From contig NZ_JAIVMC010000003.1 in the NCBI RefSeq assembly GCF_020177265.1, forward strand, positions 1-64,000: DNA of 64,000 bases. The letters run 5' to 3'. The notes below the pieces were generated by a model, which had not been told where the DNA came from, did not search any database, and saw only the letters and a program-made list of their open reading frames with translations. Positions 1-64,000 of the stretch are shown piece after piece (positions within the stretch are counted from its first letter, which is position 1; each line of letters starts with the position of its first letter). Both the position numbers and the translations under genes were made by a program. This DNA comes from Pseudooceanicola marinus (lineage in GTDB: Bacteria > Pseudomonadota > Alphaproteobacteria > Rhodobacterales > Rhodobacteraceae).

Positions 1-29
1 CGCGCGGGGCAGGGGATCTGCCCCGCGCG
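1..29 (-). terminator. Stem-loop downstream of rhaS
   Basis: Positions 1-12 and 18-29 form a perfect 12-bp GC-rich stem around a 5-nt loop, 17 bases after the rhaS stop codon. There is no clear U-tract before the window ends. A hairpin between a binding-protein gene and the permease/ATPase genes usually protects the 3' end of the abundant binding-protein message or partly terminates transcription. The remaining rhamnose transporter genes are expected beyond the left edge, so partial termination or mRNA stabilisation fits better than a final stop. Confidence 0.6.
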
Positions 30-46
30 CGAACGGGATCAGAGGA

Positions 47-1042
47 TCAGAAGATGCTCTTGAACTCGTCGATGTTGCTCGAGTCGTAGGTGAAGGGCTC
101 GGACATGGCGGCGGTGTTGCTGTCGTCCAGCGTCACGCTGCCCATGCGGCCCGTCGGGATCTCGGCGCCCGGCTCGGCCTCGGCCGCGTCTGTGGCCAGG
201 GCATGGGCGATCATCGCCGTGGTGTAGCCCAGGTCGACCGGGTTCCAGATGGCGAAGGACTTCGACGCGCCGCTTTCGACCGCGCCGGCCATTTCCGACG
301 GAAGGCCCAGGCCGGTGACGTTCACCTCACCCACCTTGCCGGCGTCCTGCACCGCCTGGGCGGCGGCAACGATGCCGACAGAGGTCGGCGCGATGATCGC
401 GTCGAGGTCGGGATAGGACTGCATCAGGCCCTGCGCCTCGCGGTAGGACTTGTCGGCCAGGTCGTCCCCATAGACCGTCGCCACGACTTCGATGTCGGGA
501 TACTGGTCCATGACCTTGTTCATTTCCTCGATCCAGGTGTTCTGGTTGGTCGAGGTCGAGGTGGCCGACAGCAGGGCCACCTTGCCACCATCGGGCAGCT
601 GGTCGGCGGCCAGCTTGATGATCGTCTGGCCGATCAGCTCATCCGAAGAGGGCGCGAGGTGCATTTCCCGGCCCTCGGGCGCGACGCCGGAATCCCAGGA
701 AATGACGGTGATGCCGCGTTGCATGGCCTTCTGCAGGGCCGGGGCGACGGCGTCGGGGTCATTGGCGGAAATCGCGATGGCGTCGACCCGCTGGGCGATC
801 AGGCTGTTGATGACCTCGATCTGGCCCTCGGCGGTGGTCGAGGTCGGCCCGGTGTAGATGATCTCGGTATTGCCGAGCTCCTCGGCGGCCTCCTCGGCGC
901 CACGCGCGGCGGCCTCGAAGAACCCGTTGCCCAGCGACTTGGCCACCAGCGCAATGCGGACATTGTCCTGCGCCATGGCGGTCGATCCCGTCAGCGACGC
1001 GGCAAGGCCGAGCCCGATGGCGAAACGTCTTGTCAGTGTCAT
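47..1042 (-). CDS. rhaS: Rhamnose ABC transporter substrate-binding protein RhaS
   Basis: A 331-residue periplasmic sugar-binding protein (LacI-like periplasmic-binding fold). A signal peptide with a twin Arg and a hydrophobic stretch ends near the AMA-Q cleavage site, about residue 25. The mature protein opens with the beta strand NVRIALVAK and the GNGFFEAAARGAEEAA helix typical of pentose/hexose binders. It would capture L-rhamnose for an ABC importer whose permease and ATPase genes lie beyond the left edge. The start at 1042 is preferred over the ATG at 1048, because GGGAGG abuts the latter but is spaced about 7 nt from the former. It follows rhaR by 43 nt in the same operon. The rhamnose assignment rests on the flanking rhaR, rhaD and rhaI genes. 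Confidence 0.88.
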   Translation of the reverse strand: MTLTRRFAIGLGLAASLTGSTAMAQDNVRIALVAKSLGNGFFEAAARGAEEAAEELGNTEIIYTGPTSTTAEGQIEVINSLIAQRVDAIAISANDPDAVAPALQKAMQRGITVISWDSGVAPEGREMHLAPSSDELIGQTIIKLAADQLPDGGKVALLSATSTSTNQNTWIEEMNKVMDQYPDIEVVATVYGDDLADKSYREAQGLMQSYPDLDAIIAPTSVGIVAAAQAVQDAGKVGEVNVTGLGLPSEMAGAVESGASKSFAIWNPVDLGYTTAMIAHALATDAAEAEPGAEIPTGRMGSVTLDDSNTAAMSEPFTYDSSNIDEFKSIF

Positions 1043-1085
1043 TTGCATTCCTCCCTTGAAATGACTCCCGAAATGACCGGGCGGG

Positions 1086-1892
1086 TCAGCCCGCCTCGGC
1101 CTCCTCCTCGGTCGCGGCCCCCGAGGGCGCCACGACCAGTGTCACGCCGGCGCTTTCCAGCATGGCGGCGTGGACATCCGTGATGCGGTCGTCGGTGATC
1201 AGCGTGTCCACCTGTTCAAGCGGGCACAGGATCAGGCTCGACCGTTTCTCGAACTTCGAACTGTCGGCCAGGATCACCACCTCTTCCGCCTGTCCGATCA
1301 GCTTCTGCTCGGACTGGATGACCAGCGGGTCGGGTTCCATGATCCCCAGAGGCGCGATCCCCTGGCAGCCCATGAACATGCGCCGCGCGTAGAAATTGCG
1401 GGTCACGTCGTTGTCGAAGGGCGACAGGATGATGTTCTGTTCGCGGTAGATCGTGCCGCCCGGCAGGACGACCGTGTTCTTGGTCTGCTTCAGCAGGTGT
1501 TCGGCGATCGGGAACGAGTTGGTGAAGACCTGGCAGCGGCGCGTGGCCAGCGGGTGCACCATCTGGAAGGTGGTCGTGCCACCGTTGATGATGATCGCCT
1601 CGCCTTCCTCCAGCATCTCGACCGCGGCGCGCCCGATGGCGCGTTTCTGCGCGGCGTTCTTCGACTGGTTCACCGAAAACGGCCGGCCCAGCAGGCCCGT
1701 CACGGCAGGCGGCGCGACCGACTCGGCCCCGCCGCGCACCCGGCGCAGCTTCTTCTGCATGTGCAGCGTCGCGATATCGCGCCGGATCGTCGCCTCGGAC
1801 GATTCCGTCATCTCCACCATCTCGGCGACCGATACGAACGGCTTGGCCTCGACGGCGGACAGGATCACGCGATGTCGCTCATTCTCGTGCAT
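1086..1892 (-). CDS. rhaR: DeoR-family transcriptional repressor of rhamnose catabolism
   Basis: A 268-residue DeoR-type regulator. The N-terminal winged helix (about residues 3-57) contains the recognition region EATIRRDIATLHMQKKLRRVRGGA. The C-terminal sugar-phosphate-sensing domain (about 75-250) resembles phosphosugar isomerases and contains the INGGTTT loop. The start at 1892 is chosen because AGGGAGG lies 4-5 nt upstream; the frame stays open to 1943 without a ribosome site. It is the first gene of the leftward operon, ahead of rhaS, and is divergent from rhaD. This matches the rhaRSTPQUK / rhaDI arrangement known in rhizobia, where RhaR is a DeoR protein. It probably represses both directions and responds to a phosphorylated rhamnose intermediate (inference). 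Confidence 0.85.
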   Translation of the reverse strand: MHENERHRVILSAVEAKPFVSVAEMVEMTESSEATIRRDIATLHMQKKLRRVRGGAESVAPPAVTGLLGRPFSVNQSKNAAQKRAIGRAAVEMLEEGEAIIINGGTTTFQMVHPLATRRCQVFTNSFPIAEHLLKQTKNTVVLPGGTIYREQNIILSPFDNDVTRNFYARRMFMGCQGIAPLGIMEPDPLVIQSEQKLIGQAEEVVILADSSKFEKRSSLILCPLEQVDTLITDDRITDVHAAMLESAGVTLVVAPSGAATEEEAEAG

Positions 1893-1924
1893 GGATGCCT
1901 CCCTTGGTGGTTCAGCATGACGCG

Positions 1925-2014
1925 GTGATCCGATCATTGTCAATCATAAATGATCGTAACCGATCTTTCTGCACCTGCATAATGATTGGTCTTGATCGTT
2001 TGTGATTGACAATG
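1925..2014. promoter_or_regulatory. Divergent rhaR/rhaD operator-promoter region
   Basis: The region between the divergent rhaR and rhaD starts is AT-richer than its surroundings. It contains a 12-bp inverted repeat, CATTGTCAATCA at 1935-1946 and its complement at 2003-2014. GATC words at 1932, 1952, 1962 and 1994 include spacings of 20 and 10 bp, close to whole helical turns; DeoR-type repressors often bind such phased repeats. It is probably the RhaR operator controlling both operons. No confident -35/-10 pair was assigned. Confidence 0.5.
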
Positions 2015-2083
2015 GCGGGCGGCGAACTCATCCTGCCCTCGACATCACGACCGGCCCTCGCGGGCCTGATGGGAGGAAACGCC

Positions 2084-4186
2084 ATGCTCAAGACAGTGTC
2101 CGGAACCGGGCTCGATAACCTGTGGGACGACGCCAGGACGTCCGGGATGACCGAGTCCGACAAGTTGCTTTACCGTTCGAACCTGCTGGGCTCGGACAAG
2201 CGGGTCACCAACTACGGGGGCGGCAATACCTCCGCCAAGGTGATGGAAACCGATCCGCTGACCGGGGAGGCGGTCGAGGTGCTTTGGGTCAAGGGATCTG
2301 GCGGGGACATCGGCACCATGGACAAGTCGGGGTTCGCCACGCTTTACATGGAGAAGCTGGAGGCGCTGAAGGGCCTCTATCGCGGCCTCGAACACGAGGA
2401 CGAGATGGTGGGCTACCTGCCTCACTGCACCTTCGATCTGAACCCGCGCGCCTCCTCGATCGACACGCCGCTGCACGCCTATGTGCCGAAGAAGCACGTC
2501 GATCACGTCCACCCGGATGCGATCATCGCCATTGCCGCCTCGAAGAACTCGAAGGAGCTGACGCAGAAGATTTTCGGGGATGAGATCGGCTGGCTGCCCT
2601 GGAAGAAACCGGGGTACGAACTCGGCCTCTGGCTGGAGGATTTCTGCAAGAAGAACCCGGACGCCAAGGGCGTCGTGCTGGAAAGCCATGGATTGTTCAC
2701 CTGGGCCGATGACGCGAAAGAGTGCTACGCGCTGACCCTCGACACCATCAACCGTGCCATCGCCTGGTTCGAGGAACAGACCGAGGGCGTCGCCCCCTTC
2801 GGCGGGTCCGTGCACCCGACGTTGCCGGAGGCCGAACGCCGCCGCGTCGCCGCAGCCCTGATGCCCGCGATTCGCGGCATGATCTCCGAAGACAGCCACA
2901 AGGTTGGCCATTTCGACGACCAGGACGCGGTGCTGGATTTCGTCGGCGCCCAGGACATGCCGCGCCTCGCCGCGCTTGGCACCTCCTGCCCGGACCACTT
3001 CCTGCGCACCAAGATCCGGCCGCTGGTGGTCGACTTCGACCCGTCAAACCCGGACATCGACGCCACCCTGGACAAGCTGAAGGGCATGATCGAGGACTAC
3101 CGCGCCGACTATGCCGCCTATTACGACCGCTGCAAGCATGCCGACAGCCCGGCCATGCGCGACCCCAACGCGGTGGTCTACCTGGTGCCCGGCGTCGGCA
3201 TGATCACCTTTGCCAAGGACAAGGCGACGGCGCGGATCTCGGGCGAGTTCTACGTCAACGCCATCAACGTGATGCGCGGCTCTGACGCCGTCAGCGATTA
3301 TCAGGGCCTGCCGGAGCAGGAGGCCTTCGATATCGAGTACTGGCTTCTGGAAGAGGCCAAGCTGCAACGCATGCCCAAGCCCAAGAGCCTGGCGGGCCGC
3401 ATCGCCATCGTCACCGGCGGCGCGGGCGGCATCGGCATGGCCACCGCCGAACGCTACCTGGCGGAAGGCGCCTGCGCCGTGCTGGCCGACATCGACGCCG
3501 AGGCCCTGGCGCAGGCGACCGAGGCACTGGTACAGCGCTATGGCCGCGACATGGTGCGCAGTGTCCAGATGAACGTGACCTCGGAGGAGGCGGTGGCCGC
3601 CGCCTATGCCGACATGGCCGTGGAATTCGGCGGCGTCGACATCGTTGTGTCCAATGCCGGGATCGCCTCCTCGGCCAAGGTCGAGGACACCACGCTGGAG
3701 CTGTGGAACAAGAACATGTCGATCCTGTCGACCGGCTATTTCCTGGTCGCACGGGAGGCCTTCCGCGTGCTGAAGGCCCAGGGCATTGGCGGGTCGATGG
3801 TCTTCGTGGCCTCGAAGAACGGGCTGGCCGCCAGCCCTGGCGCCTCGGCCTATTGCACCGCCAAGGCGTCCGAGATCCACCTGGCCCGTTGCCTCGCGCT
3901 GGAGGGCGCGCCGGAGGGCATCCGGGTGAACGTGGTGAACCCCGACGCGGTGCTGCGCGGCTCGAAGATCTGGACCGGCGAGTGGCTGGATCAGCGCGCG
4001 GCGACCTATGGCACCGACAAGGACGGGCTGGAGCAGATGTACCGCGACCGCTCGCTGCTGAAACGCAGCGTGCTGCCCGAGGACATCGCCGAGGCCTGCT
4101 ATTTCTTCGCCGCCGACACGAGCGCGAAATCGACGGGCAACATCCTGAACGTCGATGCCGGCAACGTGCAGGCCTTCACGCGCTGA
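2084..4186 (+). CDS. rhaD: Bifunctional rhamnulose-1-phosphate aldolase / short-chain alcohol dehydrogenase
   Basis: A 700-residue two-domain enzyme. Residues of about 20-260 are a class II aldolase domain; the zinc-ligand histidines lie in KKHVDHVHPDA near residue 137 and ESHGLF follows near 210. From about residue 435 there is a short-chain dehydrogenase domain, with TGGAGGIG for nucleotide binding near 443 and the catalytic YCTAK near 589. The aldolase would split L-rhamnulose 1-phosphate into dihydroxyacetone phosphate and lactaldehyde, and the dehydrogenase would oxidise lactaldehyde. The start at 2084 has GGGAGGAAACGCC in front; the frame is open from 2006 but has no ribosome site there. 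The fused form is the standard rhizobial/roseobacter RhaD. It leads the rhaD-rhaI operon. Confidence 0.93.
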   Translation: MLKTVSGTGLDNLWDDARTSGMTESDKLLYRSNLLGSDKRVTNYGGGNTSAKVMETDPLTGEAVEVLWVKGSGGDIGTMDKSGFATLYMEKLEALKGLYRGLEHEDEMVGYLPHCTFDLNPRASSIDTPLHAYVPKKHVDHVHPDAIIAIAASKNSKELTQKIFGDEIGWLPWKKPGYELGLWLEDFCKKNPDAKGVVLESHGLFTWADDAKECYALTLDTINRAIAWFEEQTEGVAPFGGSVHPTLPEAERRRVAAALMPAIRGMISEDSHKVGHFDDQDAVLDFVGAQDMPRLAALGTSCPDHFLRTKIRPLVVDFDPSNPDIDATLDKLKGMIEDYRADYAAYYDRCKHADSPAMRDPNAVVYLVPGVGMITFAKDKATARISGEFYVNAINVMRGSDAVSDYQGLPEQEAFDIEYWLLEEAKLQRMPKPKSLAGRIAIVTGGAGGIGMATAERYLAEGACAVLADIDAEALAQATEALVQRYGRDMVRSVQMNVTSEEAVAAAYADMAVEFGGVDIVVSNAGIASSAKVEDTTLELWNKNMSILSTGYFLVAREAFRVLKAQGIGGSMVFVASKNGLAASPGASAYCTAKASEIHLARCLALEGAPEGIRVNVVNPDAVLRGSKIWTGEWLDQRAATYGTDKDGLEQMYRDRSLLKRSVLPEDIAEACYFFAADTSAKSTGNILNVDAGNVQAFTR

Positions 4187-4245
4187 CACTGACGGGGCCG
4201 CGCCCGCCCGATGGGGCGGCGCGCACACCCCGAGGGAGGAGACCC

Positions 4246-5520
4246 ATGATCGACGCAACCACTATCACCGCTGCCAACGCGGCGGCGGACGCCACCCTGC
4301 GCGCGGATTACGACGCGCTTGGCGATCACCTGGCCCGCCGCGGAATCGACATCGCCAGCATCAAGGACAAGGTCGCCGCCTATGGCATCGCGATCCCCTC
4401 CTGGGGCGTGGGCACCGGCGGCACCCGCTTTGCCCGTTTCCCCGGGGTGGGGGAGCCGGCCAGCGTCTTCGACAAGCTCGACGACTGCGGGGTGATCCAC
4501 CAGCTGACCGGCGCCACGCCGCGCGTGTCTTTGCACATCCCCTGGGACGATGCCGACCCGGCCGACCTGCTGGCCAAGGCCGAGGAAACCGGGCTGGCCT
4601 TCGACGCGATGAATTCCAACACCTTCCAGGATCAGCCGGGGCAGGCGCACAGCTACAAGTACGGCTCGCTGTCGCATACCGATGCTGCGACCCGCGCCCA
4701 GGCGGTGGAGCATAACCTCTACTGCATCGAGCTGGGGCGGAAGATCGGCTCGAAGGCGCTGACCATCTGGGTTGGCGACGGATCGAACTTCCCCGGCCAG
4801 AGCAACTTCACCCGCCAGTTCGAACGCTACCTCGGCAGTGCCAGGGAGGTCTACGCCGGCCTGCCCGCGGATTGGCGCCTTCTGACCGAACACAAGATGT
4901 TCGAACCGGCCTTCTATTCGACCGTCGTGCAGGACTGGGGCACCAACTACATGATCGCGCAGGAGCTGGGGCCGCAGGCACAGTGCCTTGTCGATCTGGG
5001 CCACCATGCGCCCAATGTGAACATCGAGATGATCGTCGCGCGGCTGATCCAGTTCGGCAAGCTGGGCGGCTTCCACTTCAACGACAGCAAGTATGGCGAC
5101 GACGATCTCGACACCGCCTCGATCGACCCCTACCGCCTGTTCCTGGTGTTCAACGAACTGGTGGAGGCTGAGGGCACGCCCGATTTCGACCCGGCGCATA
5201 TGCTGGATCAGAGCCACAACGTCACCGACCCGATCGAAAGCCTGATGAATTCGGCGATGGAGGTGCAGCGCGCCTATGCCCAGGCGCTGCTGGTGGATCG
5301 CGCGGCGCTGGCGGGCCACCAGGACGCGAACGACGCGCTGATGGCGTCGGAAACGCTGAAGGCGGCCTTCCGCACGGATGTGACCCCGATCCTGAAGATG
5401 GCCCGGCTGGAGAAGGGCGCGGCGATTGATCCGGTCGCGGCCTACCGGCAGTCGGGCTACCGCGCGGCGGTGGCCGAAACGCGGCCGGTCTCGGACGGCA
5501 GCGGCGGCGGGATCGTCTGA
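4246..5520 (+). CDS. rhaI: L-rhamnose isomerase, rhizobial type
   Basis: A 424-residue TIM-barrel sugar isomerase converting L-rhamnose to L-rhamnulose with a divalent metal. Candidate metal-ligand segments are LTEHKMFEPAF (near residue 214), CLVDLGHHAPNVN (near 247) and GGFHFNDSKYGDDDLD (near 277). The start at 4246 follows GGGAGGAGACCC. It lies 59 nt after rhaD in the same operon. Together with RhaD and the external rhamnulokinase (expected as rhaK past the left edge) it completes the phosphorylated rhamnose pathway. It belongs to the rhizobial RhaI group, which is distinct from enterobacterial RhaA. Confidence 0.92.
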   Translation: MIDATTITAANAAADATLRADYDALGDHLARRGIDIASIKDKVAAYGIAIPSWGVGTGGTRFARFPGVGEPASVFDKLDDCGVIHQLTGATPRVSLHIPWDDADPADLLAKAEETGLAFDAMNSNTFQDQPGQAHSYKYGSLSHTDAATRAQAVEHNLYCIELGRKIGSKALTIWVGDGSNFPGQSNFTRQFERYLGSAREVYAGLPADWRLLTEHKMFEPAFYSTVVQDWGTNYMIAQELGPQAQCLVDLGHHAPNVNIEMIVARLIQFGKLGGFHFNDSKYGDDDLDTASIDPYRLFLVFNELVEAEGTPDFDPAHMLDQSHNVTDPIESLMNSAMEVQRAYAQALLVDRAALAGHQDANDALMASETLKAAFRTDVTPILKMARLEKGAAIDPVAAYRQSGYRAAVAETRPVSDGSGGGIV

Positions 5521-5539
5521 ACCCGGGGTAAACCCTGGT

Positions 5540-5564
5540 CCTGCCTGTCCCTGGGACGGGCAGG
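5540..5564. terminator. Stem-loop between convergent rhaI and marR-type gene
   Basis: Arms 5540-5550 and 5554-5564 pair over 11 bp (one G-T wobble) around a 3-nt loop. It sits 20 nt after the rhaI stop and 15 nt from the end of the convergent regulator gene, so it is placed to stop transcription in both directions. There is no U-tract on either side. Confidence 0.5.
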
Positions 5565-5578
5565 GCTGGCGTATCGCG

Positions 5579-6103
5579 TCAGAGGCTGGCGGCGGCGCGG
5601 GCGGCCTGGTCATAGCCGCCGGACATGGCCCGCAGGAGGGCGGCAAGGCGCGACACCTCCGCCGGGTCGATGCCCGTGGCCTTCAGCGACCGGATCAGCA
5701 GCGCCTCTCGCACCGTGCCGTACTTGCGGCACAGCTCGGCGCCCGCATCGGTGATCGAGACGGTCTTTTCCTTGCCCTTGCGCCCCGTGGTCACCAGCTT
5801 GCGCTCCACCAGCTTGCGCAGGGCGTAGTTGACCGTGTGGGTGTCCTCGATGTTCAGGACCAGGCAGATGTCGGCCAGGGTCTTGGGCCGTTCGCGGTGA
5901 TGGACCAGGTGCAGCACCTGGATCTCCAGCGGGGCCATGCCGGACGCACCGGCGGCGTCCATGCAGCGGGTCATCCAGCGCTGGAAGGCGTGGTTGCCCA
6001 TGGCCATGGCGAACTCCATCTCCGAGACCTCGGGCATGGCGGAGTTGGCGAGGTGGGCCGATGACACCACCGGCCCCACGTTGAAACGGTCTTCGTCGGT
6101 CAT
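5579..6103 (-). CDS. MarR-family winged-helix regulator linked to a TRAP transporter
   Basis: A 174-residue protein. The central winged helix (about residues 50-125) resembles MarR-family helix-turn-helix proteins: a helix around MAPLEIQVLHLVHH, a recognition region LNIEDTHTVNYALRKLVERK and a basic wing TTGRKGKEKTV. It is the last gene of the dctP-dctQ-dctM-marR group and begins 2 nt after the dctM stop. The ATG at 6103 is preferred; a GTG at 6127 in the same frame would overlap dctM. It probably controls uptake of the TRAP substrate and perhaps the divergent hydantoinase gene (inference). Confidence 0.75.
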   Translation of the reverse strand: MTDEDRFNVGPVVSSAHLANSAMPEVSEMEFAMAMGNHAFQRWMTRCMDAAGASGMAPLEIQVLHLVHHRERPKTLADICLVLNIEDTHTVNYALRKLVERKLVTTGRKGKEKTVSITDAGAELCRKYGTVREALLIRSLKATGIDPAEVSRLAALLRAMSGGYDQAARAAASL

Positions 6104-6105
6104 GG

Positions 6106-7401
6106 TCACATCGTCCTCGGCAGCCACAGCGCGATTTGCGGGAAAACCGACAGAAGTGCAACGGCCGCTACCAGGATCAGGAAGAAGGGCAGGGCGTAGC
6201 CCGCCAGCTGCAGGATGTCGCGCCCGGTGATCTTCTGCAGCACGAAGAGGTTGAAGCCGACGGGCGGGGTGATCTGGCTCATCTCCACCACGATCACCAG
6301 GAAGACGCCGAACCAGATCGGGTCGAGGCCCACGGCGGTGACCATCGGCAGGATGATCGACACGGTCAGCACCACGATGGAAATCCCGTCGAGGAACATC
6401 CCCATGATGATGAAGAAGACCGTGAGGGCGGCCAGCAGGGCGTAGGGCGACAGATCCATCGCGCCGATCCAGGCCGCCAGGGCACGCGGGATGCCGGTGT
6501 AGCCCATGGCGACGGTCAGGAAGCCCGCGCCGGCCATGATGAAGGCGATCATGCAGGTGGTGGTCGAGGCGGCCATCAGGCTGTCCCCGATGCCGCGCCA
6601 GCTGGCCGCGCCTGTGGCCCAGGCCAGGATCATCGCGCCGACGACGCCGATCACGGCCGCCTCGGTGGGCGAGGCGATGCCGGCGTAGATCGAGCCGATG
6701 ACGGCAACGATCAGCCCCACCACGGGCAGCAGCCGGGCCAGCGCCCGCAGGCTGTCGCGCCCGTTCACCGCCGGTTCGATGTCGGGCATGCGGGTGGGGT
6801 TCAGCATCGCCCAGATCATGATGTAGCCGGAGAACATCGCGGCCAGCATGACGCCCGGCACAAGACCGGCGAGGAACAGCTGCGCGATGGATTGCTCGGT
6901 CGCGGCGCCATAGACGATCAGGATGATCGACGGCGGGATCAGGAAGCCGAAGGTGCCGGCGCCGGCCAGGGTGCCGATGGCCATCTTCGGGTCATAGCCG
7001 CGCGCCGTCAGTTCGGGGATGGACATGCGGCCGATGGTGGCCGTGGTCGCGGCCGACGAGCCAGACACGGCGGCGAACAGCGCGCAGCCCAGCACGTTGA
7101 CATGCAACAGACGGCCCGGCAGGCGGCGGGTGAAGGGGGCCAGCCCCTCGAACATGTCCGACGACAGCCGCGAGCGGACCAGGATCTCCCCCATCCAGAT
7201 GAACATCGGCAGCGAGGTCAGGTCCCAGACGGTCAGGCTGCCCCAGACCTTGGTGGCGAAGACCAGCGTGACCGGCGCGGTGGAGGCCGCCAGCATGGCC
7301 ACGAGGCCCACGGCGATCAGGGCAAAGCCGATCCACAGGCCGGCGGCCAGGGCGGCGAAAAGGACGACGACGAGGAGCGGGGCAAGAACGGCGATTTCCA
7401 T
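6106..7401 (-). CDS. dctM: TRAP transporter large permease, DctM family
   Basis: A 431-residue polytopic inner-membrane protein, the usual length for DctM, with about a dozen hydrophobic helices and the conserved re-entrant-type GAGTFGFLIPPSIILIVYG segment. It carries the substrate and the sodium ion across the membrane in a tripartite ATP-independent periplasmic transporter. The start at 7401 shares one base with the dctQ stop (TGATG), so translation is coupled. The substrate cannot be read from sequence; the neighbouring hydantoinase/5-oxoprolinase suggests a carboxylate or cyclic amide. Confidence 0.9.
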   Translation of the reverse strand: MEIAVLAPLLVVVLFAALAAGLWIGFALIAVGLVAMLAASTAPVTLVFATKVWGSLTVWDLTSLPMFIWMGEILVRSRLSSDMFEGLAPFTRRLPGRLLHVNVLGCALFAAVSGSSAATTATIGRMSIPELTARGYDPKMAIGTLAGAGTFGFLIPPSIILIVYGAATEQSIAQLFLAGLVPGVMLAAMFSGYIMIWAMLNPTRMPDIEPAVNGRDSLRALARLLPVVGLIVAVIGSIYAGIASPTEAAVIGVVGAMILAWATGAASWRGIGDSLMAASTTTCMIAFIMAGAGFLTVAMGYTGIPRALAAWIGAMDLSPYALLAALTVFFIIMGMFLDGISIVVLTVSIILPMVTAVGLDPIWFGVFLVIVVEMSQITPPVGFNLFVLQKITGRDILQLAGYALPFFLILVAAVALLSVFPQIALWLPRTM

Positions 7402-7943
7402 CAGGCCTCTCCCTGTTCCTGGGCCGCGTAGCCGGGCGTGCCGCCGCGCAGCAGCGTCACCAACCCGTCCAGCAGGGCGACCAGTAGCAGGATCAGGCCC
7501 AGGGTCATCACGCCCTGCGGCAGCCACAGCGGCACGCGCACCATGCCGAAGGACACGCTGTCATAGGCCCAGCTGTCCCAGGTCTGCAGCACCGAGGACC
7601 AGGTGGCGAAAAGGCACAGCCCGGCGGCGAGGATCAGCACCAGCGCCTCCAGCGGGCGGGCGACGCGCGGCGGCAGGGCCCCGGTCAGCAGGCCGACGCG
7701 GACATGGCCGCCCCGGCAGAAGGTGCCCGCAAGGCCCAGAAAGACCGCCGAGAGGAACAGCATCCCGCCGATTTCCGCCAGCGACGGCACGGTGATACCA
7801 AGGGGGGCGGCGCCGATCAGCCGGGCGCCCCGGTCGATCAGGCGGCCGAGGATCTGCACCAGCACCAGCGCGGCGATGGCGGCAAAGGCCGCCGCGGCCA
7901 GCATCAAGGCGCCGGTGTAAAGCCGGTCGAGTGTCTGTCTCAT
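7401..7943 (-). CDS. dctQ: TRAP transporter small permease, DctQ family
   Basis: A 180-residue membrane protein with four predicted transmembrane helices, including AALMLAAAAFAAIAALVLVQ-like and MLFLSAVFLGLAG segments, as in DctQ subunits. It partners DctM in the membrane complex. The start at 7943 follows AGGGAAG; a longer open frame to 8030 has no ribosome site and crosses the hairpin after dctP. It is separated from dctP by about 105 nt holding that hairpin. Confidence 0.85.
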   Translation of the reverse strand: MRQTLDRLYTGALMLAAAAFAAIAALVLVQILGRLIDRGARLIGAAPLGITVPSLAEIGGMLFLSAVFLGLAGTFCRGGHVRVGLLTGALPPRVARPLEALVLILAAGLCLFATWSSVLQTWDSWAYDSVSFGMVRVPLWLPQGVMTLGLILLLVALLDGLVTLLRGGTPGYAAQEQGEA

Positions 7944-8003
7944 CTGTCTTGCTTCCCTGCGCGGCGCCGGTGTGCCCCGGCTTTGTCCATATGGAGGATG
8001 CAA

Positions 8004-8040
8004 ACCGGCCGGGGCACGGCATCCGCGCACCCCGGCCGGT
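8004..8040 (-). terminator. Stem-loop between dctP and dctQ
   Basis: Positions 8004-8014 and 8030-8040 form a perfect 11-bp stem (ACCGGCCGGGG and its complement) with a 15-nt loop, 10-46 nt after the dctP stop. No U-tract follows. It is probably a partial terminator or 3'-end stabiliser that raises binding-protein output relative to the two permease subunits. Confidence 0.6.
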
Positions 8041-8049
8041 CCGGTGGTC

Positions 8050-9027
8050 TTACTCGGCGTGGTAGGCGTCGACGACCGACTGGCCTTCCTCGCCGGCTTC
8101 TTCCAGCCATTCGGCGGTCATCGTCTCACCGATCTCGGCCAGTTCCGCCGACAGGGTCTCGGAGGGATCCGAGATGGTCATGCCGTTCTCTTCCAGCACC
8201 GCCAGCTTCTCGGCGGTTTCGGCCATGGACATCTCCCAGCCACGGGTTTCGGCGGCGGCGGCGGCCTCCATCACGGCGGCCTTCGTGTCGTCCGACAGCG
8301 CGTCGAAGGCGCGGGAGTTCACGATCACCATGTTCTTCGGCAGCCAGGCCTGAAGTTCGGTGTAGTTCGACACGAAGTCCCAGGCCTGCGAGGAGACACC
8401 GGTGGAGGGCGAGGTGATCATCGCGTCGGCGCGCCCGGTGGAGAAGGCGGTGGGAATGTCGCCGGTCTCGATCTGGGTGGGCACGGCGCCCATCAGCTGC
8501 GCCAGGCGTTCGGTGGCGTTGTTGTAGGCGCGGAAGGCGGCGCCTTCGAGGTCGGCGGTGCTTTCCACGGGGCCGGCGGTGAACAGGCTCTGGCCCGGCC
8601 ACGGCACGGCATAGAGCAGGGTCAGGCCCTGTTCGGCCAGCTTCTCTTCGACCATGGGGCGCGAGGCCTCCCACAGCTTCATGGCGTCATCGTAGTTGGA
8701 GGCCAGGAAGGGGATCGAGTCGATGGCGAAGATCGGATCCTCGTTCGCCAGGCGCGACATCAGGGTCTCGCCGATCGGGGCCAGGCCGCGACGCACGGCG
8801 TCCTTGATTTCCGGGTGCGCGAAAAGCGAACCGGCGGAGTGCACGGTGATCTCCAGGTCGCCATCGGTGGCCTCGGTGACGTCCTCGGCAAACTCGATGA
8901 TGTTGGCGGTGTGGAACACGCTGTCGCCATAGGGCGTGGGCATGTCCCAGGTTTCCGCCATGGCGGCGGGGGCGGCCAGGGCGGCGAGGGCCCCGGCGAA
9001 GAGCGGCATGCGAAGGTGTTTGGTCAT
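8050..9027 (-). CDS. dctP: TRAP transporter substrate-binding protein, DctP family
   Basis: A 325-residue periplasmic protein. The signal peptide MTKHLRMPLFAGALAALAAP ends near AMA-E at residue 23. The mature sequence has the DctP features GEAAFRAYNN-like strand-turn (GAAFRAYNNATERLAQ) near residue 150 and PWPGQSLF before it. It binds the substrate for the DctQM permease. The start at 9027 is preceded by GGGAG; upstream in-frame sequence to 9222 has no ribosome site and overlaps the divergent gene. First gene of the leftward operon. Substrate unknown. Confidence 0.88.
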   Translation of the reverse strand: MTKHLRMPLFAGALAALAAPAAMAETWDMPTPYGDSVFHTANIIEFAEDVTEATDGDLEITVHSAGSLFAHPEIKDAVRRGLAPIGETLMSRLANEDPIFAIDSIPFLASNYDDAMKLWEASRPMVEEKLAEQGLTLLYAVPWPGQSLFTAGPVESTADLEGAAFRAYNNATERLAQLMGAVPTQIETGDIPTAFSTGRADAMITSPSTGVSSQAWDFVSNYTELQAWLPKNMVIVNSRAFDALSDDTKAAVMEAAAAAETRGWEMSMAETAEKLAVLEENGMTISDPSETLSAELAEIGETMTAEWLEEAGEEGQSVVDAYHAE

Positions 9028-9096
9028 CTTGGGTCTCCCAGTTGTCGATTTTCTGAGCAGCGGATCGGGTCCGCCACCTCGCTTCGTGCCCCGACC

Positions 9097-9138
9097 TTGA
9101 CAGATACACTGAAAGTTCGTCAACAAATTGTCAGCGAA
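9097..9138. promoter_or_regulatory. Possible operator between dctP and the hydantoinase gene
   Basis: The 139-bp divergent spacer contains TTGACA at 9097-9102 and, at 9116-9138, an imperfect dyad TTCG...ACAAATTGT...CGAA centred on a perfect 9-bp ACAAATTGT. This is the size and symmetry of a MarR- or GntR-type operator, and a MarR-type gene ends the dct operon. No convincing -10 element was matched to the TTGACA. Confidence 0.3.
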
Positions 9139-9166
9139 ATGACTGCGAGATGCAGGGAGAAGATGA

Positions 9167-12100
9167 ATGAATAAGCAGCAGCGCGGCGCGGAATGGGATT
9201 TCTGGATCGACCGTGGGGGCACCTTTACCGATGTGATCGCCCGTTCCCCCGAAGGGGGACTGACCGCGATGAAGCTCCTGTCGGAGAATCCCGGAGTCTA
9301 CGAGGATGCCGCAATCGAGGGGATTCGTCGCCACCTGGGCGAGGATGAGATTGATTCGTCCCGCGTCGGCACCGTCCGCATGGGCACCACCGTGGCGACC
9401 AATGCGCTGCTCGAACGCAAGGGCGACCGGACGCTTCTGCTGATCACCAAGGGGTTCCGCGATGCCCTGCGCATCGCCTACCAGGATCGGCCCGACATCT
9501 TCGCCAAGGAAATCATCCTGCCCGAACAGCTCTATGAACGGGTGATCGAGGTCGAGGAACGGGTGCGCGCCGACGGTACGGTCGAGGTCGCGCTGGATGC
9601 GGAAGGCACCCGCGCCCAGCTGGAAGAGGCGAAGGCCGACGGGATCGACGCGGTGGCCATCGTGCTGATGCACGCCTGGGCCGCGCCTGATCACGAACTG
9701 GCACTGGAGGCGCTGGCGCGCGAGGTGGGCTTCGGCCAGATCTCGGTCAGCCACGAGGTGTCGCCGCTGATCAAGCTGGTGGGCCGGGGCGATACCACCG
9801 TCGTCGACGCCTACCTGACGCCGATCCTGTCGCGCTACGTCGAACGGGTGGCCAGCGCCCTGGGCGCCACGCCCCCGGACGAGGCGGGGCCGACGCTTCT
9901 GTTCATGATGTCCTCGGGCGGGCTGACCGCCGCCGACCGTTTCAAGGGCCGCGACGCGATCCTGTCAGGCCCCGCGGGCGGGGTCGTCGGGATGGCGCGC
10001 ACCGGGCAGATCGCCGGGCACGACAAGGTGATCGGCTTCGACATGGGCGGCACCTCGACCGACGTGGCGCATTTCGACGGCGCCTTCGAGCGTGCCTTTG
10101 AGACCCAGGTGGCGGGCGTCCGCATGCGCACGCCCATGGTTCAGGTGCATACCGTCGCCGCCGGGGGCGGGTCGATCCTGCATGCCGATCCGGGTCGCTT
10201 CCGCGTCGGTCCCGACAGCGCCGGCGCCCATCCGGGGCCGGCCTGCTACCGGGGCGGCGGGCCGCTGACCGTGACCGATGCCAACGTCATGCTGGGCAAG
10301 CTGAACCCCGACTACTTCCCCGCCATCTTCGGCCCTGACCAGGATCAGCGTCTGGACCGCGACACCGTGGCGGCGAAGTTCACCGAGATTTCCGATGGCC
10401 GCGCGCCCGAAGAGGTGGCCGAGGGATTCCTGCGCATCGCCGTGGAAAGCATGGCCAACGCGGTGAAGAAGATCTCCGTGCAGCGCGGCCATGACGTGAC
10501 GGGCTACCTGCTGAACGCCTTCGGGGGCGCCGGCGGGCAGCACGCCTGCCTCGTTGCCGATGCCCTGGGGATGAGCCAGGTTCTGATCCATCCTCTGTCG
10601 GGCCTCCTGTCGGCCTACGGCATCGGCCTGGCCCGCGTGACCGAGGCGCGCCAGCAGGGGCTGGAAGGCACATTTGGCGAAACCACCGAGATCCCCCCGG
10701 CGCTGGAGCGGCTGGAGGATGAGGTGCTGACCGCCCTGGCCGAACAGGGCGTGCGCGACGGTGTCGAGATCCGCCGCCGGTTGCACCTGCGCTATGCGGG
10801 CACCGACACCGCCCTGCCGGTCGCCTGGGATGGCGACGAGCGGGCCGCGCGGAACGCCTTCGAGGCCGCGCACCTGGCCGAGTTCGGCTTCACCGATCCG
10901 CAGGCGGCCCTGATCGTCGAAGCGGTGGAGGTCGAAGGCGAGGCGCCCGAGGGCGATCGTATCGACGGCACCAGCGCCCTGACCGAAGGCGCGGCGGAGA
11001 TCGAGGCCCGCGTGCCGGTCTTCTCGGGCGGCACCTGGCACGAGGCCGCCGTGGTGCGCCGCGACGCGCTGACGCCCGGCCGTCACGTGCAGGGCCCGGC
11101 GCTGGTGATCGAACCCAACCAGACCATCGTCGTCGAGCCCGGCTGGCGCGCCGAGGTCAGCCAGCATGACCACGTCATCATGACCCGCACCGAGGCCGCC
11201 AACCGCGCCGAGGCAGCGGGGACCGAGGCCGATCCGGTCCTGCTGGAGGTGTTCAACAACCTCTTCATGAACATCGCCGAACAGATGGGCGTCGCCCTGC
11301 AGAAGACCTCGCGCTCGGTCAACATCAAGGAACGGCTCGATTTCTCCTGCGCGGTCTTCGATGCCGATGGCGCGCTGGTGGCCAATGCGCCGCACATGCC
11401 GGTGCACCTCGGCTCCATGGACCGCTCGGTTGAGGCGGTGATCCGGCAGAACAAGGGCCGCGTCCGTCCGGGCGATGTCTTTGCGCTCAACGCGCCCTAC
11501 AACGGCGGCACCCACCTGCCGGACATCACCGTGGTGACGCCGGTTTTCGAGGGGGAGGAGATCCTCTTCTGGACCGCCTCGCGCGGGCACCACGCGGACG
11601 TGGGCGGCATCGCCCCCGGGTCGATGACCCCGCGCGCCACCAGCGTCGACGAGGAAGGCGTTCTGATCGACAACTTCCTGCTGGTCGAGGGCGGGCGCTT
11701 CCGCGACGGCCCGCTGCGCGAGCTGCTGACGGATCACGCTTACCCCTGCCGCAACCCGGATCAGAACATCGCCGACCTGAAGGCCCAGGTGGCCGCCAAC
11801 GCGCGCGGCGCGGCAGAGCTGCGCCGGATGATCGAGCAGTTCGGGCTGGAGGTCGTGCAGGCCTACATGGGCCACGTGCAGGACAACGCGAGCGCCGAGG
11901 TGGCGCGGGTGCTGGGCCGGCTGGACGACGGCGAGTACGAGTACCCCACCGACACTGGCCAGACGATCCGCGTGAAGATCACCATCGACCGTGACGCGGG
12001 CGAGGCCACGGTGGACTTCACCGGCACGTCGCCCATGGCCGAGAACAACTTCAACGCGCCGGAACCGGTGACGCGGGCGGCTGTTCTCTACGTCTTCCGG

Positions 12101-12763
12101 GTCATGGTCGAGGCGCCGATCCCGATGAACGCAGGCTGCCTGGGGCCCATCCGGATCATCGTGCCCGAAGGCTGCATGCTGGCGCCGACCTACCCGGCGG
12201 CAGTGGTGGCCGGCAACGTCGAGACCTCGCAGCATGTCACCAACGCGCTTTTCGGGGCGCTTGGCGCCATGTCGAACAGCGAGGGCACGATGAACAACCT
12301 GACCTTCGGCAACGACGCCTACCAGTACTATGAGACGATCTGCGCGGGCTCGCCCGCCGGTCGGTTCAACGACGGGCGAGAGTTCGCGGGCCAGGCGGGG
12401 GTGCATGTGCACATGACCAACTCGCGCCTGACCGATCCGGAGATCCTGGAAAGCCGTTACCCGGTCCTGCTGGAACGCTTCGGCATCGACGAAGGGTCCG
12501 GCGGGCAGGGCCGGGTCGCGGGCGGCGACGGCACCAGCCGGGTGATCCGCTTCCTCGAACCGATGGACCTGTCGATCCTGTCCTCGCACCGGGCGAACCC
12601 GCCGCAGGGCCTGAAGGGCGGCCAGCCTGGCCGCTGCGGCAAGACCGAGGTGCGGCGCCTGTCTGGCGAGGTCGAGGCGCTGAAGGCCTGTGACCAGACC
12701 GAACTGGCCGCCGGCGAGGCGGTGATCGTCACCACCCCCACCCCCGGCGGTTACGGCGACTGA
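9167..12763 (+). CDS. Fused hydantoinase A/B, 5-oxoprolinase-type
   Basis: A 1198-residue protein in which an N-terminal HyuA-type ATP-using half (about 1-690; phosphate-binding [11 protein letters not shown] near residue 8 and [11 protein letters not shown] near 290) is joined to a C-terminal HyuB half (about 690-1190, starting near [20 protein letters not shown]). Length and domain order match eukaryotic-style ATP-dependent 5-oxoprolinases, which open 5-oxoproline to glutamate; hydantoin or another cyclic amide is possible. The start at 9167 is preceded by AGGGAGAAGATGA. It is divergent from the TRAP operon, which may supply the substrate. It is followed by a strong terminator. Confidence 0.85.
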
Positions 12764-12789
12764 TCCCGGGGGCACGGCCTGAAACGAAA

Positions 12790-12816
12790 AAGACCGGCGC
12801 AGATCGCGCCGGTCTT
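12790..12816. terminator. Bidirectional intrinsic terminator
   Basis: Arms 12790-12800 and 12806-12816 form a perfect 11-bp stem with a 5-nt loop. It is preceded by an A-rich run and followed by TTCTTTATTCTT, so it has the form of a rho-independent terminator on the plus strand, with an A-rich flank that also serves the minus strand. It lies between the convergent hydantoinase gene and the molybdenum hydroxylase gene. Confidence 0.85.
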
Positions 12817-12840
12817 CTTTATTCTTAAGGGCAGGTTGCC

Positions 12841-15036
12841 TCAGCCGAAGTCGTGTTTCGACAGCGGCAGGCTGCGCACCCGCTGGCCGGTCAGCTGGGC
12901 CACGGCGTTGACCACCGCAGGCGGCACCGCAGGCAGGCCGGGCTCGCCCACGCCACCCATCTGGGCGCCGCTTTCGATCACCTCCACGTGGACCTCGGGC
13001 ATCATGTAGGGGCGCAGGATCTCGTACATGTCGAAGTTGCGCGCCGTCGGCTCGCCGTTCTCGTAGACCAGTTCCTCGACCAGCGTTTCCGACAGGCCAA
13101 GCGCCACGGCGGATTGCACCTGTGCCTCGATCACCGCCGGGTTCACGATGGTGCCAGGGTCGATGGCCGTCCAGATGTTGTGGACCCGCACCGCGCCCCG
13201 GTCGAGGGAGACCTCGGCGATGGCTGCTGCCTCCGACCCGAAGGGGGAGGCCATGGCGACGCCGCGGGCGCGCGTGGTGCCGTCCTCGGCCTCGTAGGGG
13301 CCGGGTTTCCAGCCGCCCGAAAGCTCTGCCGTGCGGGTCAGCAGCGTGGTCAGCCGGTCGTTGCCCGACAGCAGCTGCAGCCGCATCTCGTAGGGGTCCT
13401 GGCCGGAGGCCTCGGCCAGCTCGTCGAGGAAACCTTCGTACATGAAGTCATGCATCGAATGCCCGACCGAGCGCCAGTAGCCGATCACCGCTGGATTGGC
13501 GACGGGGATCTGGCCGATGGCCTTGTTGGCCAGCGCGTAGCTCTTGCCCGAGATCCCTTCGGAGGCCGAGGGGTCGCTACCCGGAGGAGCGTTGTACCAG
13601 CGTTGCGTCGGGCCTTCGCCGACCACCGTCGCCTCCAGCGAGACCGCGCGGTCCTCGCCCACGGCGCCGCGGAACTTCGCCAGGCCCAGAGGGCGGGGGG
13701 CGTCGCGCAGGAAATCCTCCTCGCGGGTCCAGATCAGCTTCACCGGGCGGCCGGTGGCCTGGGCCAGGGCGATCGCCTGCGGGAAGGGATTGGCCGTGCG
13801 GTAGAGGAAATGGCGCCCGAAGAAGCCGCCCAGCATCTGGCTGTGCAGGGTCACCTGCGCCGGGTCGATCCCGGCGGCCTCGGCGGCGGCGCCGACGAAC
13901 TGTTCAGGGGCCTGGTTGGGCAGCCACAGCTCCAGCGTGCCATCGTCGTTGAAGCGCGCGGTGGCCGAGGGCGGCTCCAGCTGGCCGTGGACGACGAAGG
14001 GCGCGTCGTAGACCGCCTCGATCACCGTGTCGGCGGCGTCGAGGGCCGCGGCTGCATCGCCCTCCGCCTCGATCTCGACGACCTCGCCACTGGAGCCGGC
14101 CAGGGTGTCGCGGAACCCGGTGGAGGAGAAGTCGGCGGGCATCGGCCATTCGGCCTCGCCCTCGGTCCATTCGACCTCGGCCGCTTCGACGGCGCGGCGG
14201 GCCTGCCAGAACTTTTCGGCCACGACAGCCACGGCCCCATCCAGCATATGCACCGAATGCACGCCACGCATGCCCTCGATCTCGGCCTGGTTGGTCACGG
14301 CCGAGGGGGTCATGCCGAGGCGCGGGGCGTGCTGGACGGCGGCCAGCAGCATGCCGTCGACCTCGACATCCAGGGCGTAGCGAGCCCGGCCGGTGGACTT
14401 GTCGCGCACGTCGAGACGCGGCATGCCGGTCTTCAACCAGCGGAAGTCGGCCTCCTCCTTCAGCGTGACCTCGGTGGGCACGGGCAGGTCCATCGCCGCC
14501 TCGGCCAGCTCACCATAGCCCAGACGGTTGCCCGAGTCCGGATCGACCACGGCGCCCGGTTCGGTGATGAGCGTGGCGGCCTCCACGTCCCAGCGGGTCG
14601 CGGCGGCCTCGATCAGCATGGCGCGGGCCGAGGCGCCCAGTTGGCGCATGATCGGATAGGCCGTGCGGGTGGAGGCGGAGCCGCCGGTGATGCGGTAGCC
14701 GCCCATGACACCGAAGGGACCGCCCGGCGGGGCGCTTTCGACGGTGAAGGCCATGGGATCGAGGTCCAGCTCCTCGCCCACGATCTGCGCCATGGCCGAG
14801 TAGATCCCCTGGCCCCCTTCGATGAAGGGGCTGCGCAGGACGGCGGTGCCATCGGCGCGCAGTTCCAGGAAGGCCTGCACGGCGGCCGGTTCAGCCGCGG
14901 CGCCGGCCTCCTGCGCCTTCGTGGGGCGGACGGGCAGGGTGGTGGCCAGCACCAGCGCGCCGGAGCCGGCCAGGAAGCCGCGGCGCGAGACGTTCAGCGG
15001 CGCGGCACGGGCGGTGATCTTGTCGAGGATACCCAT
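12841..15036 (-). CDS. Exported molybdopterin-dependent hydroxylase, large subunit (isoquinoline oxidoreductase IorB type)
   Basis: A 731-residue large subunit of the xanthine dehydrogenase / aldehyde oxidase superfamily. The N-terminus has a twin-arginine signal (SRRGFLAG at residues 17-24), as in the IorB branch, so the enzyme acts in the periplasm. Molybdopterin-binding regions include GGFFGRHFLYRTANP near 405 and the active-site glutamate region GGVGEPGLPAVPP near 700. It pairs with the 2Fe-2S subunit encoded 3 nt upstream (start preceded by GGAGG). The substrate, an aldehyde or N-heterocycle, cannot be predicted. No cytochrome c subunit is adjacent. Confidence 0.85.
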   Translation of the reverse strand: MGILDKITARAAPLNVSRRGFLAGSGALVLATTLPVRPTKAQEAGAAAEPAAVQAFLELRADGTAVLRSPFIEGGQGIYSAMAQIVGEELDLDPMAFTVESAPPGGPFGVMGGYRITGGSASTRTAYPIMRQLGASARAMLIEAAATRWDVEAATLITEPGAVVDPDSGNRLGYGELAEAAMDLPVPTEVTLKEEADFRWLKTGMPRLDVRDKSTGRARYALDVEVDGMLLAAVQHAPRLGMTPSAVTNQAEIEGMRGVHSVHMLDGAVAVVAEKFWQARRAVEAAEVEWTEGEAEWPMPADFSSTGFRDTLAGSSGEVVEIEAEGDAAAALDAADTVIEAVYDAPFVVHGQLEPPSATARFNDDGTLELWLPNQAPEQFVGAAAEAAGIDPAQVTLHSQMLGGFFGRHFLYRTANPFPQAIALAQATGRPVKLIWTREEDFLRDAPRPLGLAKFRGAVGEDRAVSLEATVVGEGPTQRWYNAPPGSDPSASEGISGKSYALANKAIGQIPVANPAVIGYWRSVGHSMHDFMYEGFLDELAEASGQDPYEMRLQLLSGNDRLTTLLTRTAELSGGWKPGPYEAEDGTTRARGVAMASPFGSEAAAIAEVSLDRGAVRVHNIWTAIDPGTIVNPAVIEAQVQSAVALGLSETLVEELVYENGEPTARNFDMYEILRPYMMPEVHVEVIESGAQMGGVGEPGLPAVPPAVVNAVAQLTGQRVRSLPLSKHDFG

Positions 15037-15039
15037 GGA

Positions 15040-15486
<447 letters not shown>

Positions 15487-15749
15487 GGGAGCCTCCTTGC
15501 AGGTCCTCGTGTGGCATATCCGGCGCTGGCATCCCGCGAGGGGCAGGGCGCGCCGGCATAGGGTCGTCGGCGCAAAGATTACTCCCACGGGCGCCTTATG
15601 CTAAGGGCGGCGGCCCGATAGGACCAATGAGCCTGCCTCATGAATGGGGCGCCCCTGGGCCGCAGGACCGACGGCGGGGCGCGCATTTTCCGTTGGAAAG
15701 CGTCCGACGGCCCTGTAGCACCGAAGGGGTACAGGGCAGGGAGGGGGCC

Positions 15750-17420
15750 ATGTCGCAGGCAACACCGGAGGCGGAGACCTTCGATTACGTCATCGTCGGC
15801 GCGGGCACGGCGGGCTGCCTGCTGGCCAACCGGCTGAGCGCCGATCCCGGCACCCGCGTCCTGCTGCTGGAGGCCGGTCCGAAGGACAGCTACCACTGGA
15901 TCCATATCCCCGTCGGCTATCTCTATTGCATCGGCAATCCGCGCACCGACTGGATGTATTCCACCGAGGCTGCGCCGGGGCTGAACGGGCGCAGCCTGCT
16001 TTATCCGCGCGGCAAGACCCTGGGCGGCTGTTCCTCGATCAACGGCATGATCTACATGCGCGGCCAGGCGCGGGACTATGACGGCTGGGCGCAGATCACC
16101 GGAGAGGACGCCTGGGGCTGGCAGGCCTCGCTGGAGGATTTTAAGCGCCACGAGGATCACTATAGGCTCGACGGCGGGGCGGACCCGGCCACCGGTGACA
16201 ACGGCCGCTTTTCGGATCTGCACGGGTCGGGCGGCGAGTGGCGGGTGGAGAAACAGCGCCTGCGCTGGGACGTGCTGGACAGTTTCGCCGAAGCCGCGGC
16301 CGAGGCGGGGATCGAGCCGACCGAGGATTTCAACACCGGTGACAATTCGGGCGTGGGTTATTTCGACGTGAACCAGCGCGCGGGCTGGCGCTGGAACGCT
16401 TCCAAGGCCTTCCTGCGGCCCGCGCGGCACCGTGCGAACCTGACCATCTGGACCGGCGCGCAGGCAGAACGGCTGACCTTCGACCGCAGCGGCGCCCTGC
16501 GCTGTGATGGCGTGGTGGTGCGGCGCGGCAGCGCCAGCGTGACGGCAAGGGCCCGGCGCGAGGTGGTGCTGGCGGCGGGGGCGGTGAATTCCCCCGCGTT
16601 GCTGCAGCTCTCGGGGTTGGGGCCGGCGGAGCTGTTGCGGCGTCACGGGATCGAGGTGCTGCGGGATATGCCCGGGGTGGGGGAGAACCTGCAGGATCAC
16701 CTGCAGATCCGCGCCGTCTACAAGGTGGCCGGGACGAAGACGCTGAACGCGCTGACCGCCAGCCTCTTCGGTAAGGCGGCGATCGGGCTGGAATACGCCC
16801 TGCGCCGCTCGGGCCCGATGAGCATGTCCCCCAGCCAGCTGGGCGCCTTCACCCGGTCCGACCCGGACCGGGCGCATGCCAACCTGCAATACCACGTCCA
16901 GCCGCTGAGCCTCGATGCCTTCGGCCAGCCGCTGCACGGCTTCCCGGCGATCACGGTCTCGGTCTGCAACCTGAACCCTAGTTCGCGCGGGCATGTGCGG
17001 ATCGGATCGGGGGATTTCCGCGACGCGCCGAAGATCGCGCCGAATTACCTGTCGACGGAGGAGGACCGCCAGGTCGCCGCCGCCAGCCTGCGCCAGGTGC
17101 GCGGGATCATGGAACAGCCCGCCATGGCCCGCTACCAACCAGAGGAATACAAGCCCGGGGTGCAATACCAGAGTGACAAGGAACTGGCGCGGCTGGCCGG
17201 CGACATCGCCAGCACGATCTTTCATCCCGTCGGCACGGTCCGCATGGGGGCCAAGGAAGATGCCAGCGCTCCGCTGGATCCGCATCTGCGGATGAAGGGG
17301 GTGGCCGGGCTGCGGGTGGTCGATGCCTCGGTCATGCCCCGGATCACCAGCGGCAACACCAATGCGCCGACGCTGATGATCGCCGAAAAGGCCGTCGGCT
17401 GGATCCGCGCGGGGGCGTGA
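15750..17420 (+). CDS. GMC-family FAD-dependent oxidoreductase (choline dehydrogenase-like)
   Basis: A 556-residue glucose-methanol-choline oxidoreductase. It has the N-terminal FAD-binding GAGTAGCLLANRL (residues 19-31), the GMC signature region LYPRGKTLGGCSSINGMIYMRG near residue 85, a second signature GAVNSPALLQLSG near 280, and the catalytic histidine His492 in FHPVGTVRMG. It oxidises an alcohol, with choline-type or aliphatic alcohols most common for this branch. No signal peptide. The start at 15750 has GGGAGGGGG upstream; an in-frame extension to 15627 has no ribosome site. It stands alone, divergent from the molybdenum hydroxylase and upstream of a GlxA-type regulator that may control it (inference). 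Confidence 0.85.
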   Translation: MSQATPEAETFDYVIVGAGTAGCLLANRLSADPGTRVLLLEAGPKDSYHWIHIPVGYLYCIGNPRTDWMYSTEAAPGLNGRSLLYPRGKTLGGCSSINGMIYMRGQARDYDGWAQITGEDAWGWQASLEDFKRHEDHYRLDGGADPATGDNGRFSDLHGSGGEWRVEKQRLRWDVLDSFAEAAAEAGIEPTEDFNTGDNSGVGYFDVNQRAGWRWNASKAFLRPARHRANLTIWTGAQAERLTFDRSGALRCDGVVVRRGSASVTARARREVVLAAGAVNSPALLQLSGLGPAELLRRHGIEVLRDMPGVGENLQDHLQIRAVYKVAGTKTLNALTASLFGKAAIGLEYALRRSGPMSMSPSQLGAFTRSDPDRAHANLQYHVQPLSLDAFGQPLHGFPAITVSVCNLNPSSRGHVRIGSGDFRDAPKIAPNYLSTEEDRQVAAASLRQVRGIMEQPAMARYQPEEYKPGVQYQSDKELARLAGDIASTIFHPVGTVRMGAKEDASAPLDPHLRMKGVAGLRVVDASVMPRITSGNTNAPTLMIAEKAVGWIRAGA

Positions 17421-17814
17421 CGCGGCCGCGCCGCCATCACCGGGTCGATCCCCTTGGTCCGGGCGCCGCCGGCGACCGATCGACCGACCACGGTGGGGGG
17501 CTCCATGGTCTGCGCCCATGCCCTGAGCCTGCATCCGGGTGGCGTGCCGGAGATGCCAGCGCCGCGGGGCTGAGGGAAAGAGATTCGCTCCGGCCCTGCT
17601 GTCAACGGATCGCGGGGGCTGGCGTGAGCCTCTGAAACGGGGCGCAGGGGCGTCTGATGCCCGTCCGGTGGGCGGGTTTGCAGGGAAAGGGGCGGCCTCT
17701 CGCGCTTCTGTCTTGACCGATCTGTCATGCTGACGTCACACGGACGCGAAGGGCTGCCGTTCCGACACCCGTCCCCGACCCCCTGCCGCCTTGGCACAGC
17801 AGAAGGCTGATCCC
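17421..17814. other. Intergenic region before the GlxA-type regulator
   Basis: A 394-base spacer between the GMC oxidoreductase and the regulator. Base composition is like the flanking coding DNA, but no open frame here has a ribosome site and protein-like composition. A segment at 17712-17738 (TTGACC, then GACGTCAC) is the only promoter-like stretch seen. No clear terminator or repeat was found. Confidence 0.4.
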
Positions 17815-18873
17815 ATGGACAACAGTTTCAAGGACCGCTTCACCACCGCCGCCCCCGTGGTTCCGCAGGGCGACGCCTTCTTCCCCTTGCCGGCGCCGGA
17901 GAAGTCGACCGTCTTCGCCTTCCTGCTGGTGCCCGGGTTCACACTGCTGGCCTTTTCGGCCGCGGTCGAGGCGCTGCGCATCGCCAACCAGCTGTCGCAG
18001 CAACCGCTGTACCAGTGGCGCGTGCTGTCGGTGGATGGCGAGCCCGTCTATTCCTCCTCCGGCATCCCGATCGGGGTCGAGGGGGCGATCGACAAGCTGC
18101 CGCGCGACACGGGCCTCTTCGTCTGTTCCGGCAACCCGGCGGCAGAGGCGATGACGCCGGCCGTGGTGGGCGCGGTGCAGCGGCACCACCGCTTCGGCGG
18201 CATGGTCGGCGGGATCTGCACCGGCGCCGTGGCGCTGGCCCGCGCGGGCCTGCTGGGCGACAAGGCCTTCACCCTGCACTGGGAAAACCTGCCCGCCTTC
18301 CGCACTCATTTCCCCGATCTGCTGCCCAAGGAAACCAAGTACGAGATCGACGGCCGCCTGATGACCTGCGGCGGCGGCTCGGCGGCGATCGACATGATGC
18401 TGGACCTGATCGGCCGCGATCATGGCGAGGCCTTTGCCGCGATGGTGTCGGAGATGTGCCTGCGCAAGGTGGCCGTGGGCCGCGAGGAGGAGCAGCGCAG
18501 CTCGACCTCTGTTCTGATCCGCACGCGTCACCCGGGCCTGCTGTCGATGGTGGAACTGATGAAATCCCACCTCGAAGATCCGCTGACCATGGAAGAGCTG
18601 GCGCTGACCTCGGGCTATTCCCGGCGCCATATCGAGCGGCTGTTCATGTCGGTCTTCGGCAAGACCCCGGGGGAGTTCTACCGGGGGCTGCGGCTGGACC
18701 ACGGGCGGATGCTGCTGAGCTCGACCGACCTGGAGCTGATCGACGTGGCCACCGCCTGTGGCTATGGCTCGGTCGGGCATTTCTCGCGCTGCTTCAAGGC
18801 GCGTTTCGGCGTGGCCCCCACGGCCTACAACCGCGCCCTGGGACGCGCGCGGCGCACGACGCGGCGGGGCTGA
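17815..18873 (+). CDS. GlxA-family transcriptional regulator (DJ-1/PfpI domain plus AraC helix-turn-helix)
   Basis: A 352-residue regulator. Residues of about 35-200 form a class I glutamine amidotransferase-like (DJ-1/PfpI) domain; the nucleophile-elbow region is GGICTGAVALA near residue 137. Residues of about 230-340 carry the two AraC-type helix-turn-helix motifs (LTMEELALTSGYSRRHIERLF and LIDVATACGYGSVGHFSRCFK). Proteins of this type, such as GbdR and CdhR, control quaternary-amine and amino acid catabolism. The start at 17815 has AGAAGG upstream. Its target is not evident; the upstream GMC oxidoreductase is the nearest candidate. Confidence 0.85.
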   Translation: MDNSFKDRFTTAAPVVPQGDAFFPLPAPEKSTVFAFLLVPGFTLLAFSAAVEALRIANQLSQQPLYQWRVLSVDGEPVYSSSGIPIGVEGAIDKLPRDTGLFVCSGNPAAEAMTPAVVGAVQRHHRFGGMVGGICTGAVALARAGLLGDKAFTLHWENLPAFRTHFPDLLPKETKYEIDGRLMTCGGGSAAIDMMLDLIGRDHGEAFAAMVSEMCLRKVAVGREEEQRSSTSVLIRTRHPGLLSMVELMKSHLEDPLTMEELALTSGYSRRHIERLFMSVFGKTPGEFYRGLRLDHGRMLLSSTDLELIDVATACGYGSVGHFSRCFKARFGVAPTAYNRALGRARRTTRRG

Positions 18874-18924
18874 CGGAGGTTCGCCTGTCTGGGACGCGAG
18901 CCTGGCTCGGCAGATATTGAAAGG

Positions 18925-19042
18925 GGGTAGGGCACCGGAGACGGGGGGACATGTCTCCGGTGCCAAGTCCGGGGGCGAGACGAGGAAAGAAACACGACCC
19001 CAGAACCGATGCACGATCTGTACGGGACGAGGACATCGGACG
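18925..19042 (-). ncRNA. Candidate EcfG-dependent small RNA
   Basis: A GGAAC-N16-CGTT promoter match at 19050-19074 on the minus strand would start transcription near 19042, just past the end of the amidotransferase-like gene. About 80-110 nt later the transcript reaches a perfect 12-bp stem (18931-18942 with 18953-18964, 10-nt loop) followed on this strand by CTACCCCCTTT. No plausible protein frame lies between. A stress-induced RNA of about 110-120 nt, or a 3' leader antisense to the end of the glxA-type gene, is inferred. There is no transcript evidence. Confidence 0.4.
18931..18964. terminator. Strong stem-loop after the GlxA-type regulator
   Basis: Arms 18931-18942 and 18953-18964 form a perfect 12-bp stem with a 10-nt loop. 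It lies 57 nt past the regulator's stop codon. The minus-strand side has a short pyrimidine-rich tail (CTACCCCCTTT); the plus-strand side has none. It could end both the regulator transcript and the proposed small RNA. Confidence 0.55.
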
Positions 19043-19049
19043 GAAAGCT

Positions 19050-19074
19050 AACGCGTGGTCTCGGCGCGGGTTCC
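19050..19074 (-). promoter_or_regulatory. EcfG-type promoter without an obvious gene
   Basis: Read on the minus strand, GGAAC (19070-19074) is followed after exactly 16 bp by CGTT (19050-19053). This is a perfect match to the alphaproteobacterial EcfG consensus seen at two other sites in this window (23506-23530 and 24757-24781). It lies 9 bases beyond the stop of the leftward amidotransferase-like gene and points at the 3' end of a convergent gene. Confidence 0.6.
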
Positions 19075-19082
19075 AAGAAAAA

Positions 19083-19856
19083 TCAGGATTTCTCGAAAAA
19101 AGTTGTCGGGGCGTCGACGGCGGGCATGCGGTCGACTTCCTGCATCTGGCCGAGGCCCTGCTGACGAGCCCGCGCGGCGGACACCAGGGCGCGGAAAATG
19201 CGGCGCTGACGGCGGGCATAGACCAGGTGTTCGGGGTGCCATTGCACGCCGATGGCAAAGGGATCCGACAGGCTTTCCAGGGCCTGGGGCATGCCTCCCT
19301 GGTCGCGGGCCGACAGGCGCAGCCCGTCGCCCAGCCGGTTCACGGCCTGGCTGTGCAGGGCGTTGACCTTCATCGGTTCGGTGCCGGCCAGGTCAGCCAG
19401 GCGGGTGCCGGGCAGCACCTCGACCTCGCGGCGGGGCAGGATGGTGCGGTAGCGGCGCGAGCTGTCGTAGACCTCGAAGGCATCCTGGTGCAGCGTGCCG
19501 CCCAGCACCACGTTCAGCATCTGGGCGCCGCGGCAGATGCCCAGCACGGGCAGGCCATGGCCGCGCGCTTTTTCGATCACCCGCGATTCCATCCGGTCGC
19601 GGGCCGGGTCCAGGGTGACGCCCGCGCGAACTTCGCCGCCGTAGAGCATCGGCGCAATGTCATCGCCGCCGCCGATGACCACGCCGTCGACCTTGTTCAG
19701 GTCGACCTCATCCTCCTGGATCCAGCGCAGGGCCTTGCCGCCCGCCAGGGCCACCTGCAGCCGGATCAGCGGAAAGATCCGCCAGGCCGACTTGGCCGAG
19801 ACGGTGACACCGATCCTCGGGCGCGGGCGATCCCGCTTGCCGAACAGCAGGCTCAT
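19083..19856 (-). CDS. Class I glutamine amidotransferase-like hydrolase (peptidase C26, gamma-glutamyl-GABA hydrolase type)
   Basis: A 257-residue protein. The nucleophile is Cys108 in LGICRGAQ, with the His207/Glu209 pair in VQWHPEH and the GGGDDIAP oxyanion-side loop near 62. This fold includes PuuD, which removes gamma-glutamyl groups. Its ATGA overlap with the upstream amidoligase gene shows translational coupling, so it probably acts with that enzyme rather than in putrescine breakdown: either feeding ammonia by cleaving glutamine or hydrolysing the amide the ligase makes. Amidoligase-amidotransferase pairs of this kind are known from comparative genomics as predicted peptide-modification modules without a defined substrate. 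Confidence 0.8.
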   Translation of the reverse strand: MSLLFGKRDRPRPRIGVTVSAKSAWRIFPLIRLQVALAGGKALRWIQEDEVDLNKVDGVVIGGGDDIAPMLYGGEVRAGVTLDPARDRMESRVIEKARGHGLPVLGICRGAQMLNVVLGGTLHQDAFEVYDSSRRYRTILPRREVEVLPGTRLADLAGTEPMKVNALHSQAVNRLGDGLRLSARDQGGMPQALESLSDPFAIGVQWHPEHLVYARRQRRIFRALVSAARARQQGLGQMQEVDRMPAVDAPTTFFEKS

Positions 19857-20866
19857 GAGCGCAGCGCCTCGGCCAGCTCTCGCAGATCGCCATGACCGGC
19901 GCGCGTCAGGATGTCTTCCGAGGCCTCGACCCAGCCGTTCAGCTGCAGGCGCAGCCGTTCCATCGGGTCGTCGCGCATCTCGCGCCAGCGGGTGCAGAGC
20001 GCCTCCAGCGTGTCGTGGTCCTCTGCCAGCCGTTCGACGGCGCACCACAGGGCCCATTCGCCGGCCAGGCTCCAGCTCGGCTCGTCGATACGGCAATCGG
20101 GCATGCGGTAGTGATAGGCGGGGCGGGCCGAAACTGTTCCCCCCGCGCCGCGGGCCAGGGCGTCGCGGGTCAGCTCCGGGCACAGGTGGGCGAAGATCGG
20201 GAGCATGTCGAGTGCATGGTTGCGCGAATGCGTGGCCCCCAGGTAGCTCTCCACCAGGGTATCCAGCCGCTCGGGACAGCCCTGGGCCAGGACATCCAGC
20301 AGGCGCTGCGGGTAGGGATCGACGAAGGGCAGGGCGCGACGCGACACGTCCAGGTCGTAGGCGTCGCGCAACAGCGGTTCGGCCATGGCGAAGGCGGTGG
20401 TGACGGACCACAGATGCGCAGCCGTGGGCGCGGCGATCTGCACGTTCAGATGCACGCCGAAGCCCAGCAGGATCCCGTCATGGGTGCCGCTGGCCCCGGC
20501 GGCACGATAGCGCGCCAGTACCTCGTCCAGCTGGCCCAGACGGTCGGGCGGGAAGGGGGAGGTGACCAGCTCCACCGGCACGACGTTGCGCGCCAGGTCC
20601 AGGGCGGCCCGGCCAAGCGCGGTGTCATCCTGATCGCGATAGGTCGTGTCCATGTAGAGCTTGCAGGTGCCGAAGGGCGTCTCCTCGACGCGGTAGTCTT
20701 CGTCGCCCTGCGTGACCTCGCGGTCCGTCATCCCGGCCAGGATCTCGGCGGCACGGCCCTCGGTCAGCCCACCGAATTCCACCTCGACGCCCAGCAGGCG
20801 GGTCTCGCCCTTCTCGTTCTGCGGAGAGGGCAGGGGGGAGATCGCGGAGCTGTGGTGCGAGGACAT
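19853..20866 (-). CDS. Amidoligase-family enzyme
   Basis: A 337-residue protein of the amidoligase family (glutamine-synthetase-like fold). The N-terminal strand LLGVEVEFGGLTEG carries the acidic pair typical of metal-ATP binding. Further fold landmarks are KLYMDTTYRD near 69, PVELVTSPFP near 97 and FGVHLNVQ near 136, the last matching the HxN element of these ligases. It would form an amide or peptide bond using ATP. The start at 20866 follows AAGGAA. It is the first gene of a coupled pair with the amidotransferase-like hydrolase and lies just downstream of the general stress response kinase gene. The natural substrate is unknown. Confidence 0.75.
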   Translation of the reverse strand: MSSHHSSAISPLPSPQNEKGETRLLGVEVEFGGLTEGRAAEILAGMTDREVTQGDEDYRVEETPFGTCKLYMDTTYRDQDDTALGRAALDLARNVVPVELVTSPFPPDRLGQLDEVLARYRAAGASGTHDGILLGFGVHLNVQIAAPTAAHLWSVTTAFAMAEPLLRDAYDLDVSRRALPFVDPYPQRLLDVLAQGCPERLDTLVESYLGATHSRNHALDMLPIFAHLCPELTRDALARGAGGTVSARPAYHYRMPDCRIDEPSWSLAGEWALWCAVERLAEDHDTLEALCTRWREMRDDPMERLRLQLNGWVEASEDILTRAGHGDLRELAEALRS

Positions 20867-20925
20867 CGGGGGCGTTCCTTTCGGGGGAGCGGGCGGGGCC
20901 GCTGTCGGCGCCCGCCCGGTCGGGG

Positions 20926-22659
20926 TCAGTAGTCCAGCGGCTCCGGCTGGAAGCTGGCAACTTCGAAGCTGATCGAGGCGCGGTACTCCGTCTCGGTTTC
21001 CTCGATCTCGATCGCGCTGCCCAGCTGGGTTGCGAAGGCGCGGATCAGCTGGTTGCCCAGGCCCGTGCTTTCACCATCGGTTTCCAGGTGATGCGCGCCG
21101 CCCTTGGAGTTGACGACCACCAGGTGCGCCCGGGTCCCCTCCTGCACCAGCGACAGGGTCATCCAGGGCGGACCTTGGTCGCTGCCGGTGTATTTCACCC
21201 CGTTGGCCATCAGTTCCGAGGCCAGCAGCGACAGGGGCACGGCCTGGTCGGGGTAGAGGATCACGTCGGCCACATCGTATTTGACCCGGATGCGGTGCCC
21301 GCCCGAGGCGGAGGCCTGCAGGGTCTGGTTCGCGACTTCGCGCACCAGCTTGCCCACGTTGACCTGGCCCTGGCTTTCGACCTGATGCAGGTTGCGGTGG
21401 ATCGACGCCATGGCCAGCACGCGATCCTGCAGGCGGGCGAGGATCGCCTTGGTTTCCGGCGAATGGGCGCGGCGGATGTTCATGTTCATGATCGAGCTGA
21501 TCAGCTGAAGGTTGTTCTTCACCCGGTGGTGCACTTCCTTCAGCAGCACATTGCGCTGGCGCACGGCGTTTTCCAGCTCCGCCTGGTCGTGCAGGATCGT
21601 CTCGGCCATGAGGATGAAATCCTCTTCCATGTTCTTGAGCTCGTCGGCGGCATAGCGCATCGAGCGCTGACCTTCGAAGGTGCGCACCCGTTCGAAGCGG
21701 CGCATGCGGCGGCTGAGCTGGCGGATATGGCGGCCGGCCATGCGGTCGATGGCCACCAGCCCGACCACGGCGGAGGCAATCCACATCAGCAGCGGGAAGA
21801 GAATGACGGGGACCTGGACCTGGTCGCTCATGTTCTCGAAGGAGGGCCAGATCCCCAGGGCGAAAACCTCGTCCTCGACGATAGGGACGACGACGTAGAG
21901 CTGATCGCCCTCGGCGCGGCTCTGTCCGGAAAAGACCATCGGGGCCAGCCGCGCCATATCCTCCAGCGAGGAGCGGATCGGCAACAGGCTCTGTGTCCGT
22001 TCCCCATCCGGCGCGGCGTCCTCGATGCTGCTGGTCAGCACCTCGCCGGACGCATTGAAGGTCATCAGGTAATCGGGTGCGGCTCCGAAGCTGGGTTGTT
22101 GCCCCAGGTTCAGGTTGGCATGGGGCACCGAGATGGCGGTATAGCCGACGTAGGTGCCGTCAATCTCGACCGGATGGGATACGACCAGAACGGAGGTGTG
22201 GCTGATCGCGCCTTCGTTCACGACCATCACGCGGGGGCGCTTTTGCTGGATCACTTCCAGATGCGAGGGCCGTTCGGACACGTCCTGCCCGACGCCGCGC
22301 GAGGAGCAGCTTACCTGGCCGTCCACGGGGATGAACGCCGCCAGGCTGAAATCTGGCATGGCGGCGTTGAATTCCTGCATCACCTCGCGGCAGCCCTGCG
22401 TGTCAGGGCCCTGGGTCTGGACCATGCGCGCCAGCGCCGCCGTTGCGCCGAAGGCCTGCTGCAGCACGGCGCGCTCTTCCTCGACGCCCTGCTGGGTCAG
22501 CGCCAGCAGGGACAGTCGTGTGACTTCTTCGGCCTGGGAAGAGACCTGGTTGGTCTGATAGATCGCGATGGACCCGATGGGGACCAGCGCCAGAGAGAGG
22601 ATCCCTGCGATCCGGAAGGACAGTGACCGGAACCAGGGCGTATTCGCGCTATGCGGCAT
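20926..22659 (-). CDS. Membrane sensor histidine kinase (HisKA_2 type) of the general stress response
   Basis: A 577-residue inner-membrane kinase. Transmembrane helix 1 spans about residues 13-32. A periplasmic Cache-like sensor region extends to about 285, and helix 2 (about 285-305) is followed by a HAMP-like/coiled-coil linker. The HisKA_2 phosphoacceptor motif EVHHRVKNNLQ has the predicted phospho-His at 378. An HATPase region follows (asparagine-box-like ELMANGVKY, then STGLGNQLI). Kinases of this class phosphorylate PhyR to release EcfG. It is encoded 15 nt after ecfG in the nepR-ecfG operon, opposite phyR, as in many roseobacters. The sensed signal is not known. Confidence 0.88.
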   Translation of the reverse strand: MPHSANTPWFRSLSFRIAGILSLALVPIGSIAIYQTNQVSSQAEEVTRLSLLALTQQGVEEERAVLQQAFGATAALARMVQTQGPDTQGCREVMQEFNAAMPDFSLAAFIPVDGQVSCSSRGVGQDVSERPSHLEVIQQKRPRVMVVNEGAISHTSVLVVSHPVEIDGTYVGYTAISVPHANLNLGQQPSFGAAPDYLMTFNASGEVLTSSIEDAAPDGERTQSLLPIRSSLEDMARLAPMVFSGQSRAEGDQLYVVVPIVEDEVFALGIWPSFENMSDQVQVPVILFPLLMWIASAVVGLVAIDRMAGRHIRQLSRRMRRFERVRTFEGQRSMRYAADELKNMEEDFILMAETILHDQAELENAVRQRNVLLKEVHHRVKNNLQLISSIMNMNIRRAHSPETKAILARLQDRVLAMASIHRNLHQVESQGQVNVGKLVREVANQTLQASASGGHRIRVKYDVADVILYPDQAVPLSLLASELMANGVKYTGSDQGPPWMTLSLVQEGTRAHLVVVNSKGGAHHLETDGESTGLGNQLIRAFATQLGSAIEIEETETEYRASISFEVASFQPEPLDY

Positions 22660-22674
22660 TTGGGCTCCCGCCGG

Positions 22675-23286
22675 TCAGCGAGCCGTCATGGGCTTCGACG
22701 TCACCACGGCCATCGTGGCGGGGTCGGTCAGTTCCAGGGCTTCATCTTCGTTCAGCTTCATCAGTTCGGCCAGTTTCGCGCGGCCACGGTTGGCGCGGCT
22801 CTTGATCGTGCCGACCGCCACACCGCAGGATTCCGCGGCTTCCTCGTAGGAGGCGCCCAAGGCACCGACCAGAACCAACGCCTCGCGCTGTTCGTCGGGC
22901 AGCTGGTTGAAGGCGGTCCGGAAATCGGCCATCGCAAGGCGGCCATCGTGGGCCGGCTTCTCGGACAGGCTTTCGGCGAAAACGCCGTCGACGTCCGCGA
23001 CTTCGCGGCGCGTTTTGCGCAGCGAGGAATAGTAGGTGTTGCGCAGGATGGTAAACAGCCAGGCGCGCAGGTTGGTGCCGACCTGGAATTTCTCGATATT
23101 GGTCCAGGCTTTCACGATCGCGTCCTGAACGAGGTCGTCGGCGGTGGCCGAGTTCCGGGTCAGACCGAGGGCGAAGGCACGCAGCGCGGGCAGGTGGTTG
23201 ACCAGCTCATCGCGCGGGTTGGGGCCAGACAGGCCGCTGGTGTCGTCGCCGGCGCCGCCATTGGCGGAGGTCGCTCGCGTCGTCAT
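22675..23286 (-). CDS. ecfG: EcfG-type extracytoplasmic function sigma factor
   Basis: A 203-residue ECF sigma factor. Region 2 spans about residues 28-95 (AFALGLTRNSATADDLVQDAI, then WLFTILRNTYYSSLRK). Region 4 spans about 125-180 (LPDEQREALVLVGALGASYEEAAESCGVAVGTIKSR). It directs RNA polymerase to GGAAC-N16-CGTT promoters of the general stress response; three such sites occur in this window. Its start overlaps the nepR stop (ATGA), giving tight coupling with its anti-sigma factor. Confidence 0.93.
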   Translation of the reverse strand: MTTRATSANGGAGDDTSGLSGPNPRDELVNHLPALRAFALGLTRNSATADDLVQDAIVKAWTNIEKFQVGTNLRAWLFTILRNTYYSSLRKTRREVADVDGVFAESLSEKPAHDGRLAMADFRTAFNQLPDEQREALVLVGALGASYEEAAESCGVAVGTIKSRANRGRAKLAELMKLNEDEALELTDPATMAVVTSKPMTAR

Positions 23287-23459
23287 TCCCGGTGCTCCTC
23301 GTTATCAGCGGAAGCACTTTGAGGCTCCTGCTCCTGCAGTTGCTGCAACAGATCCTTGAACCGGTCGGGGATGTCCTCTTCCAAAGTGGATTGGAACACG
23401 CGACGCAGGTTGTCGTCGATCCCGCCGTGTGAGCTTGATTTTGTCTGACCCAATGTCAT
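23283..23459 (-). CDS. nepR: NepR anti-sigma factor
   Basis: A 58-residue protein with the conserved NepR core IDDNLRRVFQSTLEEDIPDRFKDLLQQLQ (two helices joined at the invariant Pro-Asp-Arg-Phe). NepR binds EcfG under non-stress conditions and is titrated by phosphorylated PhyR. The start at 23459 has AAGAGGAAC immediately upstream; the frame continues to a TTG at 23507, but that codon overlaps the predicted promoter -10, so the short form is preferred. First gene of nepR-ecfG-kinase, read from the EcfG promoter at 23506-23530, which implies positive autoregulation. Confidence 0.9.
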   Translation of the reverse strand: MTLGQTKSSSHGGIDDNLRRVFQSTLEEDIPDRFKDLLQQLQEQEPQSASADNEEHRE

Positions 23460-23498
23460 GTTCCTCTTTCGATAGTCCGAGAAATTCTCATCGCTGGC

Positions 23499-23530
23499 GG
23501 AACCCAACGCGCCATCCGGAGTTAGGTTCC
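23499..23530. promoter_or_regulatory. Overlapping divergent EcfG promoters of nepR and phyR
   Basis: On the minus strand GGAAC (23526-23530) and CGTT (23506-23509) are separated by exactly 16 bp and lie about 48 nt before the nepR start. On the plus strand GGAAC (23499-23503) and AGTT (23520-23523) are also 16 bp apart, with one mismatch in the -10, and lie about 33 nt before the phyR start. The two promoters interlock within 32 bp, so sigma binding in one direction would exclude the other. Confidence 0.75.
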
Positions 23531-23555
23531 TGAAAAATGCAAAAAAGGGGATAAA

Positions 23556-24380
23556 ATGTCAGTCTCTTCCGGCAACGCATCGAACACCGGTGATCTTGCG
23601 GCACTGATCGGTGCGCACCTGCCCTTCCTGCGCCGTTACGCGCGGGCGCTGACGGGGGCACAGTCCAGCGGTGACGCCTATGCGGCCGCGACGTTGGAGG
23701 CGATCCTCCAGGACCGGTCGGTCTTCGAAGGGGGCATTGGCGAGAAAGTTGCCCTTTTCAAGGTCTTCCACACGATCTGGGCCAGCTCCGGGGCCCCCGT
23801 TGCCATCGAGGCTTCGGGGCTTGAGGCGCAGGCGCAGCGGCACATGGCGAAGCTCAGCCCGAACACCCGCGAGGCGCTGCTGCTGCACACCATCGAAGAT
23901 TTCAACGTAAGCGAGGTGGCCAGCGTCATGGGAACCGACGAAGCCGAGGTCGAGACCCTTCTCGATACCGCCCGCCAGGAGATGGCCGACGCCGTCTCCG
24001 GTCGGGTCATGATCATCGAGGACGAGGCGATCATCGCCATGGACCTGGAGGCCCTGGTGGCCGAAATGGGCCACAAGATCACCGGCGTGGCGCGCACCCA
24101 CGGCGAGGCGGTGGAACTGGCCAAGGCGGAAACGCCGGACCTGATCATGGCGGACATCCAGCTGGCCGACAACTCCAGCGGCATCGACGCGGTGAACGAG
24201 ATCCTCGGCGAGCTGGGCGACCGCCCGGTGATCTTCATCACGGCCTTCCCCGAGCGCCTGCTGACCGGCGATCGTCCCGAACCCGCCTTCCTGATCTCCA
24301 AGCCCTACCGCGAAGACCAGGTGCGCTCGGCCGTCAGCCAGGCGATGTTCTTTGCCTCCACCGAGACGCTGAAAACCTGA
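23556..24380 (+). CDS. phyR: PhyR anti-anti-sigma response regulator
   Basis: A 274-residue protein. Residues of about 10-140 are a sigma-factor-like (EcfG-mimicking) domain (LIGAHLPFLRRYARALTG at the N-terminus and LSPNTREALLLHTIEDFNVSEVASVMG as the sigma4-like part). Residues of about 150-265 are a receiver domain with the acidic pocket IIEDEAIIA, phospho-acceptor Asp200 in IMADIQL, a FITAFPE segment and the conserved Lys in ISKPY. Phosphorylation lets the sigma-like domain bind NepR and free EcfG. RBS AGGGGAT precedes the start. It is divergent from nepR-ecfG and followed by a strong terminator. Confidence 0.95.
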   Translation: MSVSSGNASNTGDLAALIGAHLPFLRRYARALTGAQSSGDAYAAATLEAILQDRSVFEGGIGEKVALFKVFHTIWASSGAPVAIEASGLEAQAQRHMAKLSPNTREALLLHTIEDFNVSEVASVMGTDEAEVETLLDTARQEMADAVSGRVMIIEDEAIIAMDLEALVAEMGHKITGVARTHGEAVELAKAETPDLIMADIQLADNSSGIDAVNEILGELGDRPVIFITAFPERLLTGDRPEPAFLISKPYREDQVRSAVSQAMFFASTETLKT

Positions 24381-24441
24381 GGAAGCTGCGGGTCCCGGCT
24401 GTACCGGGTGCCCGCCATATCCCTGTTTTGACGAAAGAAAC

Positions 24442-24470
24442 GCCCCGCCGATCTTCGCGATCGGCGGGGC
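24442..24470 (+). terminator. Intrinsic terminator of phyR
   Basis: Arms 24442-24453 and 24459-24470 form a perfect 12-bp stem (GCCCCGCCGATC and its complement) with a 5-nt loop, followed by ATTTTCGTTG. It lies 61 nt after the phyR stop and just before the convergent DUF1328 gene ends, so it may serve both directions. Confidence 0.85.
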
Positions 24471-24502
24471 ATTTTCGTTGACGTTTCTTGCTCTGCCCGA
24501 GG

Positions 24503-24700
24503 TCAGTACCAGCGGGAGTTCTCGTCGAACTCGTCCTGGTTCTGATCCTCCGTCATATGCAGCAGGAGCGACAGGATCCCGAGACCTGCAAAGAGCAGGA
24601 ACAGGATCTGTGCGATCCCCGCAGAGGCTGCCGCGATCCCCGCGTATCCGAAGATTCCGGCGATGAGCGCGACAGCAAAGAAAGTGATTGGCCAGATCAT
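24503..24700 (-). CDS. Small DUF1328 (UPF0391) membrane protein
   Basis: A 65-residue protein with two hydrophobic helices (about residues 4-24 and 28-47, including ALIAGIFGYAGIAAASAGIAQILF) and a short acidic tail. It matches the DUF1328/UPF0391 family of small inner-membrane proteins common in Proteobacteria. The biochemical role is unknown. AGGTG precedes the ATG. A perfect EcfG promoter lies 57-81 nt upstream, which places it in the general stress regulon. Confidence 0.85.
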   Translation of the reverse strand: MIWPITFFAVALIAGIFGYAGIAAASAGIAQILFLLFAGLGILSLLLHMTEDQNQDEFDENSRWY

Positions 24701-24756
24701 GGCGCACCTCCGTTTTTCGTGTCGCTTCAGGTGTTTCCACCCGTCTTGGATAATTC

Positions 24757-24781
24757 AACGCGGTACACAGGTGCTGGTTCC
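24757..24781 (-). promoter_or_regulatory. EcfG promoter of the DUF1328 gene
   Basis: Minus-strand GGAAC (24777-24781) and CGTT (24757-24760) are 16 bp apart, a perfect consensus match. The predicted transcription start near 24749 leaves a leader of about 50 nt before the ATG at 24700. Confidence 0.75.
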
Positions 24782-24847
24782 GCAGAGTCATCTCGGAATC
24801 CGGAGATTTTAGGTGAAATGTGAGATAATTTTTCTGGGGCCGGGGGA

Positions 24848-25873
24848 TCAGGGACGGTCCAGATCGTCCCCGGCGGTGACGCCGGAGATCAGCTGGTAGG
24901 ACAGCAGGTCCTGCATCTGCGCCGGGTCGCGCAAGAGCGGCGTGACGCTGGCAGCAAGGCGTTTCAGTCGCGCGGCAGGGGGCACGGGCAAGGGGACGGC
25001 TCCTGCATCATCGAGCAGGGTGAACTGCAGCGGGCTGCGCGCGTCGGCCTGGATCAGGCGGGGCAGGTCCTCTGGATGGATGGACCCGATACGGGGATAC
25101 CCGCCGATGGTCTGGCATTCCGGACCCAGCACGAAGGGGGTGCCATCCCCGGTGATCTGCACGTCACCGGCCTGGATCGGCTCGGACGCCATGCCGCCGG
25201 CATCCAGGTGCCAGTCCTGCGCCGCATCGCAGAGCAGTTGGATGGCCTGACGGTTGCTGCGCGGGCCGCGTGTGAACCGCGCGGCCAGGAAGCTCTGCAT
25301 CCGGGCGTGGTCGAACAGGTGGGTCTGCGGGCCGTGCAGCAGCCGCAGGGACCCGCCGCCGAAGCGTGGCTCGGGGCGCAGGGTGCAGGCCGGACGGTGC
25401 GGTGTGGGGTCGTCTCCGGTGGGCAGCGAGGTGCCATCGGACAGGAGGGTGCCGATCCCGGCGGCCAGGTGCGCGGCGCGGCTGCCCATCAGGGGCGGCG
25501 TGGCGATGCCGCCGGCGGGGGTCAGGTAGCCCACGGTGCCGCCTGTGGTGCCGCCGATCCGCAGGATCTGGCCCGGCTGGACCGGGTGGGCGGCGTGCCA
25601 GACCAGCGGCTGACCATCCAGCGTCGCCTGCATCGGCGCCCCGGTCAGCGCCAGGCGCATCGGGGCCGTGACCTCGAAGGCGGCGCCCATGCCGGGCATT
25701 TCCACCGAAGCCACGGGGCCTTTCAGCCCCAGCAGGGCGGCGGCCTCCCACAGGGCCAGCGGGTCCAGCGCCCCGCCGCGGGACAGGCCCTGACCCGCGT
25801 GGCCCGGGCGGCCCAGATCCTGGACGGTCAGCGCCGGGCCGGGGGCAGAGACGATCAGCGCGGCGCCGGTCAC
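24848..25873 (-). CDS. pxpC: 5-oxoprolinase subunit C (PxpC; KipA/biotin-dependent carboxyltransferase-like)
   Basis: A 341-residue protein of the KipA / allophanate-hydrolase-related family. N-terminal VSAPGPALTVQDLGRPGHAGQG and GGALDPLALWEAAALLG are characteristic, as is GYPRIGSIHPEDLPRLIQ near residue 260. With PxpB (and PxpA in E. coli) it forms the prokaryotic ATP-dependent 5-oxoprolinase that clears spontaneously formed 5-oxoproline. Its start overlaps the pxpB stop by 4 nt (ATGA). No pxpA is visible in the window. Confidence 0.85.
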   Translation of the reverse strand: MTGAALIVSAPGPALTVQDLGRPGHAGQGLSRGGALDPLALWEAAALLGLKGPVASVEMPGMGAAFEVTAPMRLALTGAPMQATLDGQPLVWHAAHPVQPGQILRIGGTTGGTVGYLTPAGGIATPPLMGSRAAHLAAGIGTLLSDGTSLPTGDDPTPHRPACTLRPEPRFGGGSLRLLHGPQTHLFDHARMQSFLAARFTRGPRSNRQAIQLLCDAAQDWHLDAGGMASEPIQAGDVQITGDGTPFVLGPECQTIGGYPRIGSIHPEDLPRLIQADARSPLQFTLLDDAGAVPLPVPPAARLKRLAASVTPLLRDPAQMQDLLSYQLISGVTAGDDLDRP

Positions 25874-26610
25874 GACAGGACCTCCAGCCGGGCGCCGCCC
25901 ATGGGATCGGCGCCGAGGGCCTCCAGTTCGCTGTCCGAGACGGCGTGAAAGCGGATCTCGTCACCGGTGCACAGGGGCATCGGGTCTGTCGCGTCCGGTT
26001 GGAACGGGCGGAAGGCGGCGCGTCCGATCTGCATCCAGCCGGTCGGCGAGGCGTTTGAAAACAGCACCATCTGCCGGATCGCCAGGGTCAGGGCACCGGC
26101 GGGCACGTCCTGCAGCTGTGCGCGGCGGGGCAGGTCGAAGACCGGGGGCAATTGGCCCAGGTAGGGCTGCCCCGGGGCAAAACCGATGGCCAGGACGCGG
26201 GGCCGCTCCGCCAGGATACGGGTCACCACCTCGGCCTCGGGCAGGCCGGTGATCCGGGCCACCTCAGGCAGGTCTGGTGCATGCGCCGTCGCGAAGGAGA
26301 CCGGCAGGTGCCAGCAGCGGGCGGCCGGCGCGGGTGGCAGGGACAGCCAGTCGCGGCTGTCTAGCAGGGCGCGTGCGGCGCCCTGGACCTGGTCGGCGGG
26401 CTGGTCCAGCGGATCGAGGCGCAGCAGGACCGAGGCCGGGGCCGGCACCACCTCCGTCACGCCGTCCAGCGCCGCGGCCTCTGCCGCGAAGGCGCGGGCG
26501 GCCCGGTTCGCCTCTTCGGTGAAGGTCGTGCCGAAACGCACGAGCACGCCATCCAGGCCAAGCGGCAGGAGCGCGGGCAGGGCAACAGGATCACGGGCGG
26601 CGGCGGGCAT
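25870..26610 (-). CDS. pxpB: 5-oxoprolinase subunit B (PxpB; KipI-like)
   Basis: A 246-residue protein of the KipI/PxpB family. Landmarks are LPLGLDGVLVRFG at the N-terminus, VSFATAHAPDLPEVARITGLPEAEVV near residue 110, FAPGQPYLGQLPPVFDLPRR near 150, and NASPTGWMQIGRAAFRPFQPD near 195. It works with the coupled PxpC to hydrolyse 5-oxoproline to glutamate. The start at 26610 has a GGAG about 9 nt upstream. The frame extends much further upstream but without protein-like composition or a ribosome site. Confidence 0.85.
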   Translation of the reverse strand: MPAAARDPVALPALLPLGLDGVLVRFGTTFTEEANRAARAFAAEAAALDGVTEVVPAPASVLLRLDPLDQPADQVQGAARALLDSRDWLSLPPAPAARCWHLPVSFATAHAPDLPEVARITGLPEAEVVTRILAERPRVLAIGFAPGQPYLGQLPPVFDLPRRAQLQDVPAGALTLAIRQMVLFSNASPTGWMQIGRAAFRPFQPDATDPMPLCTGDEIRFHAVSDSELEALGADPMGGARLEVLS

Positions 26611-26776
26611 CGGGGCGGGCTCCGGCGGGGGCGGACGGGGAGGGGCACAGGTTGCAATTCCGCTCCCCGTTGTCAACGTGGCGTGCCCGACGGCGGCGGC
26701 TGGCCCAGGGTGCTGCCGGGGCTTCGATCCGCCGCCCAGATCGGATAGCATGGGCCGGAGCAGACGAGGTGGGTGC

Positions 26777-28042
26777 ATGAGAAAGAGACCGGACGGCGCG
26801 GGGGCCCTGCGCCGGATCGCCCTGTGGCTGGTGGTGACCGCCGGCGTAATGCTGGCCGGCGTTTCCGGCAGCACCGCGATGGCGCAGGACTTCACCGCGC
26901 GCGCCACGGTCCTGCCGGGCGACAGCGGGATCCGCGACCGGCGCGGCCGGCTGGAGTTGTCGCTGCACCTCAGCCAGGGGGTGCCCTACCGTATCTTCAC
27001 GCTGGAGGATCCGCGTCGCATCGTGCTGGACTTCCGCGAGGTCGACTGGCGCGGCGTCGATCCGGCGGTCCTGCTGAACTCCGATCTGGCGACGGCGGTA
27101 CGCATGGGGCAGTTCCGCCCCGGCTGGTCGCGCATGGTGATCGACCTGGCAGAGCCCCTGGCGCTGGAGGAGGCGGACCTGCGCCTGGCCGAGGACAGCG
27201 GTCGCGCCCGGCTGACCGCGCGGTTCGGGCCCGTGGCGGCGGAGGATTTCACCCGGCTCTCAGGCTATCCCGAAACTCCGGGCTGGGGCCGCGAGGGCCT
27301 GGTGGCCCTGCCGTCGCAGGTGCCGCCCAAGGCGCCCGACGGGCCGATGCGCATCCTTCTGGACCCGGGCCACGGCGGCATCGATCCGGGGGCCGAACGG
27401 GCGGGCGTGGTCGAGGCCGACCTGATGCTGACCTTCGCCCGCGAGTTGCAAGAGGCGCTGGTGCGGTCCGGCGCCGAGGTCTATCTGACGCGCGAGGACG
27501 ACAGCTTCGTCAGCCTGGAAGGGCGGGTCGCCATGGCCCATGCGCTGGAGGCGGACCTGTTCCTGTCCCTGCACGCGGACGCGCTGGCCTCCGGACGGGC
27601 GCTTGGCACCACGGTGCATACCCTTGCGCGGTCGGCCAGCGACGAGGCCAGCCGGCTGCTGGCCGAACGGCACGACCGCGCCGACCTGCTGGCAGGCATC
27701 GACCTGAGCGACAGCGACGACCAGGTGGCCGGCGTTCTGATGGACCTGGCCCGGACCCAGACGCAGCCGCGCAGCGAGCAGCTGGCCGATGCCATCGTCC
27801 TTGCGCTGCGCAGCGAGGGGATGCCGCTGAACACGCGCCCGCGCCGCGCCGCCGGCTATTCGGTGCTGAAGGCGCCCGACGTGCCGTCAGTCCTGGTCGA
27901 GACGGGCTTCCTGTCGTCGCCCCGCGACCGGGAGAACCTGGTTGACCCGGTGTTCCGTGCCCGGCTGGCCAATGCGATCCGCGACGGCATTCAGGCCTGG
28001 AAGATCGCCGATGACACGCTGGCCCCGCTCAGGCTGAAGTAG
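26777..28042 (+). CDS. amiC: N-acetylmuramoyl-L-alanine amidase, AmiC type
   Basis: A 421-residue periplasmic amidase. The signal peptide ends near AMA-Q, about residue 37. An AMIN-like peptidoglycan-targeting domain covers about 40-155, and an Amidase_3 zinc domain covers about 190-415. Zinc/catalytic residues are visible in LDPGHGGIDPGA (His), VEADLMLTFA (Glu), FLSLHADA (His) and VETGFLS (catalytic Glu). It splits septal peptidoglycan at the lactyl-amide bond during daughter-cell separation. It lies upstream of mrcA and prfB, a gene order common in alphaproteobacteria, and is divergent from pxpB. Confidence 0.92.
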   Translation: MRKRPDGAGALRRIALWLVVTAGVMLAGVSGSTAMAQDFTARATVLPGDSGIRDRRGRLELSLHLSQGVPYRIFTLEDPRRIVLDFREVDWRGVDPAVLLNSDLATAVRMGQFRPGWSRMVIDLAEPLALEEADLRLAEDSGRARLTARFGPVAAEDFTRLSGYPETPGWGREGLVALPSQVPPKAPDGPMRILLDPGHGGIDPGAERAGVVEADLMLTFARELQEALVRSGAEVYLTREDDSFVSLEGRVAMAHALEADLFLSLHADALASGRALGTTVHTLARSASDEASRLLAERHDRADLLAGIDLSDSDDQVAGVLMDLARTQTQPRSEQLADAIVLALRSEGMPLNTRPRRAAGYSVLKAPDVPSVLVETGFLSSPRDRENLVDPVFRARLANAIRDGIQAWKIADDTLAPLRLK

Positions 28043-28144
28043 CGAGGCAGGCCGGATCCCTCTCCGCCCTGTCCATAGCGGGGGCGAGGGCTGCGCGAGC
28101 GGCAGCATCGGACCGCCGGTGACGCCTCCTTGCGGGGATGTGTT

Positions 28145-28173
28145 TTGACCGTCATGGGCCCGCGGTCTATATG
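28145..28173 (+). promoter_or_regulatory. Sigma-70-type promoter of the PBP1A gene
   Basis: TTGACC (28145-28150) and TATATG (28168-28173) are separated by 17 bp. The start would fall near 28180, giving a leader of about 23 nt before the GTG at 28203. This is the best housekeeping-type promoter noticed in the window. Confidence 0.65.
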
Positions 28174-28202
28174 GTCGAGCCTAATCAGAGAGGCCCGGGC
28201 GC

Positions 28203-30734
28203 GTGATCAGATTCGTACTTTCCTTCCTCGGCGGCATTTTCACCCTGGTGACCGCCGGCATTGCCATGGTGGCCCTGTCGGTGGGCGCCATCTTCTGGGT
28301 CTATGGCCGGGACCTCCCCAGCCACGAAGCTCTGGCGCGATATCAGCCGAAATCCATCTCCCGGATCTATTCCGGCGAGGGGCAGCTGATCGACGAATTT
28401 GCCCGCGAACACCGCCTCTATACCCCCACGGACGAGATCCCCGACCTGGTGAAGAACGCCTTCATCTCGGCGGAGGACAAGAACTTCTACACCCACGCGG
28501 GCTATGATCCTCGCGGCATCGCCGCCGCGATCTTCGAGGCGATCCAGACCCGCGGCGAAAGCGTGCGCGGCGCCTCGACCATTCCGCAGCAGGTGGCCAA
28601 GAACCTGTTCCTGTCCGGCGACCGGCGGATCGAGCGCAAGGTGAAGGAGGTCATCCTGGCCTCGCGCCTCGTGGAAAGCCTGCCCAAGGACGAGATCCTG
28701 GGCATCTATCTGAACGAGATCTTCCTCGGCCAGAACTCCTACGGTGTGACGGCCGCGGCGCGGGTCTATTTCAACAAGTCCCTGACGGAACTGGCCCCGC
28801 ACGAGGCCGCGATGCTGGCGGCCATGCCGCAGGCGCCTAGCAACTACCACCCCGTGCGCGCCCGCGAACGGGTGACGCAGCGCCGCAACTACGTGCTGCG
28901 CGAGATGCTGGAGAACGGCTACATCGACCAGGCGACCTACGAGACCGAGGTGGCGCAGCCGCTGCGCTCCGTCCAGGCGGGCGATTTCGAGCCCTTCCGC
29001 AACCAGCTGCCGCCGCGCGACTACTTCACCGACGAGATCCGCCGCCAGCTCTCCGATGACTTCGGCGAGGAGGAATTTTTCTCCGGCGGCTACACCGTGC
29101 GCGCCACGGTCGATCCCGACATGCAGGATGTCGCCGCCCGGGCGCTGCGTCACAAGCTGGAAGAGGTGGACCGCAACCTGGGCGTCTGGCGGGGCACTGG
29201 CGCGGCCCTGACCGAGGATCAGCTGGCCAGCGAAGAGGCCTGGCGTGCGGCGCTGGACAGTGCCGACGTGCCGCGCGACATCGACCTGGGCGGCCAGTGG
29301 CGCCCGGCGGTGGTGCGCGAGATCGCGGCCCAGAGCCTGACCATCGGGATCGAGGACGTGGCGCTGGACGATCCGCGCGGCGCCTCCGTGCCCCGCAGCG
29401 ACATCCAATGGCTGCGCGGCGACTTCTTCGACAACTTCGAGGTCGGCGATGTCGTCCTGGTGCGCGAGGCGAAGACCAGCGGCGGCGAGTTCGACCACTG
29501 GTCGCTGCGCCAGGTGCCTGAGGTGCAGGGCGGCTTCATGGCGATGGACGTCAACAACGGCCGCGTCATCGCCATGCAGGGCGGCTTCAGCTATCAGGAT
29601 TCGGTCTTCAACCGCGCCACCCAGGCGCGCCGCCAGCCCGGGTCGAGCTTCAAGCCCTTCGTCTATGCCTCGGCGCTGGACAGCGGTTATACCCCTGCCA
29701 CGATCGTCATCGACGCCCCGATCGAGATCGACACGGGCGAGGGGCTGTGGCGGCCCAAGAACTCGTCGAACAAGTTCTACGGGCCCACGCCCCTGCGGAC
29801 CGGAATCGAGATGTCGCGGAACCTGATGACCGTGCGCCTGGCGCGCGAGGTGGGCATGGACGTGGTGGCGCAATACGCCGAACGCTTCGGCGTCTACGAC
29901 GACATGAGCCCCTATCTCGCCAACTCCCTCGGCGCGGAGGAAACCACGCTCTACAAGATGGTGGCGGCCTACGCGATGTTCGCCAACGGCGGTGAGCGGG
30001 TGGAACCCACCCTGGTCGACCGGGTGCAGGACCGCTACGGCAAAACCATCTACCGCCACGATCAGCGGATCTGTGTCGACTGCGAGGACCTGTCGCTGAC
30101 GCCCAGCCAGAGCCCGCGGATCCTGCCCAACCGCCAGCGGGTGATGGATGCGATCACCGCCTACCAGCTGACCTCGATGATGCAGGGCGTGGTGCAGCGC
30201 GGCACGGCGGCCCGCGTGGTCAACCTGCCCGTACCCACTGCTGGCAAGACCGGGACGTCGAACGATGCCCGCGACGCCTGGTTCGTCGGCTTCACCTCCA
30301 ACATCGTGGCGGGCTGCTACATCGGCTATGACACCCCCCGGCCGATGCTGGGCGGGCGCGGCTATGGCGGCACGCTCTGCGGTCCGGTCTTCCAGGAGTT
30401 CATGACCGAGGCGGTCAAGGAGTTCGGTGGCGGGCCCTTCGAGATCCCCGAGGGCGGGCATTTCATCAAGATCGACCGCTACACCGGCGCGCGTCTGCCG
30501 CAGGAGGCGTCGGGTGCTAATGTCGTGGCCGAATACTTCCGCGATGGCGAGGAGCCGATCTTCGGCATCTTCTACGATGGCGGCTTCGCCATGGGCTCTG
30601 ACCTGCCGCTGTTCGACGGCGCCGCCGAGGCGCGCAACCAAGCGCAGCGCCAGGTCACGACGTCCACCGGCGAAACGGCCACCGTGGGTCCGAACGCGGG
30701 CTTCGGTACGCTGTCCTCGGGCGGGTTGTACTGA
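28203..30734 (+). CDS. mrcA: Penicillin-binding protein 1A (bifunctional transglycosylase/transpeptidase)
   Basis: An 843-residue class A PBP. The N-terminal transmembrane helix spans about residues 10-33. The GT51 transglycosylase has Glu91 in ISAEDKNFYTHAG and the RGASTIPQQVAKNLFL motif near 124. An OB-like insert follows (about 320-430). The transpeptidase has SxxK nucleophile Ser481 in PGSSFKPF, SSN near 521 and KTGTSND near 681. It polymerises and cross-links peptidoglycan at the inner membrane. The GTG start is supported by AGAGAGG upstream and the TTGACC/TATATG promoter. It follows amiC by 160 nt. Confidence 0.95.
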   Translation: MIRFVLSFLGGIFTLVTAGIAMVALSVGAIFWVYGRDLPSHEALARYQPKSISRIYSGEGQLIDEFAREHRLYTPTDEIPDLVKNAFISAEDKNFYTHAGYDPRGIAAAIFEAIQTRGESVRGASTIPQQVAKNLFLSGDRRIERKVKEVILASRLVESLPKDEILGIYLNEIFLGQNSYGVTAAARVYFNKSLTELAPHEAAMLAAMPQAPSNYHPVRARERVTQRRNYVLREMLENGYIDQATYETEVAQPLRSVQAGDFEPFRNQLPPRDYFTDEIRRQLSDDFGEEEFFSGGYTVRATVDPDMQDVAARALRHKLEEVDRNLGVWRGTGAALTEDQLASEEAWRAALDSADVPRDIDLGGQWRPAVVREIAAQSLTIGIEDVALDDPRGASVPRSDIQWLRGDFFDNFEVGDVVLVREAKTSGGEFDHWSLRQVPEVQGGFMAMDVNNGRVIAMQGGFSYQDSVFNRATQARRQPGSSFKPFVYASALDSGYTPATIVIDAPIEIDTGEGLWRPKNSSNKFYGPTPLRTGIEMSRNLMTVRLAREVGMDVVAQYAERFGVYDDMSPYLANSLGAEETTLYKMVAAYAMFANGGERVEPTLVDRVQDRYGKTIYRHDQRICVDCEDLSLTPSQSPRILPNRQRVMDAITAYQLTSMMQGVVQRGTAARVVNLPVPTAGKTGTSNDARDAWFVGFTSNIVAGCYIGYDTPRPMLGGRGYGGTLCGPVFQEFMTEAVKEFGGGPFEIPEGGHFIKIDRYTGARLPQEASGANVVAEYFRDGEEPIFGIFYDGGFAMGSDLPLFDGAAEARNQAQRQVTTSTGETATVGPNAGFGTLSSGGLY

Positions 30735-30763
30735 CCCAGCCTGCCGGGCTGCACGGCCGTCTG

Positions 30764-30835
30764 ACGGGGCGGGGGCTCTGCCCCCCCCCTCACCGGGCCG
30801 GCACCCCCTCCGGGATATTTGCGACAAGGAGAAGA
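30764..30835. repeat. GC-rich palindromic intergenic repeat, copy A
   Basis: A G-rich run and GGGCTCTGCCCCCC are followed by a C-rich tract and the conserved end CCGGGATATTT (30810-30820) and a purine-rich tail (AAGGAGAAG). It matches copy B (34640-34720) and reversed copy C (59484-59556). The G-run and C-run can pair into a stem-loop that may end or attenuate mrcA transcription before prfB. Confidence 0.65.
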
Positions 30836-30953
30836 CGGGGCCGGGGCGTTGCCGCAGGGGGCTGCGCGCCACGTCCGGCGATGCGGCCCGCTCTTGTTCC
30901 GCCCCGGGCCATGGGATACACCCCGGGCTCAGACCTGCCAGTAAGGAACCACG

Positions 30954-32075
30954 ATGCGCGCCGAGGCACAGAACACCGTCACCGAGATCGAGAAATCCCT
31001 GGAGCTGCTGCGCCAGCGGGTGGATTGGGACACGGCCCAGCACCGCCTGGAGGAGTTCAACGCCCGGGTCGAGGATCCGAACCTCTGGGATGATCCTGCC
31101 AAGGCCCAGGCGCTGATGAAGGACCGCCAGGCCCTGGTCGATGCCATCGACACCCACAACGCCCTGCAGCAGGAGCTGTCGGACAACGTCGAGCTGATCG
31201 AGCTGGGCGAGATGGAAGAGGACGAGGATGTCGTCACGGAGGCCGAAGAGGCGCTGAAGGCGCTGAAGGAGAAGGCCGCTGAGAAGGAGCTCGAAGCCCT
31301 GCTGAACGGCGAGGCCGATGCCAACGACACCTTCCTGGAGATCAACGCCGGCGCCGGCGGCACCGAGGCCTGCGACTGGGCCTCGATGCTGCAGCGGATG
31401 TATGTTCGCTGGGCCGAGAAGCGCGGCTACAAGGTGGAGCTGCAATCGGAGGAAGCCGGCGGTGAGGCGGGCATCAAGTCCTGCTCCTACAAGATTTCCG
31501 GCCATAACGCCTATGGCTGGCTGAAGTCCGAAAGCGGCGTGCACCGGCTGGTGCGCATCTCGCCCTTCGGCAAGGGCACGCGCGAGACCTCCTTTGCGTC
31601 CGTCTGGGTCTATCCGGTGGTCGACGACAATATCGAGATCGAGGTGAACCCCGCCGACATCCGCATCGACACCTACCGGTCGTCGGGCGCGGGCGGTCAG
31701 CACGTGAACACCACCGACTCCGCCGTGCGGATCACCCACCATCCCACGGGGATCGTGGTGACCAGCTCGGAGAAGTCGCAGCACCAGAACCGCGACATCG
31801 CCATGAAGGCGCTGAAATCGCGCCTCTACCAGCTGGAGCTGGATCGCCGCAACGCGGCCATCAACGAGGCCCATGACAGCAAGGGCAGCGCCGGCTGGGG
31901 CAACCAGATCCGCAGCTACGTCCTGCAGCCCTACCAGATGGTGAAGGACCTGCGGACCAACTACGAGACCTCCGACACCTCCGGTGTGCTGGATGGGGCC
32001 CTGGACGGTTTCATGGCCGCCACCCTGGCGCAGAACGTTGCCGGCAAGAGCCGCGCCGAGGCCGCGGGCGAGTAA
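30954..32075 (+). CDS. prfB: Peptide chain release factor 2
   Basis: A 373-residue RF2. The N-terminal domain 1 is helical (about 1-110). The stop-codon recognition motif is SPF, in [16 protein letters not shown] near residue 202. The GGQ peptidyl-hydrolysis motif is in [17 protein letters not shown] near 245. It reads UGA and UAA. The reading frame is continuous from ATG 30954 (RBS TAAGGAACC) to the end, so there is no programmed +1 frameshift of the enterobacterial kind. A GC-rich stem-loop (32088-32112) follows. Confidence 0.96.
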
Positions 32076-32523
32076 GCCCCGGCGCGAGGCCCGGGCTGGC
32101 CGGCCCGGGGCCTTCCGGGGGTGCTGCGGCAAGGCGGTGGGCCCCTGAAATTTGGTCGCAACTTACATTACCTTTTGGTCACTGTTGCGAATCTCAATTC
32201 AGTGTATTGGGACGGGTTGCGCTTTTGGGGGCCAAACCTGATCAAATTCGCCATTTCCCCCGGCAATACTGCCTGGCGGGCTGCGTCATCGGGTCACAAT
32301 TTCGTTCCCACGCGCCCGACATCCGCTCGAATGTTCCGGGAATGGGGTAGGGTAATCCAGTACGTCGTGAAATCCATTTGATTTCGTCGGGACGTTGCGC
32401 GACGACGCCGGATGCGTGTTGCAGCCCGTTCCGGCGCGGCGCGCCGTACAGTGTTTGTGTGTGGGCGGGGCTGGCCAAGCTCTCTTTCGATCCCGCCCGT
32501 GGGTTTTCTGAAAAGGTGGGGCA
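32076..32523. other. AT-richer intergenic leader before a small orphan gene
   Basis: A 448-base stretch after prfB. Positions 32088-32096 and 32103-32112 form a stem (one bulge) that probably terminates prfB. From about 32148 to 32400 the DNA is clearly AT-richer than its surroundings. It contains a direct repeat TTTGGTC (32151-32157 and 32174-32180) and an inverted repeat TCGCAAC/GTTGCGA (32156-32162 and 32184-32190). No protein frame with a ribosome site was found. It may hold promoter/operator sites or an untranslated RNA for the downstream small gene. Confidence 0.4.
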
Positions 32524-32739
32524 ATGAATCGGAAAGTAGTGATCAAGGGCCATTTCGGCACCATGCACAAAGGCGGCTGGACCCGCTCCTTTCCTCCGGG
32601 AAGTGTCACCGGCGGCAGCTGGATGCTCGACGTGGTCGAGGACCTGAAGGCCTATGCCGCCCATCACGACATGGAAGAGGCAGAGCAGATCCTGGCCGAC
32701 ACCCAGGCACGCCTGTCCCGGGTCGTCTTCACGGGCTGA
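32524..32739 (+). CDS. Small protein of unknown function (71 aa)
   Basis: No family is recognised. The product is a soluble, basic-then-acidic protein with no signal peptide or membrane segment. The N-terminal half is rich in Gly, Lys and aromatic residues (KGHFGTMHKGGWTRSF); the C-terminal half looks helical (DVVEDLKAYAAHHDMEEAEQILADTQARL). A good ribosome site (AAGGTGGGG, 4-5 nt spacing) and codon use like its neighbours support expression. It stands alone between prfB and the convergent transglycosylase gene, after an unusually long AT-richer leader. Confidence 0.65.
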   Translation: MNRKVVIKGHFGTMHKGGWTRSFPPGSVTGGSWMLDVVEDLKAYAAHHDMEEAEQILADTQARLSRVVFTG

Positions 32740-32769
32740 GGCCCGGCGGTGCCGCCGGGCGCGACTGTC

Positions 32770-33594
32770 TCAGCCGTCGATCCGGGCGGCCGCATAGGCG
32801 ATGGCCTTCTGATAGACCGTGGCCGCGTTCCAGTCGTTCAGCACCCGGAAATTCGCCGTGCCCTCGTGGTAGGGCTGACCGCGCTGCCAGCCGTGGCCGC
32901 GCAGGTAGTTCGCCGTCGAGGCCAGCGCATCCGCCGCGTCGTAGAGGTTGACCCGTCCGTCGCCATTGCCGTCGCGCCCGTATTTCACCACGTTGCCGGC
33001 CAGGAACTGGGTATGGCCAATCTCGCCATGGGCGGCCCCGATGGCATCGGCGGGCAGCCAGCCGCGATCGACCATCTCCAGCGCCGACAGCAGATGCGCG
33101 GTAAAGAACTCCGACCGGCGGCAATCATAGGCCACCGTCGCATTGGAGGAAATCACCGGGTATTTGCCGAAGAACTGGCCAAAGCCGCTTTCCATCCCGT
33201 GAATGGAAATGAGGATCCCGGCAGGTACCCCGTACTCCGCTTCCAGCGCATCGAAGAAAGCCGCATTGCGGGCGCGACGTTTCCGGCCCTGGGCGGCGAT
33301 GTAGTCGACTCCGCGGATCCGTTTGAACTCTTCGAAGGAATAGCGCACGCCGGTCTGCTTGCGATCGGCGCCGATGGTGCCATGGGAATACTGCGTGGCA
33401 GCCAGGGCCGAGAGCCCGGCCGGGCCGATGCCGGCAGCGCGGGCCTCCTCCGCGAAGGCGGCCTTCCAGGCGGCGAAGCCGGCGGAGGTGTCACCGCAGG
33501 GCGCGGCAGACAGCGGTGCGGCCAGGGCCAGAAGGGCGGCCAGTGTGGGGGAAAGGGTCGGCGCAAGGCGGCGGAACAAGGAAAAAGGGATCAT
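32770..33594 (-). CDS. Lytic murein transglycosylase, MltB family
   Basis: A 274-residue exported enzyme. The signal peptide ends near LSA-A (residue 30). The SLT_2/MltB catalytic domain follows, with catalytic Glu135 in IHGMESGFGQFFGKYP, then GEIGHTQFLAGNVVKYG and the MltB hallmark GDGRVNLYDAADALASTANYL. It cleaves glycan strands to 1,6-anhydromuropeptides. It lacks both the lipobox of MltB proper and the C-terminal peptidoglycan-binding domain of many alphaproteobacterial homologues, so it is a short soluble periplasmic form. Confidence 0.88.
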   Translation of the reverse strand: MIPFSLFRRLAPTLSPTLAALLALAAPLSAAPCGDTSAGFAAWKAAFAEEARAAGIGPAGLSALAATQYSHGTIGADRKQTGVRYSFEEFKRIRGVDYIAAQGRKRRARNAAFFDALEAEYGVPAGILISIHGMESGFGQFFGKYPVISSNATVAYDCRRSEFFTAHLLSALEMVDRGWLPADAIGAAHGEIGHTQFLAGNVVKYGRDGNGDGRVNLYDAADALASTANYLRGHGWQRGQPYHEGTANFRVLNDWNAATVYQKAIAYAAARIDG

Positions 33595-33799
33595 GAAAAA
33601 CCTGCGGAAATCTTCGGATAAGGCGGAAGAAGCCTAGGCTGCGCCGGGCAACGGGGCAAGCCTGCGCAGGTGCCTGGCCGGTTGCGCCCCGTACGGAAAG
33701 CTTGATCGGCGCGGCAGAAGGGGGGCATCCTGTCACCGCGCCCGCGAGGCGACCGGAGGAGGGTCGGGGCGCGCCGGGGTATGAGGGAGGAGGACACGA

Positions 33800-34603
33800 A
33801 TGGACACCATGACGCCGGGCGCACTGCCCGAGAATGCGCTGCCAGAAGAGGGCGTGCCGCCGCTGCGCCCCGTGACCGCCGGAATGCTGCGCGAGGCGCT
33901 GCGCCGGGGCTGGGCGGATCTGACACGCGCGCCGGTCTGGGGGCTGTTCTTCGCCGGTGTCTACGTGGTGATCGGATGGATCCTGGCCTGGGTCACCCTG
34001 GCCACCGGGCAAAGCTACTGGCTGATCTTCGCGGCCCTGTCCTTCCCGCTGGCCGGCCCCTTCGCGGCGGTCGGTCTTTACGAGGTATCGCGCCGACTGG
34101 AACGCGGGCAGCCGCTGGATCGCCGCGCGATCCTGACGGTGGTGCTGCGCCAGTCGCGGCGGCAACTGCCGTCGATCTGCGCCATCATCATCTTCCTGCT
34201 GCTCTTCTGGTTCTTCCTCGGTCACATGATCTTTGCCCTCTTCCTGGGGCTTTCGGTGATGACCAATGTCTCCAGTTCGATGGAGGTCTTCCTGGCGCCG
34301 GAGGGGCTGATGATGCTGGGCTTTGGGTCTGTCGTTGGGGCGGGGTTTGCCCTGTTGCTCTACATGATCACGGTGATCGCCCTGCCGCTGCTGCTGGATC
34401 GAGAGGTGGATTTCGTCACCGCGATGATCACCAGCTTCGGCACCGTGACCGGCAATCCCGGCCCGATGATAAGCTGGGGGGTCTTCATTGCCGTCGCGAC
34501 CTTCCTGGCGTTGATCCCGGCCTTCCTGGGTCTCTTCCTGGTGCTGCCGCTTCTGGGGCACGCGACCTGGCATCTCTATGACCAGATCGTGGGCGAGGGC
34601 TGA
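33800..34603 (+). CDS. DUF2189 integral membrane protein
   Basis: A 267-residue protein with about six transmembrane helices (around residues 48-70, 75-98, 122-145, 148-165, 175-205 and 232-258). The N-terminal segment [21 protein letters not shown] and the central [15 protein letters not shown] loop are typical of DUF2189 membrane proteins. Function is unknown. The ATG at 33800 has a very strong GGGAGGAGG upstream. Monocistronic; repeat copy B lies between it and the convergent tamB. Confidence 0.75.
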
Positions 34604-34639
34604 CGGGCCGCGCCGTCGCGCGATACGCGAGACATAGAG

Positions 34640-34720
34640 GGGGGCGGGGGGCTCTGCCCCCTTGAGCCCTGGCGGGCTCAATTCCCCCCGGGATATTTCT
34701 GGCCAGCAAATCGAGGGATG
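34640..34720. repeat. GC-rich palindromic intergenic repeat, copy B
   Basis: An outer stem CGGGGGG (34645-34651) pairs with CCCCCCG (34684-34690). Within it TTGAGCCC (34662-34669) pairs with GGGCTCAA (34674-34681). The conserved end GGGATATTT (34690-34698) follows, then CTGGCCAGCAAAT. The end matches copy C almost exactly and copy A over GGGATATTT. It lies between convergent DUF2189 and tamB genes and probably acts as a bidirectional terminator. Confidence 0.75.
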
Positions 34721-34797
34721 GGGGAGGCGCCTGGTGGAGAGCGGCGCGCCCGGGGGACCGGGCCGCCGTTTCGCTGTCGAACCTGGGCGTGAGGGGA

Positions 34798-37700
34798 TCA
34801 GTAATCCTTCTCGAAGAAGACGCCCAGCCCGGTGCCGCCGTCGGTATCGACGGAGCCCTTGGCGCGGATGTTGTCCGTCAGGTCGAGGTTGATCGACAGC
34901 GAGGTCTCGCCCTCTGCCGTCACCTCGGTTTCCGTGTAGACGTTTTCCGACAGATACTTGCCCGCGGTGAGGGAGGCCGAGCCATCGGAGTCGGTCGCCA
35001 CGTCCAGGTTGTCTAGCCCGGTGCTTTCGCGCAGGCGACCCAGGACGCCGCCGCCGCCCTGGCCGGTCAGCGTGGCGACCGCCGCGGCCAGCTGGGCGGC
35101 CTGCACCGCCGACAGCTCCGACAGGGGCCGGTCGAAGAAGAGGCGCGAGAGGATCTCGTCCTCGGGCAGGCCGGGATTGGAGGAGAAGGTGATCTCCGGC
35201 TCTGACGCCGTGCCGGTGATGCCGATCTGGTAGACGTAGCTGCCCGATTGCGAGGTGGCGACGAAGCGCAGGATCGGCTCGAACCCGCCCGCGAGGCGCA
35301 ACTGGCCTTCCGACAGGTCGAGGCGCTTGGTCAGGATCGACAGGCGGCCGCGCACCAGCTCGAACTGGCCCACCGGGCGCGGATCGGAGGTGGTGCCGCC
35401 GACCGTCAGGTCGCCGCGCAGCTCGGCGTCGAGGCCACGGCCCCGGATGAAGACCGAGCCGTCGGTGACGACCCGGATGTCGAGGCCGAGGCCCCCGGAC
35501 CCGCCGCTGCCGGAGGAGACAACCGAGGCGCCATCGCCCGATCCCGTCAGCCCGGCCCGATCGCGGGTGATGCGGCTGGCGGCAGGCTCGGCCACATGGG
35601 TCATCTCGGGGATCGCTTCCTGGCCGCCGAAGCCACCGGAGGGCACGCGCACCTCGGTGTCCGTCAGGCCGATGCGGCCCGAGATCGCGCCATTGCCGGT
35701 CAGCGGGCCGGAGACCTCCAGCGCGCCGTTCAGCGTCGTCGTCAGCAGGCCCGCCTGGGTGAAGACCACGCCGTCGATGCCGACGTCGAGGCCCGCGGTA
35801 TAGGGCGCCGACAGGGCCAGCGGGCCGGAGACAGTCAGCCGGCCACCCTCGGCGGGGCGCGCCGCGAGGTCGAGCCGCGCCTGGCCGCCGGACAGCTGCA
35901 CGCTGCCCGAGATCCCCTCGATCACCTGGCTGAGGCTGGGCGCGATCAGGCGCCCGTCCGACAGGGTGATCTGGCCGGAGACCGACGAAAGTGCCGGCTG
36001 GCCTGCGACCGACAGATCGAACCGCGCCAGCCCCGCGACGGAGCGCGGCGCGACGAAGGGATTGGCCAGGCCAAGCGGGGCCGAGCCGCGCAGGGTGATG
36101 TCGACGGAGCCGTCAGGCCGCGCCACCAGACCCGAGAGCGTCGCATCGGAGCCCGCGGGGCCCGTCGCCTGGGCCTCGACCCGCAGCGCCCCGTCGGGGC
36201 CGGGGGCGACGTTGCCGGTGATCTCCAGCGGGCCGGAGAAGCCGTCGGCCAGCCGTGCCACGTTGTCGAGGCCGGCGGAGAAATCCATCTCGATCTCGCT
36301 GCCCGCCACGGTGCCCGAGGCGGAGGCATCCAGCGCGGTCGAGGCGACCTGTGCGGTTTCCACGGTCAGGACACCGTCGGGGGCCAGCGACAGCAGGGCC
36401 GAAAGGGTCGTGTCACCCGCAAACAGCGCGTCGATCTGCGGGTTGCCGATGCCGATGTTGCGCCCCTCGCCACGCGCGTCGATGCGATAGGCGCCGCTGT
36501 CGTCGGCGCTGACATTGGCCGTCAGTTCCAGCGGACCGGCGGAGGCGCCCAAGGGCGCGGCGGAGTTGGGCAGCGTCAGCGCCACGTCCAGAGCGGTTTC
36601 GGGGCCAGCGACGAGGCCCGAGGCGGTCAGGTCCAGCCCGCCCGCGTCCAGATCGGCACGGCTGACGGTGATACGTTCGCCCGCGATGGTCACATCCGCG
36701 TCCAGACGGGTCGGGCCGGTCAGCAGGGCGTCCACGGCCTCGATGCCGGTGCCGATGCGATCGCCGCCACCCGAGATCGTGGCGCGCAGGGCCTCGCCCT
36801 CGCTGGTCAGGCGGCCCGACAGCTCCAGCGGGCCGGCAGTGCCGCCGGTGAAGGTGGCGGAGTTTGCCAGCCAGGCGCCGAAGTCGAGCGCCATCTTGCT
36901 GTCGTCACCGGCCAGCGGGCCGGAGGCCGTCAGGCGCAGGGCGTCGTTCTCGATCCGGGCACGGTCGATGCGCGGGGCCCCGTCGCCGGGCAGGGTCACC
37001 AGGGCGTCCAGCGAGAGGCCCGACGACAGCAGGTCGTCCAGCGCGTCGATGCCGAGGGCCAGGCGGTCGCCGCCGCCCTGGGCGGTCAGGGTCATTGCCT
37101 GCGCCGTCTGCGTGATGGCGCCCGCCACGGTGAAGGGCGCCGGATCGCCCGCAGCGCCGGTCAGCAGATTGGCGTCGGTCAGCGCCAGCTCATAGGTGAT
37201 CTGGCCATCATCGGAGGCCAGCCGACCCTCGCCGGTCAGGGACATCTCGTCGGTGCCGATGGCCAGCTCCGACAGGGTGATGCCGGTCTCATCGCGGGTC
37301 AGGTCCAGCGCCAGCGTCGCGGGGGAGGCCAGAAGGGCATCGGCCTGGGGGATGCCGGTGGCCAGGTTCTCACCCGTGCCCTCGGCGGTGATGCGCCCGG
37401 TGCCGGCGGGCAGCTGCATGTCGGCGGTGACCGACAGATCGGCCTGGCCGGCCAGATCCAGCCCGGTGAGGGACGCGAAGGCCGCGAGATCCGCGACCTC
37501 GGCCCCGGCCTCCACCGTCAGCCCGGCCTGTTCGCCCGCCTCGGTGGTGCCGTCATAGCGCGCGGCGCCGGTCAGGCGCAGGGCGGGGCCCTCGACCACC
37601 AGGTTCTCGATGCTGACAGGGCCCTCGCCGAAGGTGATGTCGGCGGCGCCGGTGATACGGTCGCCCAGGGCCTCGGCGACGGCCGGGTCCTCGGCGGAGA

Positions 37701-38967
37701 GGCCCGAGGCCTCCAGCGCCAGGGCCAGGTCGCTGGCGCGACCCTGGCGCAGCGGGCCCGAAAGGCTCAGCGACAGGGTGTCGGCGGAAAAGCCGGTGGC
37801 GCGGGCGGCATTGGCATCCAGCCGCGCCTCCATCTGGTTGGAATTGTCCCGGTCGAAGGTGGCGGTCAGCTCGCCCGAGGCCAGCGAGAGGCCATCGCCC
37901 ATGGGCAGGTCCAGCCGGTCGGAGCCGTCGGGCGCGGCCATCAGGCCCCGCAGGTCGAAGCTCTGCGGGCTGCCCTCGGCGTCCAGCGCCAGCCGCCCTT
38001 CGAGGTTCACCGAGGCCGAGCGCAGGCGGAACAGCTGCAGGTCCAGCGCGCCGTCGGCGGCGGCCGTGCCGGTGGCGGTCAGGCCGATGTCGGTCCCCAA
38101 GAACTCGCGGTAGTCGGGCGCCAGCAGGGCTGTCAGGTCGCCGCCCAGATCGGCGGTGAATTCGCGCCCGCCATCGTCACGGCCGCGCAGGGCCACCTGG
38201 CCGGTCAGCCGTTCCTCGCCATCGGTCAGCAGCAGCAGGTTCGCGTCGTAGTCGTCCAGAGGGCCGGCGCCGGCCACGGTCAGCTCGACCGAGGGGGTGC
38301 CCGGCAGCCCCATGAGAGAGGCCACCAGCCCGCCCTCGGGTTCGGAGGCGCTGATGTCCACCGCCAGGCGTTCGTCCTCGGGGGCGTAGTCGGCGGAGAT
38401 CGCGATCTGGCCGGGCCGGTCGAGGCGGTCGATCGCCAGGTCCGTGGCCAGCGCGCCGTCGGCCAGGCTGGCCGAGCCGTTCAGCGACAGTTCGGCGGCC
38501 TGGCCCACCACGGCCTCGCCCATGTCGAAACGGCCGATCGACAGCTCGCCGATGTCGATGGCGACCGGCAGGTCGGGAATGGCAAAGCCCGAGGCCTCGG
38601 GCGAGGGGGCGGCAGGTTCGCTTTCGGGCAGTCGGGTCAGCGTGATGCTGTCCGCCGACAGGGTGTTCACGTCCAGCCGTCCGCGCAGCAGCGCGGAGCG
38701 GTTCCAATCCAGCGTGGCGCCTTCCAGGTCCAGCCAGATGCCATCCTCGTCGGCAATGGTCAGGCGCTGCATCGTGGCCTGCGACGACAGCGCGCCCTCG
38801 AAGCCGGTGATGTCCACCGTCATGCCGTCCGAGGACAGCGCGTTCTGCAGGGTGCGGGTCAGGAACCCCTCGCCGTCGTCATCGGCCGAAGGGGTCTGCT
38901 GGGCCGCGGCGGGCGTCAGGGCGAGGGTGGCGCAGGTGGCCAGCGCGAGGGAGCGGGAAAAACGCAT
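34798..38967 (-). CDS. tamB: Translocation and assembly module subunit TamB
   Basis: A 1389-residue inner-membrane-anchored periplasmic protein. It has an N-terminal signal/anchor (MRFSRSLALATCATLALTP), then a very long repetitive beta-rich region of alternating short strands (recurring GPL/SGPLA-type turns). The C-terminal DUF490/TamB domain (about 1050-1389) includes RVVTDGSVFIRGRGLDAELRGDL and the end GLGVFFEKDY. TamB bridges the periplasm and, with TamA, helps insert outer-membrane proteins and move lipids. Its start shares one base with the tamA stop (TGATG), so the pair is coupled. Length is normal for the family. Confidence 0.93.
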   Translation of the reverse strand: MRFSRSLALATCATLALTPAAAQQTPSADDDGEGFLTRTLQNALSSDGMTVDITGFEGALSSQATMQRLTIADEDGIWLDLEGATLDWNRSALLRGRLDVNTLSADSITLTRLPESEPAAPSPEASGFAIPDLPVAIDIGELSIGRFDMGEAVVGQAAELSLNGSASLADGALATDLAIDRLDRPGQIAISADYAPEDERLAVDISASEPEGGLVASLMGLPGTPSVELTVAGAGPLDDYDANLLLLTDGEERLTGQVALRGRDDGGREFTADLGGDLTALLAPDYREFLGTDIGLTATGTAAADGALDLQLFRLRSASVNLEGRLALDAEGSPQSFDLRGLMAAPDGSDRLDLPMGDGLSLASGELTATFDRDNSNQMEARLDANAARATGFSADTLSLSLSGPLRQGRASDLALALEASGLSAEDPAVAEALGDRITGAADITFGEGPVSIENLVVEGPALRLTGAARYDGTTEAGEQAGLTVEAGAEVADLAAFASLTGLDLAGQADLSVTADMQLPAGTGRITAEGTGENLATGIPQADALLASPATLALDLTRDETGITLSELAIGTDEMSLTGEGRLASDDGQITYELALTDANLLTGAAGDPAPFTVAGAITQTAQAMTLTAQGGGDRLALGIDALDDLLSSGLSLDALVTLPGDGAPRIDRARIENDALRLTASGPLAGDDSKMALDFGAWLANSATFTGGTAGPLELSGRLTSEGEALRATISGGGDRIGTGIEAVDALLTGPTRLDADVTIAGERITVSRADLDAGGLDLTASGLVAGPETALDVALTLPNSAAPLGASAGPLELTANVSADDSGAYRIDARGEGRNIGIGNPQIDALFAGDTTLSALLSLAPDGVLTVETAQVASTALDASASGTVAGSEIEMDFSAGLDNVARLADGFSGPLEITGNVAPGPDGALRVEAQATGPAGSDATLSGLVARPDGSVDITLRGSAPLGLANPFVAPRSVAGLARFDLSVAGQPALSSVSGQITLSDGRLIAPSLSQVIEGISGSVQLSGGQARLDLAARPAEGGRLTVSGPLALSAPYTAGLDVGIDGVVFTQAGLLTTTLNGALEVSGPLTGNGAISGRIGLTDTEVRVPSGGFGGQEAIPEMTHVAEPAASRITRDRAGLTGSGDGASVVSSGSGGSGGLGLDIRVVTDGSVFIRGRGLDAELRGDLTVGGTTSDPRPVGQFELVRGRLSILTKRLDLSEGQLRLAGGFEPILRFVATSQSGSYVYQIGITGTASEPEITFSSNPGLPEDEILSRLFFDRPLSELSAVQAAQLAAAVATLTGQGGGGVLGRLRESTGLDNLDVATDSDGSASLTAGKYLSENVYTETEVTAEGETSLSINLDLTDNIRAKGSVDTDGGTGLGVFFEKDY

Positions 38968-40829
38968 CAGAAGCTCTGTCCAATTCCGACATAGACCGAA
39001 ACCGAATCCACCGAGCCGGTGACCGGCACGGCCAGATCGGCGCGGATCGGCCCGATGGAGGTGAAGTAGCGCACGCCGACACCGGCGCCGCCGTGCCATT
39101 CGCCGCCCGCGAAATCGGGATCGGCGGAGACATATCCGTAATCGACGAAGGCCGCCGCGCCCCAGCTTTCGCCGATCCGCGTGCGCAGTTCGGTCGAGAT
39201 GGCGGCGAAGCCGCGCCCGCCAGTGGCGGTGTCACCCGATCCGACGCCCAGCGACTGATAGCCCTGGCCGCGCACCGTGTCGCCGCCGCCCGACCAGAAC
39301 AGCCAGTCCGCGGGCACTTCCTCGATCTCGGGACCGGCTACCACGCCCATCTGAAGCCGTGCCGCCAGGACGAAGCGTCCCTCGGCAAAGCCGCGGTAGC
39401 CGCGCAGGTCGGCGGTGCCCAGCACGCCGCTTTCGGTATCCGAAAGCCCGAGGAAGGGCATCGCCGTCACCTCGGCATAGGCGCCGTCGGTGGGGTTGGT
39501 GCTGTTGTCGCGATTGTCCCAGGTCAGCCCGCCGGTCAGCAGTAGGTGGGTGAAGTCGCGGGTGCCGTTGGCATCCTCGGTTTCCGAGATGCGGAAGCCC
39601 AGCTCGTAGTTGGCCGACAGGGTCTCGGTCAGGTAGCGGTCGACGCCCACCGAGGCTTCGGCGAAGGTCGAGATATAGTTGGGCTCGTCCTCGCGCGCCA
39701 GGTCTAGGCCGAAGATCAGGCTGCGGTCCGGGCTGAGGAAGGCGGGGTAGGTGTAGGTGGCGCCCAGGGCATAGTCGATGCCGCCGGTCTCGCCGCCGAT
39801 GCCTGCCACCTCTGCGTCGAAGCGCAGCCGGTCGGCGGCGCCGGAGATGTTGCGGTGCAGCCAGTAGCCCGACAGGGTCAGCCCGTCGGTGGTGGCATAT
39901 TCGATGCCGGTGCCCAGGCGGCGGGGCTTGGCGTCCTCCACCTCCAGCGTCATCGGCAGGGTGTTGTTGGGCCCGATCTCCTCGGCCTCCGTCACCACGG
40001 CGCTGGCGAAGGCGCCGGCGGTGCGCAGGCGGGATTCGGCGCGGTCGATTTCCGAGGGCGCATAGACCTCGCCCTCGGGGAGGCCCGCGATGGCGCGGAT
40101 GCGCTCGGGGCGGACCGCGCTCATCCGTGCGGTTTCCGACAGCAGGGTCGGCCCGAAGGTCAGCCGGGGGCCCGGGGCGATGGTGAAGGCCGCGTCGACG
40201 CGGCGGTCGGCGTGATCGGCGGTGATGCGTTGCTCGGTGATCTCGGCCTTGGCGTGGCCACGCTCGGCCCAGGCCGTGCGGCCCGCCTGGGCAGACTGGC
40301 GCATGACGACGGTGCCGGCCGGGTCGCCGGTGGCGAAGCCCTCGGGCGGGCTGACGCCTTCGGGCAGAGGCGCGACCGATGTGGCGCCGAAACTGAAACG
40401 CGGCCCGGGCGTCACGGAAATGTCGATCCGGTTCACCTGGGCGTCGCGGTCCAGCACCGACATCGAGGAGGCCTCGCGCCCGTCGATACGGATCGAGATC
40501 GCGCCGGAGAAATAGCCATCCTCGTAAAGAGCGGCCAGCAGCCGGCGGTAGTCGGCCTGGGCCGCCGCGATCAGCTCCTGCGCGTCGGTGGTGCCTTCGT
40601 CCTCTGCCGAGACAGAGAGAGAGGCCGCGCGCATGCGATCCTCCAGGTCCTCGTCGCCCGCGACACTGACCGAGACATCGGCCGCCGACAGCGGGCCGGG
40701 CAGGGGCAGCGTCAGGGTGGCGGCCCCCAGTGTCGTGGCCCAGAGCGCGGCGCGCAGGGCGCTGCGGCGGCCGGACCGTTGGCGGCGGGACGAGGCAGAT
40801 GCGGGGGCAGCGGGGCAGCGAGGCGTCAT
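38967..40829 (-). CDS. tamA: Outer-membrane assembly protein TamA (Omp85 family)
   Basis: A 620-residue Omp85 protein. After an N-terminal signal region ending near LSA-A there are POTRA-type domains (about 60-270). The C-terminal 16-strand barrel domain includes GGGDTVRGQGYQSLG near 510 and ends in a terminal Phe, as outer-membrane proteins require. It forms the translocation and assembly module with TamB. The start at 40829 is chosen because AGGAAAGG lies about 12 nt upstream; an ATG at 40874 in frame lacks a ribosome site. First gene of the tamA-tamB operon, divergent from the cytochrome gene. Confidence 0.9.
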   Translation of the reverse strand: MTPRCPAAPASASSRRQRSGRRSALRAALWATTLGAATLTLPLPGPLSAADVSVSVAGDEDLEDRMRAASLSVSAEDEGTTDAQELIAAAQADYRRLLAALYEDGYFSGAISIRIDGREASSMSVLDRDAQVNRIDISVTPGPRFSFGATSVAPLPEGVSPPEGFATGDPAGTVVMRQSAQAGRTAWAERGHAKAEITEQRITADHADRRVDAAFTIAPGPRLTFGPTLLSETARMSAVRPERIRAIAGLPEGEVYAPSEIDRAESRLRTAGAFASAVVTEAEEIGPNNTLPMTLEVEDAKPRRLGTGIEYATTDGLTLSGYWLHRNISGAADRLRFDAEVAGIGGETGGIDYALGATYTYPAFLSPDRSLIFGLDLAREDEPNYISTFAEASVGVDRYLTETLSANYELGFRISETEDANGTRDFTHLLLTGGLTWDNRDNSTNPTDGAYAEVTAMPFLGLSDTESGVLGTADLRGYRGFAEGRFVLAARLQMGVVAGPEIEEVPADWLFWSGGGDTVRGQGYQSLGVGSGDTATGGRGFAAISTELRTRIGESWGAAAFVDYGYVSADPDFAGGEWHGGAGVGVRYFTSIGPIRADLAVPVTGSVDSVSVYVGIGQSF

Positions 40830-41258
40830 CGGGCGCGGGGCCTTTCCTGTCGGCACGAGGCCGGTGGTCGTCATCGGCGACGCCCGACCGCGCCGGGGGC
40901 AGATCCCGTTCCGCGCGCGATGACGCAGCGGAATGGCGCAGAGAGAGCGTCAGGGAGCAAGCTAGTTCGGCTGAAGGTAAATGACCAGCTTTGGCCGTGC
41001 TCCCTGACCTCCCAAAAGCGGAAAATCGCGGCATGCGCGCGACGCCGTGCAGCCTTGCATCCCAAGGTTTTGCAGCGCGTGACACGCGCGGTGAGGCAAG
41101 CGGCGCCAGACGGCTGCCCAGGGCAGGAAAACCGGACTTGTCGGGGCAAAATGACTCCGCGGGAGGTGACAAAAGCCGTCAGGCCGGGAAAAGTTGTCTC
41201 CGGGACGGCGCTTTTTCGCCTATCCTGCCTCGGAGTACAGATTCTGACCGGTGCGATT
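40830..41258. other. Divergent intergenic region between tamA and the cytochrome gene
   Basis: A 429-base spacer with no convincing gene. A short dyad GCCGT (about 41176) / ACGGC (about 41206) lies upstream of the cytochrome start. No EcfG-type promoter or clear -35/-10 pair was found, and the cytochrome ATG has no strong ribosome site, so its start and promoter remain uncertain. Confidence 0.35.
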
Positions 41259-44200
41259 ATGCCAAAAGCAAGTTCTTCAGCCCGGCCCTTCTGGGTCATC
41301 GCCTGTCTCGGAGCCGCCCTGCCGGGTGGCGCCCTGGCCGAGCCCTTCGAGGCCGGCGCCTTCGACAGCTATCAGCCCGACATGGTCCGGGGCGAACGCT
41401 TGTTCCAGTTGGGCGCCTGCGCCTCCTGTCACCAGGATCCGGCCGCCGCGCTGGACCCGGCGGCGCCCCTTCTGGCGGGGGGGATGAAGATCGACAGCCC
41501 GAACTACGGCCTGATCTCCGTGCCCAATATCACCGGCAGCGCGGCGGGCCTCGGGGACTGGACCCGGGCCGATTTCCTCAACGCGATGCTGTATGGCCAG
41601 TCGCCGGACGGGGGCGAGTACACGCCGCTCTTTCCCTACGAGTTCTACTCGGGGATGAAACCCGAGCACGTGGTGGACCTGTTTGAATACCTGAAGGCCG
41701 AGGCACCCAGATCCGACCGGCCCAGCGAGGATCACGAGCTGACCCTGCGCTACCGACTGAAACGGTCGAACCCCTGGCGCTATTCCTTTGAACCCGCCAG
41801 CTATGACGGCGCGGGCGACAGCGAGGCCGATCCGGTCGCCTGGGGGCAATACGTGGTGGAAAACGTCGCCGCCTGCGGCAGTTGCCACACGCCGCGCAAC
41901 TCAGCCTTCATCCTTCAGGAGGATCAGGCGCTGACCGGCGGGATTTCCGTACTGGGCGAGGTCGCGGGCGACATCACCAAGGGCGCCGTCTCGGGCCTGG
42001 CGCCGGAAGATTTCGTGGCCCATGTGCTGGGCGACGGCCTGGGGCTGGACCTGACGACCCCGGTCAAGGGCTCCATGGCGCGGGTCGCGGGGCAGCTCGG
42101 TCAGGCACCGGAAGAGGACCGGCAGGCGATCTTCCAGTACCTCGCGGATATGCCGGAGCTGCCAAAACCCGTGATCGAGATGGAATGCGCGGCGCCCACG
42201 CCCCTGGTGCAGGCCGCCTCGCCGGATCTGACGGCCAGGGTCGACGCCTATTTCAATTCCGACTGCAAGGCCTGCCACGCGCGGGGCGGATCGGCGGCGG
42301 CCCAGGCCACGCTTGTATCGGCCGCCAAGACCGCCGCCGACAGCTCGCTCGTGGTGCCGGGCGACCCGGGCGCCTCGGCCCTCTACAAGTCGCTGAACCG
42401 CATGCCCACGAGCCAGGCGGCCAGCGACGCCGACCGCGCGCTGATCGCCGACTGGATCGAAAGCCTGGCGGTCAACAAGGAGCTGCTGACGGCCGAGGTG
42501 AAGCCGCCGCCGCGTGATCCCAGCCGGATGCACGAGGGCTTCGCCGCCGAGTTTGCCGCCGTGCAGGGCCACCTGACCGCCCAGGATCAGCTGGACCGTC
42601 CCTTCCTGCGCTACTTCTCCTTCGGCCACCTGGAAAACGGCCAGCTGCCGTGCCAGTCGATGGACGACTTCCGCATGCAGCACCTGTCGGGCTACGTGGC
42701 GGCGCTGAACAAGATGGTGAACTCCCTGTCGTGGGAGCCGCGCATCACCCAGGTCGAACCGATCGCCGAAGGGGCCTCGATCTTCGTCATCGACATCCGC
42801 GACTTCGGCTGGACGCCTTTCCAGTGGGAAGTGCTGGTCTCCGGCCAGATCCCAGGGATCGAGACGGCGCGGCCCTATCCCTACGGCATGGACCCGCAGG
42901 GCCTGAACGCCGACCCCAACCTGAAGATGCTGGCCTCGGTCACCGGGACGCAGGTGCCGGTGATGCGTGGCGACTGGTTCGTGTCGAACGCCGGTCTGCC
43001 CTTCACCTACAAGTTCATGTTGGGCCTGCCCGATGATGTCGCCACGCTGGAGGCCACGCGTCTGCGCGTCGACCGCATCGCCGACATCCGCAATTTCGAC
43101 GTGATGCGGGCGGGGTTCCTCGAAGGGGCCTCGGCGGTCAGCCAGAACAACCGCCTGATCGAGCGACTGGAACAGCCCGCGGGCGGCTACTACTGGACGT
43201 CCTACGATTTCGACCGAGGGGTCGATCCGTCGCGGCGGCTGAAGGAAACGCCCCTGGGACCGGCAGCGGCCTTCCCCAACTCACCCCATTTCGAGGAAGA
43301 CGGGGGCGAGATGATCTTCTCGCTGCCCAACGGGATGCAGGGCTATTACCTGACCGATCCGGCCGGCGGTTATCTGGACAAGGGGCCCACGGCGGTGGTC
43401 TTCCTGAAGGACCCCAGCCCGATCTACGGCACCACCATTTCCAACGGCAAGGCCTGCATGGTTTGCCATACGCGCGGCCCGATCGAGGCCTATGACAATG
43501 TCCGCGAGGCGGTGGAGGCGACCGGGGCCGATGCGCTGACCCTGATGGCGGTGCAACGGCTGCACCCCGAGGACGACGTGCTGGAGGCGGCCTATGCCGA
43601 GGATACCGACCGTTACCTGACGGCGCTGTCGCGGGCCGGGGCCGACATGACGATCATGGAAGGGCCGGGCCAGTTCCATCCCGAACCTGTCACCCATACC
43701 GCCAGCGTCTATGCCGAGAACCTCGACCGCGACCTGCTGGCGGCGCAGTTCGGCCTGACCTGGGAGACCTTCCAGCAACAGATCCTGTCCCTGCCGCGCC
43801 ACAGCGAGGCCTTCGCCCGTGTCTCCGGCTGGCTGGCGGAGATCGACACGCGGGGCGAGGTGGAACGGCTGGACGTCGAACTGGCCTGGCAGCAGGTGGC
43901 GGCGGGCCTCTACCTGACCTCGCCGCGTGGGCATCCGGGCGTCGACGCGCAGGAGATCCAGCAGCATCTGGCCGCCTATGTGCCGGGACATGCGGGCACT
44001 GTCACTGGCGCAACCCCGGCCCAGCCGGTGCAGGCCGCCGCCCATGTGCCGGCGCCCCCGCCCGCGCCGAAACCCGTTGCGCAGGATCGCCAGACCGTCA
44101 CCAGCGCCCCCGGCGCGGTGAAGGCGGGCCGCCCGGGGCTGACCATCAACGTCGCGAACCAGCATCTGAAGGTCTGCGAGGGCGTCAGCTTCACCGTGCA

Positions 44201-44645
44201 GACCGACCAGGCCTGCCTGCTGGACGTGATCTATCCCGACACCTCGGTTGGCAGCTTCTTCCGTCTCAGCCCGGCGGCCATCGGCAACCCGGTGCTGCAA
44301 CCGGGCGAGGTGCGCCAGGTGCCCCAGCCGGGGCGGGAGCTGCAATCGCATACGCCCTCCACCGGCGTGGACATCGCGGTGAACTGCTATCCGGGCCTGA
44401 CCAGCTATGACCAGCTGGGCACCGATCTGATGAAGACGCTGGAGGACTACCAGCGCACGGCGCCGACCCAGACCAAGAACTTCTCCGAGGTGGTCAGCAC
44501 CGTGACCGAACAGACCCTGGCGCCGGACCGGGACGGCCAGCGCGATCCGCTCGCGGCCTCTCAGGTGCCGATCACCTCGGTGCTGCGGTTCACCATCGCC
44601 GAGGACCGCTCGGCGCTGGATGCCAACGGGTCCTGCCTGCCGTGA
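41259..44645 (+). CDS. Exported multihaem cytochrome c with C-terminal DUF4384-like domain
   Basis: A 1128-residue protein. The signal peptide ends near ALA-E (residue 27). Four CXXCH haem sites are visible: Cys54-His58 and Cys206-His210 (two cytochrome c domains like those of dehydrogenase cytochrome subunits), Cys336-His340 (PSCyt1-like, with VPGDPGASALYK and ALIADWIESLA), and Cys733-His737 in a large unassigned region (about 400-900). A proline-rich linker (about 925-945) leads to a DUF4384-like domain (about 950-1070), a domain often found with bacterial caspases. The next gene, 127 nt downstream, encodes a caspase. It probably senses or relays redox state in the periplasm (inference). 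No strong ribosome site; an in-frame ATG at 41151 is an alternative. Confidence 0.75.
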   Translation: MPKASSSARPFWVIACLGAALPGGALAEPFEAGAFDSYQPDMVRGERLFQLGACASCHQDPAAALDPAAPLLAGGMKIDSPNYGLISVPNITGSAAGLGDWTRADFLNAMLYGQSPDGGEYTPLFPYEFYSGMKPEHVVDLFEYLKAEAPRSDRPSEDHELTLRYRLKRSNPWRYSFEPASYDGAGDSEADPVAWGQYVVENVAACGSCHTPRNSAFILQEDQALTGGISVLGEVAGDITKGAVSGLAPEDFVAHVLGDGLGLDLTTPVKGSMARVAGQLGQAPEEDRQAIFQYLADMPELPKPVIEMECAAPTPLVQAASPDLTARVDAYFNSDCKACHARGGSAAAQATLVSAAKTAADSSLVVPGDPGASALYKSLNRMPTSQAASDADRALIADWIESLAVNKELLTAEVKPPPRDPSRMHEGFAAEFAAVQGHLTAQDQLDRPFLRYFSFGHLENGQLPCQSMDDFRMQHLSGYVAALNKMVNSLSWEPRITQVEPIAEGASIFVIDIRDFGWTPFQWEVLVSGQIPGIETARPYPYGMDPQGLNADPNLKMLASVTGTQVPVMRGDWFVSNAGLPFTYKFMLGLPDDVATLEATRLRVDRIADIRNFDVMRAGFLEGASAVSQNNRLIERLEQPAGGYYWTSYDFDRGVDPSRRLKETPLGPAAAFPNSPHFEEDGGEMIFSLPNGMQGYYLTDPAGGYLDKGPTAVVFLKDPSPIYGTTISNGKACMVCHTRGPIEAYDNVREAVEATGADALTLMAVQRLHPEDDVLEAAYAEDTDRYLTALSRAGADMTIMEGPGQFHPEPVTHTASVYAENLDRDLLAAQFGLTWETFQQQILSLPRHSEAFARVSGWLAEIDTRGEVERLDVELAWQQVAAGLYLTSPRGHPGVDAQEIQQHLAAYVPGHAGTVTGATPAQPVQAAAHVPAPPPAPKPVAQDRQTVTSAPGAVKAGRPGLTINVANQHLKVCEGVSFTVQTDQACLLDVIYPDTSVGSFFRLSPAAIGNPVLQPGEVRQVPQPGRELQSHTPSTGVDIAVNCYPGLTSYDQLGTDLMKTLEDYQRTAPTQTKNFSEVVSTVTEQTLAPDRDGQRDPLAASQVPITSVLRFTIAEDRSALDANGSCLP

Positions 44646-44772
44646 GGCGGCCAGGGACGAAAATCTGCCTTGGGGGCGCTGCCGGTGGCACCGGCGGCGC
44701 TCGTACCAACTGCGCCCAGACGACTTGCCGCCGGTTCTGCCCCGGTGGTTCGAAGACCATGGAGAAAGACGG

Positions 44773-47340
44773 ATGACCCCGCTGCCCGCTGCCCGCCGCC
44801 TTCTGATGCTGCCTGTCCTTGCCCTTGCGGCGCTGCTGCTGGCCCCCTTCACCGCGCCCGCCCAGGCCCAGGACGTGGCCTTCAAGAACTTCTCGGAGGT
44901 GCGTGTCACAGGTCCCGTCACCCGAGAGGCCAGCGCCGACAACTACGCCCTGATCGTCTACAACTCGAACTACGACGACGACGCGATCAGCGACCTGGCG
45001 GTGACCGAACTGGATGCCAAGGCGATGCAGAAGCTGTTCATCGACATGGGCTATCCCGAAGAGAACATCATGGTCGTGGGCGACGGCACCAAGCAGGAGA
45101 TCGAGGACCAGGTCTATTTCTTCGCCGAGAAGCTGGATGCCGACAGCACGGTGGTCATCTACTACTCCGGCCACGGGATCACCTTTGAAGGGGATCCGTC
45201 GAACTACATCGTGCCGGTCAACATGACCGCCAGTGCGCCGGGCGCCGAACGGGCCACGCGCGAGGCGTTCTTCAAGCGCCGCGCGGTGAACTTCAACCGC
45301 GACATCCTGGGGGTGGTGAAGGCCGCGGGGCCCAAGGGCGTCGTCGTCTTCTACGACGCCTGCCGCAACTCGCCCCTGGCCTCCGCCGATCCGACCAAGG
45401 CCGTGGGGCAGGAACAGGGGTTCGTGCCGGCCAAGGTCGAGGGCACCGCGATCTTCTATTCCGCCCGCAACGGCGAGACCTCTTTGGCGGCCCTGTCCAC
45501 CGACGATGACGTGCGCCTGTCGGTCTACACCCGCGTTCTGGTGACACAGCTGTCGCGCAACCCCACGATCCGCCTGTCGGATCTGCACCGAGAGCTGCAA
45601 TCCAGCGTTGCCCGCATGGCCCGCAACAAGCCCGGCGGGTCCCATTCGCAGAACCCGGTGATGGAAAACGGCCTCGATTACTCGCGCTCGGAACGCAACG
45701 AGTTCTGCCTGGCGGTGGCCAATATCAACGGCGCCCCGGGCTGTACCGGGCCGGGCGGCGTGCCCGCGCCGATCGCGCCCGGCGCGCTGGACGCGGTCTG
45801 CACCTCGGCCCCCATTCGCGGCAATATCGACGCCATCGCCACCATCGAACAGGCCCGGGCCGAGCGCGATCGCTACATCCAGTGCGACGATCTGCGCGAG
45901 CAGATCAACGCCCGGATCGCCACGCTGGCCTGGGAGGAGACCAAGGCCGAGAACACCTGCGCCGCCTATCGCGCCTACCTGACCTTCCACGAGGGCAGCG
46001 CCCACACCGAGGCCGCCCGCGCCGCCGAGGCCGAGGCCTGCCGCCAGATGACCCGGGAGGAGATCAACGCCCATGTCGTGCGCTGTGAAACCACTGCCGC
46101 GCGGTTGGGCTCCGTCTTCTCCAGCGTCGATGCCGCAACCCTGGCCGAGGCCGACCAGAGCTGCGCCATTGCCGCCACCGCCGACACGGTGGACGGTCGG
46201 GCGATTGCCTTCAGCCGGGCCCTGATCCTGTTGGAGCAGGGGGAACAGGCGCGCGGCCTCGACGCGTTGAAGTTCGCCGCAGGCACCGTGCCCCGCGCGG
46301 CGCTGAAACTGGGTGATGTGCTGTCCTCGCCCGAGATCCCGCTGCCGCAGCGCGACCTGAACGAGGCGCTCTTCTGGTACGAACGGGCCGCCAATTCCTC
46401 CACCATCTCCTCCGAGGACCAGCGCCGGGCGCTGTTCCGGGTGATCGAGTTGCAGAACGAGATGGGCAATCCGGCGGCGGCGATGGATGCCTATGCCCTG
46501 CTGATCAATCGCGCCAGCGAGGCGCGTCAGGTCATGGCCCATCTGCGGCAGTTCCCGGAAGGGCAGGCGGGCAAGCTCTCGCCCTCCGACGTCTACGAGA
46601 TCCTGTTCTTCCGCTTCCAGGACGGCAATCTGGCCTACCAGATCGGCGAGGCCTGGGAGACCGGGGTGCATGGCGGGCAGAACCTGGAACAGGCGCGGAT
46701 CTGGTACACCCGCGCGCAGGAACGCGGCAACATGCGCGCCCAGGCGGCGCTGGAGCGGGTTGGCGCGGGCGGCGGTGGCGCGGTGGACGCCGAAAGCCTC
46801 TGGTCCGAGCTGATCTCCTGCCTGCAACAGGCCGAGCAATCCCTCAGCGAGGAAAGCAAGTTGGAAAAGGGCGTGGCTTGCACCGACCGCTGGCTGACCC
46901 GCGCGGGCCGTGACGATCACCGCCGACCGGAGGTCGAGGAACACCGCGAGGCCCTGCAGATGGATCTGGCCGCCATCGCCCGCCCGGCCAGTGGCGGCGG
47001 CAGCCTCGACCAGTTCCGTCAGTCCTCCGACCCGTGGGACGGGCGCAACGGCAGCTACCCCGGCCAGCGCGGCTATACCGACAACGGGCGCCGCAGCCCC
47101 TCGGTCGAATGCAAGAACCGCTATGATTTCACCGCCGAGGTGGACAATGGCACGATTACCTTCTGGTCCGACGGGCGGACCTTCACCGGACAGATCGACC
47201 TTGCCGGCAATATCTCGCTGGATCGCAACGGCCTCAGCCCGAGGTCGCGCACCGATTTCTGGATTCAGGGGAATGTCGGTAATGCGGCGATGTATTCGGG
47301 CTATTGCGGCAACGGCTATTTCCGCCTGAGCGGGTATTGA
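44773..47340 (+). CDS. Exported caspase-family (peptidase C14) protease with Sel1-like repeats
   Basis: An 855-residue protein. The signal peptide ends near AQA-Q (residue 35). The caspase p20-like domain (about 52-280) has the catalytic dyad His134 in YYSGHG and Cys197 in FYDACRN. Cys-rich helical repeats (about 330-480) lead to Sel1/TPR-like units (about 495-690, e.g. NLEQARIWYTRAQERGN). The C-terminal beta-rich domain (about 775-855) has paired cysteines. The signal peptide places it in the periplasm, unusual for a caspase-type protease. The start at 44773 follows GGAGAAAGACGG. It lies between the DUF4384-bearing cytochrome and an M14-like peptidase gene, all on one strand. Target proteins are unknown. 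Confidence 0.85.
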   Translation: MTPLPAARRLLMLPVLALAALLLAPFTAPAQAQDVAFKNFSEVRVTGPVTREASADNYALIVYNSNYDDDAISDLAVTELDAKAMQKLFIDMGYPEENIMVVGDGTKQEIEDQVYFFAEKLDADSTVVIYYSGHGITFEGDPSNYIVPVNMTASAPGAERATREAFFKRRAVNFNRDILGVVKAAGPKGVVVFYDACRNSPLASADPTKAVGQEQGFVPAKVEGTAIFYSARNGETSLAALSTDDDVRLSVYTRVLVTQLSRNPTIRLSDLHRELQSSVARMARNKPGGSHSQNPVMENGLDYSRSERNEFCLAVANINGAPGCTGPGGVPAPIAPGALDAVCTSAPIRGNIDAIATIEQARAERDRYIQCDDLREQINARIATLAWEETKAENTCAAYRAYLTFHEGSAHTEAARAAEAEACRQMTREEINAHVVRCETTAARLGSVFSSVDAATLAEADQSCAIAATADTVDGRAIAFSRALILLEQGEQARGLDALKFAAGTVPRAALKLGDVLSSPEIPLPQRDLNEALFWYERAANSSTISSEDQRRALFRVIELQNEMGNPAAAMDAYALLINRASEARQVMAHLRQFPEGQAGKLSPSDVYEILFFRFQDGNLAYQIGEAWETGVHGGQNLEQARIWYTRAQERGNMRAQAALERVGAGGGGAVDAESLWSELISCLQQAEQSLSEESKLEKGVACTDRWLTRAGRDDHRRPEVEEHREALQMDLAAIARPASGGGSLDQFRQSSDPWDGRNGSYPGQRGYTDNGRRSPSVECKNRYDFTAEVDNGTITFWSDGRTFTGQIDLAGNISLDRNGLSPRSRTDFWIQGNVGNAAMYSGYCGNGYFRLSGY

Positions 47341-47420
47341 GGCGCGCCGATGACGCCGCCCAAGAGCTGCCCTTCAGGTGCCTGGAGGGCGGCCAGACAG
47401 CAGAAAGCGAGACGACCCAG

Positions 47421-48812
47421 ATGACCCCGTCCAAGGATCCGGCCCGGCCTCTCCCTTCGTCGCGACGCCGGTTTGGCCCGGCAGCCCTGGCGTGCCGCCT
47501 TCCCGTTCTGTCGGACCTGCGTCCGACCGCCCGTGCGATGGTGCTGCCGCTGGCGCTGGCCGCGGGGGTGCCCGCCTGGGACATGGCCCGCGCGCAGGAG
47601 GCTGGCGGCGCGTCGCTTGTCCCGCTGACCGCTGCAGGGGACGCGCCCGCTGTCCTGCGTCCCGTGGCCCGGCCCGCCGACCTGGTCGCGCGCCCGGCCT
47701 CCGCCTCTGCCACCAGTCTGGCCCGGACCGCCGCGGAAGGTCCGGCCGGGTCCGCGGTCGCCGTGGAGGCCCCCGATCCCGAGAGCCGCAGCCTGGCGCG
47801 GTCGGTCATGGGGGTGCTGTCGACCACCACCGCGCCCGGGCGCGACGGTGTGGTGGCCGCTGCCCTCGCCGTCGAAAGCGCCCTGAACCCCGCGCCTGAG
47901 GGGGTGTCCCCCGCCGAAGCCGTCGCCGCCGTGACGCCGCTGCGCCCCCGCGCCCGGCCCGAGGGGCTGGCCGCCACGCCAGCCGCCTGGTTCAGCAAGC
48001 CCGATGCGCCCTGCTTGCCGGCGGCGGGTTTTCCGGATCCGGATGTGCGCCGCAACCTGGCCAGTTTCCAGGCCGATGCCGGCCTCTGCCTGTCCCGCGC
48101 GGGTTTCACCGAACATGGCCGCAGCTGGCAGCTGACCGTGGTGCGCAACCTCTCGGCCCGGCGCGGGCCGGTCTGGGCGGTGCTGCACGACAATGAAAAC
48201 GCGGCCTTCGACAGCGCGCTTTACGCCGTGCGGCGCTACGGCGGTGCTCTGGTCGCGGTGGAAGCGGGCGAAAGCCGCACCTTCCAGGGGCAGGACCCGA
48301 ACCGCAACTTCTCGCTCTCCGCATCCACAGCCGCAACCTGCCGGGACATTTCGGCCAAGCCGACACCCGGCTTCACCAAGGCGATCACCAGCTTCTTTTC
48401 CGACCGCTACCCGGTTCTGACCCTGCACAACAATGACGAGGGCTATTCCGGCGCGGGTGGGCGCGGGCATATCTCGGCCCGGCGCAGCTCGGCCTCGATG
48501 ACGGGCATGATGACCCCCACGCCCCAGGGCGCCCTGTCGGATGAGGACAATGCGATCCTGCTGGCCGACACGCGCCCTTTCGCGCAGAGCGCCGCCTCGC
48601 GCAAGGCGACGGCGGCCTTCCATGCCCAGGGGGTCAACGTGATCTACGAACACGTCCGGCCGGAGCGGAACGATTGTTCCTTCTCCTTCTTCACCCGGAT
48701 GAACGGGCTGGGGGACTACTACAACATCGAGGCGCAGTTCGGCGCGGGCGAGGCGCAGCGGCGGATGGTCGATGTGCTGATGGCCTACCTGGGGATCGCA
48801 CCGCTGCGCTAG
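47421..48812 (+). CDS. Probable exported M14-like zinc carboxypeptidase
   Basis: A 463-residue protein. It has a long N-terminal export region (hydrophobic MVLPLALAAGVPAW, then ARA-Q near residue 59), then a low-complexity Ala/Pro-rich linker to about 190. The C-terminal domain has a full carboxypeptidase-type set in the correct order: zinc ligands His256 and Glu259 (HDNE), substrate-binding Asn294-Arg295 in DPNRNF, zinc ligand His336 in LHNND, and a candidate general base Glu437 in YNIEAQ. The motif reading is mine; overall similarity to known M14 enzymes was not tested. It follows the caspase gene by 80 nt. It could trim peptides or peptidoglycan stems in the periplasm (inference). Confidence 0.6.
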   Translation: MTPSKDPARPLPSSRRRFGPAALACRLPVLSDLRPTARAMVLPLALAAGVPAWDMARAQEAGGASLVPLTAAGDAPAVLRPVARPADLVARPASASATSLARTAAEGPAGSAVAVEAPDPESRSLARSVMGVLSTTTAPGRDGVVAAALAVESALNPAPEGVSPAEAVAAVTPLRPRARPEGLAATPAAWFSKPDAPCLPAAGFPDPDVRRNLASFQADAGLCLSRAGFTEHGRSWQLTVVRNLSARRGPVWAVLHDNENAAFDSALYAVRRYGGALVAVEAGESRTFQGQDPNRNFSLSASTAATCRDISAKPTPGFTKAITSFFSDRYPVLTLHNNDEGYSGAGGRGHISARRSSASMTGMMTPTPQGALSDEDNAILLADTRPFAQSAASRKATAAFHAQGVNVIYEHVRPERNDCSFSFFTRMNGLGDYYNIEAQFGAGEAQRRMVDVLMAYLGIAPLR

Positions 48813-48828
48813 GGTGCTCCACGCCTCG

Positions 48829-48853
48829 GCCCCGCTCGATGCGGGGGCGGGGC
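48829..48853. terminator. Stem-loop between convergent M14-like and reductase genes
   Basis: GCCCCGC (48829-48835) pairs with GCGGGGC (48847-48853) around an 11-nt loop, 16 nt after the M14-like stop and 27 nt from the end of the convergent reductase. No U-tract is present. It is placed to separate the two convergent transcripts. Confidence 0.4.
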
Positions 48854-48880
48854 GTCCCTCCGGTGTCGCCGGGCGGGGGA

Positions 48881-50113
48881 TCAGAACTCGAAATACTCGA
48901 AATGCAGCTTGCGGCCGAAGCGTTTGCGCAGCGCGTCGCGCACCATCGGCGGGCCGCAGAAGAGGACGGCGCGCAGGTCCGTAGGCGTTTCCTCGGGGGC
49001 TTGCCAGCGGCCCTTTTCCTTCGAGGCATGCAGGGTGAAGGAGAAATTGGGCACGCGTGCCGCGGCCGCCTCCAGCTCATCCAGGGCCAGGGCCTCGTCA
49101 CGGGTGCGGACCAGGTAGACCATCTCCACCTCGCCCTTCAGATCCTCGGGCAGGGAGCGGACGAAGCTGAGGAAGGGCGTCACCCCGATCCCGGCGGCGA
49201 TCCACAGCTGGCGCCCGTCGCGGGCGGGATAGCGGAAGTGGCCGTAGGGTCCTTCGACGGTCAGCCGGTCGCCCGGTTGCAGGTCGGGCAGCCGCCCTGT
49301 GAAATCCCCCAGGGCCTTGATGTTGAACTGCAACTCTCCATCTCGGCCCTCTCTGCCGGAGATGGAGAAGGGATGCGCCTCGCGCAGGCCGGCGCGGTTG
49401 GCACGGATATAGGCGAACTGCCCGGCGCGGTGGTTGAGCGGTCGCCCCAGGGGCCGGGCACGGATGCCGGTCACGTCGCCCAGGCGGGTGACCTCGACCA
49501 CCTCGTACTTTCGCGCGCCGATCATCCGCCAGGCGAAGCTGACGATCCACAGCAGCGCACAGATCGCACCGAGCGCGGCAAACCCCTCGGCCAGGGTCTG
49601 GTAGGTCACCGGCATCTTCATGTTGAAGGCCAGGTGGAAGGTGGCCGCGCCGAAGGGCAGCAGCATCAGATAATGCGTCCGCTTCCACCAGTGGTAGGGC
49701 AGGCCGTGGCCGCGGATCTTCACCCGGCGCAGAGCGCTGACCAGACCCAGGACGATCAGCCAGTTGAAGGCCAGCTCCCCCCCCTCGATCGCCGCCTGGC
49801 AGCTGTCGTCGCAGGGGTAGAGACGTCCGGAGAAGTCGGGCGGGCCGATCCAGTGCAGCACGGCGGCGATCAGCGCCAGGTAGCCGAACTGCCGGTGCTG
49901 CAGGAACATCTTGTCCATGCCGCCGAAGGCCCGTTCGACCGGGCGCAGCCGGGCGCCCAGCAGGATGTTCAGCGCCATGGCGGCATAGGTTACCAGCCCG
50001 GCGTAGACCGCCCCGATGGCATCCAGGTCGCCGGTGGGGTTCACCGCCAGAAGCACGGCGCCCACGATCAGCACCAGCATGATCTGCGGCAGCAGCCGCC
50101 TTGCCCAATCCAT
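48881..50113 (-). CDS. Membrane flavocytochrome b reductase (ferric reductase / NOX-like)
   Basis: A 410-residue protein. The N-terminal membrane domain has about six helices (to about 200) and carries the two haem-ligand pairs of the ferric-reductase superfamily: His73-x13-His87 and His147-x12-His160. A ferredoxin-reductase-like C-terminus follows (about 205-410), with flavin-binding HPFSIS near 261, GPYGHFRY, and NAD(P)-binding AAGIGVTPFLSF and LFCGPPM. It would move electrons from NAD(P)H across the membrane to a periplasmic acceptor such as ferric iron, oxygen or a cytochrome. It is convergent with the caspase/peptidase cluster. Alternative: a ferredoxin-NADP reductase-like oxidase of another role. 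Confidence 0.82.
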   Translation of the reverse strand: MDWARRLLPQIMLVLIVGAVLLAVNPTGDLDAIGAVYAGLVTYAAMALNILLGARLRPVERAFGGMDKMFLQHRQFGYLALIAAVLHWIGPPDFSGRLYPCDDSCQAAIEGGELAFNWLIVLGLVSALRRVKIRGHGLPYHWWKRTHYLMLLPFGAATFHLAFNMKMPVTYQTLAEGFAALGAICALLWIVSFAWRMIGARKYEVVEVTRLGDVTGIRARPLGRPLNHRAGQFAYIRANRAGLREAHPFSISGREGRDGELQFNIKALGDFTGRLPDLQPGDRLTVEGPYGHFRYPARDGRQLWIAAGIGVTPFLSFVRSLPEDLKGEVEMVYLVRTRDEALALDELEAAAARVPNFSFTLHASKEKGRWQAPEETPTDLRAVLFCGPPMVRDALRKRFGRKLHFEYFEF

Positions 50114-50239
50114 TGCCTGAAATCCCCCGGCGTCGCTGCGTCAATATCCGTCGCTCACCGGGCATATCGGTCCGGCGCCAGGGCAGGATAGGCGGACAGC
50201 CGCCGATCGCGCAAAGCTTTTCCGGCCCGGCGGCTGTGC

Positions 50240-50941
50240 CTAAAGCCCGTCATAGACCTCGGTGATCGTGTGCCCGTCGAAGCGCAGCGGCGCGGCCCCC
50301 TGCAAACGCCAGACCGGCGCCGTTTCCCCCGCCAGCAGGCGACAGGCGGTGTCGGTGTCGCAGACCGCCCCGCCATAGAGCCGGTTGGCCAGGTTGATGA
50401 TGCCGGTCTCGTGCATGTGGCGGCTGCCCGATCCGCAGGCATCCTTGACCAGCAGCACCCGGTATCCGGCCGCCACCGCATCACGGCAGGTGGCGGCGAC
50501 GCAGGCCTCGGTCCAGACGCCGCAGATCACTACCCATTCGGGCGCCGTCCCGGTGACGGCCTCGCGGAAGCCCTCGTCGGTGAAGCAAGACAGGTCGTTC
50601 TTCAGTACCACGGTTTCTCCGGCCTCCGGGGCCACTTCGGCACAGAAATCGGTCAGGGCGGAGCCGGGAGCGGAGAAGGCCGGCGTGCCGCAGGGCAGGA
50701 CAGGCTCGAAGGGGCGCGGCGGTACGCGGGTGAAGTCACGCAGGTAGCCGGCGTGCAATACGCCCGCACCATGCCGGCGGGCGGCTCTCAGCAACCGGGC
50801 AGATCTTTCCAGAACCCGGTCGTAATCCGCCACGAGGTAGCGCGGGTCGGCGCGATGTTCTTCCTGCATGTCGATGGGCACCAGCAGGCTGCGATCTGGC
50901 TGCAGGGCGAGGGGCTGGTGAGGCAGGGCGGGCGTGGTCAT
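50240..50941 (-). CDS. Isochorismatase-family cysteine hydrolase
   Basis: A 233-residue protein with the complete catalytic triad of the isochorismatase-like superfamily: Asp24 in VPIDMQ, Lys114 in VVLKNDLSCF and Cys147 in ICGVWTEACV, plus the cis-peptide GVWTEA region. Members hydrolyse amides such as nicotinamide, N-carbamoyl compounds or ureidoacrylate, as well as isochorismate; the substrate here is not predictable. The start at 50941 is the ATG nearest the domain; the frame is open much further upstream but without coding character. It is separated from the reductase gene by 126 nt. Confidence 0.8.
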   Translation of the reverse strand: MTTPALPHQPLALQPDRSLLVPIDMQEEHRADPRYLVADYDRVLERSARLLRAARRHGAGVLHAGYLRDFTRVPPRPFEPVLPCGTPAFSAPGSALTDFCAEVAPEAGETVVLKNDLSCFTDEGFREAVTGTAPEWVVICGVWTEACVAATCRDAVAAGYRVLLVKDACGSGSRHMHETGIINLANRLYGGAVCDTDTACRLLAGETAPVWRLQGAAPLRFDGHTITEVYDGL

Positions 50942-51428
50942 GGGGGGCGGATCCTCTGGCGGCACGGGGTCAGGCTGGCCGATGCCGCGCTGCGGCGCTG
51001 CCCCGGATGCGTCATCGGGCGGGCAGGAAACGGCGCGTTTCGGATGCCCTTTCAGGGCCTTGCCGTGGCGTCGGGCGGCCTCGCGTCCCGCCGCGCCTGC
51101 CCAAACCCTTGACCTTTGACGCCAAAACGCGCCTCCTTGGTCCAACCGCATTGCTGGTGGGAGTGATGAGGCGCGACAGACCCACAGGACCGGAGCCAAC
51201 CGGGCCGGGGCCGAGCGCCCGAGAATTGGGCACAGACCCGGATTTTCAACGACCCGCCGACGACATGCGGTGATCCGCCCCTCGCTTCGCCTCCGGGGCT
51301 CTGCGAGGATCGGGGTCCGGACGCCGCGGCGAGACCCGTGGCGCCGGGGTCGGGTGAGAGTGACGGTTGGCTGGCCCGCCTGCCGCACCTGGGTGCCGTG
51401 ACAGGGACAGCAAGGGCTGAGGGAGACC
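50942..51428. other. Intergenic region upstream of the ATP-grasp cluster
   Basis: A 487-base divergent spacer between the isochorismatase-type gene and the ATP-grasp gene. TTGACC (51109-51114) with AT-richer sequence around it is the only promoter-like hint; no matching -10 was found. CCTCGC/GCGAGG at about 51280-51308 can form a weak stem. No gene, strong repeat or EcfG site was seen. Confidence 0.35.
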
Positions 51429-52856
<1,428 letters not shown>

Positions 52857-52861
52857 CGATA

Positions 52862-53803
52862 ATGCTGGGACGGACCGCAGGCGGACTTTTCTGGATGTTC
52901 CGCTATCTCGAACGCAGCGAAAACACCGCGCGTCTTCTGGAAACCGGCTTCCGCATGGCGCTGACCGTGCAGGACAATGCCGAAAGCGAATGGGAAAGCA
53001 TCGTCACCACCGCCGGCGCGCGGGAGGAGTTCCTGGAAAAGTACGAGGACTTCGACCAGGCCAGCGTGACCAACTTCCTGCTGCGCGACCGCGACAACCC
53101 CTCGTCGGTGATGTCCTGCATCGAGGCGGCGCGATCCAACGGGCGGATGGTGCGCACGGCGCTGTCGACTGAGGTCTGGGAGGCCGTGAACGAGGCCTGG
53201 ATGATCCTCAAGGAAGAGCTGAAACGACCTGTTTCGGTGAAGAACCTGGCGGAGATCCTGACCACGATCCGCCAGCATTCCAGCCTGGTACGCGGCGCGC
53301 TGCACGGCACGATGCTGCGCAACGACATCTTCGATTTCTGCCGCCTGGGCACCTTCATCGAGAGGGCCGACAACACGGCGCGGATCCTCGACGTGAAATA
53401 CTACGTCCTGCTGCCCTCGGCGGCGCATGTGGGCTCTCGCATGGACAACATCCAGTGGGAAACGATCCTGCGGTCTGTCTCCGCCTTCCGCAGCTATCGC
53501 TGGCTGCACGAGGGGGAGGTCAGCCCCAACACGATCGCCGATTTCCTGATCCTGGACCGGCGGATGCCGCGCAGCCTGGCCTTCTGCTATTCCAAGATCG
53601 TGGGCAACCTGAACTACCTCAACGGGCCGGATGCGCCCGAACTGCCCTGCCTGCGTATGGCGACCCAGACCCATGCCCGGCTGTCGGGGCGCGACATCGA
53701 CCGGGTGATCGACGACGGGTTGCACGAGTTCCTGAAGGTGGCGATCAGCGAGACCGGGCGACTGGGCAGCCAGATCCAGGAAGATTTCAGGTTCTACGGG
53801 TGA
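52862..53803 (+). CDS. Alpha-E domain protein (DUF403)
   Basis: A 313-residue all-helical protein. It begins with the family signature MLGRTAGGLFWMFRYLERSENTARLLE and has repeated acidic helix pairs, such as GTFIERADNTARILDVKYY near residue 170. The family nearly always occurs beside circularly permuted ATP-grasp and transglutaminase-like genes, as here. Its biochemical role is unknown; a scaffold or partner of the ligase is the usual proposal. It lies 5 nt after the ATP-grasp stop and 4 nt before the transglutaminase start, so the three are one translational unit. Confidence 0.9.
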   Translation: MLGRTAGGLFWMFRYLERSENTARLLETGFRMALTVQDNAESEWESIVTTAGAREEFLEKYEDFDQASVTNFLLRDRDNPSSVMSCIEAARSNGRMVRTALSTEVWEAVNEAWMILKEELKRPVSVKNLAEILTTIRQHSSLVRGALHGTMLRNDIFDFCRLGTFIERADNTARILDVKYYVLLPSAAHVGSRMDNIQWETILRSVSAFRSYRWLHEGEVSPNTIADFLILDRRMPRSLAFCYSKIVGNLNYLNGPDAPELPCLRMATQTHARLSGRDIDRVIDDGLHEFLKVAISETGRLGSQIQEDFRFYG

Positions 53804-53807
53804 CATC

Positions 53808-54614
53808 ATGCGGCTGAAGATTTCCCACACCACCACCTACGCCTACGACCGTCCGGTCGACTACGCCCTGTTGCAGCTGCGGCTGACACCGCGCGGCGGG
53901 GTCGCGGGCCAGAACGTCATCTCCTGGTCGACCCGATACGAGGGCGCCACCCTGCAGGTCGCCTACGAGGATCACTTCCGCAACGCGGTCGAGATGGTCC
54001 AGATGGACGAGGGCAGCCAGAGCGTCAGTATCCACTGTTCGGGCGAGATCGAGACCGAGGATCGCACCGGCGTGGTCGGCCCCGGCTGCGGGCTGGCGCC
54101 GCTCTGGCTCTATCGTCAGCCGACCAAGGCCACCACCCCGGGCCCGGTGATCCGCAAGCTGGCCGCCGGCGCCAAGGACACCCTGGCCGAGAACGCGCTG
54201 TCTGGCGTGCACGACCTGTCGGCCCGCGTGGCCGAGGCCGTGCCCTATGCCAAGGGCACGACCCATGTCGCCACCTCCGCCGAGGAGGCCGCCAGCGCGG
54301 GGCAGGGGGTCTGCCAGGACCACGCGCAGATCCTGATTTCCGCCGCCCGCCACCTGGGCCTGCCGGCGCGCTACGTCTCGGGCTACCTGCTGCTGTCGGA
54401 CCGGATCGACCAGGAGGCCGCCCATGGCTGGGCCGAGGTCTGGCTGGAGGGGCTGGGCTGGGTCGGTTTCGATGTCTCCAACGCCATCTGCCCCGATGAT
54501 CGCTATGTCCGCGTGGCCGTCGGTCGCGACTATTCCGAGGCGGCGCCGGTGCACGGGTTGCGCCAGGGCGACGCGTCGGAAGAGCTTTGCGTTTCCTTGC
54601 AGGTTCAGCAATAG
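53808..54614 (+). CDS. Transglutaminase-like cysteine peptidase with N-terminal beta-sandwich
   Basis: A 268-residue protein. A bacterial transglutaminase-like N-terminal region (about 1-85, starting MRLKISHTTTYAYDRPV) precedes the core with a complete Cys-His-Asp triad: Cys169 in GQGVCQDH, His206 in AAHGWAEVW and Asp222 in GWVGFDVSN. These proteins act as peptidases or amide-exchanging enzymes. In this cluster it is predicted to remove what the ATP-grasp ligase adds. No signal peptide, so it is cytoplasmic. Confidence 0.9.
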   Translation: MRLKISHTTTYAYDRPVDYALLQLRLTPRGGVAGQNVISWSTRYEGATLQVAYEDHFRNAVEMVQMDEGSQSVSIHCSGEIETEDRTGVVGPGCGLAPLWLYRQPTKATTPGPVIRKLAAGAKDTLAENALSGVHDLSARVAEAVPYAKGTTHVATSAEEAASAGQGVCQDHAQILISAARHLGLPARYVSGYLLLSDRIDQEAAHGWAEVWLEGLGWVGFDVSNAICPDDRYVRVAVGRDYSEAAPVHGLRQGDASEELCVSLQVQQ

Positions 54615-54666
54615 AGTGGCGCTGCCCGATTCCCTCGCGGGCCTGCTATCGGAGCTTTGACGCCAG

Positions 54667-55437
54667 ATGACCTATTGCGTTGCCCTGCAACTGGATCGTG
54701 GCCTGCTGTTCATGTCGGACACGCGGACCAATTCCGGCGTCGATAATATCTCCACCTTCCGGAAGATGGTGCACTTCGAGGTGCCGGGGGAACGCTGCAT
54801 CACCTTGATGACGGCGGGCAACCTGGCCACCACCCAGGCGGTGGTCAGCCTGCTGCAGGAACGCTCAAAAAGCCCCGACGAACGCAGCCCCGACATCCTG
54901 CAATTGCCGACGATGTTCCAGGTCGCCGGGCTGATCGGTCAGACTCTGCGCGAGGTGATCTCGCGCCATGACGACAACGGGCAGAAGGCCAGCTCGACCT
55001 TTTCGGCCACCATCCTGCTGGGCGGCCAGATCGCCGGGGGCGAGCCGCGGATCTACCTGATCTACCCCGAGGGCAATTTCATCGAAGCCTCTGCCGACAC
55101 GCCCTTTTTCCAGATCGGAGAGACCAAGTACGGCCGCCCGATCCTGGTGCGCGCCTATGAGGCGGGCATGTCCTTCGAAGAGGCGATGAAACTGGTGCTG
55201 GTCAGTTTCGACAGCACCATCAAGGCCAACCTTTCGGTCGCCCTGCCGCTGGATTACCACGTCTACGAGGCCGACAGCTTGCGCCTTGGCCGGACCGGCC
55301 GGATCGAGGCCGACGATCCCTATTTTCAGGACATTTCCTCCGGCTGGGGCGTGGCGCTCCGCGATGCCTTTGCCGCGCTGCCCGAGTTCAGTTTCGAGGA
55401 CAGTGCCGCGCCGCATGAGGACACCGGCGGCGCCTGA
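54667..55437 (+). CDS. Anbu proteasome-type peptidase
   Basis: A 256-residue N-terminal nucleophile hydrolase related to HslV and proteasome beta subunits. After Met removal, Thr2 (M-TYCVALQLDRGLLFMSDTR) would be the nucleophile. The core has MTAGNLATTQAVVSLLQ near residue 53 and GGQIAGGEPRIYLIYPEGNFIEA near 117. It ends the ATP-grasp / alpha-E / transglutaminase cluster, 52 nt after the transglutaminase, with GGAG upstream. Anbu is known to assemble into open helical rings; its physiological substrate is unresolved. Confidence 0.9.
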   Translation: MTYCVALQLDRGLLFMSDTRTNSGVDNISTFRKMVHFEVPGERCITLMTAGNLATTQAVVSLLQERSKSPDERSPDILQLPTMFQVAGLIGQTLREVISRHDDNGQKASSTFSATILLGGQIAGGEPRIYLIYPEGNFIEASADTPFFQIGETKYGRPILVRAYEAGMSFEEAMKLVLVSFDSTIKANLSVALPLDYHVYEADSLRLGRTGRIEADDPYFQDISSGWGVALRDAFAALPEFSFEDSAAPHEDTGGA

Positions 55438-55944
55438 GCCGGCCCCTCGTCCGACACCTTCTGCTGTCTGACCCGCCGCGCGTCCCCGCCAACATAGGGG
55501 CGGCGCGACGCCGTAATCGCCCGGAAGACGCTTCCGGATCCCCCATTCAGGGGCGTTTTCCCGGAGGAGACGAGTCAGGGGCTGACGCGGCGACATCTTC
55601 ACATCGAAGGTCGATGCCCTCGTTGGGTGCCCATTTTTAGGGCATTTGTCGCGAAAAATGCGTTCTAAATGTGCAATTGCCCGCAAGGCCCCGGCTTTCG
55701 CGCGGTCACTTGGCCGTGAATGTAGGAAAACTTTGCCGAACCGGCGTTCATCGAAACGCGCCGCGCAAGACGGCGTGAAAGCAAAATGTGCGGTGGCTTC
55801 CAATCTGGCGGTTCGGTCACCACCGCACGGAGAAGCAACTTTTATAAAAAGTCGCTCGGGGAGATATAGGACGGTTTGCCCGCGGTTCCAACCGTGGCCG
55901 ATCCCCTGTGCCCGAGGCGGCGCCATGAAGGGGAATACCATCCA
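55438..55944 (+). other. Long leader/promoter region of the urea transporter operon
   Basis: A 507-base spacer between the Anbu gene and urtA. Near its left end CCGGAAG (55521-55527) pairs with CTTCCGG (55531-55537), then CCCC/GGGG and CGTTTT follow, a likely terminator for the Anbu cluster. Further right are an inverted repeat ATGCCCT/AGGGCAT (55614-55620 and 55639-55645) and a palindrome ACTTTT-ATA-AAAAGT (55838-55852) in AT-richer DNA about 95 bp before urtA. These are candidates for nitrogen-regulated promoter and operator sites. No canonical sigma-54 element was found. Confidence 0.4.
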
Positions 55945-57228
55945 ATGTCGCATTTCAAGAAAATGATGCTGAGCGCGACCGCTGCCACGGCCCTGATGTC
56001 GGGCGCGGCGATGGCGCAGGACGACACGATCAAGGTCGGCATCCTGCACTCGCTTTCCGGCACGATGGCGATCTCGGAAACCACGCTGAAAGACACCATG
56101 CTGATGCTCATCGAGCAGCAGAACGCCAAGGGCGGCGTCATGGGCAAGCAGCTGGAAGCCGTGGTTGTCGATCCCGCCTCCGACTGGCCGCTCTTCGCCG
56201 AAAAGGCGCGCGAGCTGCTGACCGTGTCCGAGGTCGACGTGATGTTCGGCTGCTGGACCTCCGTCAGCCGCAAATCCGTCCTGCCGGTGATCGAGGAACT
56301 GAACGGCCTGCTGTTCTACCCGGTCCAGTACGAGGGCGAGGAAAGCTCCTACAACGTGTTCTACACCGGCGCCGCGCCGAACCAGCAGGCGATCCCGGCC
56401 ACGGATTACTACCTGGAGGAACTGGGCGTCGAGAAGTTCGCCCTGCTGGGCACCGACTACGTCTACCCCCGGACCACCAACAACATTCTCGAATCCTACC
56501 TGATGGACAAGGGGATCGCGGAGGAAGACATCTTCGTCAACTACACCCCCTTCGGCCATTCCGACTGGTCCAAGATCGTGTCGGACGTCGTGGCCCTGGG
56601 CGCAGACGGCAAGAAGGTCGGCGTGATCTCGACCATCAACGGCGACGCCAACGTGGGCTTCTACAAGGAGCTGGCCGCGCAGGGCGTCTCGGCCGAGGAT
56701 ATCCCCGTGGTTGCCTTCTCCGTGGGCGAAGAGGAACTGTCGGGCTTCGACACCTCCGAGCTGGTGGGCCACCTGGCCGCCTGGAACTACTTCCAGTCCG
56801 CCGACACCGCCGAGAACGAAGAGTTCATCGCCGCGTGGAAGGAATTCGCCGGTGAGGACCGCGTGACCAACGACCCGATGGAAGCCCATTACATCGGCTT
56901 CAACATGTGGGTGAACGCGGTCGAGGAATCGGGCACCACCGACGTCGATACGGTGATCGAGGCGATGGTCGGCCAGACCTTCCCGAACCTCACCGGCGGT
57001 ACGGCGGAAATGCTGCCGAACCACCACCTGACCAAGCCGGTGCTGATCGGTGAGATCCTCGAAGACGGCCAGTTCGACATCATCTCGGAAACCGATCCGG
57101 TGCCGGGCGACGCCTGGACCGACTTCCTGCCGGAATCCGCGGTGCTGAAGTCCGACTGGCCGGGTCTCGACTGCGGCATGTACAACACCGACACCGAAAC
57201 CTGCGTGCAGAAACAGTCCAACTACTGA
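55945..57228 (+). CDS. urtA: Urea ABC transporter substrate-binding protein
   Basis: A 427-residue periplasmic protein. The signal peptide ends near AMA-Q (residue 24). The mature part is a type I periplasmic-binding fold with UrtA hallmarks: IKVGILHSLSGTMAISE at the start, MFGCWTSVSRKSVLPVIEE near residue 95, FYPVQYEGEESSYNVFYTGAAPNQQAIPA near 124 and HYIGFNMWVNAV near 315. It binds urea (or short amides) for UrtBCDE. The start at 55945 follows AAGGGGAA. It is followed by a strong hairpin before urtB. Confidence 0.95.
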   Translation: MSHFKKMMLSATAATALMSGAAMAQDDTIKVGILHSLSGTMAISETTLKDTMLMLIEQQNAKGGVMGKQLEAVVVDPASDWPLFAEKARELLTVSEVDVMFGCWTSVSRKSVLPVIEELNGLLFYPVQYEGEESSYNVFYTGAAPNQQAIPATDYYLEELGVEKFALLGTDYVYPRTTNNILESYLMDKGIAEEDIFVNYTPFGHSDWSKIVSDVVALGADGKKVGVISTINGDANVGFYKELAAQGVSAEDIPVVAFSVGEEELSGFDTSELVGHLAAWNYFQSADTAENEEFIAAWKEFAGEDRVTNDPMEAHYIGFNMWVNAVEESGTTDVDTVIEAMVGQTFPNLTGGTAEMLPNHHLTKPVLIGEILEDGQFDIISETDPVPGDAWTDFLPESAVLKSDWPGLDCGMYNTDTETCVQKQSNY

Positions 57229-57243
57229 TCTGACGCCGAACGT

Positions 57244-57268
57244 CCCGGGCGGAACTCCTCCGCCCGGG
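57244..57268 (+). terminator. Stem-loop between urtA and urtB
   Basis: Arms 57244-57253 and 57259-57268 form a perfect 10-bp stem with a 5-nt loop, 15 nt after the urtA stop. A second inverted repeat (57273-57281 with 57304-57312) follows. The near-identical G-rich arms allow alternative pairing. There is no U-tract, so partial termination or transcript stabilisation favouring urtA is likely. Confidence 0.65.
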
Positions 57269-57340
57269 TGGTCCGGGCGGGCCGGCACCCTCCTCCCTGC
57301 CGTCCCGCCCGGCTCGCTGACCTTCCGCCGCAGGACCAAA

Positions 57341-59338
57341 ATGCCCAAACGTCTCATTCAGGCTGTCGCGACGCTGCTGATCGCAATCGCCGCTTTCGTC
57401 CTGCCGGTGCCGGCGGCCCTGGCCCAGACCGACAGCGCCGAGGACGCCGCCTCGCTCCAGCCGATCCTGCAGGAACAGGCCGAGCTTTTCCTCGACAGCT
57501 CCCGCCGCACGATCCAGCCCGCCATCGACGCCGTGGCCGGATCCGGCCTGCCGCAGGCCCCCGACTTTCTGGTCGCCTGGGCCGAACGCGAGATCTGGGT
57601 GAACGAGGCCGACCTGACCTTCTACCGGGTGACCCGCGACGATGACCGCATCTATCACCTCTTCGACGTCGATACCGGCGCCGAGGTGATGACGCTGGAG
57701 GATGACGACGGCTATGAGGACCTGCGCCCCAATTCCGGCATCCGCGGCCTGATCGGGGCCGCGCTGGTGCGCTTCCAGCTGGAGGATCCCGATCCGGCCA
57801 TCCGCGCCGAGGCGCTGGACAGCATCGACCGCAACGGCGAGGCCAGCCACCTCGACCCCCTGCGCGCCTCCATCGACAGTGAGACGGACCCGGGCCTGCG
57901 CGCCCGCAAGGAACAGCTGCTGACCCTGCTGACCATCAGCTATGCCGAGGACAAGGCCGACCGGATCGCGGCCATCGAAAGCGTCGCCGGCAACCTGGAC
58001 GTGGCGGTGCGTGCGGCGCTGAACCCGCTGGTCGCCACGACCCGCAGCGCGGCGACGGATCTGCCCGAGGGCCGCAACATCGCCCGAGAGCTGCGCCCCG
58101 GCTCTGACGCCTTGCCCCGGACCGAGGCCTACCAGCTGCTGGTCGACGAGGGCCTGGCCCCGCCGCTGGTCTCCTCCGACGATCTGCGCAGCACCCTGGC
58201 GGAGCATATCGAGGATGGCGCCGTGGCGGGCGTTCCGCTCTCCGATCTCTCGGAACCCGCCGCCCGTGATCGCGCCTTCGACGCGCTGGTGGCCGAGGGG
58301 CTGGTGGAGCCGGCCGCGACCGAGGCCGACATCGACAGCGCACTGGCCGACCATGTCTTCTATGAAACCTATGCCGAAGCCGACGCTGACGTGACCGGTG
58401 CCGCCAATGCCGCGCTCGCCTCGATCTCGCGCATGGTGGCATTGAACCAGGTGCTGGACCTCGCACTTGATGCGCTGTCACTCGGTTCGATCTACTTCCT
58501 GGCGGCCATCGGCCTGGCCATCACCTTCGGCGTCATGGGGGTCATCAACATGGCCCATGGCGAGTTCATCATGATGGGCGCCTATACCGGCTACGTGCTG
58601 CAACAGGTGATCCCCGATTATACCGTCTCGATCCTTGTCGCGATCCCCACGGCCTTCGCGGTGACCTTCGCCGCCGGCGTCGCGATGGAACGGCTGGTGA
58701 TCCGCTGGCTCTATTCCCGCCCGCTGGAAACCCTGCTGGCCACTTTCGGCGTCTCCATCGCGCTGCAACAACTGGCCAAGAACATCTTTGGCACCCAGGC
58801 CCGCCCGCTGACCTCGCCCGACTGGCTGAACGGGTCCTGGGTCATGAACGACATCGTCGGCATCAGCTACATCCGCATCGCCATCTTCGTTCTGGCGCTG
58901 ATCTTCCTCGGTCTCTTCCTCTTCATGATGAAGAAGACGCGGCTCGGTCTGGAAACCCGCGCGGTGACCCAGAACCCGAAAATGGCCGCCTCCATGGGGA
59001 TCAACCCCGACCGGGTGAACATGCTGACCTTCGGCCTGGGCTCCGGCATCGCGGGAATCGCGGGCGTGGCGATCGGGCTCTACGCCCAGGTGACCTCTGA
59101 AATCGGCCAGCAGTACATCGTGCAAAGCTTCATGACCGTGGTCGTGGGCGGGGTCGGCAACATCTGGGGCACCCTTCTGGGCGCCACGATGATCGGCTTC
59201 CTGCAGAAGGGGATCGAGTGGTTCAACCCGTCCAACACCCTGGCGGCGCAGACCTACATGATCGTCTTCATCATCATCTTCATCCAGTTCCGCCCCCGCG
59301 GCATCATCGCCCTCAAGGGCCGCGCCGCCGGAGATTGA
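57341..59338 (+). CDS. urtB: Urea ABC transporter permease UrtB
   Basis: A 665-residue permease. A signal-like first helix (to about residue 28) is followed by a long soluble HEAT-like region (about 29-370) found in many UrtB proteins. The C-terminal LivH-type permease (about 375-660) has AAIGLAITFGVMGVINMAHGEFIMMGAYTG and GSGIAGIAGVAIGLYAQVTSEIGQQYIVQSFMTVVVGGVGNIWG. It forms the channel with UrtC. The extension is normal for the urea branch of the branched-chain amino acid permease family. Confidence 0.95.
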   Translation: MPKRLIQAVATLLIAIAAFVLPVPAALAQTDSAEDAASLQPILQEQAELFLDSSRRTIQPAIDAVAGSGLPQAPDFLVAWAEREIWVNEADLTFYRVTRDDDRIYHLFDVDTGAEVMTLEDDDGYEDLRPNSGIRGLIGAALVRFQLEDPDPAIRAEALDSIDRNGEASHLDPLRASIDSETDPGLRARKEQLLTLLTISYAEDKADRIAAIESVAGNLDVAVRAALNPLVATTRSAATDLPEGRNIARELRPGSDALPRTEAYQLLVDEGLAPPLVSSDDLRSTLAEHIEDGAVAGVPLSDLSEPAARDRAFDALVAEGLVEPAATEADIDSALADHVFYETYAEADADVTGAANAALASISRMVALNQVLDLALDALSLGSIYFLAAIGLAITFGVMGVINMAHGEFIMMGAYTGYVLQQVIPDYTVSILVAIPTAFAVTFAAGVAMERLVIRWLYSRPLETLLATFGVSIALQQLAKNIFGTQARPLTSPDWLNGSWVMNDIVGISYIRIAIFVLALIFLGLFLFMMKKTRLGLETRAVTQNPKMAASMGINPDRVNMLTFGLGSGIAGIAGVAIGLYAQVTSEIGQQYIVQSFMTVVVGGVGNIWGTLLGATMIGFLQKGIEWFNPSNTLAAQTYMIVFIIIFIQFRPRGIIALKGRAAGD

Positions 59339-59344
59339 TCGCCC

Positions 59345-59440
59345 ATGTTCTACCAGCATCCCCCCGCCAATCTCGACCGCCCGCCGCTGCCCGTCATCGA
59401 CGGTGGCCGCCCGGATGCAGACGAGGAGGGCCCCAGATGA
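59345..59440 (+). CDS. Possible 31-residue protein between urtB and urtC
   Basis: An ATG-initiated frame of 31 codons plus stop, starting 6 nt after the urtB stop; GGAG lies about 12 nt upstream. The product would be proline-rich and acidic at the end (MFYQHPPANLDRPPLPVID at the start), with no known family. Its TGA overlaps the ATG of the next short frame (ATGA). Short length and lack of homology leave it uncertain, but its position within a tightly packed operon makes it worth recording. Confidence 0.3.
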   Translation: MFYQHPPANLDRPPLPVIDGGRPDADEEGPR

Positions 59441-59583
59441 TCCCGATGACCACCCCGCTCGCCGGCCTGATCTTCGCGCCATGGCCCTCTCATTTGCTGG
59501 CCGGAAATATTCTGGGGGGCGGGGCCCGCGGCCCCGGGGGAGAACGCCCCCCCGCCACCCCCGCCAAGGGAGACACGGCATGA
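59437..59583 (+). CDS. Possible 48-residue frame interrupted by repeat copy C
   Basis: The ATG at 59437 has a strong ribosome site GAGGAGGG 7 nt upstream, and the frame ends overlapping the urtC ATG (ATGA). The first half reads MIPMTTPLAGLIFAPWPSHL. The second half is encoded by the palindromic repeat and is low-complexity Gly/Pro. It may be a remnant of a small gene disrupted by repeat insertion, or simply a coupling leader that carries ribosomes to urtC. Confidence 0.3.
   Translation: MIPMTTPLAGLIFAPWPSHLLAGNILGGGARGPGGERPPATPAKGDTA
59484..59556. repeat. GC-rich palindromic intergenic repeat, copy C (reversed)
   Basis: On the minus strand this matches copy B closely over the conserved end (AATATTTCCGGCCAGCAAAT against ATATTTCTGGCCAGCAAAT). 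On the plus strand GGGGCC (59521-59526) pairs with GGCCCC (59530-59535) inside an outer G-run/C-run stem. It sits within the urt operon between urtB and urtC, in the orientation opposite to copies A and B. Confidence 0.7.
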
Positions 59584-60809
59584 GACAGAGCTTCATCGCC
59601 CGCAATCCCTCGGTGCTGATCTTCCTCGCACTGCTCGCGGTCTTCACCCTGGCGGTCACCCTTATGTCGCATGCCATGGGCGCCGAACTGCTCTCGACGT
59701 CCTTCATCAAGACGCTGGGACGCACTCTCTGCCTATGCCTCGTGGCCATCGCCATGGATCTGGTCTGGGGCTACTGCGGCATCCTCAGCCTCGGCCATTT
59801 CGCCTTCTTTGGTCTGGGGGGCTACATGATCGGCATGTGGCTGATGTATGCCCGGACCGAGATCATCGTGGCCGAAAGCCTGGCCAATGCCGCCATCCCG
59901 CCCACGCCGGACGAGGTGCGCGATGCCATCGGCAGCCAGATCTTCGGCGTTGTCGGCAGCTCGGACTTCCCCGCGATCTGGGCCTTCGCCCATTCCCTGC
60001 CGCTGCAACTGGCGCTGGTGGTGCTGGTGCCGGGGCTGCTGGCGCTGGTCTTCGGCTGGCTGGCCTTCCGCTCGCGCGTCACCGGCGTCTACCTGTCGAT
60101 CCTGACCCAGGCGATGACGCTTGCCCTGTCGCTCTACCTCTTCCAGAACGAAAGCGGGCTGCGCGGCAACAACGGCCTGTCGGGTCTGCAGAACCTGCCG
60201 GGTGTCGAGGCGGGGCAGGACTGGATCTCCCTGTGGTTCCTCTGGGCCTCGGCCCTGGCGCTCGGCCTGGGCTATGTGCTCTGCGCCTGGGTGGTCTCGG
60301 GCAAGTTCGGATCCGTGGTGCGCGGCATCCGCGATGACGAGGCACGGGTGCGCTTCCTCGGCTACTCTGTCGAGGGCTACAAGCTCTTCATCTTTACCTT
60401 CACCGCGATCATCGCCGCCATTGCCGGCGCTCTTTACTACCCGCAGGCAGGCATCATCAACCCGGGCGAAGTGGCGCCCATTGCCTCGATCTACCTGGCG
60501 GTCTGGGTCGCCATCGGCGGGCGGGGGCGGCTCTACGGCGCGGTGATCGGTGCGGCGGTGGTCAGCCTCGTCTCCACCTGGTTCACCGGCGGCATGGTGC
60601 CCTCGATCCCGCTGGGGGTCTACACCGTCGACTGGGTGGACTGGTGGCTGGTCCTGCTGGGTCTAAGCTTCGTTCTGGTCACGCTCTTCGCGCCCAAGGG
60701 CATCGGCGGCCTGGTCGATCTGGTTTCGGCCCGCGTGGCCCCAGATCGCCACGGCGCCGACTACGGCCCCGACAAGGGCGCCCTGCGCGAAGAGGAGGGC
60801 CGGGAATGA
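59580..60809 (+). CDS. urtC: Urea ABC transporter permease UrtC
   Basis: A 409-residue LivM-type permease with about ten transmembrane helices. Landmarks are MDLVWGYCGILSLGHFAFFGLGGYMIGMWLM near residue 58, RSRVTGVYLSILTQAMTLALSLYLFQNESGLRGNNGLSGL near 165 and YLAVWVAIGGRGRLYGAVIGA near 305. It pairs with UrtB. The start at 59580 has AAGGGAG upstream. Its stop overlaps the urtD start (ATGA). Confidence 0.95.
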   Translation: MRQSFIARNPSVLIFLALLAVFTLAVTLMSHAMGAELLSTSFIKTLGRTLCLCLVAIAMDLVWGYCGILSLGHFAFFGLGGYMIGMWLMYARTEIIVAESLANAAIPPTPDEVRDAIGSQIFGVVGSSDFPAIWAFAHSLPLQLALVVLVPGLLALVFGWLAFRSRVTGVYLSILTQAMTLALSLYLFQNESGLRGNNGLSGLQNLPGVEAGQDWISLWFLWASALALGLGYVLCAWVVSGKFGSVVRGIRDDEARVRFLGYSVEGYKLFIFTFTAIIAAIAGALYYPQAGIINPGEVAPIASIYLAVWVAIGGRGRLYGAVIGAAVVSLVSTWFTGGMVPSIPLGVYTVDWVDWWLVLLGLSFVLVTLFAPKGIGGLVDLVSARVAPDRHGADYGPDKGALREEEGRE

Positions 60810-61546
60810 GCGCGCTTCTGGAAGTCTCCGGCGTCTCCGTCAGCTTCGACGGGTTCAAGGCGATCAACAACCTCAGCTTCTCCATCGGAGAGGCGGAACT
60901 GCGCGCCATCATCGGCCCCAATGGCGCGGGCAAGACCACCTTCATGGATATCGTCACCGGCAAGACGAAGCCGGACGAGGGCAAGGTCCTGTGGGGGGAG
61001 CTGTCGCGCAACCTGCTGAAGATGCGGGAAGCGAAGATCGCCCAGGCCGGGCTGGGGCGAAAGTTCCAGCGTCCCACCGTCTTCGAGGACCAGTCGGTCT
61101 TCGACAACCTGCTGATGGCGCTGAAGAACCCGCGCGGCGCCTTCGCCTGTCTCTTCTATCGTCCGACCCGCGCCGACCGCGCCCGGGTGGGCGAACTGGC
61201 CGAGGAGGTAGGCTTGGCCGCCTTCCTGTCCCGCACCAGCGGAGAGCTGTCGCACGGCCAGAAGCAATGGCTGGAGATCGGCATGCTGCTGGCGCAGGAA
61301 CCGCGCCTGATGCTGGTCGACGAACCCGCCGCAGGCATGACCCTGGCGGAACGTGAACACACGACCGACCTGCTGGTGTCGCTGGCCAAGACCCGCGCCG
61401 TGGTGGTGGTGGAACATGACATGGAATTCGTCCGGCGCCTGGGCTGCAAGGTGACGGTGTTGCACGAGGGATCGGTGCTGGCCGAAGGCTCTCTCGACCA
61501 TGTGACCGCCGACCCGCGCGTCATCGAAGTTTACCTGGGGCGCTGA
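60806..61546 (+). CDS. urtD: Urea ABC transporter ATP-binding protein UrtD
   Basis: A 246-residue ABC ATPase. Walker A GPNGAGKTT is near residue 34, the Q-loop GLGRKFQRPTVFEDQSVFDNL near 75, an ABC signature of the UrtD form GELSHGQKQWLEIGM near 148, Walker B LMLVDEPAAGMT near 168 and the His switch VVVEHDMEFV near 200. It supplies energy to UrtBC. Translation is coupled to urtC through ATGA, and the gene ends one base before urtE. Confidence 0.96.
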   Translation: MSALLEVSGVSVSFDGFKAINNLSFSIGEAELRAIIGPNGAGKTTFMDIVTGKTKPDEGKVLWGELSRNLLKMREAKIAQAGLGRKFQRPTVFEDQSVFDNLLMALKNPRGAFACLFYRPTRADRARVGELAEEVGLAAFLSRTSGELSHGQKQWLEIGMLLAQEPRLMLVDEPAAGMTLAEREHTTDLLVSLAKTRAVVVVEHDMEFVRRLGCKVTVLHEGSVLAEGSLDHVTADPRVIEVYLGR

Positions 61547-61547
61547 G

Positions 61548-62243
61548 ATGCTGGATGTGAACGGACTGACCCTCCACTACGGTCAAAGCCAGATCCTGAA
61601 CGGGATCGACCTCTCTGCCGCCCAGGGTCAGGTGACCTGCATCATGGGGACCAACGGCGTGGGCAAGACCTCTCTGCTGAAGGCCATTTCGGGGACGCAC
61701 CCGCGCTCTGGCGGGACCATGGCGCTGGATGGCGAGGATCTGGGGAAACTGCCCGCGCATATGCTGGCGCAGAAGGGGATCGGTTACGTGCCTCAAGGGC
61801 GGATGATCTTCCCGCTGCTGACGGTGCAGGAGAACATGGAGACGGCCTATGCCTGCCTGCCGCGGTCCGAACACCACATCCCCGACGAGATCTACGAGCT
61901 GTTCCCGATCCTCAAGGATTTCCTGAACCGGCGCGGGGGCGACCTGTCGGGCGGGCAGCAGCAACAGCTGGCCATCGCGCGGGCGATGCTGACCAAGCCG
62001 AAGCTGTTGCTGCTGGACGAGCCGACCGAGGGCATTCAGCCCAACATCATCCAGCAGATCGGCCGGGTCATCGAATACCTGCGCGATCGCGGCGACATGG
62101 CGATCGTGCTGGTCGAGCAGTATTTCGAATTCGCCTATGGCCTGGCGGACAAGTTCTACGTGCTGCGCCGTGGATCGGTCACGGCGTCGGGCAGCAAGTC
62201 CGAGCTGACCAAGGACGAGCTGATGGCCGAGGTGTCGGTCTGA
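61548..62243 (+). CDS. urtE: Urea ABC transporter ATP-binding protein UrtE
   Basis: A 231-residue ABC ATPase of the LivF branch. Walker A is GTNGVGKTSLL near residue 32 and Q-loop region GYVPQGRMIFPLLTVQENM near 80. The signature is RGGDLSGGQQQQLAIARAM near 127 and Walker B LLLLDEPTEGIQPNIIQQI near 152. It is the second ATPase of the urea importer. It begins one base after the urtD stop and closes the operon. Confidence 0.96.
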   Translation: MLDVNGLTLHYGQSQILNGIDLSAAQGQVTCIMGTNGVGKTSLLKAISGTHPRSGGTMALDGEDLGKLPAHMLAQKGIGYVPQGRMIFPLLTVQENMETAYACLPRSEHHIPDEIYELFPILKDFLNRRGGDLSGGQQQQLAIARAMLTKPKLLLLDEPTEGIQPNIIQQIGRVIEYLRDRGDMAIVLVEQYFEFAYGLADKFYVLRRGSVTASGSKSELTKDELMAEVSV

Positions 62244-62320
62244 CGTGACGCCCGGGCGCTCCGCCCTCGTCGCGCGTTGTGCGCCTTCCCCCCGGGGGGG
62301 TATGGGCCGCCAGGCCGATC

Positions 62321-62761
62321 CTAGACCTCCACCCAGATCGTCACCGGGCCGTCGTTGGTCAGGCTGACCTGCATGTCGGCGCCGAAACGCCCCGTTTCCA
62401 CCGGGATGCTCTCCTGCTCTGCCAGGGCCGTGGCAAAATGCTCGTAAAGGGCGCGCCCCTCGTCCGGCGCGGCGGCCGCGGAGAAGCCGGGGCGGTTGCC
62501 GCGCGAGGTGTCGGCGGCCAGGGTGAACTGGCTGACCACCAGCGCGGACCCCTCGATGTCCCGGAGGGAGCGGTTCATCTTGCCCGCCTCATCCTCGAAG
62601 ATGCGCAGCTTGGCGACCCGCGCCGCCAGCTTCTCCGCCTGGGCCGTCGTGTCGCCCTGCATGGCGCAGACCAGGATCATCAGGCCGCGCCCGCAGCGTC
62701 CCACCGTTTCGCCGTCGATCTCGACCTTCGCCTCGGTCACCCGTTGCAGCAACGCCCGCAT
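62321..62761 (-). CDS. dtd: D-aminoacyl-tRNA deacylase
   Basis: A 146-residue protein of the normal length. It starts [18 protein letters not shown], with the catalytic SQFTLAAD motif near residue 77 and the Gly-cisPro chirality-checking segment NDGPVTIW at the C-terminus. It removes D-amino acids (and glycine mischarged on tRNA-Ala) from tRNA. The start at 62761 is the only one consistent with the family; the long upstream frame extension lacks coding character. It is convergent with urtE. Confidence 0.95.
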
Positions 62762-62908
62762 CGCATCTCTCCTTCGTTTTCCAAGGCCTAGCCGATCCGC
62801 GCAGGCGGCGCGAGAGGGGGCGCCGCAGGCAAAGTGTCCGGCGTTCAAGATCGGGGAAAGGAAAGACGCCAAGGATGCTTGAATGTTGCCGTGATGAGGA
62901 GGTGTGGC

Positions 62909-63292
62909 ATGCTCTATCGACCTGACCTGATCGACGAACTGGAAGCGGCGCGAGATGCGCTGGACCGCTGGCGCGACCTGCATCTGGAAATGGCCCTGCG
63001 CCTGCGGCGCGGACGCCGCTCCGGCCTGGCGCATCTGCGCGCACAGGATGAAAGCCAGTGCCGCCTGGGCCGATGTCTGGGGGAAATGCGGCGGCAGGCT
63101 CCGTCCGATCCCTATGTGGCCGAGCTTTGCCTGCTGCACGACGATTTCCACGCCTATGCCGGCGCGGTGCAGCACATGATCGAGCAGGGCCGGGCCGACG
63201 CGGCGATCGCGGCTCTGACGGGCATGGAATTCGAAGGGCGGCGTGGCGCGCTGACCGATCGGATCACCGAACTTCTGGCCGAAGCCGCGTGA
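62909..63292 (+). CDS. Stand-alone CZB-like zinc-binding protein
   Basis: A 127-residue helical protein resembling the chemoreceptor zinc-binding (CZB) domain. The ligand pattern is visible: a first His in WRDLHLEM near residue 28, Cys in [10 protein letters not shown] near 50 (the CxLG hallmark), then a His pair in [10 protein letters not shown] near 81 and 85. There is no membrane segment or signalling domain, so it would be a soluble zinc sensor or partner protein. The excellent ribosome site GAGGAGGTG fixes the start at 62909. It lies divergent from dtd; no signalling gene is adjacent. Confidence 0.6.
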
Positions 63293-63325
63293 TCCTGCGC
63301 AGCCCGCAGGCCGCGGAGCCTGAGG

Positions 63326-64000
63326 TCAGAGCGGGCTGGCGTCCGCGGTGACCTCCGGCATCAGCTCGGCCGCGATCTGCTCGATGATCGGGTGGGCCTC
63401 GTCCAGCGACATGCCCGGGCGCAGGCGACTGTCGTAGAGGATCTGCAGCATCATCTCGTCCTGGGCCGTCAGCAAGGCGAACTCGCCATCGTCGTTGAAG
63501 ATGGAGGGGCGCGCGGCGCGGCTGTCGTTGCGCAGGCCAAGGCCCTGGGCGATCTCCTCGTGGTAACAGGCGCGGCGCATCAGCTCCGGCAGCTCGGCCC
63601 GCACCAGGGCGACGGCCAGGTCATAGGTCGCCGGGTTGCCCGCCGCAGCAAAGCCCATCACCAGGCAGGGGATGTCGCGGGGCAGGGTGCGCAGGGTGTT
63701 CATCGTGCTGGCCGACAGGTTGGGCACGAGGCTGCGCAGCTCGGCGATGGCCTCTTCGCGGTCGTCTTCGCCCATCACCAGCACGTGGAAATTGCCGCCT
63801 GAACCAGTGCCCAGACCGATCGAATGGCCCGTGGCGCGGGCGAGGCGACGGGCGTAGCCGCGCAGGACCGCGCGGTCGTCGTCCCGGGTCGCTTCGTCGA
63901 TGGAGGTGCCGAAGGTGACCCGCATCCGCACGGGTTGCTGCCAGCGCAGCAGCTGACCCGGCATGTCGTCCGCGGGCGCTAGCCCGGCCCCGGCCCGGTG
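63326..64000 (-). CDS. DUF2927 protein, 5' end beyond the window
   Basis: The reading frame stays open to the right edge, so the N-terminus (usually carrying an export signal) is missing and 225 codons including stop are visible. The DUF2927 domain includes LLRWQQPVRMRVTFG, the glycine-rich GLGTGSGGNFHVLVMGEDD and the metalloprotease-like segment ACYHEEIAQGLGLRND, with an HEE pattern. The family is common in Rhodobacteraceae and has no established function; a zinc-peptidase-like activity is possible. An internal ATG at 63964 is unlikely to be the true start, because coding continues upstream without a stop. Confidence 0.75.
   Translation of the reverse strand, partial: HRAGAGLAPADDMPGQLLRWQQPVRMRVTFGTSIDEATRDDDRAVLRGYARRLARATGHSIGLGTGSGGNFHVLVMGEDDREEAIAELRSLVPNLSASTMNTLRTLPRDIPCLVMGFAAAGNPATYDLAVALVRAELPELMRRACYHEEIAQGLGLRNDSRAARPSIFNDDGEFALLTAQDEMMLQILYDSRLRPGMSLDEAHPIIEQIAAELMPEVTADASPL

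Follow-up and report, generated by a model that had tools for sequence, protein, structure and literature searches.

Can electron flow control the cutting of proteins in the bacterial envelope? The question is raised by a locus of Pseudooceanicola marinus in which genes for a cytochrome, an NADPH-oxidase-like pump (NOX) and an exported caspase stand side by side, an arrangement that hints at such control. Caspases are common in bacteria and their inputs are mostly unknown. The origin of the link between cytochrome c and caspases in apoptosis is an old question, and alphaproteobacteria are relatives of the mitochondrial ancestor. The locus lies in a stretch of 64,000 nucleotides, called the window below.

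Genes of the locus

A preliminary description of this DNA had noted three consecutive open reading frames on the same strand (41259-44645, 44773-47340 and 47421-48812), all of which are present, and had taken them as a complete cluster. These boundaries are wrong: they overlook a NOX gene on the minus strand (48881-50113), which accompanies the four-haem cytochrome more constantly than any other gene. The products of the three plus-strand genes appear to be exported, as judged by eye from their signal peptides.

The first gene (41259-44645, plus strand) encodes a c-type cytochrome of 1128 residues, which sequence inspection, Pfam and PDB searches and alignments resolve into three parts. The four CxxCH motifs described previously are all found: CASCH at residues 54-58 (41418-41432), CGSCH at 206-210 (41874-41888), CKACH at 336-340 (42264-42278) and CMVCH at 733-737 (43455-43469). 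The first three fall inside residues 25-376, a region that resembles the cytochrome subunits of alcohol and fructose dehydrogenases and aligns with PDB 7w2j (E 1.5e-24). The fourth, whose two cysteines and histidine are invariant in the cytochrome alignments, sits in a conserved core domain (42570-43679). For this core no Pfam family was found, the PDB held no sequence relative at E ≤ 1 and Foldseek returned nothing from the PDB at E ≤ 0.001, the model giving weak SoxYZ- and Ig-like matches; it is a haem domain without convincing match among solved structures. The C-terminus carries a beta domain (approximately 44136-44408) with two cysteines, Cys986 and Cys1043, that are invariant in the alignment. 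From its alignment this part is probably a DUF4384 relative, as proposed earlier, although the assignment comes from the family rather than from the window: of the 37 aligned family sequences, 33 hit DUF4384 at E ≤ 0.01 (best 1.2e-8) and one relative (L052, of the trypsin type described below) exceeds the Pfam cut-off with 31.9 bits, whereas the window protein is among the four without a match (PF14326, E 0.14, 12.7 bits against a cut-off of 27).

The second gene (44773-47340, plus strand) encodes an 855-residue protein that matches Peptidase_C14 of Pfam (E 6.6e-22) and, as reported before, retains the catalytic dyad, with His134 in YYSGHG (45172-45174) and Cys197 in YDACR (45361-45363); by sequence, the p20 fold and the His-Cys dyad place it in caspase family C14. 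The Sel1-like repeats ascribed to it come down to a single Sel1 match below the Pfam cut-off (27 vs 30.7 bits).

The third product (47421-48812, plus strand; 463 residues) is probably an M14-like metallopeptidase. His256, Glu259, Arg295-Asn296, His336 and Glu437 are invariant in 7/7 homologues and form an HxxE...RN...H...E series, which we take to be the M14 landmarks. The best Foldseek matches of its model (pLDDT 66.9) are M14-type carboxypeptidases (E 7.5e-5, TM 0.43), M28 aminopeptidases and alpha/beta esterases likewise appearing at E ≤ 0.001. The carboxypeptidase assignment draws on the landmark residues and on mixed fold matches of a moderate model; neither a Pfam M14 match nor a PDB sequence match was obtained.

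The NOX product matches Ferric_reduct in Pfam and, in the PDB, 8qt6 (E 3.6e-36) and 8qq7 (E 3.8e-36), the latter being the structure of SpNOX (PMC11031084). It has HPFSI at residues 247-251, with H, P and F invariant in 35/35 sequences, in agreement with the FAD-binding motif H(PSA)F[TS][LIMV] given for bacterial NOX in PMC5676040. GIGVTP at residues 308-313, a CGP motif and four b-haem histidines (His73, 87, 147 and 160, each 35/35) complete the set, so that the protein bears the bacterial NOX signatures for FAD, NAD(P)H and a pair of haems.

Conservation of the neighbourhood and two types of locus

Among 206 confirmed loci, the 80 most similar to the window were fetched and their neighbouring genes scored by profile searches of open frames, the local profiles being derived from loci of the same kind and confirmed with Pfam for a sample. 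In these 80 loci, NOX (77), OmpA (73) and caspase (71) genes lie within 5 kb of the cytochrome, NOX is directly upstream on the same strand in 69, and the commonest operon order is NOX, cytochrome-DUF4384, OmpA, caspase(s). In a similarity-reduced set (n=36) the counts are NOX 34, directly upstream on the same strand 30, OmpA 32 and caspase 28. If loci were placed at random, a caspase would be expected within 5 kb at about 2% of them, as estimated from the genomes of 32 loci, which hold 1-16 caspases each (mean 5.9); chance clustering of cytochrome and caspase is therefore rejected. By sequence and locus comparison, the genes for NOX, the four-haem cytochrome-DUF4384 and the caspase remain grouped in both Rhodobacterales and Rhizobiales, and in most cases a gene of the OmpA type accompanies them. 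Nevertheless, a caspase is not obligatory nearby, because eight of the 80 fetched stretches have none (L068, L069, L070, L072, L083, L114, L135 and L140, L072 and L114 being short contigs).

The caspases themselves are diverse. One locus has up to four of them after the cytochrome, a relative's locus (L085) has a WD40-caspase, and in one relative's operon a caspase carries DUF4384 (E 1.8e-11), in line with the DUF4384-caspase link invoked in the preliminary description. A single clade (SH-aLRT 98) unites thirteen caspases of Rhodobacterales and Rhizobiales that directly follow OmpA, while some that follow OmpA at L120, L131 and L132 fall outside it; the locus caspases belong to several lineages and that of the window has a long branch to itself. 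OmpA was not found at the six loci fetched from the window's group, where NOX is on the strand opposite to the cytochrome. Around the cytochrome gene the window carries TamB, Omp85, caspase, metallopeptidase, NOX and isochorismatase, and a promoter and terminator scan gave nothing above chance.

A second type of locus emerged from 198 Rhodobacteraceae genomes, which gave 14 cytochrome matches, one (G132) discarded as spurious. All six four-haem cytochromes (G000, G192, G055, G082, G099 and G193) have caspases and NOX at the locus. The seven two-haem cytochromes come with a trypsin-SH3 gene and OmpA, both NOX and caspase being absent from the fetched stretch; with G915 added, a two-haem cytochrome with a trypsin-like protease and no NOX at the locus was found in 8/8 loci seen, NOX relatives existing elsewhere in the genome for two of the seven (G002 and G086). 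Haem motif 3 is present in both locus types, whereas motifs 1 and 2 accompany NOX at the locus and are both missing from the trypsin-like sister type. The class of protease, the number of haems and the presence of NOX at the locus thus change in concert, which amounts to a natural exchange of proteases, caspase or trypsin, with the cytochrome core kept. In a control, eight NOX loci without the cytochrome (from 34 such genomes) had no caspase in the fetched stretch.

In the Rhizobium herbae family (121 genomes), a caspase occurs anywhere in the genome in 11/11 carriers vs 45/110 others (Fisher 1.2e-4, kinship not corrected). In a class-wide survey with the full-length cytochrome alignment, matches of common dihaem cytochromes to the N-terminal part crowded out the rest; its full-length matches in 2/240 genomes, with three candidates per genome scored, give no frequency, and 53 of these 240 genomes contain caspases. 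A phylum search, with at most five candidates per genome scored, found the cytochrome in at least 3/398 genomes, those identified being all of the window's own family.

A proposed electron supply for a periplasmic protease

We propose that the locus is the Pseudooceanicola version of an envelope system of alphaproteobacteria linking electron transfer across the membrane to proteolysis, in which electrons from NOX and the cytochrome gate or sustain the caspase, a thiol protease of the periplasm; we favour this reading tentatively, at slightly less than an even chance. We infer the wiring from the gene order and the build of the proteins. NOX would take electrons from cytosolic NAD(P)H and move them, by way of FAD and its two b haems, to the periplasmic side of the membrane, where it would reduce the N-terminal haems of the cytochrome; haem 3 would then hand them on to the haem of the core. 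The DUF4384 part may report the redox state to the neighbouring protease, perhaps via the Cys986/Cys1043 pair, and OmpA, where present, would tether the complex to peptidoglycan. That the supply serves a thiol protease is suggested by its absence from the loci with a serine protease. Points against this reading are the fetched loci without a caspase, the NOX relatives elsewhere in two of the two-haem genomes, the mixed lineages of the locus caspases and, in the window's group, the opposite strand of NOX and the missing OmpA; direct electron transfer from c haems to a protein thiol would also be unusual. Since a compact operon of culturable Rhizobiaceae (Shinella, Ensifer, Rhizobium) and its Pseudooceanicola variant bring together an NADPH-oxidase-like pump, a multihaem cytochrome of its own and caspases, redox control of caspases can be put to a direct test.

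The arrow could point the other way, the caspase or trypsin cleaving the large cytochrome or OmpA to yield a periplasmic electron-transfer enzyme as the true product. We consider this unlikely, though worth keeping in mind: the cytochrome core is constant while the protease class varies, the N-terminal part resembles dehydrogenase cytochrome subunits and the cytochrome is kept at the eight loci lacking a caspase in the fetched stretch. However, no dehydrogenase subunit gene was recognised beside the cytochrome among the window neighbours, up to four caspases per locus exceed the need of a single maturation step, and maturation offers no reason for NOX and the N-terminal haems being confined to the caspase type.

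Elsewhere, caspases are effectors of death and conflict. The locus might accordingly be an oxidative death or defence module, in which periplasmic superoxide from NOX is sensed or scavenged by the cytochrome and the caspases kill or remodel the cell. SpNOX does make superoxide (PMC5676040), and a PADLOC caspase model gives a match (E 9.4e-9), but the other two scanned proteins matched no PADLOC model. Moreover, the Omp85 neighbour is retained in the four genus loci with usable gene calls (L042, L043, L045 and L046), which looks like a settled chromosomal place rather than a defence island, and with the apparent export of cytochrome, caspase and metallopeptidase the cytosol would not be the first target; we give the module a low probability. 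A similarly low one goes to reductive upkeep without signalling, NOX and the cytochrome simply keeping thiol enzymes of the periplasm, the caspases among them, in the reduced state. The cysteine protease is indeed accompanied by NOX and the N-terminal haems, which are absent with the serine protease, and the invariant cysteine pair of the DUF4384 part would fit, yet this pair is just as invariant in the trypsin type.

A cascade of the three genes that cannot do without the carboxypeptidase is very improbable, for although cytochrome, full-length caspase and strong metallopeptidase matches fall in exactly the same 8 of 22 genus genomes, the metallopeptidase is present at 6/80 fetched loci and missing at 74, and divergent copies exist in cytochrome-free genus members (G214, G215 and G216). 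The product-trimming step formerly assigned to it thus has no place in the general system, and the co-occurrence formerly expected of all three genes holds, far above chance, for cytochrome and caspase but not for the metallopeptidase, which is a lineage-specific addition, an accessory of the Pseudooceanicola group.

Comparison with known systems

The NOX-driven supply proposed above shares its flavocytochrome b design and signatures with bacterial NOX (SpNOX; PMC5676040, PMC11031084) and with MsrQ-MsrP. SpNOX reduces cytochrome c directly (PMC5676040), and MsrQ supplies electrons to a periplasmic enzyme; unlike these systems, NOX of the window type has proteases and a multihaem cytochrome of its own as genetic partners, and the main text of PMC5676040 nowhere uses the word caspase. 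Among cytochrome subunits of membrane alcohol, fructose and aldehyde dehydrogenases (PDB 7w2j, 8gy2 and 8gy3), 7w2j aligns with cytochrome residues 25-376, but the window protein extends into the haem core and the DUF4384 part. Prokaryotic metacaspase/orthocaspase operons have been surveyed (Asplund-Samuelsson 2012, PMC3501461), in an article whose main text, figures and supplements aside, contains neither cytochrome nor redox. In the trypsin-pseudocaspase-DUF4384 proteins of Alphaproteobacteria (PMC6426788), DUF4384 is joined to trypsin-like and caspase folds, as here; these are, however, one-protein fusions, unlike the window locus, and the main text on them does not contain the word cytochrome. 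Literature listings and passages of selected papers gave no description of a NOX-cytochrome-caspase system.

The remaining comparison is with the apoptosome of mitochondrial apoptosis, in which cytochrome c acts through Apaf-1 on caspase-9. The likeness lies in a haem c protein and a caspase within one pathway, and in the WD40-caspase of L085; it is at most one of working, with no membership claimed: the bacterial cytochrome is a different, multihaem protein and the setting is the envelope, not the cytosol. That a dedicated NOX-driven cytochrome c switch turns periplasmic caspases on and off in alphaproteobacteria, and so offers a bacterial precedent for the apoptotic cytochrome c-caspase link, is a long shot in our estimation. 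If true, cytochrome c and caspase would be functionally linked in the compartment that became the mitochondrial intermembrane space.

Components of the locus

The cytochrome gene (41259-44645) lies in a genome of 4.55 Mb and encodes a protein with CxxCH motifs at residues 54, 206, 336 and 733; the nearest named relative among the best 80 of 206 relatives, from Pseudooceanicola marinus (L063), is 98% identical. Residues 25-376 are most similar to the fructose dehydrogenase cytochrome subunit (E 1.5e-24), followed by alcohol and aldehyde dehydrogenase cytochromes, and a subsequent long conserved region carrying the fourth haem motif leads to a C-terminal relative of DUF4384. In the predicted structure (mean 80.8 over the modelled half protein), the first two hundred residues of the core domain are confidently modelled (blocks mostly >90) and the surroundings of the fourth haem motif form low-confidence blocks (54-62). 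The C-terminal half had no relative among PDB sequences, and a Foldseek search with its model gave nothing at E <= 0.001. Two overlapping alignments show Cys986 and Cys1043 in every row (37/37 and 12/12). TamB and Omp85 (TamA-like) genes (34798-40874) adjoin the cytochrome gene, and an Omp85 neighbour also occurs at four related loci (L042, L043, L045 and L046).

The preliminary description joined this gene to a caspase and a probable M14 carboxypeptidase as one redox-triggered system. All three genes are indeed present, and the His134/Cys197 dyad of the caspase (44773-47340) is intact. The third product (47421-48812), a probable M14-like metallopeptidase, has no Pfam match; the model of its conserved half (pLDDT 66.9) shows a hydrolase fold. 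The best Foldseek matches of this model are M14-type carboxypeptidases (E 7.5e-5); M28 aminopeptidases and alpha/beta esterases match as well at E below 0.001. As a three-gene set the proposal is only partly borne out: the same eight of 22 genomes of the genus carry the cytochrome, a full-length caspase and a strong metallopeptidase match (on contig fragments in one, G200), but the metallopeptidase occurs at only 6 of the best 80 of 206 loci, every one in the window's own group. Divergent metallopeptidase copies are found in three genus members without the cytochrome (G214, G215 and G216).

Missing from that description was a gene on the minus strand (48881-50113), 68 bases beyond the metallopeptidase gene, encoding a ferric-reductase/FAD/NAD protein that we call NOX, an NADPH-oxidase-like flavocytochrome b. 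Its nearest solved structures are 8qt6 (E 3.6e-36) and 8qq7 (E 3.8e-36), the latter being the Streptococcus pneumoniae NADPH oxidase, SpNOX (PMC11031084). It passes the bacterial-NOX sequence filters of PMC5676040 (HPFSI, GIGVTP and four haem histidines), and the haem histidines are invariant in 35/35 sequences (34 of them from related loci, plus the window's own).

Haem number, NOX and protease class switch jointly

Of 206 relatives confirmed in a scan of the genome_contigs collection, the best 80 were compared; being the highest-scoring, they lean towards the window's own type. All 80 cytochromes have four CxxCH motifs. NOX lies in the fetched stretch at 77 loci (directly upstream on the same strand at 69), OmpA at 73 (71 within 5 kb) and a caspase within 5 kb at 71 (65 downstream on the same strand). 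A similarity-reduced set of 36 gives 34 (30) for NOX, 32 for OmpA and 28 (23) for the caspase. The genes most often run NOX, cytochrome, OmpA, caspase, caspase, and no locus of the 80 has a trypsin gene above threshold. For 32 of these loci, the genome encodes 1-16 caspases (5.9 on average), so random placement would put one within 5 kb at about 2% of loci. Eight loci have no caspase in the fetched stretch. Two of them (L135 and L140) have no NOX either, consistent with coupling, but the other six do have NOX, two of them on short contigs (L072 and L114). NOX is missing from one further locus (L098), truncated immediately before the cytochrome.

Further samples were chosen regardless of context. 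The C-terminal 719 residues of the cytochrome had 14 matches among 198 genomes of the family, one of which (G132), short and with stop codons, was dropped as spurious. The remaining 13 divide cleanly. In six, the cytochrome has four haem motifs and the locus includes caspases and NOX; in the other seven it has two haem motifs, alongside a trypsin-SH3 gene (a class assignment with a Pfam check on L052 only) and OmpA, and the fetched stretch contains no NOX or caspase. Relatives of NOX lie elsewhere in two of these two-haem genomes (G002 and G086). Another sample added an eighth locus of the trypsin type (G915). Residue 685, near the fourth haem motif, is Met in 7/7 caspase-type and Ser in 5/5 trypsin-type sequences of one alignment, and Met in 35/37 of a larger caspase-type alignment. 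Some of these sister loci (L052-L058 and L164) have putative transporter-like genes upstream.

In the family of Rhizobium herbae, 11/121 genomes carry the cytochrome, and a caspase is found somewhere in 11/11 of these vs 45/110 others (Fisher 1.2e-4, kinship ignored). As a control, eight NOX loci lacking the cytochrome were taken from the 34 genomes that match NOX but have no four-haem cytochrome; none showed a caspase in the stretch fetched (L156-L163, from G138, G177, G183, G170, G002, G064, G186 and G126).

A possible electron path to the protease

The genes, their signatures and their company are matters of observation, as is the way haem number, NOX and protease class change together. The trypsin type lacks exactly haem motifs 1-2 and NOX, so that these parts seem to belong together, and the N-terminal haems would most likely be reduced by NOX. 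SpNOX can reduce cytochrome c directly, less efficiently than via superoxide (PMC5676040). Electrons would pass from NAD(P)H to NOX and on to the cytochrome, and their path through it would affect the protease. The most likely reading, to which we give a little under even confidence, is that the system provides redox control, or redox upkeep, of a thiol protease in the cell envelope. The relation may also run in the opposite direction, the cytochrome being processed by the protease.

Caspase history and comparison with known systems

Pfam confirmed 9/9 caspase frames checked, from seven related loci, and DUF4384 also occurs within one Rhizobium caspase of the operon (E 1.8e-11). In a quickly built tree of 66 caspase domains (LG+G4, SH-aLRT only, one very long row included), thirteen caspases directly following the OmpA gene, from Rhizobiales and Rhodobacterales, form one clade (SH-aLRT 98), as expected of an old shared association; other OmpA-following caspases (L120, L131 and L132) fall outside it. 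The remaining locus caspases represent several lineages, the window's sharing a long branch with those of its genus. Three relatives have two caspases in tandem at the locus, and four genomes of the genus carry a second caspase of the window's lineage elsewhere. In the window's genome this copy (G000:C3:388256-389224, L168) lies outside the window, about 340 kb from the locus; the gene preceding it is tatC-like, as judged by eye. A small separate frame (G025:C11:3098-3406) is similar to the final 100 residues of the window's caspase, suggesting that the C-terminus forms a domain of its own. ATP-grasp, Alpha-E, transglutaminase and proteasome-like genes (51429-55437), the last presumably Anbu, flank both the window's locus and a distant caspase locus (L049).

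Except for the haem core, the parts are members of known families. For their combination, no known counterpart appeared in the literature searched (mostly open-access articles, without supplements) on caspases together with DUF4384, cytochromes, operons or ferric reductase. A 2012 survey of prokaryotic caspase operons lists OmpA in 14/217 operons (PMC3501461). In Ancylobacter rudongensis a WD40-repeat caspase (L085:12871-15522) lies directly 3' of the NOX-cytochrome pair, a combination reminiscent of the apoptosome.
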